Assembly (NCBI GenBank): GCA_021732415.1
Contig: JAKFVC010000215.1
Span: 1-41,243 of the forward strand
Direction of reading: 5' to 3'
DNA from: Planctomycetaceae bacterium
GTDB lineage: Bacteria; Planctomycetota; Planctomycetia; Planctomycetales; Planctomycetaceae
Length of the DNA stretch: 41,243 nucleotides
In this document: positions 1 through 41,243 of the stretch, piece after piece
Position numbering within the stretch: the stretch's first letter is position 1
Layout of the letters: every line of letters starts with the position of its first letter
Notes under the pieces: model-generated
What the model saw: only the letters and a program-made list of their open reading frames with translations
Database searches by the model: none
Told to the model about the DNA's origin: nothing
Translations under genes and position numbers: made by a program

Positions 1-43
1 GGCCAGGGCCAGGGGAGCGAGATTTCGTCATATTTTCAGCGAT
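1..43. other. Window left end, GGCCAGGGCCAGGGGAGC
   Basis: No gene. Bases 3-18 (CCAGGGCCAGGGGAGC) match, in reverse complement, bases 41218-41233 at the other end with one mismatch. This is probably part of a dispersed repeat at which the contig broke. Confidence 0.4.
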
Positions 44-496
44 TTATGGTGCTGGCGTCAAACTGCGAGTTCCGTAGCAAGCTCCAAATGCAACCGCGGC
101 CCAGCCGACAAGGAAGAGGACGCCGCCAATCGGGACGATCGCTCCCAACCACCGTTGGCCGGTCAATGTTAGCAGGTACAAGCAGCCGGAGAAGATGAGG
201 ATCCCCAGTAAAAAGCACCAGCCGGCGACCGGCCAGGCGGCCGAGCGATTCGACTGGGCGAGCAGGCCGACCAGCAGCAACGCGAGGGCGTGGTACATCT
301 GGTACTCGGCCCCGGTTTTGAAATCCTGCAGGTACTTCTGGGCTGCCGGGATCTTGACGCCAGCGACCTCTCGGGGTTCGGCTTGGGCGTATTTCTGTTT
401 GAAATAGCCGTCGAGGCCGTGTGCCGCGAATGCGCCCGCGCCCACGGAAAGTCCCGCTAAGACGGCTCCCAATACTAACCAGACGCGATCGTTCAT
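44..496 (-). CDS. DUF423 family small membrane protein
   Basis: A 150-residue integral membrane protein of the DUF423 (YgdD-like) family, whose biochemical role is unknown. The N-terminal helix holds the family pattern around GAGAFAAHGL (residues about 20-29). A soluble loop (about 30-62) follows, then YHALALLLVGLL (about 68-79) and two more hydrophobic segments (about 89-112 and 117-142), so about four TM helices. Length is slightly above the usual 120-130 because of the loop containing KIPAAQKYLQDF. The ATG at 496 has a GAGG about 9 nt upstream. The next gene upstream on the same strand is the DJ-1-like gene, but about 140 bases with a palindromic repeat separate them, so separate transcription is likely. 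Family assignment is by eye and fairly secure. Confidence 0.9.
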   Translation of the reverse strand: MNDRVWLVLGAVLAGLSVGAGAFAAHGLDGYFKQKYAQAEPREVAGVKIPAAQKYLQDFKTGAEYQMYHALALLLVGLLAQSNRSAAWPVAGWCFLLGILIFSGCLYLLTLTGQRWLGAIVPIGGVLFLVGWAAVAFGACYGTRSLTPAP

Positions 497-526
497 GCGG
501 GGCGTTCCTCTGTAGCCTGACTCTGT

Positions 527-627
527 CGTAGCCCGACTCTCTGAGTCGGGTACTCACTGTCTAGTAACTCGTAGCGTAGTAACTCTTATTTCGATGGGAA
601 GAACCCGACTCGGAGAGTCGGGCTACG
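527..627. repeat. Palindromic intergenic repeat, CCCGACTC/GAGTCGGG type
   Basis: Two 25-base arms, 527-551 (CGTAGCCCGACTCTCTGAGT...) and 603-627, are inverted copies of each other with about one mismatch. Each arm is also internally palindromic (CCCGACTC...GAGTCGGG). A loop of about 51 bases separates them. The element fills most of the gap between the DUF423 and DJ-1-like genes. It has no coding potential and no T-tract, so it is better called an interspersed repeat than a terminator. Confidence 0.8.
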
Positions 628-638
628 GGTTTGCGGGA

Positions 639-1220
639 TCACCCTTCAATCCGCAGTCCCAACACTTTGAGGAACGCTGCCAACCAGGCCGGATGAGCCG
701 GCCAGGCGGGTGCGGTGATCAGATTGCCGTCGACCTGCACGCTGTCGACGGGGATCTCAACGTAGTTCGCGCCACTCGCGATCAAATCCGGGCCGCACGC
801 GGGATACGCGGTGCAGGTGCGTCCCTTGAGGACGCCGGCCGTCGCCAGGAGTTGCTGGCCGTGGCAGATCGCGGCGATCGGTTTCTTCGCGTTGGCAAAA
901 CTGCGGACTGCTTCCAGGACCGGAGCATGCAGCCGCAAGTATTCTGGGGCGCGGCCTCCGGGGACGATCAAGCCGTCGTAGCTGGCGAGGTCGATCTCGG
1001 CCAGTGTGGCATTCAAGGTGAAATTGTGGCCGGGCTTTTCGGAATAGGTCTGATCCCCTTCGAAGTCGTGGATGGCAGTCCGGATTTGCTCGCCGGCCTT
1101 CTTGTTAGGGCACACGGCGTGCACCGTGCAACCCACCATCTGCAAGGCCTGGAAGGGGACCATGACTTCGTAGTCTTCGACATAGTCGCCGACCAGCATG
1201 AGAATTCGTCTGGAGGCCAT
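639..1220 (-). CDS. DJ-1/PfpI family protein, plant DJ-1D-like
   Basis: A 193-residue single-domain protein of the DJ-1/PfpI superfamily (class I glutamine amidotransferase-like fold). The nucleophile elbow AICHG places the reactive cysteine at C119 with H120 next to it. The acidic partner is probably E15 in GDYVEDYE, and [10 protein letters not shown] (87-96) is the substrate-loop signature. From memory the sequence, including [22 protein letters not shown] and HNFTLNAT, closely resembles each half of the plant DJ-1D proteins described as glyoxalase III (methylglyoxal to D-lactate without cofactor). Here it is a single copy rather than a tandem duplication. No signal peptide, so cytoplasmic. 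The ATG at 1220 has AGG a few bases upstream and a purine-rich GGGAG further out. Glyoxalase, deglycase or chaperone-like activity cannot be separated by sequence alone. Confidence 0.92.
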
Positions 1221-1370
1221 TGACCTATTCTCCCTTTGATAACCGCGACCGATCAGCGGTGTCCGGGAAGGTGTCTGGCCTTAGATACGGAACCACTGCG
1301 TCGTCGCAACGAACGTTTAATTGTCGTGATTTTCGATACTCGTGCAACTGTCAGTATCGTAACCGTTGAT

Positions 1371-1387
1371 GGGAGGGCGAGGGACTC
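1371..1387. repeat. Half copy of the GGGAGGGCGAGGGAC repeat
   Basis: GGGAGGGCGAGGGACTC matches the left arm of the large palindrome at 2256-2407 and the copies at 13524-13556 and 20024-20060. It lies just beyond the stop codon of the DUF4198 gene. Only one arm is present here. Confidence 0.7.
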
Positions 1388-1403
1388 CTTCATGTAGTTC
1401 GCG

Positions 1404-2204
1404 TCATTCACCACAACACGGGCAGACGTCTGGGACGAAGACCGTCATGGTGGCGGAGTACTGGGTCAGCTCATAGTCCTTGGTCTTCTCGTCCGGGGAT
1501 TGATGATGCACAACAATCAGATAGTAATTGCCCGTCGTGGGGGCAAAGCTGGCCAGACCTTGTTCGTCGGTGCGGCGTTCGAACTGTTCGTCGAAATCTT
1601 TGGCGAGAGTCTGGCCCCGGGGAATAAAGCTGACTCGTCCATTGGCCAGCGGCTTGCCTTTCAGCAGCACTCGCACCTGGATCGCCTTGCCGGGTCCCAT
1701 GGGAGCGACGGGATTCGTGACCGGCACGAGTTCCAGCGCGTGGCCGAGCGGCTTCTCGAAACCCGGCAGATCGGCGGGGACTTTATCGAGAGATGCGCTG
1801 GCCAGGAAAAAGGATTTGGCACTCCTCACGGAACGCACCGGTTTGCCGTGATTGACGACGCGATCCATCGTGTGTTCGATGACATAGATCCCGGCTTCTG
1901 ACGTCGCGAACTTGGTCGTCCAGAAGCCTTCTTTCGGTGCGTATCCCAGATCGGTCAATTGATCCTTCACGTCGTAGATCTTGGAGCTGGGGCTATGGAC
2001 TTTCAGCTCGCCACCTGCCGGATCGATCTTGCTCGCCAGCTTAAAATCGCGGTGGTCATTGCCATGATTTCCCAGCATCAGGTCGATGTGGACTGCGTCG
2101 CGGACGCGAATCAGGTTGGTATTTGTCTGCACCCACGTGTCGTGAGCCACAGCGGCTGAGGTCGCCAGGAGTAGTAAGCAGGAGGTGATCAGAAGTCGTC
2201 GCAT
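1404..2204 (-). CDS. Exported DUF4198-type protein
   Basis: A secreted or periplasmic protein of about 266 residues. I start it at the ATG at 2204 because MRRLLITSCLLLLATSAAVA is a clean signal peptide, cleaved before HDTWV. An in-frame ATG at 2249 would add 15 non-signal residues. The AHDTWV opening and alternating beta-rich body match DUF4198 (NikM-like) proteins, often found near metal transport or surface functions. The C-terminal half (about 165-255), with PLANGRVSFIPRGQ and a following TDEQGLASF, looks like a transthyretin/CarboxypepD-like beta sandwich. The tail PDVCPCCGE has three closely spaced cysteines that could bind metal or form a disulfide; this is inference. No metal transporter lies next to it, so the substrate is unknown. 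Confidence 0.82.
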   Translation of the reverse strand: MRRLLITSCLLLLATSAAVAHDTWVQTNTNLIRVRDAVHIDLMLGNHGNDHRDFKLASKIDPAGGELKVHSPSSKIYDVKDQLTDLGYAPKEGFWTTKFATSEAGIYVIEHTMDRVVNHGKPVRSVRSAKSFFLASASLDKVPADLPGFEKPLGHALELVPVTNPVAPMGPGKAIQVRVLLKGKPLANGRVSFIPRGQTLAKDFDEQFERRTDEQGLASFAPTTGNYYLIVVHHQSPDEKTKDYELTQYSATMTVFVPDVCPCCGE

Positions 2205-2255
2205 ATTGGTGAATTTCTGGATGAATTGAGTAAGGAATTCGTGATTCAAGTCGGG

Positions 2256-2407
2256 GGGAGGGCGAGGGACCCAGAGGGTGCCCCGCCGAGCCTAAGGCGA
2301 CCGCAGGTCGGCGTCCGCCGGAGGCCTCCGCTCGATGCCTCCGGCGGACGCCGAGCTAAAGCTCGTGTTAGGCTCGGCAGGGCACCCTCTGGGTCCCTCG
2401 CCCTCCC
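2256..2407. repeat. 152-bp nested palindrome, GGGAGGGCGAGGGAC family
   Basis: The outer arms 2256-2282 and 2381-2407 are a perfect 27-bp inverted repeat. Pairing continues inward with one mismatch through 2283-2295 and 2368-2380. A second perfect hairpin sits inside: 2311-2325 with 2337-2351 (GCGTCCGCCGGAGGC and its complement). The whole element could fold into one long cruciform or RNA hairpin. It lies upstream of the DUF4198 gene, between it and the end of DUF1559 #1. It carries no T-tract and no plausible gene. Confidence 0.9.
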
Positions 2408-2476
2408 ATCACTTCGCATTGTCCGTGAGCCTTAGGGCACCCGACACGCCTGGCCGAATAGTTTTTTTATCGCGAG

Positions 2477-3511
2477 TTAGTACTCGCCGTTCACTTCTCC
2501 GCCCGCTCGGGATGCCAGTCCCTGCCACAGGACGGAATAGACATTCTCGTTGACAAATCGCGTCGATCCGTCGCACAGCAGGACGTGGACACCGCCAATG
2601 TGACGGCTGCGCGCCGCGGTCAATCCTGCGTTATGACTGTTGTTGCCGCAATCAAAATAATCGGAGTTGGGGGTCAATCCGTGGTTGTAGAGCGTGTCTC
2701 CGAAATGCCCGTTCAACCACTTGGCTCCACGAATTCCAGCCCATGAACCAGCGGCTCCCACCACGCAGGCGCTGGGGCTGGGGTCCGTGCCGGTGAGGGT
2801 GTCATTCTGTCCGGCCGTCAAGTTCAGCACTTGGAGATCAGAATTGACCGGGGGAGTGCCAGCGGAAATCGATCCCGAGCCGTTTCCGCCGAGTGCATAG
2901 CCGTTGCCAAGTGTTTGTTCGCTCGCGGCGACTGTGTTTGACAGTCCGTCGGTCACGTCACGAAACTTCACGGAAGGCCGGAGCTTGACGTCCATCATGA
3001 CTCCGTCACCCAGGCGAATATAACGCGTGGCCGGTGTCGTTCCGCTGCCTGTGCAGACCACATAATTGGTGCATCCGTAGGAATTTCCATCCACAGTGCC
3101 GAGATCGCTCGGGCACAACAGCATCGCAATCTTGGTGAGGCCCGCCGTGACATTCTTTGAGTAGGGGGCGACGGGGGGCTCGACGAAAGTGGGCGCTGTG
3201 CCGAAATCGATCAGGTTGTACAAGCTGCCTCCGTCATAGTACGGGAGCAACGCCGCGTGTGCCGAAAACACCATGGGAAAGCCGACGCGACCCGGCGGAA
3301 AGCTCCCGTGGGTTGACTCATAGTTGTGGACCGCGAGTCCCACCTGCTTCAGATTGTTCTTGCACTGCGCACGTCGGGCAGCCTCGCGGGCTTGCTGGAC
3401 GGCAGGAAGTAACAGACCAATCAGCACGGCGATGATGGCGATAACGACTAGCAGTTCGATCAAGGTGAATCCGCGCGTCGGCGCACGGAGTCGCTTCTTA
3501 TTGAAAATCAT
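2477..3511 (-). CDS. DUF1559 protein #1 (prepilin-like N-terminus, H-x9-DG)
   Basis: A 344-residue DUF1559 protein, a family expanded in Planctomycetota and of uncertain function, probably pseudopilin-like and surface-associated. The N-terminus is a type IV prepilin signal: G14-F15 processing site in [11 protein letters not shown] with conserved E19, followed by a hydrophobic helix to about residue 35. The conserved [18 protein letters not shown] block comes next. Near the C-terminus HIGGVHVLLCDG fits the H-x9-DG motif. The middle is Gly/Asn-rich and variable, as usual. The ATG at 3511 has GAGG about 10 nt upstream. It lies downstream of the Cys-rich gene on the same strand across a gap of about 300 bases. 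Two further paralogues lie in this window. Confidence 0.93.
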   Translation of the reverse strand: MIFNKKRLRAPTRGFTLIELLVVIAIIAVLIGLLLPAVQQAREAARRAQCKNNLKQVGLAVHNYESTHGSFPPGRVGFPMVFSAHAALLPYYDGGSLYNLIDFGTAPTFVEPPVAPYSKNVTAGLTKIAMLLCPSDLGTVDGNSYGCTNYVVCTGSGTTPATRYIRLGDGVMMDVKLRPSVKFRDVTDGLSNTVAASEQTLGNGYALGGNGSGSISAGTPPVNSDLQVLNLTAGQNDTLTGTDPSPSACVVGAAGSWAGIRGAKWLNGHFGDTLYNHGLTPNSDYFDCGNNSHNAGLTAARSRHIGGVHVLLCDGSTRFVNENVYSVLWQGLASRAGGEVNGEY

Positions 3512-3809
3512 GGTGTGAAAACCTCATGTTGCAGTAATTCAGGTGGACTGCCGATCTCGTAGCGCGGCAGGTCGAATTTCTATTACCAGTCAGGAAGAAG
3601 ACTCTATTTCTGGGGGAGATCGCTGCGGCGCATGGTGGCACGCTCACAACAGGTCCAAAACCAGCCTTTGTGGAGAGCGAGCCCAAAACCCATGTGAGCG
3701 TGCGAGCATGAGCCGCACCTCCCACCACCGACCGGACCACAATTGCAGGCGCAATCGCGATCACAGCGGGATCGAAACAGAGTCGAACGAGGCCATACCG
3801 ACCGGCATT
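3512..3809. other. Intergenic gap with a perfect 11-bp inverted repeat
   Basis: No convincing gene is visible. The main structure is a perfect inverted repeat, GCACGCTCACA at 3638-3648 and its complement at 3693-3703, with a loop of about 44 bases. Neither arm is followed by a T-run on the minus strand, so I do not call a terminator. Confidence 0.5.
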
Positions 3810-4400
3810 TCAGCGCGGCGGTGGGACGGGGGGCTGCTGGGTTGTGACCAACAGCTTCTCAGAAGAGAGGTCGAGTTTGGCTGCGGTCTGCTGGGGGACT
3901 CTGTCCAAGGCAGCGGCTGCCGGCAGAATGGTCCAGGGGAGAGAGTTCCAATACCAGTGATGTCCCTGGCACTGATGCGCCAGAAACGCGACCACATAGA
4001 CCGTGTCGTCGGGTGGCGTGATCTTCGGGGGAGGCGTCGCAGGAGAGTTTTTGGCGACAGCAACGACGTGACAGCAGCCGGTTGAGTCGCACTTGGCCGG
4101 AGCACGTTCACGCTCGGCCGACTGGACCACGTACTCAGGGAGTTCGACGTGATTTGCCCGAGCCCAAACCACTTTCTGGGCATTGGAGAAGCAGCAGCAA
4201 CGCTTCCAGCATTGTTTCGCCGAGAGGCATCCGCAGGCGCGGTGCTGGCAGGGAAAGGGCTCGGACAAGTCTTTCTCAGCCTGCTGGCCGACGGCGAACG
4301 GTGCCATTGAGCAAAAAATGCCCATCAACACCGACAGACTGACCAGTCTGGGTGCCCACCGCAGCGCAATTTTTCGCAGCCGTGAAGACGACATTATCAT
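3810..4400 (-). CDS. Exported Cys-rich conserved hypothetical protein
   Basis: About 196 residues from the start I prefer (ATG at 4400; 4394 also possible). An in-frame ATG at 4445 would put 15 extra residues before the signal. A basic stretch (SSSRLRKIALRWAPR) and a hydrophobic core (LVSLSVLMGIFCSMAPFAVG) look like a signal peptide. The mature part begins with a compact cysteine cluster, CQHRACGCLSAKQCWKRCCC, then SNAQKVVWARAN. I recall very similar Cys-rich blocks in other planctomycete exported proteins of unknown function. A second CDSTGCC pair lies near the middle. The rest is Pro-rich (ATPPPKITPPDD; final PPVPPPR). The cysteines could form disulfides or bind metal. No enzymatic motif was recognised. 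DUF1559 #1 is downstream on the same strand. Confidence 0.72.
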   Translation of the reverse strand: MIMSSSRLRKIALRWAPRLVSLSVLMGIFCSMAPFAVGQQAEKDLSEPFPCQHRACGCLSAKQCWKRCCCFSNAQKVVWARANHVELPEYVVQSAERERAPAKCDSTGCCHVVAVAKNSPATPPPKITPPDDTVYVVAFLAHQCQGHHWYWNSLPWTILPAAAALDRVPQQTAAKLDLSSEKLLVTTQQPPVPPPR

Positions 4401-4563
4401 TCCGCTTCGAGAACCTCGAAGCCCAAAGTGTCTACCCCGGCTCACTCTCCACCAATAAACCTATACCAATGAGCGGCTGCGATTTCAATCAACCCGCGAA
4501 ATGTGGTAGTGGGGAAGCTCCGTGTTGCAGACGGAATGTCGGCGGTTCCGCCTCGCCGCATGC

Positions 4564-4824
4564 TCACCAACCCCAAGGCCAACTCCAAGGATCAGTGCGG
4601 TTCAAATACGCCCATATCCACAGAATCGCGAAAATAGTGACCGCAGTCCAATATGCCTTTCCGCCCCTCCGGGGAGAGTGAAGCATCGTCAGTTCGAAGT
4701 TGTCATATTTTGCAAAGAGATAAAACAGCATCAAGCTGATTGGCAACAGAGCAATCATTCCCCAGCCCATCCCATCAAAACCGGCAAGCAGTAGTGGTTG
4801 GTCCATAATGCCGATCTTTTTCAC
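4564..4824 (-). CDS. Small two-TM membrane protein, hypothetical
   Basis: An 86-residue protein with two clear hydrophobic segments: about 17-39 (MGWGMIALLPISLMLFYLFA) and about 57-74 (AYWTAVTIFAILWIWAYL). A basic loop with SPRRGGK separates them, and the tail is Trp-rich (DPWSWPWGW). I do not recognise the family. Helix layout and aromatic belt residues look like real membrane-protein coding sequence. The start could also be the internal Met at residue 7. It precedes no gene closely and probably stands alone. Confidence 0.6.
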   Translation of the reverse strand: MKKIGIMDQPLLLAGFDGMGWGMIALLPISLMLFYLFAKYDNFELTMLHSPRRGGKAYWTAVTIFAILWIWAYLNRTDPWSWPWGW

Positions 4825-5033
4825 TGAGGGACAAATAAAGGCCGACTAACTAACGGACAGGCATATTTCGCTGCACGCGGGATAGGTCCAACTGTCTGAA
4901 TCGAATGCTCCGGCCGAGGCTGCAAGCGTCGGTGGTGTCGGAAGCCAGCGAAGCTTCACGGACGCTGGCAGCGTCCGCCACGGGGGCTGCAGCCCGACTT
5001 CCAGCCAGGCAAAGGACAGGCATCTGACTGTTG

Positions 5034-5351
5034 CTATGCCGGTTTCCGCAAGCGAAGCGCCGAACAGATGATCATCGGAACCGACCAGAAGGATTGCGCG
5101 ATGATGCCAGCGATGAGATTCCTAAACGGTGGACCCGACGGATTCAGGTCTGCATCGATCGCGAACTGAATGAATAAAAGGAGATGCGGGGCGATAGCGA
5201 TCAGGAGTCCAATCTTGGCGAGCGGTCGCCGCTGCCGAATCAGGTTGATGTAACCCCAAATCGCCAGACCATACAAAGCGATCCAAAAGGCAAAAAAACC
5301 AAGAACAAACCACCACGGGAAAGAAATGAAATTGTACTGAGCGAGGAGCAT
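5034..5351 (-). CDS. Small three-TM membrane protein, hypothetical
   Basis: A 105-residue integral membrane protein with hydrophobic segments at about 12-35 (WWFVLGFFAFWIALYGLAIW), 46-63 (IGLLIAIAPHLLLFIQFA) and 79-98 (IAGIIAQSFWSVPMIICSAL). The first loop is basic (LIRQRRPLAK), which fits the positive-inside rule. No family recognised. It resembles the small 4564-4824 protein only in being short, polytopic and isolated. The intervening 210 bases contain short GGACGCTGGCAGCGTCC-type self-complementary stretches but no gene. Confidence 0.65.
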   Translation of the reverse strand: MLLAQYNFISFPWWFVLGFFAFWIALYGLAIWGYINLIRQRRPLAKIGLLIAIAPHLLLFIQFAIDADLNPSGPPFRNLIAGIIAQSFWSVPMIICSALRLRKPA

Positions 5352-5407
5352 TCGTTTGATTCAATCTCAATCAGGCTTTAAGCACCTCATGAATATCAAA
5401 GAAACTC

Positions 5408-6415
5408 TTAAAATTCCCCGATGACCTGTCCGTCATTCACTGAGGCCAGATTCTGATAGGTGCTGCCGGCGGTTCTCGAAGGACCGGTGGCAATGCTGTC
5501 GCTGATGAATCGCACGCTCCCATCTGCCAATAGAAAATGGGCTCCACCAACATGCATGCTGCTGAATGAGCAATACGGTACCGAATTCGATGAGGATGGG
5601 GCCGTGGGGGTTTTGGCGTTGAGGGGGCTGCTCGGATCGCAAAAACCTTGGGCTAAGGCATAACTTTGCCAGGAAGTCGGCCAACTCCCGGCAATATCGT
5701 CGTTCGCTCCAGGCCACATCGTGTCACCACCGGTGTACTGCCCGCTGATCGTACCCGGTGAGCGACGTTCTCCGACGAGGAACGTGTTACTCAAGCCATC
5801 CGTAAAGTCGCGAAACCGGCGGCTGCTGCTCTCGGTAAACGCGCCATCGACGGTCACCAGACCCCCGACTGAAATATTGGGGACTGAGCCGCCGCTGACG
5901 GCAGGGTAGTTCGAACGTCCAAAAATAGACGACGCACCGGGGGCCGTGCCGTTGAGACCGCCACTGGGAATGGTCACTAAGTTGGCGCCCGTGTCGGACG
6001 GACAGCGATAGACCGGCAGATTTGTCTGCAGCGCAACATTCGCTGGCAAGGTCGTCATGATCGCGCTGAATCCGGCCGCCGCTCCTCCCACCGGGCTGGT
6101 GCCCCCAGGGGCCTGGGCCAGCGAGTTAAACAGTGGTGCCTGATCGATGAAAGGCAGCAGCATTGTCCCCCAACCCCACAGGCTCCCGGTACTCATATAG
6201 GGTGTTCCCTGGTAGCCCATCGGGAGCACGTTGTTTGTCTCGTGATAGCCGTGCAAGGACAGACCGAGTTGCTTCAGGTTGTTCTTGCACTGGGACCGTC
6301 GAGCGGCCTCGCGAGCCTGCTGCACTGCCGGCAGTAACAACGCAATCAAGACCGCGATGATGGCGATCACAACGAGTAACTCGATCAGCGTAAAACCACG
6401 TTTGGCCCGTGACAT
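5408..6415 (-). CDS. DUF1559 protein #2 (prepilin-like N-terminus, H-x9-DG)
   Basis: A 335-residue DUF1559 protein from the ATG at 6415. The frame is open 90 bases further upstream, but starting at 6415 gives a short basic leader (MSRAKRG) directly before FTLIELLVV, and a GGAG sits 7 nt upstream (6422-6425). Processing would cut G7-F8, with E12 as the +5 glutamate. The block [18 protein letters not shown] follows the helix. HVGGAHFLLADG near the C-terminus is the H-x9-DG motif. The middle holds the usual Gly/Ser-rich variable region and a DGLSNTFLVGERR stretch that is well kept across the family. Likely exported and pseudopilin-like; its partner is unknown. Confidence 0.93.
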   Translation of the reverse strand: MSRAKRGFTLIELLVVIAIIAVLIALLLPAVQQAREAARRSQCKNNLKQLGLSLHGYHETNNVLPMGYQGTPYMSTGSLWGWGTMLLPFIDQAPLFNSLAQAPGGTSPVGGAAAGFSAIMTTLPANVALQTNLPVYRCPSDTGANLVTIPSGGLNGTAPGASSIFGRSNYPAVSGGSVPNISVGGLVTVDGAFTESSSRRFRDFTDGLSNTFLVGERRSPGTISGQYTGGDTMWPGANDDIAGSWPTSWQSYALAQGFCDPSSPLNAKTPTAPSSSNSVPYCSFSSMHVGGAHFLLADGSVRFISDSIATGPSRTAGSTYQNLASVNDGQVIGEF

Positions 6416-6421
6416 GACTGA

Positions 6422-6425
6422 CTCC
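6422..6425 (-). promoter_or_regulatory. Shine-Dalgarno GGAG deciding the DUF1559 #2 start
   Basis: On the minus strand GGAG lies 6-7 nt before the ATG at 6415. The upstream ATG at 6505 has no comparable site and would give an atypical leader. Confidence 0.6.
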
Positions 6426-6758
6426 GTGAGAACAATGGATGAGCGACGCATCAACTTCGGCAAGATGACAATCGAAGAGCGACCTCTTAGATAACGAATT
6501 CTCAACCTAACTGGCGACGGTGGAACGTTTTGTCTTGTTATGATTATTCAGGAGAACGGTAGGGTGTGTCTGATAAATCGATTCGTTGGGATTCCAAGCA
6601 GCGGGATCCAAACTATTCTGGCCAATGAAACAAGATAAAACGTCTTCTTTCTAGCGGCGGAGATCATCCTGATCACTGCACCGACGATATCCCATGTACA
6701 ATCTGCTGACAAGCCGCATTCTTGTGCAATTGGATGCTTGATCGTCCAAATTGCTTTT

Positions 6759-6850
6759 TGACAGAAAAATGGGACGACAGAAAGATGATGGAGCAGCCAT
6801 TTCCATCCTCAATCGAGTCTTCATTTTTCTGTCGTCCCATTTTTCTGTCA
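6759..6850. repeat. Palindromic repeat, GACAGAAAAATGGGACGACAG type
   Basis: Arms 6759-6788 and 6821-6850 are inverted copies matching at 29 of 30 positions. The arm reads TGACAGAAAAATGGGACGAC and onward, and contains the sub-repeat GACAGAAAAATG twice in degenerate form. The loop is 32 bases. It lies in the divergent gap upstream of the DUF1501 gene. Confidence 0.88.
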
Positions 6851-7092
6851 GAACTCTAGTTTTGAAAACTCTGATTCAGCCCTCGTTTACCAGCCGTAAT
6901 CCCGATTATCTCGGTAAAACACCCCCTCAACTCAAGATGACCCTACTGCGAGTTCAAACCGGTTTTTGGGATTTCGCAGATGACAAGTCATTTTTTGCTT
7001 GATAAGATGGTAAGAACAGACAGAGTCTAAGCTTACTCCGTTTGCCTGCCGAAAATTCTGCTAGTGTTGCTTGCCAAGTTGTTGCTCATTGC

Positions 7093-7097
7093 GAAGG
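7093..7097 (+). promoter_or_regulatory. Shine-Dalgarno GAAGG deciding the DUF1501 start
   Basis: GAAGG lies 6 nt before the ATG at 7104. The in-frame ATG at 7071 has no such site and would add 11 residues before the Tat signal. Confidence 0.6.
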
Positions 7098-7103
7098 TAC
7101 TCT

Positions 7104-8510
7104 ATGCACCAGATTCAGGCTGCTTGTCCGGGACCGGTCTCTCGCCGCGAGTTTTTGCGCGTCGGAGCACTGGGTTTGGGCGGGATAACCGTTGCCGATT
7201 TATTGCGCATGCGCGCCTCGGCCGGGGAAACTCACTCGGCGTCGGATACGTCTGTCATCTTCGTGTGGCTTCCGGGTGGTCCGCCCCACATGGATATGTA
7301 CGACATGAAGCCGGAGGCTCCGACCGACTATCGCGGCGCATTCCGTCCCATTCACACGAATGTCTCGGGACTCGATCTGTGCGAGTTGATGCCGCTGCAT
7401 GCCAAGATGGCCGATAAGTTCTCGATCGTGCGATCGATCGCCCATGAATTTGCCGATCACGGCGGCGGTCACAAGCGATTCTTGACAGGCCGCATTCCCA
7501 AGACCCCCGTCGATACTGTCAATGACAACCCCATGGCCGGCGGGATCATCGCGAAGTGCCGCGAGGACCGGATGGTCGGTGTGCCGAATTACGTCAACCT
7601 GGCGGACGGCGGCCGAGAAGGGGTCGACGTGTTCGCCTACGGTTCGGCCTATCTCGGGCCGTCCTATGTCCCGTTTGCAGTGCCCGGTGATCCAACGGCA
7701 CCCACCTTCAAGGTCCCCAATATCGCGCCGCTGCAGGAAGTGACTGGCCGGTTGGACGATCGCCTGGCCCTGCTGAGCGGTTTTGACCGGATGAAACGAG
7801 CCGCCGACAGCGGACTGATGAACTCGATGGATCAGTTCAACAAGCGGGCTCTGGATTTGTTGACACGCGACAAGGCACGCCAGGCCTTCGACCTCTCAAA
7901 AGAGCCCGAAGAATTGCGTCAGCGCTACGGCAAGCACGCCTGGGGTTCACGCATGCTGATGGCTCGCCGCCTGGTCGAAGCGGGCTCCAGCTTTGTCACG
8001 GTCCTCATGGAGAACCCGTATCAGTCGGGCGTTCCGGCCCTCAAACAAGGGGTCTACAACTGGGACTCCCACGCGGTGAACTGCCACATCTGGGACGATC
8101 TCAATGTGCGCCTGCCGATCTACGATCAGGCCGTAACTGCCTTGATCGAGGATCTCTACAACCGCGGTCTCGACAAGCGAGTCCTCCTGGTGGTGACCGG
8201 CGAGTTCGGTCGCACGCCACGCGTCGAAAACTCGGCAGGATCGCAAACAGGAGTCAAGCAACCTGGTCGCGATCACTGGCCCCAGGCCATGTCGATGCTG
8301 CTCTCGGGCGGCGGACTCCGGATGGGTCAAGTGATCGGTTCAACGAACTCACGTGGCGAGCACCCCAAGGACTGCCCGATGACGCCCAACGATCTCTGGG
8401 CGACCGTCTATCAGCACATGGGGATTGATCCCGAACGAACGTTCCCCGACTACCAGGGCCGACCGATGCCCATCCTCCCATTCGGCAAGCCGATCCGCGG
8501 TTTGTCGTAA
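7104..8510 (+). CDS. DUF1501 family protein, Tat-exported
   Basis: A 468-residue DUF1501 protein. The N-terminus carries a twin-arginine signal, SRREFLRVGALGLGG at about residues 13-27, so it should be exported folded. The body has the alkaline-phosphatase/sulfatase-like signatures usual for DUF1501: FVWLPGGPPHMDMYDMKPEA, an RSIAHEFADHGGGH block, NWDSHAVN, LLVVTGEFGRTP and GRDHWP. His and Asp residues in these blocks suggest a metal site, but the substrate is unknown. In planctomycetes DUF1501 genes are usually paired with a DUF1549/DUF1553 cytochrome-type gene. No such partner is adjacent here, which is unusual. The start at 7104 is chosen for the GAAGG and the Tat signal. A strong terminator follows the stop. 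Confidence 0.94.
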   Translation: MHQIQAACPGPVSRREFLRVGALGLGGITVADLLRMRASAGETHSASDTSVIFVWLPGGPPHMDMYDMKPEAPTDYRGAFRPIHTNVSGLDLCELMPLHAKMADKFSIVRSIAHEFADHGGGHKRFLTGRIPKTPVDTVNDNPMAGGIIAKCREDRMVGVPNYVNLADGGREGVDVFAYGSAYLGPSYVPFAVPGDPTAPTFKVPNIAPLQEVTGRLDDRLALLSGFDRMKRAADSGLMNSMDQFNKRALDLLTRDKARQAFDLSKEPEELRQRYGKHAWGSRMLMARRLVEAGSSFVTVLMENPYQSGVPALKQGVYNWDSHAVNCHIWDDLNVRLPIYDQAVTALIEDLYNRGLDKRVLLVVTGEFGRTPRVENSAGSQTGVKQPGRDHWPQAMSMLLSGGGLRMGQVIGSTNSRGEHPKDCPMTPNDLWATVYQHMGIDPERTFPDYQGRPMPILPFGKPIRGLS

Positions 8511-8536
8511 TCGTTGCACGAGCTTGTGGAAACGCA

Positions 8537-8576
8537 AAACGCCATTCGCGATTGATCACTGCGGATGGCGTTTTTT
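8537..8576 (+). terminator. Rho-independent terminator of the DUF1501 gene
   Basis: AAACGCCATTCGC pairs with GCGGATGGCGTTT (one G-T pair) around an 11-base loop, followed by T6-ATTT at 8571-8580. It lies about 27 bases after the stop codon and is the clearest plus-strand terminator in the window. Confidence 0.85.
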
Positions 8577-8640
8577 ATTTGTAACCATTGATGAAGATCG
8601 CAGAGTCAGGCGGGTCGATCAAGAATCAGGAATACAAGAC

Positions 8641-8710
8641 CTCACGCCAAGGCGCCAAGGCGCAAAGAATTCATCTCCTAGTCCTTTGCGCCTCGGCGCC
8701 TTTGCGTGAG
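8641..8710. repeat. Palindromic repeat, GCGCCAAGGCGCAAAG type (copy 1)
   Basis: CTCACGCCAAGGCGCCAAGG... (8641-8667) is inverted at 8684-8710, with the CGCAAAG edge of each arm facing the loop. A second copy of the same family with the same architecture is at 17508-17589. It lies between the convergent ends of DUF1501 and DUF1559 #3. Confidence 0.85.
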
Positions 8711-8746
8711 ATCACTCTCCTAAAAAATGCCGGCTCGCACGGTGCC

Positions 8747-9850
8747 CTAATTCCCGAGCGAGACCGCTTTCCCATCCTTACGGTTCGCCAAACTGCGATG
8801 GATGGTCTCGTCGATGTCATAGGCAAGCGTCCGAACCGATCCATCTGCCATGGCCATCCCGAATCCACCGGAATGGGCACTGCCCCAGCGTAGCGTGTCT
8901 TCGTCATTGGAATCCGGACCTTTGGTATCAAGTTCTGGTGGCAAGAACAGTCCATTGTAACTTTGCGTCCAACGAATATTGTCGCGCTCGTCGCACTGGT
9001 AAGGCCCTTGATCGTCGCCGACCTCCGCACCGCCGTCTGCCGATGCGCGGCTCACGAACTTCTCGCCCACGAGGTATGTATTACTCGCACCGTCGGTAAT
9101 CGACGCGAATGTGAACTGGGTGCGAACGTGTAAGATGCCGGTCGAGAGTTGCGCCAAGTTCGGCCACGCGTAACTGGGCGAATCCCCTTGAGCCAAGGTT
9201 GTTGGTCCCGTCGTAAACGTGACGAAGACTTCTCCGCCGTTGATGGCGTAATCGGTTTTGACTGCATTTGTCAGTGTCGCACACAGGAGCGGCTTCTTGA
9301 CCAGCGGATACGTGCCAACGACCGGATAGTTCTTGACCGCCCTGCGGCTCGGACAATACCAGGGGGGGATGGGAGTGCTCAGGAGCTGGGCGTTGGCGTT
9401 TTCCTGTGCTGTGCCTGTGAGGCCGCTGCCTAGATTGTACAGCGCGGTTTGCTCGAGGAAGGGAAGCACGACATATCCCCAGCCCCCTGGTTGGGTCGTC
9501 GCACTGGCGCCGCGATCGGCGGCAGGCGCCCAGATGTAGCCCCAGCCTCCGGACGGAAACCGTCCATAGCTGTCGTGGAAGTTGTGCAGGGCCAAGGCCA
9601 ATTGCTTGATATTGTTCTTGCACTGCGTGCGCCGCGCTGCTTCCCGCGCCTGCTGCACGGCAGGCAATAGCAGGCCGATGAGAACGGCAATGATGGCGAT
9701 CACCACTAACAGTTCAATCAGTGTGAACCCACGGCGAGTTCGCCGAGTGGTGGGGCGTAAGCCGCTTTGTGTGTCACGCCGAGCAGACCGGAGCGACGCC
9801 AAGCCCTTTGTTCTTGCATTCAGCGTAATCCCATGTTGCGTTTTCTTCAT
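8747..9850 (-). CDS. DUF1559 protein #3, long leader
   Basis: A 367-residue DUF1559 protein with an unusually long, basic pre-sequence. The prepilin processing site is G41-F42 in [12 protein letters not shown], with E46 at +5. The preceding 40 residues are rich in Arg, Thr and Ser, where 7-14 is typical of the other two copies here. AGGG lies about 9 nt before the ATG at 9850, which supports the long form; no shorter in-frame Met precedes the processing site. [18 protein letters not shown] and a C-terminal [12 protein letters not shown] (H-x9-DG) are intact. [12 protein letters not shown] is the conserved central block. Probably exported and pseudopilin-like, function unknown. Confidence 0.92.
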
Positions 9851-10169
9851 TATTGGCCCTTTTCGAGTTCTGAGAGACGGCAGAAGATGTCCGCCGTCAG
9901 GGGAGCGCGTTGACCGAGTATCGGGATCGTTTGTGAGTTATTGCGCTTTAACAAAAGGTTTGCGCCGATTGAAAGCATGAGAGTGTCGGTGTGTGAGGGT
10001 ATGAGAGTAAAGAAAAGTCCAATTGAATCACGGCCCTCTTACTCCGATACTCTCACACCCTCATACTCTCAAACGCATTCCGAATTTGTAAACCTTAGTG
10101 TACGGTCATAGTTGTGCAGAAGTTGGCTCTGCTGCGCTTAATGTTCGATAAACAATTCTCGGGCGATCC
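9851..10169. other. Intergenic gap, 319 bases, with a palindromic repeat
   Basis: The gap lies between the start of DUF1559 #3 and the end of the kinase gene, both minus strand, and should hold the DUF1559 #3 promoter. Its main content is the imperfect palindrome at 9979-10071. No gene is supported. Confidence 0.5.
9979..10071. repeat. Imperfect palindrome, GAGAGTATGAGGGTGTGAGAG type
   Basis: The arms, about 9979-10010 and 10039-10071, match as inverted copies at about 26 of 33 positions. Each is made of short alternating GAGAGT and GTGTGAGGG units. The loop is about 28 bases. No T-tract, so an interspersed repeat is more likely than a terminator. Confidence 0.7.
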
Positions 10170-12314
10170 TCATGGCACTGATGTCAGGACCATGCGGAAT
10201 CCCACGTTTTCGGACGCGGACGGCGGATCGGGAATCCAGATTCCTGAGCAGCAGTTCCGGCCGCTGTCGAACCAACTCCCGCCGCGGACGCGCCCCGGCG
10301 TGGTGGTGAATTCTTTGACGTTGCCGTGCATGTCGTAAATCCCCCAGGCATTGGGGCGATACGAGCGCACTTTCACCGACTGATTGTGGCTGGGGCCCTG
10401 CGGTGCGCCGTTGTGAGGCCAATCTCCTCCAAAGTTCGCCTGCGTGCTACTGAGTTGGTCCCCGAATGCCGTGGCCGTGGTCGTTCCGGCGCGGCACGCG
10501 TATTCCCACTGCGCGTCGGTCGGCAGGCGGTAGGCCTTGTCCGCAGGCAGCCGACCCGCTTCCCGCTCCACATCGGTCAGCTTCCGGCAGAATGTCATCG
10601 CTTCCTCGAGACTGACGTAGTAGATCGGGTGCTGCTCGCCCTTCCCTTTCCGCATCTCGCGGGATGGCAGCGAGCCCATCACGCGCTCCCATTCCGACTG
10701 CGTCACCTCCGTCTCCTGCATCCAGAAGCCGTGCGGCACCAGCATCTCGAATTGGTTATCAATTTCCCCTCGCTCCACTTCCGACTGCGGATTCCCCATC
10801 AGAAACTGCCCCGGCGGACACCAATGGAACGCGATCTTATGGTTTGTAAATTCGCGGCGTTCTCCGGCTTCGATGCCGTCCAAAGGGTCGAGCGTCTGGT
10901 TCCTTTCCGTCGAGTCAGGTCCTGGCGGTGTTCTCTTCGCTGCTCCGCGGGAAGTTGGAATGGCGAGTCCGGTTTTGTCGTTCTTGGGCATCTCATTCGC
11001 TGGTGCGAACTGCGCTGGACCATTCGTACTGACCTGGCCAGACGACGAGTAGAGCGGCCGCGGTCCCGAAGCCAGCCAGATCAGGAAGCCAGTTCCCATA
11101 AGGAGACCGGAAGCGAGCAGCGGCCAGCGCCACCGCCGCAGCAGTTTCCCAGCGGACCCAGATGGGATTGACCCGAACGAACGAGTGATGGACGCTCCCC
11201 CCTGCAGCGTCGCCAAATGCTGTTGCAGTAAGACGGCCACTTCGGTCGCCGTTTGGTAGCGGTCCGCGGGAGATTTGGCCAGCAGCCGATCGACGATTTC
11301 AGACAACCATCCGGGTATTTCGGGGTTGAGTCGTTCAATCGGCCGCGGAGTCTCTTCGCAGATGCGCTTTAAGACGGCTAATGCATTGTCGGCCCGAAAC
11401 GGCGGCCGCCCCGTACACATCAGATAGAGAATCGCGCCCAGGCTGAACAGATCGGTCCGGTGGTCCACTCGTCCGCCGGACGCCTGTTCCGGCGACATAT
11501 ACTGCGGCGTGCCGGACAGATCGCCCGTGCGTGTCATGGCCACGTCTGCCACGGCTTTGGCCAGGCCGAAGTCGCTCACTTTGGCCCGCTCGACGCCATT
11601 TTCCAACAGGATATTGGCTGGTTTGATGTCTCGATGAACCAAGCCTTGCTTGTGGGCTGCTGCCAGGCCTTCTGCGACTTGCCCTCCGATCCGCAGAATT
11701 TCCTTGACCGTCAGTGCTCCCTGGCTGGCCAACTTGTCCGCCAATGTCTTCCCCTGGACGAACTCCATGACGAGGTAGGGCGGATTGTGCGTCTGATCGA
11801 CCGCATGAATGACGACGACATGGGGATGATTGATTGCGGCCGCAGAGCGAGCTTCTCGCTCGAACCGCTTACGGGCCATGGGATCGATCGCAATCTCGGG
11901 CGCCAGCACTTTGACCGCCACGATCCTTTGCAATTCCTCATCAAAGGCTCGAAAAACGATCCCCATCCCACCACGGCCGACACGATCCAGAATACGATAA
12001 GGCCCCAGCGATCCCAGGTCGCCCGCGGCGATCGGCGCCGACAGGAATGGGAACTCTTTGCTTTGAGCTGGTAGTTGCAAATTGGATGTCGGCTGCTCGG
12101 AATCATGGGCCGAATCATGGGCTGGGGCGCTGCGACGCACCGGCGATTCCAGAAAGCCCTCAGATTCTCGTGCAGCTTTCAGAAGTGAGAAAACCTGCTG
12201 AGCGAGTTGGGCGTCTCCACCACACGCTTGCTCAACGTACGTCCGACGCGCTGCGGCATCGGATAGCTGCATCGCCTGCGAGAAGATGGATTCAAGTTCC
12301 TGTGATTGGCCCAT
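10170..12314 (-). CDS. Ser/Thr protein kinase fused to an FGE-sulfatase-like domain
   Basis: A 714-residue membrane-anchored signalling protein. Residues 1-58 are a helical N-terminal region common before planctomycete kinases. The kinase domain spans about 104-370: glycine loop GRGGMG (113-118), catalytic lysine K135 in VAVKV, HRDIKPAN with D229, DFG at 248-250 and the activation-segment end GTPQYMSPEQ. All catalytic residues are present. One TM helix lies at about 395-415. The outer part (about 494-714) is an FGE-sulfatase (SUMF1-like) domain: FLMGNPQSE, ETEVTQSEWERVMG, YRLPTDAQWEYACRAGT, GIYDMHGNVKEF, RVRGGSWFDSGRNCC and VGFRMV. The usual stretch between GNVWEW and RVxRGGSW is nearly deleted and W is replaced by K. 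The catalytic CxxxxC pair of true FGE is not seen. I infer an intracellular kinase with an extracytoplasmic, probably non-catalytic sensor. The ECF sigma gene ends 92 bases upstream, so the two are probably co-transcribed. Confidence 0.95.
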   Translation of the reverse strand: MGQSQELESIFSQAMQLSDAAARRTYVEQACGGDAQLAQQVFSLLKAARESEGFLESPVRRSAPAHDSAHDSEQPTSNLQLPAQSKEFPFLSAPIAAGDLGSLGPYRILDRVGRGGMGIVFRAFDEELQRIVAVKVLAPEIAIDPMARKRFEREARSAAAINHPHVVVIHAVDQTHNPPYLVMEFVQGKTLADKLASQGALTVKEILRIGGQVAEGLAAAHKQGLVHRDIKPANILLENGVERAKVSDFGLAKAVADVAMTRTGDLSGTPQYMSPEQASGGRVDHRTDLFSLGAILYLMCTGRPPFRADNALAVLKRICEETPRPIERLNPEIPGWLSEIVDRLLAKSPADRYQTATEVAVLLQQHLATLQGGASITRSFGSIPSGSAGKLLRRWRWPLLASGLLMGTGFLIWLASGPRPLYSSSGQVSTNGPAQFAPANEMPKNDKTGLAIPTSRGAAKRTPPGPDSTERNQTLDPLDGIEAGERREFTNHKIAFHWCPPGQFLMGNPQSEVERGEIDNQFEMLVPHGFWMQETEVTQSEWERVMGSLPSREMRKGKGEQHPIYYVSLEEAMTFCRKLTDVEREAGRLPADKAYRLPTDAQWEYACRAGTTTATAFGDQLSSTQANFGGDWPHNGAPQGPSHNQSVKVRSYRPNAWGIYDMHGNVKEFTTTPGRVRGGSWFDSGRNCCSGIWIPDPPSASENVGFRMVLTSVP

Positions 12315-12406
12315 TATTCACTCACGAGCTGTCGTCGGCTTCTGTCTTCCCCCCTACATGCGTTTTTCTTCCGGGATGCGCCTCACGGAATTCGATTCCC
12401 GACACT

Positions 12407-13018
12407 TCAGCGTTCAGAATTGGCCTCGGACCGCTTGATCCAGTCAAACAGCCACGCTTTGGCAAACGTCCAGTAGCGGGACGCCGTCGCCCGAGAAATT
12501 CCGAGGGTCTCCGCAGTTTCCGCTTCCGACATGCCGACAAAAAATCGCAGCTTCAGCAACTCGGCTTTGATGGGCTCAATCCGCGCGAATTCCTCCAGAG
12601 CTCGATCGATATCGACCAGTTCTTCATCGGGCACATCCACCGTGACGGGGATCTCTTCCAAAGTTTGGCGAGTGGCAGCGCCACCTCGTTTGAGCGTCAG
12701 CCGCTGTCGGGCTTGATCGACCAGAATCCGGCGCATGGTTTCGGATGCTGCCGCGAAGAAATGTCGTCGGTTGGCAAATTCCACCGGGACATTGTTCTCC
12801 ACGAGGCGCAGGTAAGCTTCGTTCACGAGTGCCGTCGGCCCCATCAGTGGATTGCAGCTCTCATTGCGCAACCGACCGGCGGCGATCACTCGGAGTTCAG
12901 CGTAAACCCGATCGACCAGCGCATGGAGGGACTTCTGATCTCCCCGTGCGTAGGCCCGGAGCAAAATCGTGAGTTCCCCGTCATCCACGCCAGCGATTGC
13001 CGCCTTGGAATTCTCCAT
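12407..13018 (-). CDS. ECF-type RNA polymerase sigma factor
   Basis: About 203 residues from the ATG at 13018. GGAG lies about 9 nt upstream of that ATG. In-frame ATGs at 13033 and 13075 are alternatives with weaker sites. Region 2 covers roughly DGELTILLRAYARGDQ to RRHFFAAASETMRRILVDQA, with the LVNEAYLRL block typical of the Sigma70_ECF (PF07638-like) group rich in planctomycetes. Region 4 includes LLKLRFFVGMSEAETAETLG and the helix-turn-helix ISRATASRYWTFAKAWLF. Acidic linker VDVPDEELVDIDRAL joins them. No anti-sigma gene with a zinc-binding motif is adjacent. The kinase fusion gene directly downstream suggests control by phosphorylation, as proposed for ECF families linked to Ser/Thr kinases; that link is inference here. 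Confidence 0.93.
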   Translation of the reverse strand: MENSKAAIAGVDDGELTILLRAYARGDQKSLHALVDRVYAELRVIAAGRLRNESCNPLMGPTALVNEAYLRLVENNVPVEFANRRHFFAAASETMRRILVDQARQRLTLKRGGAATRQTLEEIPVTVDVPDEELVDIDRALEEFARIEPIKAELLKLRFFVGMSEAETAETLGISRATASRYWTFAKAWLFDWIKRSEANSER

Positions 13019-13250
13019 CGACCAATGCTCCATGAGATTCTTAAACTGCCCACCAATCTCAATCCGCAGGATCATTCTGAGAAATGTCGTGGTCAGTGGG
13101 AAGGGTGGCTCCGCAGATTGGCTGTCGTGACGGAAATCTTCACTAAATCTTCACGCTCGCCACTCATGGCATCGCGTTCAGATGCAATCTCACCCTGTCG
13201 GGACGTTGAGCGACTGATTCACAGTGAAACGCAGAATTTCCATCTGTTGT

Positions 13251-13486
13251 CGCCCCCGTTGGGCCTGCCCCAACGGAGCGCTGACAGACCAGCTACTGGA
13301 GAGAAACGTCCTGGACCCTCAACGCGTGGTCTCCGATGCCCCCTGCCGCCGTGAGCGAACCGTTGTAATATCCGCGACTGGCTGGCGGCAGGGGGCATCG
13401 GAGACGTAAAGGTTGAGAATTCTGCAAAGCTTACTGTTGGGTAGCGGACCAGTCGGCGCTCCGTTGGGACAAGCCCAACGGGGGCG
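13251..13486. repeat. 236-bp nested palindrome, CCCCCGTTGGGC type
   Basis: Outer arms 13251-13284 and 13453-13486 are inverted copies with a few mismatches (CGCCCCCGTTGGGC... and CCCAACGGAGCGC). An inner pair, 13329-13350 and 13384-13405, is a perfect 22-bp inverted repeat (GTCTCCGATGCCCCCTGCCG and onward). Each outer arm is also a small hairpin by itself (CCCGTTGGG/CCCAACGG). Confidence 0.88.
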
Positions 13487-13523
13487 GTTTTGAAACGCCC
13501 CACCAGATGACGTCTGAACACCT

Positions 13524-13556
13524 CGGCGGGGTACCCTCTGGGGCCCTCGCCCTCCC
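13524..13556. repeat. GGGAGGGCGAGGGAC-family copy, reverse orientation
   Basis: CGGCGGGGTACCCTCTGGGG... to CCTCGCCCTCCC matches the right arm of the 2256-2407 palindrome and, inverted, the 20024-20060 copy. It lies about 70 bases before the start of the membrane-protein gene. Confidence 0.8.
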
Positions 13557-13626
13557 AGCAGGCGAATCGGCTATGATGAGCCGGCACCCTCGACCATTGC
13601 CCACGTCACACTAAGTTGGCCTACCA

Positions 13627-14421
13627 ATGAATCCGGAAATGGACTCTGAAGACGCAGAAGCACCGCAACCGACAAGTATTTTCGGTCAGTGGCCAGTGAT
13701 CGCCCTGGCGTCGATCGTCCTGCTGATGCTGACAGGCAACCCACTGCTGACCGGAATACTCCCCTACCTCAAGGCGGGTTGGCCGGCCTCGAAAACGGCG
13801 TTGTGGCTGAAACGGACGGACCCCTGGCCGGCTCGCGGAACGGTGGGTTTCCTCTTTCACCTCTGCATGGCGCTGTTCTGTGCCGGAGCCTGGGCCTTGG
13901 TGTGCGTGATCGGCACCGCGGTCGTGGCGTCGATCACTCAGAAGCAGCCCGATCTCACTCAGTTTGTCATCGCGATCCTAATCATCGCGTTCGGCTGCTG
14001 CCTGTCATCGCTCCTCGGCGGGATCGGCATAGTGATCGCGCTCCGCCACCGAGTCCGCATTTTTGTGAAGTCCAACTTATCAACAGTCTGCCACGGCGAT
14101 TTCACACGAGCAACAACGCTCGGCCCCGGCCGCATCCGCATCAATCCCGCCAACTACATCATCGGAGTCGCCACCGTCGCCCCGTTGCTCGGCACCTGGT
14201 TCGTAGCGATGTTGATGACAGCCCCGGGAGCTCGCATCGATAAGGTTGACACAACGCAGCTCATCCTGATGTGGCTATTGCCCGTCGTGGCCGCGACCTG
14301 CATCGCAATTCTCATCTTCCTATCCGCCCGAATCACGGCGAATTCACCCGCCGAGTGCTGGGGAGCCGAAGTGCCGGAATCCGAAGAAGAGGCGCCGAAC
14401 TGGTATCAACTGAGGGATTAG
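13627..14421 (+). CDS. Polytopic membrane protein, hypothetical
   Basis: A 264-residue integral membrane protein. A short acidic N-terminus (MNPEMDSEDAEAPQP) precedes five hydrophobic segments at about 18-45, 70-103, 110-140, 176-200 and 215-240. The third contains the small-residue stretch FGCCLSSLLGGIGIVIAL. A charged loop (about 141-172) includes HRVRIFVKSNL and the odd TTLGPGRIRINPANY. The C-terminus is acidic (EVPESEEEAPNWYQLRD). No family recognised. No strong Shine-Dalgarno precedes the ATG, but no better start exists. Transcribed away from the sigma/kinase operon; not obviously linked to the TIR module 220 bases downstream, although same-strand readthrough is possible. Confidence 0.8.
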   Translation: MNPEMDSEDAEAPQPTSIFGQWPVIALASIVLLMLTGNPLLTGILPYLKAGWPASKTALWLKRTDPWPARGTVGFLFHLCMALFCAGAWALVCVIGTAVVASITQKQPDLTQFVIAILIIAFGCCLSSLLGGIGIVIALRHRVRIFVKSNLSTVCHGDFTRATTLGPGRIRINPANYIIGVATVAPLLGTWFVAMLMTAPGARIDKVDTTQLILMWLLPVVAATCIAILIFLSARITANSPAECWGAEVPESEEEAPNWYQLRD

Positions 14422-14634
14422 CGGCGAGCTATTTGGATCGCCATCTTCGCACTGCCTTAGGTCGGCTAACGCGTCGATCTGCAATTCGAGGCGACTCGTA
14501 GCAGTGCCACGACTAGGGTTGCTCTCGCTTACAAACCAATGCCATCCTGCTTCACTTGACTAGAAAAGCGAGCTCGGGTCTGGTTAAACTGCCTGTGTCT
14601 AAGTTCAAGGACCGTTTCGTTCACAATGAACACA

Positions 14635-14640
14635 AAGGGA
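14635..14640 (+). promoter_or_regulatory. Shine-Dalgarno AAGGGA before the 73-aa gene
   Basis: AAGGGA lies 7 nt before the ATG at 14648. It is the main reason to accept this short gene and to prefer ATG 14648 over the TTG at 14642. Confidence 0.6.
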
Positions 14641-14647
14641 ATTGGCG

Positions 14648-14869
14648 ATGTTACCACCCTACCTGAAAGCCATGAAGGCTTCCCTCAACGCGAAGGGCAT
14701 TGCACGCCGGACTCCATATGAGAACGAGCTCTTGAATGAATTGAATGAGACGGATCAAGCGATTGACGATGCCAGCAATAACACGCACCAGTTCTCTCAG
14801 GCTACTCACAAATGGGCAACAGCGCGCTCGACTCCAATTTCAGGCACGTGCCCCCAATGTGGTAGGTAA
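14648..14869 (+). CDS. Small hypothetical protein, first gene of the TIR module
   Basis: A 73-residue soluble protein, MLPPYLKAMK to CPQCGR. It has a basic start, an acidic helical middle (ENELLNELNETDQAIDDASN) and a C-terminal CPQC that could bind metal alone or in a dimer. No family recognised. The strong AAGGGA 7 nt upstream supports expression. Only 38 bases separate its stop from the next gene on the same strand. Its size and position resemble small accessory genes of defence operons, but this is inference from context only. It could be a chance ORF. Confidence 0.55.
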   Translation: MLPPYLKAMKASLNAKGIARRTPYENELLNELNETDQAIDDASNNTHQFSQATHKWATARSTPISGTCPQCGR

Positions 14870-14907
14870 CGAGTTCCATTTGTTTCTCATCCACGGGGTC
14901 GAAGCCG

Positions 14908-15792
14908 ATGCCAGCAAGCCCGACCGCATATTTCGTCTCGGAGTACGTCGAGAATCTGAACGCGCCGACCAAGTCGGGGGAGCTGAATTTCCAGCAGAAT
15001 CCCGAATTTCTTGAGGCAACCCCGGAGGTCCAAGAGGCTGCCAAGACAGACTTTGAGCAATTCGCAATGGTCTTGCGGGTAGCTTTTCAAAAGCAAGAAC
15101 CAGCTCTATTCCGTGAATATTTTGAACGACTCCTTGCGACGGCACAAGCGACGTTCACGCCGCACGGATTCTTTCAAAGCCCGCTGAACGATCTGAAGCT
15201 ATTCAAAAGGGAAGTCGTTCAACTTGCCGGCTCGCGGATCAAATCAAGATACACGGCGCGGCTTGCCTTCACGGTATGTGTTGCTTCGGTACTTCTCGTT
15301 TTAGTCGGGCTGATCGTGCAGGCCGCGGGATCTTGGACGGGACTCGGTTTCTCCACTCCAAATTCCGATCCAGTTCCACAACTAACGAAAACTAGAACAG
15401 CCATGCACGGTGTCTTGGCGTGGGATGCCGGATTTTCCTTCGCTCACACTGGATTGCTACTTGCGGGCGCGATGTGGGGACTCTTGTTCGCCTCTATGAC
15501 TCGAAACATCGACCCAACATTTGACACCCTCGTGACGCCCGATGCCGACTTGATGGAACCTTGGGTTCGTCTATTGTTCTTTGGAATTCCCACATTCGTC
15601 ATAGCCTTAATGTTTCAAACGCAACTTGTTTCCATCTCATTTGGAAACACTGTTTCGACGTCACAGATCAACGACAACGCGATAATCGCCGTCCTGATTG
15701 GATTGCTGCTTGGGATTGCTGAGCGCGCACTTCCCGCGGAAGTGGAGCAATGGTCTAAGAAAATACTTCCGAGTTCACAGAACTTGGCGTAA
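14908..15792 (+). CDS. Four-TM membrane protein next to the TIR gene, hypothetical
   Basis: A 294-residue protein with a soluble N-terminal domain (about 1-112), helical and charged (PEVQEAAKTDFEQFAMVLRVA, ALFREYFERLLATAQ). Four TM segments follow, at about 114-140, 172-192, 212-236 and 254-272. A short soluble tail follows (EVEQWSKKILPSSQNLA). I do not recognise a family. It lies 38 bases after the 73-aa gene and 163 bases before the TIR gene, all plus strand. A multi-TM protein encoded beside a TIR protein recalls defence systems where a signal from a TIR enzyme opens or disrupts a membrane effector. That parallel is inference. No strong Shine-Dalgarno precedes the ATG, so the start could shift. 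Confidence 0.78.
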   Translation: MPASPTAYFVSEYVENLNAPTKSGELNFQQNPEFLEATPEVQEAAKTDFEQFAMVLRVAFQKQEPALFREYFERLLATAQATFTPHGFFQSPLNDLKLFKREVVQLAGSRIKSRYTARLAFTVCVASVLLVLVGLIVQAAGSWTGLGFSTPNSDPVPQLTKTRTAMHGVLAWDAGFSFAHTGLLLAGAMWGLLFASMTRNIDPTFDTLVTPDADLMEPWVRLLFFGIPTFVIALMFQTQLVSISFGNTVSTSQINDNAIIAVLIGLLLGIAERALPAEVEQWSKKILPSSQNLA

Positions 15793-15955
15793 ATGCCCGC
15801 GGGGTTGGCACAGGTTATTGAACGATCATATGGATTGCGCGCGGTTTGAGATTGTGTGAGCGAAGCGAATAAGAGGCCGCGGCTTCACTGATGCATTTCA
15901 CATGATCAACGCATCGAATGATGCAAAGTGCTCCAATTGCGAAAATGGCCTTTGA

Positions 15956-16516
15956 ATGAGCCGAATTGTTACTTTCGATGAACTTCGACGACGTGGGAAA
16001 GCTACCGGAAGGACGGCAGGTCAGATAATCAGTGAGCACTCACGATCACTGACAACTAAAGACACGTTTCTCTCCTATTCGTCGCGGGACGTCGAATTTG
16101 TCCCAGCCGTGATTGATTTGCTCGAACAACACGGGGCGTCAGTCTACTGCGACAAGGGAGACGACTCATTACCCGAAAAGCCAAATCTCGATACCGCTCG
16201 AATCCTCAGAAATGCAATTTCAAGCTGCGAGCGTCTTGTCGTGTTTGTTACGACGAATAGTAACCAGTCTCGTTGGATACCATGGGAACTTGGGTTCGGA
16301 GACGGCGTTTTGAATGACGGAATGGTTGCCATTCTCCCCGCCGCCCAATCTGAATTTGATTCGAAATGGGTTGACCAGGAGTATTTGGGATTGTATCGAC
16401 GAATTGAACACGGTCGGCTAAATAGCTCTGGTCCACGATGGCTCGTGGCTGACGATCACGATAACACAGCCATTCTGCTAGAAGATTGGTGCGCGCAGGA
16501 TCGCGGCCGACGCTAA
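15956..16516 (+). CDS. TIR-domain protein, putative NAD-consuming enzyme
   Basis: A 186-residue protein with a TIR fold at about 36-150. The opening KDTFLSYSSRD (about 35-45) is the classic first beta strand and box 1. VIDLLEQHGASVYCDKGD (about 52-69) is the first helix and second strand. SCERLVVFVTTNSNQSRWIPWELGFGDG is the distal strand and alphaC region, where E111 in SRWIPWELG matches the position of the catalytic glutamate of TIR NADases (bacterial TIRs and SARM1). I therefore expect an active NAD-processing enzyme, not only an adaptor. The N-terminus (1-34) is basic and lacks a signal peptide, so cytoplasmic. It is the last gene of a three-gene plus-strand cluster. No ThsA-like SIR2, macro-domain or SLOG partner is nearby. 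Repeat-rich sequence follows. Confidence 0.88.
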   Translation: MSRIVTFDELRRRGKATGRTAGQIISEHSRSLTTKDTFLSYSSRDVEFVPAVIDLLEQHGASVYCDKGDDSLPEKPNLDTARILRNAISSCERLVVFVTTNSNQSRWIPWELGFGDGVLNDGMVAILPAAQSEFDSKWVDQEYLGLYRRIEHGRLNSSGPRWLVADDHDNTAILLEDWCAQDRGRR

Positions 16517-16656
16517 GTGAGCATCGGCTGTGACACGAAATTCCTATCGATGATGGAGCTTGGCAATCGACCAGCGTGAGTGCCCAGGAATTCAGGCACG
16601 GCTTGGCCTACCAATCTGCCTGAAACTGGACAAACGCGGGTGGCCCGGGTTGCTTC

Positions 16657-16905
16657 GCAACCTGGGTCTACGGGAAGCATTTGATCGTCGTCGCTAGTCT
16701 GATCAAGCAGCGACGTATTCCATCGCAATTCAGACGGCTCCTGATTGCGAGACCTCACAACAGGCCATGATCCAAACCCGGGCCACCCTTCGTGATGGAA
16801 GTAGCTTGCAAATATACTGACTAAACCTGAGCCATCTCGCGGGATACGTCGCTTCTGAGAGAGAATTGCCACGACGATCAAATGCTTCCTGTAAACCCAG
16901 GTTGC
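16657..16905. repeat. Inverted repeat with 35-bp arms
   Basis: Arms 16657-16691 and 16871-16905 are inverted copies matching at 33 of 35 positions (core GGAAGCATTTGATCGTCGT). A weaker match continues inward around GCGACGTAT (about 16708-16720 and 16845-16856). The outer edges read AACCTGGGT and ACCCAGGTT. Confidence 0.85.
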
Positions 16906-16970
16906 AGTAGCAACTGGGCCACCCTTCGTGATGGAGATTATTTGCAAATGTTCTGACTCAACCTGGGCCA
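16780..16970. repeat. Two 55-bp direct repeats, GGGCCACCCTTCGTGATGGA type
   Basis: 16780-16834 and 16916-16970 are direct copies offset by 136 bases, sharing GGGCCACCCTTCGTGATGGA, TTGCAAAT and ACTGACT-AACCTG-GCCA blocks with a few substitutions. One copy lies inside and one outside the 35-bp inverted arms, so the two repeat layers interlock. Confidence 0.8.
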
Positions 16971-17000
16971 CCCCGCGTAAATGTCGATCCAAATTCATTA

Positions 17001-17060
17001 CCCAGGGTAGCCCGCCGGAGCGGGCAACCCTGGGCTATGATGCATATCCCCTTCGGGGAA
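17001..17060. repeat. GGGTAGCCCGC...GCAACCCTGGGC element (copy 1)
   Basis: A 60-base unit with an internal hairpin (CCCAGGGTAGCCCGC / GCGGGCAACCCTGGG) followed by GATGCATATCCCCTTCGGGG. Two nearly identical copies, arranged head to head, are at 38387-38592. Confidence 0.9.
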
Positions 17061-17507
17061 CTGATGCAGTTGACCAGCGTTACAAAACTCGAATGAACTT
17101 TATCCCCGCCAAATCCAACCCTTTCTTCATCCCAGACTGCAACCCTTACTCTTGTCTACCGACCTGACCGCGCGAGGGGGCGCCATTTTGGTGAGATTGA
17201 CGCCTCGATGTATGATCAATGGGTGATCTGTGCTGAAGAGGCTTGTCTGGGATGGCTTCCGGCGAAGAGTCGGGAAATTGGGGCATCGAGCCGGCATCAG
17301 GCGGCTGACCGGGCGTTCGCGTCGTTGTCGGAGTGTGAGACTGAGGGTTATCAAATCGGTGGAGGTAGGACTCGTGCTGCGCGACAGTTCGAGGGCGCAC
17401 ATGGTGCGCCTGCGGCGAGAGAGTAGATGGGAATGAGTAGAGAGTAGACTTAAGACAGATTGACGAGTTCAAAGAGTTCAAAGCTGCCATGTGGGTTTAG
17501 GAATTAT

Positions 17508-17589
17508 CTCACGCAAATGCGCCAAGGCGCAAAGTTACGAGGCGTCGAATGCTCGTCAGATTCTTTGCGCCTTGGCGCCTTGGCGTGAG
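17508..17589. repeat. Palindromic repeat, GCGCCAAGGCGCAAAG type (copy 2)
   Basis: CTCACGCAAATGCGCCAAGG... at 17508-17534 is inverted at 17563-17589 (CTTTGCGCCTTGGCGCCTTG and onward). Same architecture and arm sequence as 8641-8710, with a different loop. Confidence 0.88.
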
Positions 17590-17640
17590 GTCTCGCTTCG
17601 TAGGCACAGCAGGAAAGCGATCACGTGGGCAAAGAAGCCA

Positions 17641-18066
17641 AAGAATTCAAAGAAGCGAAGAGTTCAAAGAGTTCAAAGGGTTCAAAGGGGTCAAAGAAGT
17701 CGAAGGGGCGCAGTCGCGGCGGTTCGTCGGTTGCGGGAATGGTCGGACGCGGTGGATCCAAAACTGTGTACGCGAGAACAAAGAATTCAAAGAGCGCAGA
17801 TCCTCGCATCTGTGTCCGTCATTCAGAACCGAAAAGCATTCGATTTGCCAAGTTGCGACCTAACTTCAGACTGTGGCGAAACATCGGGCTTCGCGGCCGA
17901 GCCCAGTATGTATACGCAAGAACAAAGAAGTCGAAGAATTCAAAGAAGCGAAGAGTTCAAAGGGGTCAAAGAAGTCGAAGGGGACGCAGTCGCGGCGGTT
18001 CGTCGGTTGATGGAATGCTCGGGAGTGATGGATCCAAAACTGTGTACGCGAGATCAAAGAATTCAA
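17641..18066. repeat. Long direct repeat with a TTCAAAG-rich core
   Basis: Unit A (17641-17790) and unit B (17934-18066) share, in order, a run of AGTTCAAAG 9-mers, GTCAAAGAAGTCGAAGGGG, CGCAGTCGCGGCGGTTCGTC and GGATCCAAAACTGTGTACGC. They differ mainly by two missing 9-mers in B. A partial third edge (TATACGCAAGAACAAAGAAG) is at about 17909. Read forward, both give Lys/Ser-rich ORFs without the features of a real protein. Confidence 0.8.
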
Positions 18067-18190
18067 AGAAGTCGAAGAGTTCAAAGAATTCTTCGTCGAG
18101 TGGAATGACGGACGGGATTGTCCGTCCTGCGGTCCGATTGGTGGCTCGTCGGTGATCACATCCGAATCGGTGGGAGCCGAGCCGGGTGAT

Positions 18191-19873
18191 TTAGATTCCC
18201 AGCTTCGGGGGGAACTTGAGCGGTTCTGGACTGACTGGGGGGAGTTTCAATTGGTCGGCGGTTTTGTCGTCGAAGAAGACGGCGCAGGAGGGGTCGGCGT
18301 AGACCAGGCGCCAGCCGGGGGTTTGGAGGACTCCTGTGATCAAGCCGCGTGAGAATCGAGAATCCAACATGACGGCGGGGAGGTTGCCTGCCTTGTCACG
18401 CAGCAGTTCTACCCAGCTGGGATGGGCGTGGGTCATGCGTAGGCCGATTTCGTCGAATCGTTCGAAGGTCTGTTGCGTGCAGACTTCCAGGCGGCCGTCC
18501 ATGAAGACCTTGCCTTCCGGTCCGTTGTAGTAGGTGTAGACCGAGGCGACTCCGAAATTTGCGGCGTAGACTCGTTGCGGATATCCCGGATGTCGCATGA
18601 ACTGGGCTGCCTTGTGAGGGAACCATTCGCGAGCTTCACCCAGGCGGAATGGGCGGATCTTCTCGGCCCAGCGGTTCCATTCGCCTGTGACGACGGCCAC
18701 GATCATCAGGACCAATGCCACGGCCGCGGTACGGGAGGCGATGATGGAAAATTGTCCGCGAGGTTGCTCTGGATGATCTTCAGAGGAAGCCGGATAGAAG
18801 ATGTCGTTCACATTTTCTGACAGGACGAAACCCGCGATCAGCGAGAAGATGTTGGTGTTGCGGCTGGCCTTCCAGGCGAGGTACGAGAATCCCACGAAGA
18901 GCAGCGTGCGGAACACATTGAACTTGCCGCGACACGCCAGCCAGAGGAATGAGAGGGCCGCGACCAGCCACAGCAGGAGCTCGGCGTTGAGGTATAGATT
19001 GGTGAAGCCGTTCTTGAGGAGGAACTCGACCGGCTTTTGAAATTCGCCAATGCGTTGGGAGTAGAAATCTTGTTCGACGGTGAACTTGCGGAACAACGTG
19101 AACGGGAAGAGGGCGCCCTGTTCGAAGTACGGATTGACCAGAGCTGCGGCCGCACACACTCCGGCTGTGCGGACGACTGTCGAGGGGCTCGGGTCTAGCG
19201 GTGAGGGGGCCAGGCCGAGTTTGCCGTTGGCGTATGAACGGACGATGTAGTCCGCCGCATAACATCCGCCGACGACCAGTCCGAGAATATAGAGCGCGTG
19301 GCAGTTGATCCAGAAGACCTGGATTGCGGGGAGAATCCAGATCAGTTGCGGGCGTTTTTCCAGACGCGTCACAATCCACAGCCAGCCCGCCAGGCAGAGG
19401 AGGGTCATGATTTCCGGCCGCTCGTAACCGCGCCCGCTGATGGTGATGGCGGGCAAGATCCAGCAGAGAACTCGCTGGCAGCCGCGTAGTTTCGGGCCGC
19501 CGGCATAACAGCCGATTCCCAGGGCGAGCATCAAGATTGCCGCTTTACTCAGGATCAACAGGTTGGCGCCGCCGACTCGATACAGGATGGCCGCGCCGAC
19601 TTCGAAGCCCCAGTGCAGGTCGATCCAGCGCTTGTCGAAGTCGGTGAACGTGTAGAGATCGTAGCCGGGGATGGAAAAGTTCTGGAGGATCCACTCGCCG
19701 GTCTTCAAGTGCCAGAAGAGGTCAGTGTCGAAGAGGGGGAAGCAACAGGCCAGGAACATCCACAGCAGCAGTGCGGCTGGTAGGGCTTCACTGCGGTATC
19801 GCAGCCAGAATGAAGTAGCCGGTACGGCAGTCGAGGCAACCGCAGGGACAGGATTTGGGCGAGACGCAGGCAT
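18191..19873 (-). CDS. Polytopic membrane protein, GT-C-like
   Basis: About 560 residues from the ATG at 19873, where an AAGGG lies about 4 nt upstream; an in-frame ATG at 19981 would add 36 residues that do not look like membrane-protein sequence. At least ten hydrophobic segments fill about residues 30-420. The first luminal loop holds FDTDLFWHLKTGEWIL (about 48-63), which matches the acidic D-x-D-type loop of GT-C glycosyltransferase-like membrane proteins common in planctomycetes. RGYERPEIMTLL follows in a later loop. The C-terminal part (about 420-560) is soluble and extracytoplasmic, with YPQRVYAANFGVASVYTYY and GPEGKVFMDGRLEVC. I infer a glycosyltransferase-like or oligosaccharide-handling protein, but a non-enzymatic role is possible. 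No signal peptide is needed. Repeats lie on both sides; no operon partner. Confidence 0.8.
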   Translation of the reverse strand: MPASRPNPVPAVASTAVPATSFWLRYRSEALPAALLLWMFLACCFPLFDTDLFWHLKTGEWILQNFSIPGYDLYTFTDFDKRWIDLHWGFEVGAAILYRVGGANLLILSKAAILMLALGIGCYAGGPKLRGCQRVLCWILPAITISGRGYERPEIMTLLCLAGWLWIVTRLEKRPQLIWILPAIQVFWINCHALYILGLVVGGCYAADYIVRSYANGKLGLAPSPLDPSPSTVVRTAGVCAAAALVNPYFEQGALFPFTLFRKFTVEQDFYSQRIGEFQKPVEFLLKNGFTNLYLNAELLLWLVAALSFLWLACRGKFNVFRTLLFVGFSYLAWKASRNTNIFSLIAGFVLSENVNDIFYPASSEDHPEQPRGQFSIIASRTAAVALVLMIVAVVTGEWNRWAEKIRPFRLGEAREWFPHKAAQFMRHPGYPQRVYAANFGVASVYTYYNGPEGKVFMDGRLEVCTQQTFERFDEIGLRMTHAHPSWVELLRDKAGNLPAVMLDSRFSRGLITGVLQTPGWRLVYADPSCAVFFDDKTADQLKLPPVSPEPLKFPPKLGI

Positions 19874-20023
19874 AAGCCCTTTTTCCAACAAGCGAAGGAG
19901 TGTGAACAACCAGTTGGAAAGATAGCAGGCAGAGCCGTTGCATTGTAGGGGCCGGTAGGATGGCCGCCCCGGCCGTCGCATTTTGCCGTTAGACGAACAT
20001 TTCCCTTAGAGCGTGTTTGAAAT

Positions 20024-20060
20024 GGGAGGGCGAGGGACTCAGAGGGTACCCCGCCCTCCC
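20024..20060. repeat. GGGAGGGCGAGGGAC-family copy with short arms
   Basis: GGGAGGGCGAGGGACTCAGA continues to AGGGTACCCCGCCCTCCC, closing a small inverted repeat (GGGAGGG/CCCTCCC). It looks like the 2256-2407 palindrome with its centre deleted. It lies between the GT-C-like gene start and the terminator of the giant gene. Confidence 0.82.
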
Positions 20061-20090
20061 ACAATGTCGAATAGGCCAATCCTACGGCAT

Positions 20091-20128
20091 AAAAAACACC
20101 CGGCGTTCCGTGAGGAGCGTCGGGTGTG
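20091..20128 (-). terminator. Rho-independent terminator of the giant gene
   Basis: Read on the minus strand, ACACCCGACGCTCC pairs with GGAACGCCGGGTGT around TCAC, with two mismatches, followed by a T6 run (20091-20096). It begins 18 bases after the stop at 20146. Confidence 0.85.
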
Positions 20129-20145
20129 ATGGACACAAAGGTGAG

Positions 20146-23100
20146 TTAGTTCACGGTAATGTTGCGTGTGGCCACGTTACCGCCGATTCCCAATTCGTCA
20201 AACGCTTGGACACTGACAATTCGCGGTGCGGCGAACGGTTTGCCCTTGAAGCTGGCGTGTTGCAAGACAACTTGGAACAGTTCCTTGCTGGTTGCACCCT
20301 GGAACTGGATCGTCAACGGCACGCCCGACTCTCCGCCGGTCAACGTGGCGATGGTGGTCTTGCCGAGCTTCAAGTCACCCTTGGCATTCAGCTTCAGCTT
20401 CTCACCGTTAAATTCGCCGTTCAGAACGCTGAGAGTATCGCCTGTTTGCTCACCGAGTTGGATCGCCAGCACGATTTTTCCATTGTTGAAGTTGGGCGAA
20501 TCAAAGTCGACCACTGTGGCCGTCGGATCGACCGCAATTTCCTTCTTCCCAGACGTGACACCAGTGGAACTGCTGAGCGTCACGATCGGTCCATCCTTCT
20601 TGTCGTTGATGGTGATTGTCAGGGCCTGTTCGATCGCATGGCTCGCACTGTCAGTGCTGCGAACCCGGACGGTGTAGATCGACTTGGTTTCGAAGTCGAA
20701 GATCTGGGCCGACAGCAGCTTGTTCCCGGAAATCTTGAACGCTGCATTGTCTGCCGAGCCAGTACCCGCCACCAGGCTGTAGGTGAAGCTTTCAGGCGAG
20801 TCCTGATCGGTCGTGTTGAATGTTCCCACGACCGTGTCTGCGGGCTTGTTCTCGTCGATATTCGCCGTGGACAGAGACACCGCTGTGGAGGCTTCGTTCA
20901 CATCCAGAATCGTGATGCTGAAAACCTTCGTGGTCACCAGTCCGTCGCGATCTCGCGATTGAACGCGAATCGAATAAGCGTGGCCCGGATCTTCGTAGTT
21001 CAGCGGACCGGCAACCACCAATTGACCACCCGAAATTGCGAACTTGCCATTGTCAGTCGCACCGGCACCACTCACCAGGCTGTAGGTGAACGTGTCACCG
21101 GCATCGACGTCGACCGTGGTCAAATCGCCCACCACCGTTCCCGGTGCCGAGTTCTCCACAATGGCACTGTTCGACAGGTTGATGTTGGTCGGCGTTTCGT
21201 TCACGTTCCCGACCGTAATCGTCAACGGCATTTCAAAGCCCAGTCCGGCAGTATCGGTGGTCCGAACGCGGATAGAGTAAGTCCCCTTGGCTTCCAGGTT
21301 GAACGGTTGAATGGCGATCAGTTGCCCATTCAGGATCTTGAATGCGGCGTTATCGGACGACCCGGTCCCGCCTACTAGAGCAAAGGTGGCCGTATCTGCC
21401 GCATCCGGATCAGACGCGAGGAGTGTTCCCACCACCGAATTCGCCGGTTGATTCTCCAGAATACTGTTTGGCTGCCCGGTGCCCACATTGTTCGAAGTCG
21501 AGATGCTGGTGGCCGGTTCATTCACGTTCAACACGGAAATCGTGAATGCCTTTTCGAAGCTCAGGCCTGACGGTTGCGTCGAATCGGTGACGCGCACCCG
21601 GATGAAATAGGTGCTCTTGGCCTCGTAGTTGAAGGACGCACTGGTCTGCAGTTGGTTGCCCACGATCTGGAAGGAGTCCTTGTCGGCTCCACCAGTTCCA
21701 CTCACGAGCGAGTAGATCAATGTGTCGTTGGGCAAGTCGACATCGACTCCCGTGAAGAGTCCGATACCCGTTCCCGCTGGTTGGTTCTCGAGCACCGTGT
21801 TGGCCGACAGCGAGACGTCCGACGGGGCGTCAGGAGCCGCAGTCGCGGTGATCGTGAAGGTCTGCGGTGCCGAGGTATCCACACCACCGTTGGCAGTGCC
21901 GGCCTTATCGGTCAGCGTCACCGTGATGTTGGCGAAACCGTTGGCGTTCGGGGTCAGGGTGTAGGTCAGCGTGCCATTCGACATGATGGCCGGGGCCACC
22001 ACAAACAAGTTCGGATTCGAGTTGGCCGTGACGACGAACGTCAACTGCTGACTTGATTCGTTGGCAGCTCCTGCCGAGATTCCCGTTGCCCAGTTGGTAA
22101 TCGTCTGTGGCGAGGCATCTTCAATCACGGTCTGATTGGGTCCCTTGATAAAGACGGGGACATCATTCACAGCAGTGGCCGTGATGTTGAATGTCCTGGG
22201 AGTCGTGGTGTTGACTCCGCCATTCAGATTATTCCCGCTGTCGCTCAGGGTGATCGAAATGTTGGCCGTTCCGTTGGCATTCGGAGCCAGGGTGTAGGTC
22301 AACGTTCCGGTCGACGAAATGGCTGGTGCCACGCTGAACAGGCTGGGGTTCGAATTCCCCGTCACGTTGAACGTCAGCAACTGGGACGATTCATCAGCCG
22401 GTCCGGCGGAGATCTGGGTAGCCCAGTTCGCAATCGATTGCGGCGCCGCATCTTCGAGGACGGTCTGATCGCCGGCGTAGACGAACGACGGCACATCATT
22501 CACCGCGGTGGCGGTAATGACGAAGCTTTGTGTTGCGGAAGTATCGACACCACCATTCTGGGTGCCACCGTTGTCACTCAGTTTCACGGTAATCGTCGCC
22601 GCACCATTGGCATTCGCAGCCAGCTTGTAAGTGAGGGTACCACTGGCATCAATGACCGGGGCCGCACTAAACATGCTGGGATTGCTGTTGGACACGACGG
22701 TAAAGGTCGGCAGTTGTCCGCTTTCATTGGGCGGTCCAACCGAGATCGCCGTGGCCCAACCGGTAATGGTCTGAGCGACCGCATCTTCCAGCAGATTCTG
22801 ATCGGCACCCTTCACGAACGATGGGACATCATTCACTGCGGTGGCCGTGATGTTGAAGGATTGGGTCGAGGATGTATCCACGCCACCATTCGCGGTTCCG
22901 CCATCGTCTTTCAACTGGACGGTGATGGTTGCGGTGCCGTTGATATTCGGAGCCAGTGTATAGGTCAGCGTCCCGTTCGGCCCAATCGCCGGAGCCGCGC
23001 TGAACAGACCCGGGTTCGAGTTGCCGACCACACTGAATGTCAGCACCTGACTCGATTCGTTGGCGGCACCAGCCGAAATTCCGGTCGCCCAGTTGGCAAT

Positions 23101-26100
23101 CGTTTGCGGCGGGGCATCTTCCAGCACCACTTGGTCGGCACCCTTGGCAAATGTCGGCACGTCATTGACGGACGTGGCGGTGATGCTGAAGGTCTGCGGT
23201 ACCGAAGTGTTGACTCCGCCGCCCGAGGTGTCTCCGTTGTCGCTGATGGTGATGGTGATATTCGACGTGCCATTGGCGTTCGGAGCCAGGGTATAGGACA
23301 GCGTGCCATTCGGAGAGATGGACGGCGCGACGCTGAACAGGCTTGGATTCGAATTGCCAGTCACGTTGAAGCTCAACAATTGACTCGATTCGTTGGCGGG
23401 GCCGGCGGAGAGTGCCGTAGCCCAGCCCGGGACGACTTGCGGCAGGGCATCTTCCAGCACCGTCTGATCGGCACCCTTGACGAAGCTCGGAGCGTCGTTC
23501 ACTGCGGAGGCGATGATGTTGAACGTTTGGGACGCGGCCGTGTCGACGCCACCGTTCAAAGTGCCCCCGTTATCACTGAGCGTAAACCGGATATTGGCCA
23601 TACCGTTCGCGTTGGGTGCGAGGGTATAGGTGAGTGTCCCCGTCGGAGAAATGGCGGGTGCCACGCTGAACAAACCGGGGTTCGTGTTGGCAATCACGTT
23701 GAATTGCAACGCCTGGCCCGATTCATTTGGAGGTCCAGCCACGATGGACGTCGCCCAACCGAGAATGGTCTGGGCGGCCGCATCTTCGAGCACCGACTGA
23801 TCCGCACCTCGGACGAACGACGGAACATCGTTGACCGGAGTCACCGCAATCGTGAACGACTGCGACACCGAGGTATTGCTGCCGGAATTCGCTGTACCAC
23901 CAGTGTCGCTGAGCGTAATGGTGATGTTTGCGCTCCCGTTGGCATTGGCGGCCAGGGTGTAGGTCAACGTTCCGTTGGACGAGATCGACGGGCCGGCACT
24001 GAACAGACCGGGGTTCGAATTGCCCGTCACATTGAATGTGACCACTTGGGCAGATTCGTCGGACGGTCCGGCAGAGATGGCAGTCGCCCAGCCCACGATG
24101 GTCTGCGATGGAGTGTCTTCCAGGACGGTCTGATCATTCCCCTTGATGAATGTCGGCGAGTCGTTGACCGCGGTGGCCGTAATGGTGAAGGTCTGCGTGG
24201 CCGAAGTATCGATGCCCGCGTTCGCCGTGCCAGCGTTATCGTGCAGCTTGATGGTGATGCTGGCGGTGCCGTTGATATTCGGCGCCAGGGTGTAGGTCAG
24301 CGTGCCGCTGGGCGAGATCGCCGGGGCCACGCTGAACAGTCCGGGATTCGAGTTCGCGGTGACGATGAAGTCGAGAATCTGTGCCGATTCATTCGGCGGT
24401 CCGGCGAGGATCGCCGTGGCCCAATTGCCGATCGATTGCGGCAGCGCGTCTTCCAGGACCAACTGATTGCTGCCCTTGGTGAAGGATGGAATATCATTCA
24501 CCGGAGTGGCGTTGATGTTGAACGTCTGGGTGACCGACGTGTCCTGACCGCCATTCACTGTACCGCCATCATCACTGAGAGTGACGCTGATCAAGGCGGT
24601 GCCGTTCGCATTCGGAGCCAGCGTGTAGGTCAACGTTCCCGTGGACGAGATCGACGGGGCGACCAGGAACATCGACGGATTCGAGTTCCCGATGACGTTG
24701 AAGGTCAACGCCTGGCCCGCTTCATCCGCCGGACCGGCGGAGATCGCCGTGGCCCAGTTGGGAACCGTTTGGGCGGGAGCGTCTTCCAGAACCGTCAGGT
24801 CGGGACCCTTGGTGAAGGTCGGAGCATCGTTCAGCGTGACGCGGATCGTGAAGGTCTGGGTCGCAGACGTATCCACTCCGCTGTTGGCCGTACCACCATC
24901 ATCCTTCAACCGGATCGTGATGGTTGTCTGGCCGTTGGCTGTGGCCGTCAGCGTATAGGTCAGCGTCCCGGTCGCCGAGACTGCGGGGGTGCCGGCCACT
25001 GCGAACAGGCTCGGGTTCGTATTCCCGATGACTTCGAAGGTCAGGTTTTGCGTGATGACTTCATCAGCCGGCCCAGCCAGGATGGAGGTGGCCCAGTTGG
25101 GCACCGAATTCGCGAGGGTCACCCCATCGACGATCTGGTCGGGTCCCTTGGTGAACGAAGGCACGTCATTCACAGCGGTGACAGCGATCTGGAAGGTCTG
25201 CGGTGCGGAAGTATCGACACCGCCATTCAGTGTGCCGGCGTTGTCCTGGAGAGTCACGGTGATCGTCGCGGGACCACTCAGGAAGGTATTCGCATTCGCC
25301 GCCAGGGTGTAAGTCAACGTGCCTGTCGAGGAAATGGCCGGCGCCACGGAGAACAACGCCGGGTTCGTGTTACCGGTAATGATGAACGTCAATCCCTGAC
25401 CCAGCTCGTTGGTCGGACCTGCCAGGATGGTCGTGGCCCAACCGGGTACTGTCTTCGCACCGGAATCTTCCAGAGCAGTCTGATCGGCTCCCTTGATGAA
25501 CGACGGAGCGTCGTTCACCGGGGTCACATTGATCCGGAAGGTTTGAGCTGCCGACGTATCGATGCCACCATTGAGCGTTCCGGCATCGTCCATCAATTTG
25601 ACCGAGATATCGGCGAATCCATTCACATTCGAGGCCAGCGTGTAGGTGAGCGTCCCGGTCGCGGAAATCGCGGGTGGCACGCTGAACAAGCCCGGATTGG
25701 AGTTGCCCGTCACGATAAACGTCAGGGCTTGTCCGGACTCATTCGCCGTTCCGGCCGAAATGGAAGTCGCCCAGGTCGAGACACTCTGTGCAGGAGCATC
25801 TTCCAATACCGTCTGATCCAAGCCCTTCACAAAGATCGGCACATCATTGACCGGATTCACGGTGATATTGACCGTGCTGGTCGTGGTCTGCGGAGATGTC
25901 GTTCCCGGCGAGGGCGCACCAAATTTGCCCAGGTCTTCCGTCTTGATCGTCAGCGGAATGGTGGGTTGAACGGTGGCAGGGAAATCTGCGGGTGGCGTGT
26001 AGATCAACCCCGACAAGACGGTGTTGATGTCATCCACCCGACCGTCAATGATGAACGGATCCAGCACGGTACCAGTCCCTGAGAATCCACCGGCGTCGGC

Positions 26101-29100
26101 GATCAGGTTCGTGGTATCACCCAGGGTCAGAGCCCCGATGGGAACACTCAACGAGACGCGGATACGTCCCCCGTTGGCTCCGGTAGTGACATCGCCGTCC
26201 GTGGCCAGGAAGGCGTCGGGGTCGGTGACCGATATCGAATTGGCTCCCGAGAACAGCAGGAAGGAATCTTCGTTCACAGTCACCGCAGCCGGGGCCGTAT
26301 TGACCGGGGCGTCGTTGGCACCATTCGTTACGATGTACGTGAAGTACAACAGGCTGCTGCTGAATGCGGCTGTCGCGGGAGTACTGATCAGGGTCGGCGG
26401 GACCGACTGATTGTTCTGCAGGAAGTTGCCCGCGTAATCCGTGACTCCCAGGCGGTCCACGATAATCTGATATCGACCGTCTAGCGGGAATGTGGACACC
26501 GAAGTGAAGATAGCTTCATTCGTATTCTGGTTGTAGGTGAAGAAGTAATCCTGGCCCGCCACCAGCGGCGCACCGTTCTGCAGCAACAGGAAATCGCCGG
26601 TATCGACCGAGCTGTCATCGATACCAATTCCGGAATCGATCAGCTGCAGTGTGAAATTCGTCAGAATGCTGAATGGCGAAGACGGCGTCGCGGTGTCGAT
26701 CCAGATCGCCGTTGCGTTCGGATCGAGGTCGATCCCGCTCCCGTCGTTATCCCGGGGTGCGGCAGCAATGACAACGCCACCTTCGAAGTCGGCACGCTCC
26801 AACGACCCACGATCCTGGAACGGATTCTGTCCCAGACCAGGCTGGTTGGCAGGTCCGGCCTGATTCGTATCATCCACACGCAATTGTCCGAAGCGGTCGA
26901 AGATCGGCGCGATGATGGGCGACTTGGGAATTCCCAACGGTCCTGTCACCGCAATGTAGGCGGCGCGGTCATTGAAGCCACTGCGTGAGCTGTCGATCAA
27001 CTGGCTGCCTGCTGCCGGGTAGTAATTATCTTTGGCGGCTTCCACGAACAATAGCTCGCCATTCGGGACGATCAGCGCATTGTTGCCCGCCTGGCCAATC
27101 GACGCGTAATACTGAAACAGGTTGGCGTCCACCTCGGTCGTGGCCGAACTGGCATCAATGGAGATGGCGGTGTTCGTACGCACGATCGCATTGTTCAACA
27201 GTGTGGGGCTGGCATTCTGTGAGACCAGGATGCCCGTCCCGACGAAGGAAGCCAACCTGATTGCGGCCGCATCCCCAAACCGCAAATTGTCGATGCTGAA
27301 ATTTGCCAGCTCGTCATCATTCGCGTAGAACGAAATTCCCGCTATCAAATTCAGGCCTGAGGTCGCTCGCAATCCAAATGTCTGGATACCGACCACCGAA
27401 TTGGTAACCTTCCCGAGACTCTTGCCGTTTACGTCGAAGGCCTCCAGGGTCATGCTGCCCACGGCGTCAAACACGCCGCCGTCCAGGGCCACAGCCGCGA
27501 CCGGTGTGCTGAACAAGACAGAGATCGGTCCATTGGAGGTCGGATTGCCAGTCAACACAGGTGAAGTTGGCTTCGAGAGATCAACGGCGATCCGGGTCGG
27601 GGGGGCATTCGGATCCAGTTGCAAAGGTCCGGTCGGCGAGGTATCGCTCAACGTGACTAAACTGCTCCCGGATGCGGTCTGGCCGAGGAAGTAGCCGCCA
27701 AATGTCACCGTCACATCGCCAACGCCTGGAACGGCCAGGAAGTTGTAAACCGGATCCGTGGTGTTGACCGGATAGCCGGGTTCGGAGAACGTGATCCTCT
27801 GTGCGGCTGCGGTGATCTCCGCCGCTCCAACTGAATCCAACGTGTTCGACACCTGCGTGCTGATACCAACGATGGTGTTGTTCACTACCTTGGCGAACGG
27901 AACAATTGCGGCGCCCAGGTTGGCATTCGCATCGCCAGTAATGGTGATGCCACTTGTTCCGAAATGACCAATGGTGTTGTTCTGCAGATACATCCCGGTC
28001 ACCAGCCGTTGGGTGTTCGGCACGGGAGTATTCAAGGCGGCACCCGGATGTGGTACGGTGCCAAACCGGTCGTCGTCGTCCACCAGAATGCCGGTCCCCG
28101 ACACATTCAGGATCTGATTGTTCTCAATGATGATCTGACCGGCCTGGCGTTCCAGGTTGTCGTCGCCCTGACGGACATACGAAGCGACCGACAACGGGGT
28201 CGGCAGACTCGAACCGGCCGATTGCAGCGACAGGTCCAGTTTGTAGAGGAAGGTGTCGTTGCCTGCAGCCGCCAGGGGATCGGGCGGTGCTGCGAATGTG
28301 GGGTTCAGTGGCGAGGTGATAAGGACGCCATCGTCACCCAGAATACCCAGGTAATATGTGCCATTTCCGGTCGCGGTGTAAGTCAACGTCCGATTGAAGA
28401 CGGATGCGACAAGAGCAAAGCTGCTGTCGACGACGGTCAGGAGATAATTCGCGCCGGGGACGCCGATCGCGGTCAGGTCGACCGTCAGCGTTTGCCCCGC
28501 CGTCATCGTGACTTTGAAGAAGTCGGAATCGGGATTGCCGGAGTTCGCGCTATCGCCGAGCACTCCGTTGAGTGTGTAGTAGCCGTCTGAACCCGTTGTG
28601 AATGCCCCCCTGCTGTTGGCGTAGAATGACACCGGATAATCGTTACTTAAAGCACCTTCCGATTCGTCGGCTAAAGCCGTAGTCGTGGGTGGAGTCCCAA
28701 TCGCAGTGGCCGAGACCGCGCCGAACAGATCCACGCGATCACTATTGACCGACGCACCAACCGCCTTGGCGATCACGGTGTTCAGACCGGAGAACGCAGA
28801 GTTGATGGCAGTCTCGAGATTTCCGGCCGTCTGTCCTTTGGTTGCGCCGATCCCTACAGCGATATTTGTTCCCGACGGTGCGCCGTTCGTAAATTCAAAT
28901 GTCTTCGTGATCAGGCCGTCGTAAACCGCGACCGTGTTTCCAGTCTGAATGCTGTTGCCGATCATCACCGTCTGACCGTTTGTCTGACGATCATTGATAT
29001 CGAGCGTCGGATTGATGGTGACAAAGCCCTTGGGCGTCGGAGGATCGACGAGGGCTCCGTATTGCTCGCCGCGCCGAATCTCCAGTTGATAGAGTCCAGT

Positions 29101-32100
29101 CAGCAACGGCGGCGTCTTCATCGGATCCGGATCGGTGGGAACCGAGGTGAATGTGGATCCCTGACCCGTCGATGCGGTGACCATTTCCCCGCGGCCGGCA
29201 AATCCGACGATGATATCGTCGACATAGAAGCCCTCGAAGTTATTGCTTCGGGCAGCGAGTGAAGAATTACCTGAGTTGGGGGTGACACCGTTGCGAGTCC
29301 CGTCACCGTTCGTGCCATCGTCCGTAAAGGTCGGGTTGCTGGTGTCATCGCTGGGTACCAGCTTGCCGGTGACTGGATCAACCACGGTGCCGGTCCTGCC
29401 GGAAGTGGAGAAATCAAACCGCAGCTTGACCAGGGGCTTGCCCACATAGTCATTCAAGTCGACCCGCGCCTGTCGCCAGGTCGCGGTGTCGAACATCTCC
29501 TGAACGTGTTGGTTGGGCTTGGGAGATGCCGACTTGGAGGCCGAGTAGAATGCCGGCAATTCGGCGTCGGGCATATCCGGTGCGGACAAGGCGGAGTTGT
29601 TTGTGGCAATCAGATCCCACGTCAAACCGTCATCGGTCGAGATATAGACGCGAGCGCTGTCACGCATCGAATCGGTGGAGTTGCCCCCGGCCTTTTCAGT
29701 ATCGAGCCAATAGTTGAAGTACAACGTGGGTTTGTCACCGGTCGTATAACCTTCCAGGTTAAAGGAATTGGTGACCAGGCTGCCGGCCGTACCACCCGGG
29801 ACGTTGTAGTTGCTACCGATCAGTGCATTGCCAGCCAAATCCATCTGGCTCACGCTGCTCTTCACGCCATACTGGCCACCACTGTCGTATTGGTAGTAAT
29901 TGCCAAAGCTTCCCGAGGAATATTCCTCAATGCCAAAGTAGAAGCTGGCGCCGCCAGCACCCTCATTCGAGCCCGGGGCCATCGATTCGTTGCCCAAGGT
30001 CGCCGACACCGTCTCGGTCGACGGCACGCGGGAGTTATCCACGCTGGGACTCGCGGCCAGGCCGGAGGTCGTGTTGACGCCGTGCCCCAGGTCGTTGCTT
30101 CGTTTTTCCGTGGGATGCCACAAGTTGTAGTCGGCCGGTGAGAAGGCCAGGCCGGTGGGGTTACCGACACCCGTGTCGATGTATGTGCTGTCGGCCACAC
30201 GATCATTGCCCGTCCTGTCGAACACCGTCTTCAGCGCCGCCGCGGCGGTGCCGGCAGTCGGATCAACTGCAAAAATCCGGCCGGTTGTCGTGATAATGAA
30301 TAACAGGTTGGCGTAGGCCTGGTTCTCGACGTTTTGAGGAGCGTCTGTCAGGCCCGCGAAAGTGCCACTGCCAGCCGGCAGGATCGCATTGAAGTCCAGG
30401 ATTGTGCCGCCGACCAGACGCGGTGTGACGGTAGGATCCGCGTTCGGATTGGCCAGCGGACTCGGATTACCGACGTTGGTCCCGCCATCGTTTCCAATGG
30501 CTCCCTGCTGGCTGATCTGATACAGCTGATTGCCGGCACTGACGCCCCATAGTACGCCCCCCAGCAACTGCAGGCCGGTCGTCTGAGTGATGATCGTGCC
30601 GGCCGCATCGGTGACAATGCCTGTCGCTCCCAGGTTACCGGGTGCCCAGGCGGCACTTCCGTTGGCCGCATTTCCGCGATACAGCTTGGACGCTCCCGCA
30701 ACCGCGGGGGTCGACGGATAGTCGTCATTATCCGCCGTCGCATAAAACACGATGTCGTATGACGCGGTGCCGTTTCGCCGGAACGCCAAGGCGGTCGAGG
30801 CTGAATTGTTGCTCTGGAAACGCTGGGTATTCCCGTCACCGTCCACGTCGGTAATGCCATCGGAGTTGGCACTGATTTCGCCACCCGTTCCAGTATCCAA
30901 TTCCACGAGCGCCCCTTGCCGCGAATCACCAGGGACGCTACGGACGCCGTACAAACGTCCGTCGCTCCGCATGTCGATATCGAGGAAAGTCTGATTCCCG
31001 TAGTTGGAATAGTCGATTTCGGTGGTTCCGTTGAAGGGATCGACCACGAATAGACTGGACGAGCTCGTCACGAACAGATTCACGTCGGACAAAGTGAACG
31101 GACGGATGTTGGTCTGCAGCGGAATAGAGGCATCAATATTGAATATTGGCCCCGAAAGGGGCGCAATATTGCTGCCTTGGGACGCATAGCCGGTGAAGCC
31201 GATGTGATCTTCCACCATGCGCTTGATCGAGTTGATGGGCTCCAGCCGGACGCGTTGCGTTTCCGGCGTGGCGTTTGAAGTGAAACCGGCGCTCAACGCT
31301 GTCGGCAATCGTCCGTTCGAGAACACGGCCACGTAATAGGTCTGCAAACCGCCGGGCGGAGGCCCGGGGATTACGCCACCCGTCTCGCTGATACCCGCCA
31401 CACCTGCCGGTAAATTCACGGAACCGATGAACGGATCCAGTCTGCCCAGGGTGCCGCGACTCAGGTCGTCCAGGTCCTGACCCTGGCCGAGCGCTGGCTG
31501 GTCGTCGGCAATGTCCGACTCGCGGCCAATGAAAATCAAATCCCTGCTGGAGTTGTAGACGGCAATCACCGTATCGGGTCGAGTCAATCCGTCCGCCCAA
31601 TCGATATCGAATGTCGTGGGGAAGAACTTGGGACCGGGAATAACGACCTGGACCTGACTGTAATCGACCGTGAAGGTGAAGAAGTCAACATCCGTGGAGG
31701 ACGCCAGGCTACCGGCCACACTCAAGGTGTTGCGATCGGTCTGCAGTAGCGGCCCGACGTATTGCCCGCCGAGGGGACCGTCGTTGTCAACGGTCGTTTC
31801 CGCTGCCTCACCCATCAATGGTGAATGGGCTGGCAGTCCGGTCAACACGATGCCGTTGGTCGCATAGCGAATGTCGGCGTAGCGAACCGTCGAACCTGGA
31901 ATTTCATCGACTTGCTTCAGGCGAACCTGCAACTGGTAGGCGCCGGATGTCAGGCCGTTACCCGTTGCTGGAATTGCTGCCGCTTCCTGGCCAGCCACAG
32001 GCTGACTCCGCACCCGTACGAAATAGGTAATAGGAGCCGTCCCCGTGCCCGGCAGTACGACGCGGAATCCCGCATCGTGGAAGTTGCTGGTGTAGAAATC

Positions 32101-35100
32101 GGTACCCAGCGTGGGATCCTTGACCAAGGAATTCAGTTGACTGTTGCCCGCGGTTCCAGCCAGCGTGCCTGCCAAACCTGATCCCAACCAAGTCGCCGGG
32201 TCGGCAGTCTCAGTCTGCGAATCCAACGACCGCGCCAGAACGGTTCCGCCAGAGTTCAACAATTCGACCATGGCATCCAGCCGCTGGCTGGTAAAATCGG
32301 TGTCGATCCAGACTTCCGTGCCTGGGGCGGCGGTGAAACTATAGACGTCCACATCACCCGGGTTATCGGGGCTGATGAAGCCGTGAACTTCATAACCCAG
32401 CCGTCGATTCTCGTCGCCGCTGTTCTGATTCGGTGCCAGATTGCCGAGCGATTGAGGATTTCCTACCGTCGAGTTGAGGTCGTTCCCTGCTGTCAGGGAA
32501 GGTTCGGTCTCCAGGACGACGGCCACGTTGCGGTCGTTGCTGTACTGATCGAAGGAAATGCTGTTCCAATCGCCGGGAGAACCCGTGCTCTTTCCGCCCG
32601 CGTTGTTGTTTCCATTCGTGTCGAATTGTGGGAACCCATCGGGTCGGAAGCCGGCACTGACGCTGTCATCCGCCAGGGAGGTCAGAATGACCGGGAAGTT
32701 CGGCTGGCCGATGATGTCCACTGTTCCGCCGACGCGATCACTGATATCCAGCGGGTCGCCCGTAGCGGCGAATCCGGCCGTGGCGCCCTGCAATTTGACA
32801 ACGAGACTGCCCGAAACGCTACTCTGCAGCCGTAGACCGCCATAAGTATGGAATTCGCTCGACGTGATGGTGCCACGCACCACGTGAGCGATGTCGGTAT
32901 CGTCCCAGACGCTCTCAATGGTCAGTTCCTCGGGACGGATATTCATACCCAGCGTGGACCCGAGGGCGAACGTCGGACTGTTCGCGAACTTGTTCAGGCG
33001 GACCAGCGGTCCATAGTTGTCATCGAATTGCGAGTAGTTAGCGACATTACCAGTGCTGCGACCATAATCCGGCAGCGTCACGTCCTGCATCGAGTTGGCG
33101 TTGATGCTGATCACATTGCCCTGGTTATCGCGGAACACGTTGTCCACGATAACTGGCTGCGCACCACGCACGAAAATGGTAGAACTGTCGTTGCCACCCC
33201 GGCCCCCACGATTGGTGGACGCGCCCCCGCCGAGGTTGTACTCGAACACACTGTTTGTGACCCGCAGATGCCCCTGGAGCACCTCGAGCGCGTTGAAACT
33301 GTCCGTATTACCGGAAATTTCTGACAAACCACCGGCGTAGGAAATCGAGACGTTGTCCAAACTGGCGGACGAAGCCTGGGCGACAAAAATACCAGACCAG
33401 TTGCCCGCCAGCGCCTGCGTACCGCCGTCGTTCTTCAAGTCAAACGTGCCGCCCGCGCCATAGCGGTCATCCTGCTGGCTGGTGAAGCGAATGGGATCTT
33501 CCGCCGTTCCTTCGGCGATCAGGGCGGAACGGCCAGTTCCCGTTTCGATGCGCGCTCCGGACAACTTGACGACAGTCCCGGGATCGATCATCAAGCGGGC
33601 CGAAACCGGGTTTTGCAGCGAACCGGCCGGGCGGCCATTCAAAATCAGGTTCTGCGCGATGACGTGAGTGATGTCCGTGTCGTCAAAACGCGCAATCACA
33701 TTCAGCATTTCAAATCCAGACCCCAATGCCGTCTGAATACGGACGAATAAACCGTTCGTCGAGTTCTGCGTGACGAGATTTCCGTAGATGTCGGGGCCGA
33801 TCCGGCCGTCGTCTGCGCGGAAACTGTCGGGATTGGCCGAGATGGCCGCATCCGCATTGTTGAGAATCGTGTTATTGGTGATGGTCGGGCGCGAGGTCTC
33901 CAAATGAATGGCGTTGTAAACAGCGAGCGCACCACCGTCGACGCCCACCTGTCCGCCGCCATACTGGATGGTGGCATGATTGACCGTATTCAAGTATTCG
34001 CCTGGCATGGCCGAGTCCGAATCCTGGCGGAAGACAATTCCTCCCCAGTCGGCTCCGTTGGCCGCGCCGTTTGTGCCATCGTCAACACTCCCCTTGGCGT
34101 CGTCGCGCCACGACGTGAAGGTGACGTTATTGCCGGGTGTTCCCAGGACCTGCAACACACCGTGCATGCGGAAATTACCGGTCGAGGAGGTACCGACATC
34201 GACCGTCTGGCCATGTAACTTGATCAAGGCCCCCGCGTCGATCATGACCGTGACATCCTGGGGCACCTGGAACGTACCGCCGTCAGACAAGGGGGTCTGA
34301 GCCCCGTTGTAATCGCGACCAATCGCGTACGGAACGTTATCTCCCAACGTGCGGGAGTCACCGTCGGCACCGCCGTTACCCACGATGCGCACGATGGAAT
34401 TGGGAGCGGCCACTGCTAGCGCGGCACTGATCGTCTGGTACGGTGCGGCCAAAGTTCCCGACCCGCCGGCCGGTGCCAGCTTGTCGACAAATATGGTCGG
34501 TGCGACGTTGAATGAGGCTGTGTATTCCCCCCCCGCCGTGCCGTTGTGATCACCGTCCAGAGATTGTCCCGTGGTATCAACCAGATTGCTCGAGACCGCA
34601 GGCGCCGGTTTGAAGTCCAGCTGGAGCTCGTACTGACCCCGAGATCGTCCGCCGAATCCGCTGTTCTCGATTGACGGATCGTAATTATTGTTCCCGGTAC
34701 TTGTGACCCCGATGTAAAAGGTCCCCGGTGTGACTTCGATTTCCAGGCCTGAGTCCTGCGAGAAAAAGTCGTCGTTCCGCGCGATGACCGTCCGCTTACC
34801 TGACCCATCCTCCTTGTAGAGAGTCAGTTCTGTATCCAGCAGATTGGTCGCGACGCCCAGTCGTTCCGCGATCGTCTGTGCGGACAAGGTTCCCGGCTGC
34901 GTCACGTTGAACTTGTACAGGTCGATGTCACTACTGTTATTGGGATACAATCGGAGCAGATGGATCAGGTCGTTGTCACCCGTAAAGACCTGCTCCACCG
35001 GGCCAGTTGTCGGACCACCACCCTGAATACTGGGTACGTCATAGCTGTGGCCGAGTCCCAGAACGTGACCGATTTCGTGGAAGGCAACGCTGGTGAAGCC

Positions 35101-37488
35101 GCCACCGAATTCGTTGTCGTTGGCAAAAAAGATCGAGTTGATAATCGTGCCAGAGATACCGCCCACCTGGTCTGCGGCGAGCGTCGGCGCGAGCACGCGA
35201 ATATCTCCCACAATGATGGTTTGCGAACCACCTGAGGCAACCTCGCGGAACTGAATTCCGGCCTCATTCGCAAAGATGGCAAAAATTTGCCGAATGATTT
35301 CTTTTTGCTCAGGCGTAATCTGATTCAGCAGCCCGTTTCCATAGCTCGTCGGGAACGAGTAAGTTTGTTCGCCAGTGGGACTCGGAGGGGCCGGATCCCC
35401 GTCAGTCCCTGTCCCGTGACCGATTTCAGGTCCCGAGAATCCGGTGAACGCACCGCTGGGAAGTTCACGATGACCTGGCTCATCGGAACCGCCAGGCATC
35501 TGGGGCATCGTGACGAATGCACTTTGAACCTCGATTTGTCCCGCAGTAGACAGCCCGCTGGACCCCAGGTTCCCCAAGTCCGTCGCAGTCCCGAAACTCG
35601 AGTTGTCATCGCTGGTACTGCTGACTTCGTCCGAATCAATCTGCAGGCGGTAACTGCCGGTGGTCAAGCCGCCGCTGGAAGAAATTCGCACTCGGAATGT
35701 CCCGACACCCAGCGGACCGACAGTCAGTATCTCCTGACCATTGGCCAAGGCGCTATCTGAGGACGAGAGCGGTGTATTGCCCGTTCCCAGGAACTCGATC
35801 GTGCCATCCAGACCACCGGTCGGGTCGAGCGTGAAATTTACCGTGCTGCCCGCGACCAGCGTCGTGAACTGATAGACATCAGCGTCGGTCGCGTCGGAAC
35901 TGGATCCGGATCCATCACCCAGGTAGTCGTTGGTCACAAACGGTTGGGCCGAGAACACCGTCCCGACGTTAGCGGCCGTAGCCGGAGTACCATTGGGCTC
36001 GCTGGAAATCCCCAGTTTCAGGTTGTAGGTGGTCGGACTCAGGGCTGCCGAAAACTTCAATACCGCAGCGCTGAGGCCATTCAGCTGGTTGTACTGGTAC
36101 TTCACACTTTGCGGCAACAGCACTGTGCCTGTCGCGGCGTCGATCAGGTGATAGTACGTAGGATCCTGGGCGATCGAACTGTTGAGTTGATCCTGATTGA
36201 AATAGACGACGACCGTATCTGTGGCCTGCGACAACTTGCCCGCGCTGAGGCTAAAGACTGGCAGCCCTGTTGTGACCGCTAGAGCTGGGGTGCCCAGGGC
36301 GGACAGACTCGTTACCGCGACGTTCGTAGTACCGGCGACTTGAGTCGCTTTGACCTGTTGGGTCGGAGTGTTGATCGGTAACCCGTTGATCGCACCAGCG
36401 ATCAGGCCGGCTAGTGTGTTGGCCGTCGCACCGTTCGCATAGTTGATCCGGATATTTCCGGACGTGATCACGTTATTGACGTTCGTGTTGTTGAACTCGA
36501 AGGTGTAATTGACACCGCTCAACGTCAGTTTCAGCAGGTCGCCGTCGGCCAGATTGGCGGGGTTGGGGATCGACAAATTGGTCTTGGAGAAGGCGTCGAT
36601 CTTGGGGGTGGTAAAGGAAACCGTGGGCTCAAACGCCGCACCCGACACTTCAATGCTCTCGCCGGTCACCACGGCAGAGATATTCCCGCCCGTGTTCGCG
36701 AACGAATTCATCTGAGCGGCGATAGCCGTTGCCACTTGCGCCGGAGTATCACCCGCATTGTAATTGACGCCAATGTGTCCAGCGCCCACCACCGCATTCG
36801 GCGACAGGTTCATCTCGAAGATGTAGCGATACGGGCCCGCGTTGACGGTGATCAGATCCCCATCGGAAACGCTGCTGGTGTTGGTCACAGAGAACGGCAG
36901 ACTGCGAATGACCGGTTGCGGGACGACCGCTTCCACCTGCGAACCCAGGTCGAGTTCAAAGTTGAACGATTTATAGGTCTTGCCAGCATCCGGCGTCAGC
37001 GTGTCACTGGGATTGCCCACCAGAGGGTTCCCGCCTGTGGCGTCGATGCGGATCTGGTACAGGTCGTCGAACAGAGTGCTGGCATAGCGGACGATGACTT
37101 CGTTGGTGTTGTCTCCCACACCAACGTAGCCCAGCGTCACCAGGACGTCGTCCGTGCTCTCCACGGCAGGCGTGGCGGGATCATCGAAGAGGCCATCGAG
37201 CCCGGCTCGCGTGACCGTGATCGCCCCCAGGGACGTCGCATCAATCGCCTGGCCCGGGCTGAACCGCAAGGTCATTTCCCGCGGCGCTTCATACATCTTG
37301 GCGTTATTCGAGAGGAATACGCCCTGGTTGGGAATGACGGTCACCAGGTCGAATGCCGAGAGCACAACTCGCTCTTCAAGGCTCTCGACTCGTAATGGCA
37401 GCGTCTGCTGAGAAAGCCGCTTCACACTGCGGCGTGTTCCTGGAATCCAGCTAGTTTTCAGAGCTTCCAACCACGGTCTGATATACAT
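20146..37488 (-). CDS. Giant secreted multidomain protein with matrixin, PPC, beta-helix and 12 tandem repeats
   Basis: 5780 residues. N-terminus: LEPR-XLL-type motif VESLEERVVLSA (34-45). Order after that: two GDLxxxxxG..Y.FEF modules (about 190-420, a third near 2850), a PPC-like domain (about 525-625), a matrixin-like metalloprotease (about 695-835) with HEIGHVLGLGH at 804-814, another PPC (about 850-960), right-handed beta-helix sequence (about 1000-1690), PPC (about 1710-1820), beta-propeller-like sequence with DVNLFVTSSSSLFVVDP (about 2130-2440), lectin-like sequence (about 2460-2720), PPC (about 2980-3080), a second beta-helix (about 3100-3560), Ig/cadherin-like domains (about 3610-3870), 12 repeats of about 111 residues (about 3880-5217), four cadherin-like domains with LENQPAG-type starts, and a final beta-rich domain. 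AAAGG lies 8 nt before the ATG and a terminator follows the stop. Likely a cell-surface or matrix protein for adhesion or polymer processing; function is inference. No C-terminal anchor or PEP-CTERM is seen. Confidence 0.95.
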   Translation of the reverse strand: MYIRPWLEALKTSWIPGTRRSVKRLSQQTLPLRVESLEERVVLSAFDLVTVIPNQGVFLSNNAKMYEAPREMTLRFSPGQAIDATSLGAITVTRAGLDGLFDDPATPAVESTDDVLVTLGYVGVGDNTNEVIVRYASTLFDDLYQIRIDATGGNPLVGNPSDTLTPDAGKTYKSFNFELDLGSQVEAVVPQPVIRSLPFSVTNTSSVSDGDLITVNAGPYRYIFEMNLSPNAVVGAGHIGVNYNAGDTPAQVATAIAAQMNSFANTGGNISAVVTGESIEVSGAAFEPTVSFTTPKIDAFSKTNLSIPNPANLADGDLLKLTLSGVNYTFEFNNTNVNNVITSGNIRINYANGATANTLAGLIAGAINGLPINTPTQQVKATQVAGTTNVAVTSLSALGTPALAVTTGLPVFSLSAGKLSQATDTVVVYFNQDQLNSSIAQDPTYYHLIDAATGTVLLPQSVKYQYNQLNGLSAAVLKFSAALSPTTYNLKLGISSEPNGTPATAANVGTVFSAQPFVTNDYLGDGSGSSSDATDADVYQFTTLVAGSTVNFTLDPTGGLDGTIEFLGTGNTPLSSSDSALANGQEILTVGPLGVGTFRVRISSSGGLTTGSYRLQIDSDEVSSTSDDNSSFGTATDLGNLGSSGLSTAGQIEVQSAFVTMPQMPGGSDEPGHRELPSGAFTGFSGPEIGHGTGTDGDPAPPSPTGEQTYSFPTSYGNGLLNQITPEQKEIIRQIFAIFANEAGIQFREVASGGSQTIIVGDIRVLAPTLAADQVGGISGTIINSIFFANDNEFGGGFTSVAFHEIGHVLGLGHSYDVPSIQGGGPTTGPVEQVFTGDNDLIHLLRLYPNNSSDIDLYKFNVTQPGTLSAQTIAERLGVATNLLDTELTLYKEDGSGKRTVIARNDDFFSQDSGLEIEVTPGTFYIGVTSTGNNNYDPSIENSGFGGRSRGQYELQLDFKPAPAVSSNLVDTTGQSLDGDHNGTAGGEYTASFNVAPTIFVDKLAPAGGSGTLAAPYQTISAALAVAAPNSIVRIVGNGGADGDSRTLGDNVPYAIGRDYNGAQTPLSDGGTFQVPQDVTVMIDAGALIKLHGQTVDVGTSSTGNFRMHGVLQVLGTPGNNVTFTSWRDDAKGSVDDGTNGAANGADWGGIVFRQDSDSAMPGEYLNTVNHATIQYGGGQVGVDGGALAVYNAIHLETSRPTITNNTILNNADAAISANPDSFRADDGRIGPDIYGNLVTQNSTNGLFVRIQTALGSGFEMLNVIARFDDTDITHVIAQNLILNGRPAGSLQNPVSARLMIDPGTVVKLSGARIETGTGRSALIAEGTAEDPIRFTSQQDDRYGAGGTFDLKNDGGTQALAGNWSGIFVAQASSASLDNVSISYAGGLSEISGNTDSFNALEVLQGHLRVTNSVFEYNLGGGASTNRGGRGGNDSSTIFVRGAQPVIVDNVFRDNQGNVISINANSMQDVTLPDYGRSTGNVANYSQFDDNYGPLVRLNKFANSPTFALGSTLGMNIRPEELTIESVWDDTDIAHVVRGTITSSEFHTYGGLRLQSSVSGSLVVKLQGATAGFAATGDPLDISDRVGGTVDIIGQPNFPVILTSLADDSVSAGFRPDGFPQFDTNGNNNAGGKSTGSPGDWNSISFDQYSNDRNVAVVLETEPSLTAGNDLNSTVGNPQSLGNLAPNQNSGDENRRLGYEVHGFISPDNPGDVDVYSFTAAPGTEVWIDTDFTSQRLDAMVELLNSGGTVLARSLDSQTETADPATWLGSGLAGTLAGTAGNSQLNSLVKDPTLGTDFYTSNFHDAGFRVVLPGTGTAPITYFVRVRSQPVAGQEAAAIPATGNGLTSGAYQLQVRLKQVDEIPGSTVRYADIRYATNGIVLTGLPAHSPLMGEAAETTVDNDGPLGGQYVGPLLQTDRNTLSVAGSLASSTDVDFFTFTVDYSQVQVVIPGPKFFPTTFDIDWADGLTRPDTVIAVYNSSRDLIFIGRESDIADDQPALGQGQDLDDLSRGTLGRLDPFIGSVNLPAGVAGISETGGVIPGPPPGGLQTYYVAVFSNGRLPTALSAGFTSNATPETQRVRLEPINSIKRMVEDHIGFTGYASQGSNIAPLSGPIFNIDASIPLQTNIRPFTLSDVNLFVTSSSSLFVVDPFNGTTEIDYSNYGNQTFLDIDMRSDGRLYGVRSVPGDSRQGALVELDTGTGGEISANSDGITDVDGDGNTQRFQSNNSASTALAFRRNGTASYDIVFYATADNDDYPSTPAVAGASKLYRGNAANGSAAWAPGNLGATGIVTDAAGTIITQTTGLQLLGGVLWGVSAGNQLYQISQQGAIGNDGGTNVGNPSPLANPNADPTVTPRLVGGTILDFNAILPAGSGTFAGLTDAPQNVENQAYANLLFIITTTGRIFAVDPTAGTAAAALKTVFDRTGNDRVADSTYIDTGVGNPTGLAFSPADYNLWHPTEKRSNDLGHGVNTTSGLAASPSVDNSRVPSTETVSATLGNESMAPGSNEGAGGASFYFGIEEYSSGSFGNYYQYDSGGQYGVKSSVSQMDLAGNALIGSNYNVPGGTAGSLVTNSFNLEGYTTGDKPTLYFNYWLDTEKAGGNSTDSMRDSARVYISTDDGLTWDLIATNNSALSAPDMPDAELPAFYSASKSASPKPNQHVQEMFDTATWRQARVDLNDYVGKPLVKLRFDFSTSGRTGTVVDPVTGKLVPSDDTSNPTFTDDGTNGDGTRNGVTPNSGNSSLAARSNNFEGFYVDDIIVGFAGRGEMVTASTGQGSTFTSVPTDPDPMKTPPLLTGLYQLEIRRGEQYGALVDPPTPKGFVTINPTLDINDRQTNGQTVMIGNSIQTGNTVAVYDGLITKTFEFTNGAPSGTNIAVGIGATKGQTAGNLETAINSAFSGLNTVIAKAVGASVNSDRVDLFGAVSATAIGTPPTTTALADESEGALSNDYPVSFYANSRGAFTTGSDGYYTLNGVLGDSANSGNPDSDFFKVTMTAGQTLTVDLTAIGVPGANYLLTVVDSSFALVASVFNRTLTYTATGNGTYYLGILGDDGVLITSPLNPTFAAPPDPLAAAGNDTFLYKLDLSLQSAGSSLPTPLSVASYVRQGDDNLERQAGQIIIENNQILNVSGTGILVDDDDRFGTVPHPGAALNTPVPNTQRLVTGMYLQNNTIGHFGTSGITITGDANANLGAAIVPFAKVVNNTIVGISTQVSNTLDSVGAAEITAAAQRITFSEPGYPVNTTDPVYNFLAVPGVGDVTVTFGGYFLGQTASGSSLVTLSDTSPTGPLQLDPNAPPTRIAVDLSKPTSPVLTGNPTSNGPISVLFSTPVAAVALDGGVFDAVGSMTLEAFDVNGKSLGKVTNSVVGIQTFGLRATSGLNLIAGISFYANDDELANFSIDNLRFGDAAAIRLASFVGTGILVSQNASPTLLNNAIVRTNTAISIDASSATTEVDANLFQYYASIGQAGNNALIVPNGELLFVEAAKDNYYPAAGSQLIDSSRSGFNDRAAYIAVTGPLGIPKSPIIAPIFDRFGQLRVDDTNQAGPANQPGLGQNPFQDRGSLERADFEGGVVIAAAPRDNDGSGIDLDPNATAIWIDTATPSSPFSILTNFTLQLIDSGIGIDDSSVDTGDFLLLQNGAPLVAGQDYFFTYNQNTNEAIFTSVSTFPLDGRYQIIVDRLGVTDYAGNFLQNNQSVPPTLISTPATAAFSSSLLYFTYIVTNGANDAPVNTAPAAVTVNEDSFLLFSGANSISVTDPDAFLATDGDVTTGANGGRIRVSLSVPIGALTLGDTTNLIADAGGFSGTGTVLDPFIIDGRVDDINTVLSGLIYTPPADFPATVQPTIPLTIKTEDLGKFGAPSPGTTSPQTTTSTVNITVNPVNDVPIFVKGLDQTVLEDAPAQSVSTWATSISAGTANESGQALTFIVTGNSNPGLFSVPPAISATGTLTYTLASNVNGFADISVKLMDDAGTLNGGIDTSAAQTFRINVTPVNDAPSFIKGADQTALEDSGAKTVPGWATTILAGPTNELGQGLTFIITGNTNPALFSVAPAISSTGTLTYTLAANANTFLSGPATITVTLQDNAGTLNGGVDTSAPQTFQIAVTAVNDVPSFTKGPDQIVDGVTLANSVPNWATSILAGPADEVITQNLTFEVIGNTNPSLFAVAGTPAVSATGTLTYTLTATANGQTTITIRLKDDGGTANSGVDTSATQTFTIRVTLNDAPTFTKGPDLTVLEDAPAQTVPNWATAISAGPADEAGQALTFNVIGNSNPSMFLVAPSISSTGTLTYTLAPNANGTALISVTLSDDGGTVNGGQDTSVTQTFNINATPVNDIPSFTKGSNQLVLEDALPQSIGNWATAILAGPPNESAQILDFIVTANSNPGLFSVAPAISPSGTLTYTLAPNINGTASITIKLHDNAGTANAGIDTSATQTFTITATAVNDSPTFIKGNDQTVLEDTPSQTIVGWATAISAGPSDESAQVVTFNVTGNSNPGLFSAGPSISSNGTLTYTLAANANGSANITITLSDTGGTANSGSNTSVSQSFTIAVTPVNDVPSFVRGADQSVLEDAAAQTILGWATSIVAGPPNESGQALQFNVIANTNPGLFSVAPAISPTGTLTYTLAPNANGMANIRFTLSDNGGTLNGGVDTAASQTFNIIASAVNDAPSFVKGADQTVLEDALPQVVPGWATALSAGPANESSQLLSFNVTGNSNPSLFSVAPSISPNGTLSYTLAPNANGTSNITITISDNGDTSGGGVNTSVPQTFSITATSVNDVPTFAKGADQVVLEDAPPQTIANWATGISAGAANESSQVLTFSVVGNSNPGLFSAAPAIGPNGTLTYTLAPNINGTATITVQLKDDGGTANGGVDTSSTQSFNITATAVNDVPSFVKGADQNLLEDAVAQTITGWATAISVGPPNESGQLPTFTVVSNSNPSMFSAAPVIDASGTLTYKLAANANGAATITVKLSDNGGTQNGGVDTSATQSFVITATAVNDVPSFVYAGDQTVLEDAAPQSIANWATQISAGPADESSQLLTFNVTGNSNPSLFSVAPAISSTGTLTYTLAPNANGTANISITLSDSGNNLNGGVNTTTPRTFNITATAVNDVPVFIKGPNQTVIEDASPQTITNWATGISAGAANESSQQLTFVVTANSNPNLFVVAPAIMSNGTLTYTLTPNANGFANITVTLTDKAGTANGGVDTSAPQTFTITATAAPDAPSDVSLSANTVLENQPAGTGIGLFTGVDVDLPNDTLIYSLVSGTGGADKDSFQIVGNQLQTSASFNYEAKSTYFIRVRVTDSTQPSGLSFEKAFTISVLNVNEPATSISTSNNVGTGQPNSILENQPANSVVGTLLASDPDAADTATFALVGGTGSSDNAAFKILNGQLIAIQPFNLEAKGTYSIRVRTTDTAGLGFEMPLTITVGNVNETPTNINLSNSAIVENSAPGTVVGDLTTVDVDAGDTFTYSLVSGAGATDNGKFAISGGQLVVAGPLNYEDPGHAYSIRVQSRDRDGLVTTKVFSITILDVNEASTAVSLSTANIDENKPADTVVGTFNTTDQDSPESFTYSLVAGTGSADNAAFKISGNKLLSAQIFDFETKSIYTVRVRSTDSASHAIEQALTITINDKKDGPIVTLSSSTGVTSGKKEIAVDPTATVVDFDSPNFNNGKIVLAIQLGEQTGDTLSVLNGEFNGEKLKLNAKGDLKLGKTTIATLTGGESGVPLTIQFQGATSKELFQVVLQHASFKGKPFAAPRIVSVQAFDELGIGGNVATRNITVN
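21838..25851 (-). repeat. 12 in-frame tandem repeats of about 333 bp
   Basis: Each unit encodes about 111 residues, opening VNDVPSFVKGADQTVLED and containing NWATAISAGPANES, GNSNPGLFS, GTLTYTLAPNANG, GGTANGGVDTS and QTFTITATA. Units 4-12 are the most alike. Unit 1 differs in details. Unit 2 has a small insertion (TFLSGPAT). Unit 3 lacks VLED and has a different start (DQIVDGVTLANSVPNW). The units look like VCBS or cadherin-like beta sandwiches, and the acidic EDAxxQ turn could bind calcium. The repeat is coding, so it is not a CRISPR or satellite array. Confidence 0.9.
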
Positions 37489-37496
37489 CGGGACGA

Positions 37497-37501
37497 CCTT
37501 T
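37497..37501 (-). promoter_or_regulatory. Shine-Dalgarno AAAGG before the giant gene
   Basis: AAAGG on the minus strand lies 8 nt before the ATG at 37488, supporting that start and the short basic pre-sequence ahead of the LEPR-XLL motif. Confidence 0.6.
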
Positions 37502-38386
37502 GATTCTCTCGAAAGACGTTAAACGTTGGGGCTTCCAACTGGAACTCCGCTGCGGTCAGGTTCGTCATAACACGCCCTGAACGGTGTGCAGTCAGACGGC
37601 ACTGTCGGCCGCACACGCTTCCAGCAATTTGCCCTACCACGCAAAGAACCCTCGCTGGATCGCGATCGTTCTTTGCAGCCCGCTAAACCATTCCTCAGTC
37701 ACCTGAGCCACAAACAATGTCGTGCTAAGATTTCTTAACACGACTAAGACACAACGACTTTAGTTCTTGGCGATCACTGCACAGACAGACGGTTGCTTCC
37801 GCTCGAAACACAGCACTTTGCGCAGCCATCGCGTGGAGATGGTCGAAAGGCATTGTGTCTTGATGCTTTCGCATGGTGTGGAACTGGCCCTTTGAAAAGC
37901 AGAACACAACACACTTTGATATTTCATTAAGAAGATAATCGAAGTCCGAATGGCAGCCTTCAGACTGGAATTTGCCGTGCGAAACGCGCATTACCCGCGT
38001 TTCGGCGCCTGGGAAGTTGCCCGACGATGGCAACTTTTCGGGCATCGGGTGCTCGACAATTCCGCTGATCGGTCAACATATCGATGCGGAAAGACCACAC
38101 GCAATCGAGAACTGAAGTTTTTTTTAGAAATTGCGCATATGAGGAGTGCGGTCGGTTGCACGACTGTAGTGCAAATTATATAAGTAGTGGATAAATGGAA
38201 GACGCAGTGTCGTAGATCGCGACATCTGTGCGCTGTTTGAATGTTCGAACCGGGGCCACGGTATTGCGAAACCGATGGGCCTCCTAGTGGCGTTTCGAGA
38301 CAGGTCATTCAAGGGACCTGACGCCGCAGCAGCAGGCTGAATTCCGAACTTGAAGTGTTCGTTGAGAGTCGCCTGCGGTTGATCAA

Positions 38387-38592
38387 TTCCCCGAAGGGGA
38401 TATGCATCATAGCCCAGGGTTGCCCGCTTCAGCGGGCTACCCTGGGTATCAAATCATTATTGAACTCTACCCTGAAAGGGTTGCGTATTAAGACGGAACC
38501 CCTTCAGGGTACGGCAACCGTTGGAATACCTACCCAGGGTAGCCCGCAGGAGCGGGCAACCCTGGGCTATGATGCATATCCCCTTCGGGGAA
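38387..38592. repeat. 206-bp nested palindrome made of two GGGTAGCCCG units
   Basis: 38387-38448 (minus sense) and 38533-38592 (plus sense) are inverted copies of the 17001-17060 unit. Between them an inner inverted repeat (ACCCTGAAAGGGTT near 38470-38485 and AACCCCTTCAGGGT near 38501-38515) completes a nested palindrome. Confidence 0.9.
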
Positions 38593-38692
38593 TTCATTCA
38601 ACCACCGGCTACTCTGTGGCATCGCTTCGGGATGCGATCCATCTTCCACCTTCTGCAATCTGGCGGTGTGACAACTCGAATCGCGCACTCAT

Positions 38693-40033
38693 TCAGATCC
38701 ACTTGGGTTGCCAGCCGCTGCGGTACGGCTTCGTCAGCAACGCCTGAGCGTGCGGAGAGCCAGTGAGTTCCAGCTTCTCGGCATTCCACGCCAAGGCCTG
38801 TCCCGGAAGACGGATGGCGATCGTCCCGAGCAGGACTGTTTCCGTGAGGGCGCTCGCGTAGTCGAAATTCGATGTGGTTGAGCCTTCTCCGCGGCACGCG
38901 TCAGACCACGAGGTGTAGTGATTGCGGGCCGGAACCACGGGGATCTTGAACGAGGCAAACGTCTCCTCAGGAAACAATTGCGGCATTGCTACGTGCGGAA
39001 TCACCAGCGATCCCTTTTCGCCGATCAATACCGAGCCTGAACCGGGGAGCTTGTATTTCTCAGGTAAACCCAATGCCGCGCGGGGAGGGAACTTCCCTTC
39101 GCCGTCATACCAGGTGACCTTGATCGTCTTGCCGGCCGTGTATTGCGTGCCCGGGAACTCGTAGGAGACCGTCGACCATTTGGTCCAGACTTCTGTATTG
39201 ATCGGTGGAGCATCCGCCGAGATCGTCAGCGGTGCCGTCAACTTCAACGCGCTAAATACCGGGTCGAGGATATGGCAGCCAAAGTCACCGAGCTGTCCGT
39301 TGGAGAAATCCTGCCAGGCTCGCCAATTGAACGAGTGGTAGATCGTGGGTAAGTAAGGACGGTTCGGAGCAACACCCAGCCAGTCATCCCAATGCAAAGT
39401 TTCGGGAACAGGCTGACTGCCCGCCGGCCGATCGTCGGCCTTCATCCAGCCCATTGCGCCGCTTTGCCAGGCATGCACTTCTTTCACTTTGCCAATGACG
39501 CCGTCATGCACCAGCTTTACCGCAGTCCGATAAGCTTCATGCGATTGAATCTGATTTCCCATCTGCGTCACGACGTTGTACTTATTGGCCGCCAGATGCA
39601 TCTGGCGAGCCTCGAAGACGGTGTGCGTCAATGGCTTCTGGCAATGCACATGTTTGCCGAGTTCCATCGCGGGCAGAGCAATCGGCGCATGCATGTGATC
39701 GGGAGTCGATACGATGACGGCATCGATTTCCTTGGGCTGATCCAGCAGTTTGCGGTAATCGGAGAACTGCTTGGCTTGCGGGAACATCTCGGCAGCGCGG
39801 CCCAGGAACGGCTTCGTCGCGTCGACATCACATAGAGCGACAATCTGCACGTTGGTCCCTTTGGCAATCTCGGTGAGATCGGACCAGCCCTTGCCGCCCG
39901 TACCGATCGAAGCGACGCGCAGCTTCTCGTTGGCACCCAGAATCCGGGCATAGCTGGAGGCGGGCAAAGCCAGTGCAGTTCCGGCAACGGCCACCTGCTT
40001 CAAGAACTGACGACGAGACGTTCGAATGGGCAT
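38693..40033 (-). CDS. Gfo/Idh/MocA family oxidoreductase, Tat-exported
   Basis: A 446-residue NAD(P)-dependent dehydrogenase-like protein. The start at 40033 gives a Tat signal, SRRQFLKQVAVAG (6-18), and has AGGAG 7 nt upstream; an in-frame ATG at 40102 would add 23 residues before the signal. The Rossmann nucleotide site is RVASIGTGGKG (about 39-49), then ALCDVDATK. The family EKP motif appears as CQKPLTH (131-137), with Q in place of E, as in many planctomycete exported members. The second half is the substrate-binding beta-sheet domain with WDDWLGVAPNRPY and GDFGCHILD; the last His is a usual catalytic residue. Likely acts on sugars or inositols outside the cytoplasm with a bound cofactor; substrate unknown. 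No operon partner: divergent gene downstream of a 456-base gap. Confidence 0.94.
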   Translation of the reverse strand: MPIRTSRRQFLKQVAVAGTALALPASSYARILGANEKLRVASIGTGGKGWSDLTEIAKGTNVQIVALCDVDATKPFLGRAAEMFPQAKQFSDYRKLLDQPKEIDAVIVSTPDHMHAPIALPAMELGKHVHCQKPLTHTVFEARQMHLAANKYNVVTQMGNQIQSHEAYRTAVKLVHDGVIGKVKEVHAWQSGAMGWMKADDRPAGSQPVPETLHWDDWLGVAPNRPYLPTIYHSFNWRAWQDFSNGQLGDFGCHILDPVFSALKLTAPLTISADAPPINTEVWTKWSTVSYEFPGTQYTAGKTIKVTWYDGEGKFPPRAALGLPEKYKLPGSGSVLIGEKGSLVIPHVAMPQLFPEETFASFKIPVVPARNHYTSWSDACRGEGSTTSNFDYASALTETVLLGTIAIRLPGQALAWNAEKLELTGSPHAQALLTKPYRSGWQPKWI

Positions 40034-40040
40034 GGGGTAG

Positions 40041-40045
40041 CTCCT
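40041..40045 (-). promoter_or_regulatory. Shine-Dalgarno AGGAG deciding the oxidoreductase start
   Basis: AGGAG lies 7 nt before the ATG at 40033 and supports the start directly ahead of the Tat signal. Confidence 0.65.
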
Positions 40046-40275
40046 GGTGATCGAGGTCAATCGCAAAGGTCCAGGCCGCAGTTTACAGCAAAGTTGCCGC
40101 AAGGGCGAATGATCCGCATGATTCCAATTCCCGCCTCCACCATCTCCAAGACGTTTGGTATAAAACCGTTTCTTGCTCGGGTGAGCCGGGTGCCGTCAGG
40201 CCCCGGACCATTTGGCTGGCATCAGTTGCGAATGCTTCAATATGGCTGAGTACATCGTCAAGTCTTAATTCTTGT

Positions 40276-40350
40276 GTGCCACTGGCTGTGCCAGTGCTTT
40301 GCCGGACAGTGAGTCGACAGACATCCGGCACTGGCATAGCCAGTGGCACC
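40276..40350. repeat. Palindromic repeat, GTGCCACTGGC/GCCAGTGGCAC type
   Basis: TGCCACTGGCTGTGCCAGTG... (40276-40305) is inverted at 40325-40350 (CCGGCACTGGCATAGCCAGT and onward). Each arm is itself a hairpin. A third partial core, GGCAGTGGCACAC, occurs at about 40400-40412. Confidence 0.82.
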
Positions 40351-40489
40351 CGGGAAGAGCCGTATTGAGGACTCTTGCCGTATTGATTTTTCCATCTCAC
40401 GGCAGTGGCACACAAGGGGATGCTCGCCGGATGAGCAAGAGTCTGCCAACTACATCTGAACTACAAGTTGAATTTGCGTAAGGAACAAC

Positions 40490-41119
40490 ATGTCGACTGA
40501 AGTACCAGAAAGTGACTCCCACGAACACCACTGGGAAATGCGATTCGGGATCACCTTGGCGATCTTCGCGGCGGCTCTTGCGATCAATGATCTGTGGGCT
40601 GGGAAATTTGGCGACGACGAAATCAAAGAGACCAACGAGAAGTCCAACGCGTACATGTGGTATCAGTCCAAGGGAATCAAAGAGACCCTCGCCGAGGGCC
40701 AGCGTGATTTGATCCAGACGCTGCTGAAATCCGAGTCGATCGCGTCCGACAAGATTGCGGAACTCGACAAGGTCGCCAGCAAACTCCATGCGCAGGTGGA
40801 ACGTTACAAGCGAGAGAAGCACGAGATTTTGCTCGGCTCCGCTGCCGTCGGAAAAGAGCACTGGGCGCAAGAGATCGACGGCAAGCTGGGCCAGGTCATC
40901 GGCTCAAAGGAGCGGGAAAAGACGATCGAACGCCTCTCGGCCGCGGGCGACGTCTTCGATTTCGGAACCCTGTGCCTGCAGCTGTGCATGGTCCTCGGCG
41001 CGATCGGACTGCTGCTGAAGATCCCTCAGGGACGCAAGATGACATTTGCGACCGTACTGGCGCTGGGAGTGATCGGAACGCTGTTTTGTATCCGCGCCTA
41101 TTCCATCGTGTTGCTTTAA
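40490..41119 (+). CDS. DUF4337 family membrane protein
   Basis: A 209-residue protein of the DUF4337 family. The N-terminus HEHHWEMRFGITLAIFAAAL leads into TM1 (about 19-35), followed by the family block GDDEIKETNEKSNAYMWYQS (about 41-60), then a long helical, charged segment (about 62-115) likely to form a coiled coil (KIAELDKVASKLHAQVERYK). TM2 lies at about 155-175 and TM3 at about 184-209, ending at the C-terminus. AAGGAA lies about 4 nt before the ATG. No function has been established for the family to my knowledge. It is not linked to a partner within the window, which ends 124 bases later. Confidence 0.88.
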   Translation: MSTEVPESDSHEHHWEMRFGITLAIFAAALAINDLWAGKFGDDEIKETNEKSNAYMWYQSKGIKETLAEGQRDLIQTLLKSESIASDKIAELDKVASKLHAQVERYKREKHEILLGSAAVGKEHWAQEIDGKLGQVIGSKEREKTIERLSAAGDVFDFGTLCLQLCMVLGAIGLLLKIPQGRKMTFATVLALGVIGTLFCIRAYSIVLL

Positions 41120-41243
41120 TGCTGTGGGCCGCGGGTACGCAGAATGCGGGAGTCAAAAGCGGGGGTAGCCGTCAAATGGTGGGCAATAGATTCGCCGTGA
41201 CAAAAACGTAAAGACCTGCTCCCCTTGCCCTGGTACCCCGGGG
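41120..41243. other. Window right end, 124 bases without a gene
   Basis: No gene or terminator is visible. GCTCCCCTTGCCCTGG (41218-41233) is the inverted counterpart of the left window end. Confidence 0.4.

Follow-up and report, generated by a model that had tools for sequence, protein, structure and literature searches.

The 152-bp palindrome at positions 2256-2407 of the window (the whole stretch of 41,243 nucleotides analysed here, contig C69 in a draft genome of 9.87 Mb and 350 contigs) is best read as two REP-like units in inverted orientation rather than as a classical MITE. Judging from sequence comparisons, it is very probably a non-autonomous palindromic repeat of REPIN/TIRtron-like type, without a GTAG/CGTC tag, which is mobilised by one subfamily of RAYT enzymes. 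A preliminary description had called it a mobile or degenerating miniature element, a view which is supported by the hundreds of copies present in the genome.

The full element consists of two long arms, inverted around a core with a further hairpin (sequence, repeat search and fold as single-stranded DNA). The left long arm (2256-2283, plus strand) is made up of a foot, GGGAGGGCGA (2256-2265), and a hairpin module, GGGACCCAGAGGGTGCCC (2266-2283), with the boundary between them set by comparison of long and short arms and by the fold of the long-arm consensus. The right long arm (2380-2407, minus strand) is an inverted copy of the left by sequence and repeat search. The outer inverted repeat is indeed perfect over the 27 bp that had been claimed (2256-2282 / 2381-2407) and lies within a 45-nt arm pair which is 93% complementary. 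The inner hairpin (2310-2352; sequence and fold) had also been recognised, but its perfect stem is 16 bp long (2310-2325 / 2337-2352), not 15 bp, around an 11-nt loop; this loop differs from copy to copy of the element. As single-stranded DNA the 152-bp element folded at -89.8 kcal/mol, compared to -37.1 +/- 3.4 kcal/mol in 200 dinucleotide-preserving shuffles (z = -15.4), none of which folded as well.

Three further pieces of the family were found in the window: a truncated arm with the foot and the first bases of the long-arm hairpin (1371-1387, plus strand; sequence and 15-mer search), one single long arm (13522-13556, minus strand; repeat search) and a 37-nt double-foot hairpin comprising foot, hairpin module and foot complement (20024-20060; repeat search and fold), a form shared by the copies at L246:983, L247:5253 and L251:798. 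These are the three pieces listed in the preliminary description, the heading of which had counted four; its start for the single arm, 13524, was 2 nt short. It had also placed the pieces always between genes. Intergenic position was examined for the window copies only: these do sit between long ORFs, and are overlapped by shorter ORFs which are probably spurious. The long arms hold a G-quadruplex-type motif of four G-runs (2253-2278 and 20024-20046, with the complement at 2385-2407 and 13534-13556), which is absent in that form from the short arms. Searching Rfam at gathering score gave no matches in the window.

A genome-wide search with the arm had been proposed as a check, with a lack of further copies named as the refuting outcome, and further copies were found throughout. 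The long-arm 15-mer GGGAGGGCGAGGGAC occurs 67 times in the genome and the 12-mer foot GGGAGGGCGAGG occurs 442 times, compared to 0 and 2 occurrences respectively for the reversed controls, so the family is not due to chance. Using the 152-bp element as a query we obtained full, one-armed and core-only matches (40 of 268 candidates scored), and the arm which appears to be missing from the shorter matches is another module on the same foot. The unit is approximately 26 nt long, with the G-rich foot GGGAGGGCGA (~10 nt) followed by a small hairpin, GGCTC-N5-GAGCC, or in long arms GGGACCC-AGA-GGGTACCC. The short arm thus reads GGGAGGGCGA-GGCTCCCGCCGAGCC and the long arm GGGAGGGCGA-GGGACCCAGAGGGTACCC-CGCCGAGCC. 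Within 20 stretches of this genome (224 kb), picked for foot occurrence, we found 40 paired copies and 9 unpaired ends. The paired copies range from 37 to 226 nt, with sizes of 126-131 nt (n = 23), 80-82 nt (n = 6), 139-143 nt (n = 4, hybrids of one long and one short arm), 37 nt (n = 3), 151-152 nt (n = 2), 106 nt (n = 1) and 226 nt (n = 1).

The borders of the unit are sharp. Immediately before the foot, 117 of 126 arms from this genome have a T, with GAT preferred, and in 207 arms from other genomes (taken from 109 of 115 pattern loci) the only preference at -1 is for a pyrimidine. At the other end, column 26 is G in 165 of these 207 arms and letters are near random from column 27 on. It should be noted that conservation within the unit is inflated in the 207 arms, as their loci were fetched with an exact 25-mer; the borders are unaffected by this. 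At one locus (L333) 11 head-to-tail units with a spacing of exactly 26 bp adjoin a RAYT gene. A tandem array of units with a spacing of ~117 bp was also seen beside the RAYT gene at L323.

The preliminary description had found no transposase in the window. This holds in that none flanked by the element was found there; elsewhere in the genome, however, there is a RAYT gene bracketed by the element. A search for Pfam Y1_Tnp (PF01797) found 13 genes in the genome, none of them bracketed by arms, which had suggested that no RAYT was involved. This was overturned when a 13-kb piece of contig C5 was used as a synteny query and led to an ORF encoding a 158-aa RAYT (C5:10012-10485, minus strand) within an 807-bp block ordered element, ORF, element. 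The subfamily RAYT is present once in this genome, flanked by units. It carries the HuH motif DHIH and YVRFNP, and matches NCBIfam REP_Tyr_transpos (NF047646; 1.5e-19, 70.3 bits, below the curated 80), Pfam Y1_Tnp (0.0013, 19.3 bits, below the curated 23) and the solved structure 4er8 of TnpArep (8.9e-7); its score below the cut-off of the Pfam model is the reason why the PF01797 search had missed it. In the subfamily alignment His-hydrophobic-His is present in 18 of 18 rows, as DH[IV]H in 17 and NHIH in one, and the Tyr and Asn of YxxxN are present in all 18 rows, with Pro in 17 of 18, which is the class 2 signature. In a tree which includes the longer L347 row and leaves out L349 and L350, the 18 subfamily rows fall on one side of a branch (support 98/99), separate from 15 other rows.

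Some of the other Y1 genes are accompanied by inverted repeats of a different kind: when 8 of the 13 Y1 loci were inspected, the gene was enclosed in 6 of them by inverted repeats of 47-97 nt that do not resemble the arms. The window also holds a second palindromic repeat family (16999-17068, 38382-38448 and 38531-38600), of which 46 nt match the flank of another Y1 transposase gene of this genome, L060 (95.7%), and which is for that reason probably that gene's own repeat. A stretch of 25-28 nt at 15853-15880 matches both flanks of a third Y1 gene, L062. A single ORF of 5780 aa (20146-37488, minus strand) with about eleven internal repeats of 333 bp probably encodes a giant surface protein.

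We searched for the 158-aa RAYT in 59 relatives, and for an alignment of six subfamily members (A1) in 44 arm-bearing genomes. The latter were picked from the genomes behind at least 115 loci of the 25-mer pattern and were thus already known to hold arms, so the evidence which is free of this choice is the contrast with other RAYTs together with the 59 relatives. Profile scores fell into two groups, 196-274 bits vs 59 bits or less, and one gene of G059 appears as two pieces scoring 102 and 92 bits. The subfamily comprises 19 genes, each counted once, of which 16 have arms within 500 bp on both sides: all 14 of those from the 44 genomes (G026 among them), the gene of this genome and the gene on contig C670 of the congener G003. 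As for the other three, a second G003 gene (contig C425) is strictly one-sided, with a full element at one end and what looks by eye like a variant long arm at the other; the G034 gene has no arm nearby, although by eye a foot carrying a different hairpin was recognised on one of its sides; and the G032 gene has no arm nearby. In contrast, at 110 other Y1/RAYT loci (101 unique by shared centre) arms were found on both sides in none and on one side within 500 bp in 2, and 104 had no arm in the locus. The 110 loci include those of a further search in 13 relatives, which gave 30 RAYT loci, the G034 subfamily gene and 29 others, two of these with a one-sided arm. The arms therefore bracket one RAYT clade specifically. 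At several loci the subfamily gene lies within one inverted arm pair, and at others there are whole hairpins on each side.

Comparison with two congeners (G003, which matches MAG RYN_439 place for place, and G002, which likewise matches MAG LH-05nov19-189) showed that site occupancy differs between genomes. At the window site G003 is without the element. Its interval orthologous to window positions 2250-2410 (L186) was seen by eye to hold an unrelated palindrome, GTAG...CTAC, as if several repeat families used such intergenic places. G003 contig C855, which is parallel to C2:1-20000 of this genome, contains no feet in 19.8 kb, even with one mismatch allowed, compared to five copies here. At four of these five places a short interval can be aligned to G003 and the element is absent there, and the fifth is taken up in G003 by 2.8 kb of other DNA. 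Where this genome has an 880-bp interval containing the RAYT and two copies, G002 has 117 bp of other sequence. At C5:19750-19892 there is a 143-bp copy in this genome and a perfect 37-nt hairpin in G003, with closely matching flanks, so that the series of full, half and centre-deleted elements proposed from the window alone is borne out at an orthologous site. No clean empty site or insertion footprint was seen at the G003 and G002 junctions compared. We also observed one copy lying between the arms of another palindrome (GTAGCCCGACTC...) at L235:18523-18653, where G003 has that palindrome without the copy.

Among the exact matches to the 25-nt short arm which were listed are MAGs titled Planctomycetes, Phycisphaerae, Acidobacteria gp11, Armatimonadetes, Hydrogenedentota and others. 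RAYTs of the subfamily that are bracketed by arms occur in MAGs bearing the titles Planctomycetes/Phycisphaerae, Acidobacteria gp11 (G081), Armatimonadetes (G089), “Bacterium HR16” (G092) and “bacterium WY4.bin59” (G095). These phylum labels are the titles of the MAGs; they may be wrong and the bins may be mixed. The short arm is also present in 14 stretches of viral contigs; the 152-bp element gave no match to plasmid and phage records at E 0.001. A 16-mer of the short arm was found in 16 of the 59 relatives, with 2 to 344 matches each, and is absent from 43. The subfamily RAYT is present in 4 of the 16 arm-bearing relatives vs 1 of the 43 others (p = 0.017). It was not found in the remaining 12 of the 16 with the 158-aa protein, nor in 30 of the 44 arm-bearing genomes with the A1 profile. 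Arm copy number does not track the presence of the enzyme, and G002 has 140 arm matches and no subfamily RAYT that we could find. It is possible that such genomes have lost their enzymes, that their bins are incomplete or that elements were transferred alone.

These arm-rich genomes without a detected subfamily RAYT are also what would be expected if the palindromes were spread and reshaped by replication slippage, template switching and gene conversion, without a transposase, and the RAYT merely lay in a place rich in copies. The swapping of arm modules between copies, with hybrids present, and the 37-nt and 143-bp forms at one site agree with this as well. However, it leaves unexplained both the bracketing of the RAYT clade, compared to 0 of 110 other Y1/RAYT loci, and the near-identical unit beside the RAYT in MAGs of different phylum labels. 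We consider it very unlikely to replace mobilisation by the RAYT, although slippage and conversion may well act in addition to it.

The strong fold and the position between long ORFs could also be accounted for if the palindromes were kept for a role in the host, in transcript ends, mRNA stability or DNA topology, with the RAYT incidental; such roles have been described for REPs in the available text of PMC8266576. Yet the window copy has no T-run after it, and the short-arm 16-mer is absent from 43 of 59 relatives. In 30 copies from this genome, 7 of 48 consensus pairs showed double changes, one in the core (columns 43/117) and six in the arms, where the aligner superposed long and short modules. 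Covariation thus says little about an RNA role, for or against, since the consensus pairs are mostly invariant. We regard a host role as the sole explanation as very unlikely.

In the copies inspected, the element is preceded by GAT and followed by ATC, which extends the palindrome; no direct repeats or target-site duplications were noticed by eye at the ends of these copies, and none of the junctions was clean enough for a duplication to be recognised. A classical MITE cut by a DDE transposase would account for the terminal inverted repeats and the many copies, but with GAT and ATC in place of direct repeats at the ends of the copies inspected we consider it extremely unlikely.

Mobilisation by the RAYT subfamily would account for the different forms of the element as follows. 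Two inverted units around a variable core would give the palindromes of 126-152 bp, collapse of the centre would yield the 37-nt double-foot hairpin, and single and truncated units would be half or decayed copies; we infer loss of the centre, not gain. The RAYT, with its HuH motif and tyrosine, is the likely mobiliser. Several results weigh against this reading: most of the arm-bearing genomes searched gave no subfamily RAYT, arm numbers do not go with presence of the enzyme, three of the 19 subfamily genes lack arms on both sides, the 158-aa protein scores below both curated cut-offs, the short arm folded on its own no better than shuffled versions of it, and the junctions compared gave no clean empty site or footprint. 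By analogy with TnpAREP as presented in the available text of PMC8266576, it may bind the folded single strand through foot and hairpin, and its tyrosine may nick near the foot, with the strand then joined to another single strand. Paired hairpins would move together as a single unit. The foot stays constant while the hairpins are swapped, which suggests that the foot is the main recognition determinant.

RAYT groups have reportedly been described by Bertels et al. in 2017. The element agrees with the definition of a REP as a high-copy, mostly intergenic palindrome of 20-50 nt (442 feet, unit of ~26 nt, window copies between long ORFs) and with that of a REPIN as two inverted units forming one larger hairpin (40 paired copies and the fold of the window copy). 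As in the GTAG/CGTC REPs, REPtrons and BIME/REPIN, as far as described in the available text of PMC3733652 and PMC8266576 (REPINs are also the subject of PMC3116915), the genome has hundreds of short palindromic units, often as inverted pairs, and, as in REPtrons, a tyrosine transposase gene flanked by units, found once in this genome. Unlike tagged REPs, none of 126 arms from this genome and none of 207 from others have GTAG, GTGG or CGTC in their first 24 nt, and the 6 nt upstream contain a tag in just 2 of 126 and 2 of 207 respectively; with the tag nearly always absent and a G-rich foot of ~10 nt instead, this is not a GTAG/CGTC-tagged REP.

R. baltica is a planctomycete. In the available text of PMC3733652 it is named as one of the organisms with many tyrosine transposase genes accompanied by repeats, and RAYT-like genes between non-GTAG inverted repeats, some of which are repeat families, are described there as TIRtrons (TIRYT), so an element of this kind is already known. 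The subfamily described here agrees with that definition, 16 of its 19 genes being bracketed by arms. The TIRtrons of that text are moderately abundant and coexist in a limited number of genomes, in contrast to the 442 feet found here and to nearly one unit across several phylum labels. Their GGGGWSAS motif differs from the foot here, the TIRs being set apart by description only. The TnpAY1 class 3 of PMC6006769, in its available text, resembles our system in its occurrence in Planctomycetes and Acidobacteria and its atypical high-copy flanking structures. It has NHVH, YxxxxQ and a CnGA foot, whereas the RAYT clade here has DH[IV]H, YxxxN and the class 2 signature, and its exact combination of motifs matches no row of Table 1 of that paper.

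In the literature searched, with most subscription papers outside its scope, we found no description of this unit, of this RAYT clade or of its constancy between differently labelled hosts. There is about an even chance that this is a new RAYT lineage with its own untagged unit with a G-rich foot, the letters of which hardly vary between hosts with the labels Planctomycetes, Acidobacteria and Armatimonadetes, although the enzymes have diverged to ~50-70% identity. It would then be a REP system common to phyla, through repeated transfer of the whole pair or a very tight constraint between enzyme and target, in which the hairpin modules are exchangeable and the foot is kept. The dissemination of REPs is called poorly understood in the available text of PMC8266576, where the enzymes studied use GTAG-tagged units from Proteobacteria. 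The pair of RAYT and unit found here has a different foot, with natural hairpin swaps on a nearly constant foot (long arms, short arms and the G034 variant), and its target hardly changes across many pairs of enzyme and unit. These are useful contrasts for asking what the enzyme recognises in the unit. This also explains a repeat which will recur in the annotation and assembly of planctomycete genomes.
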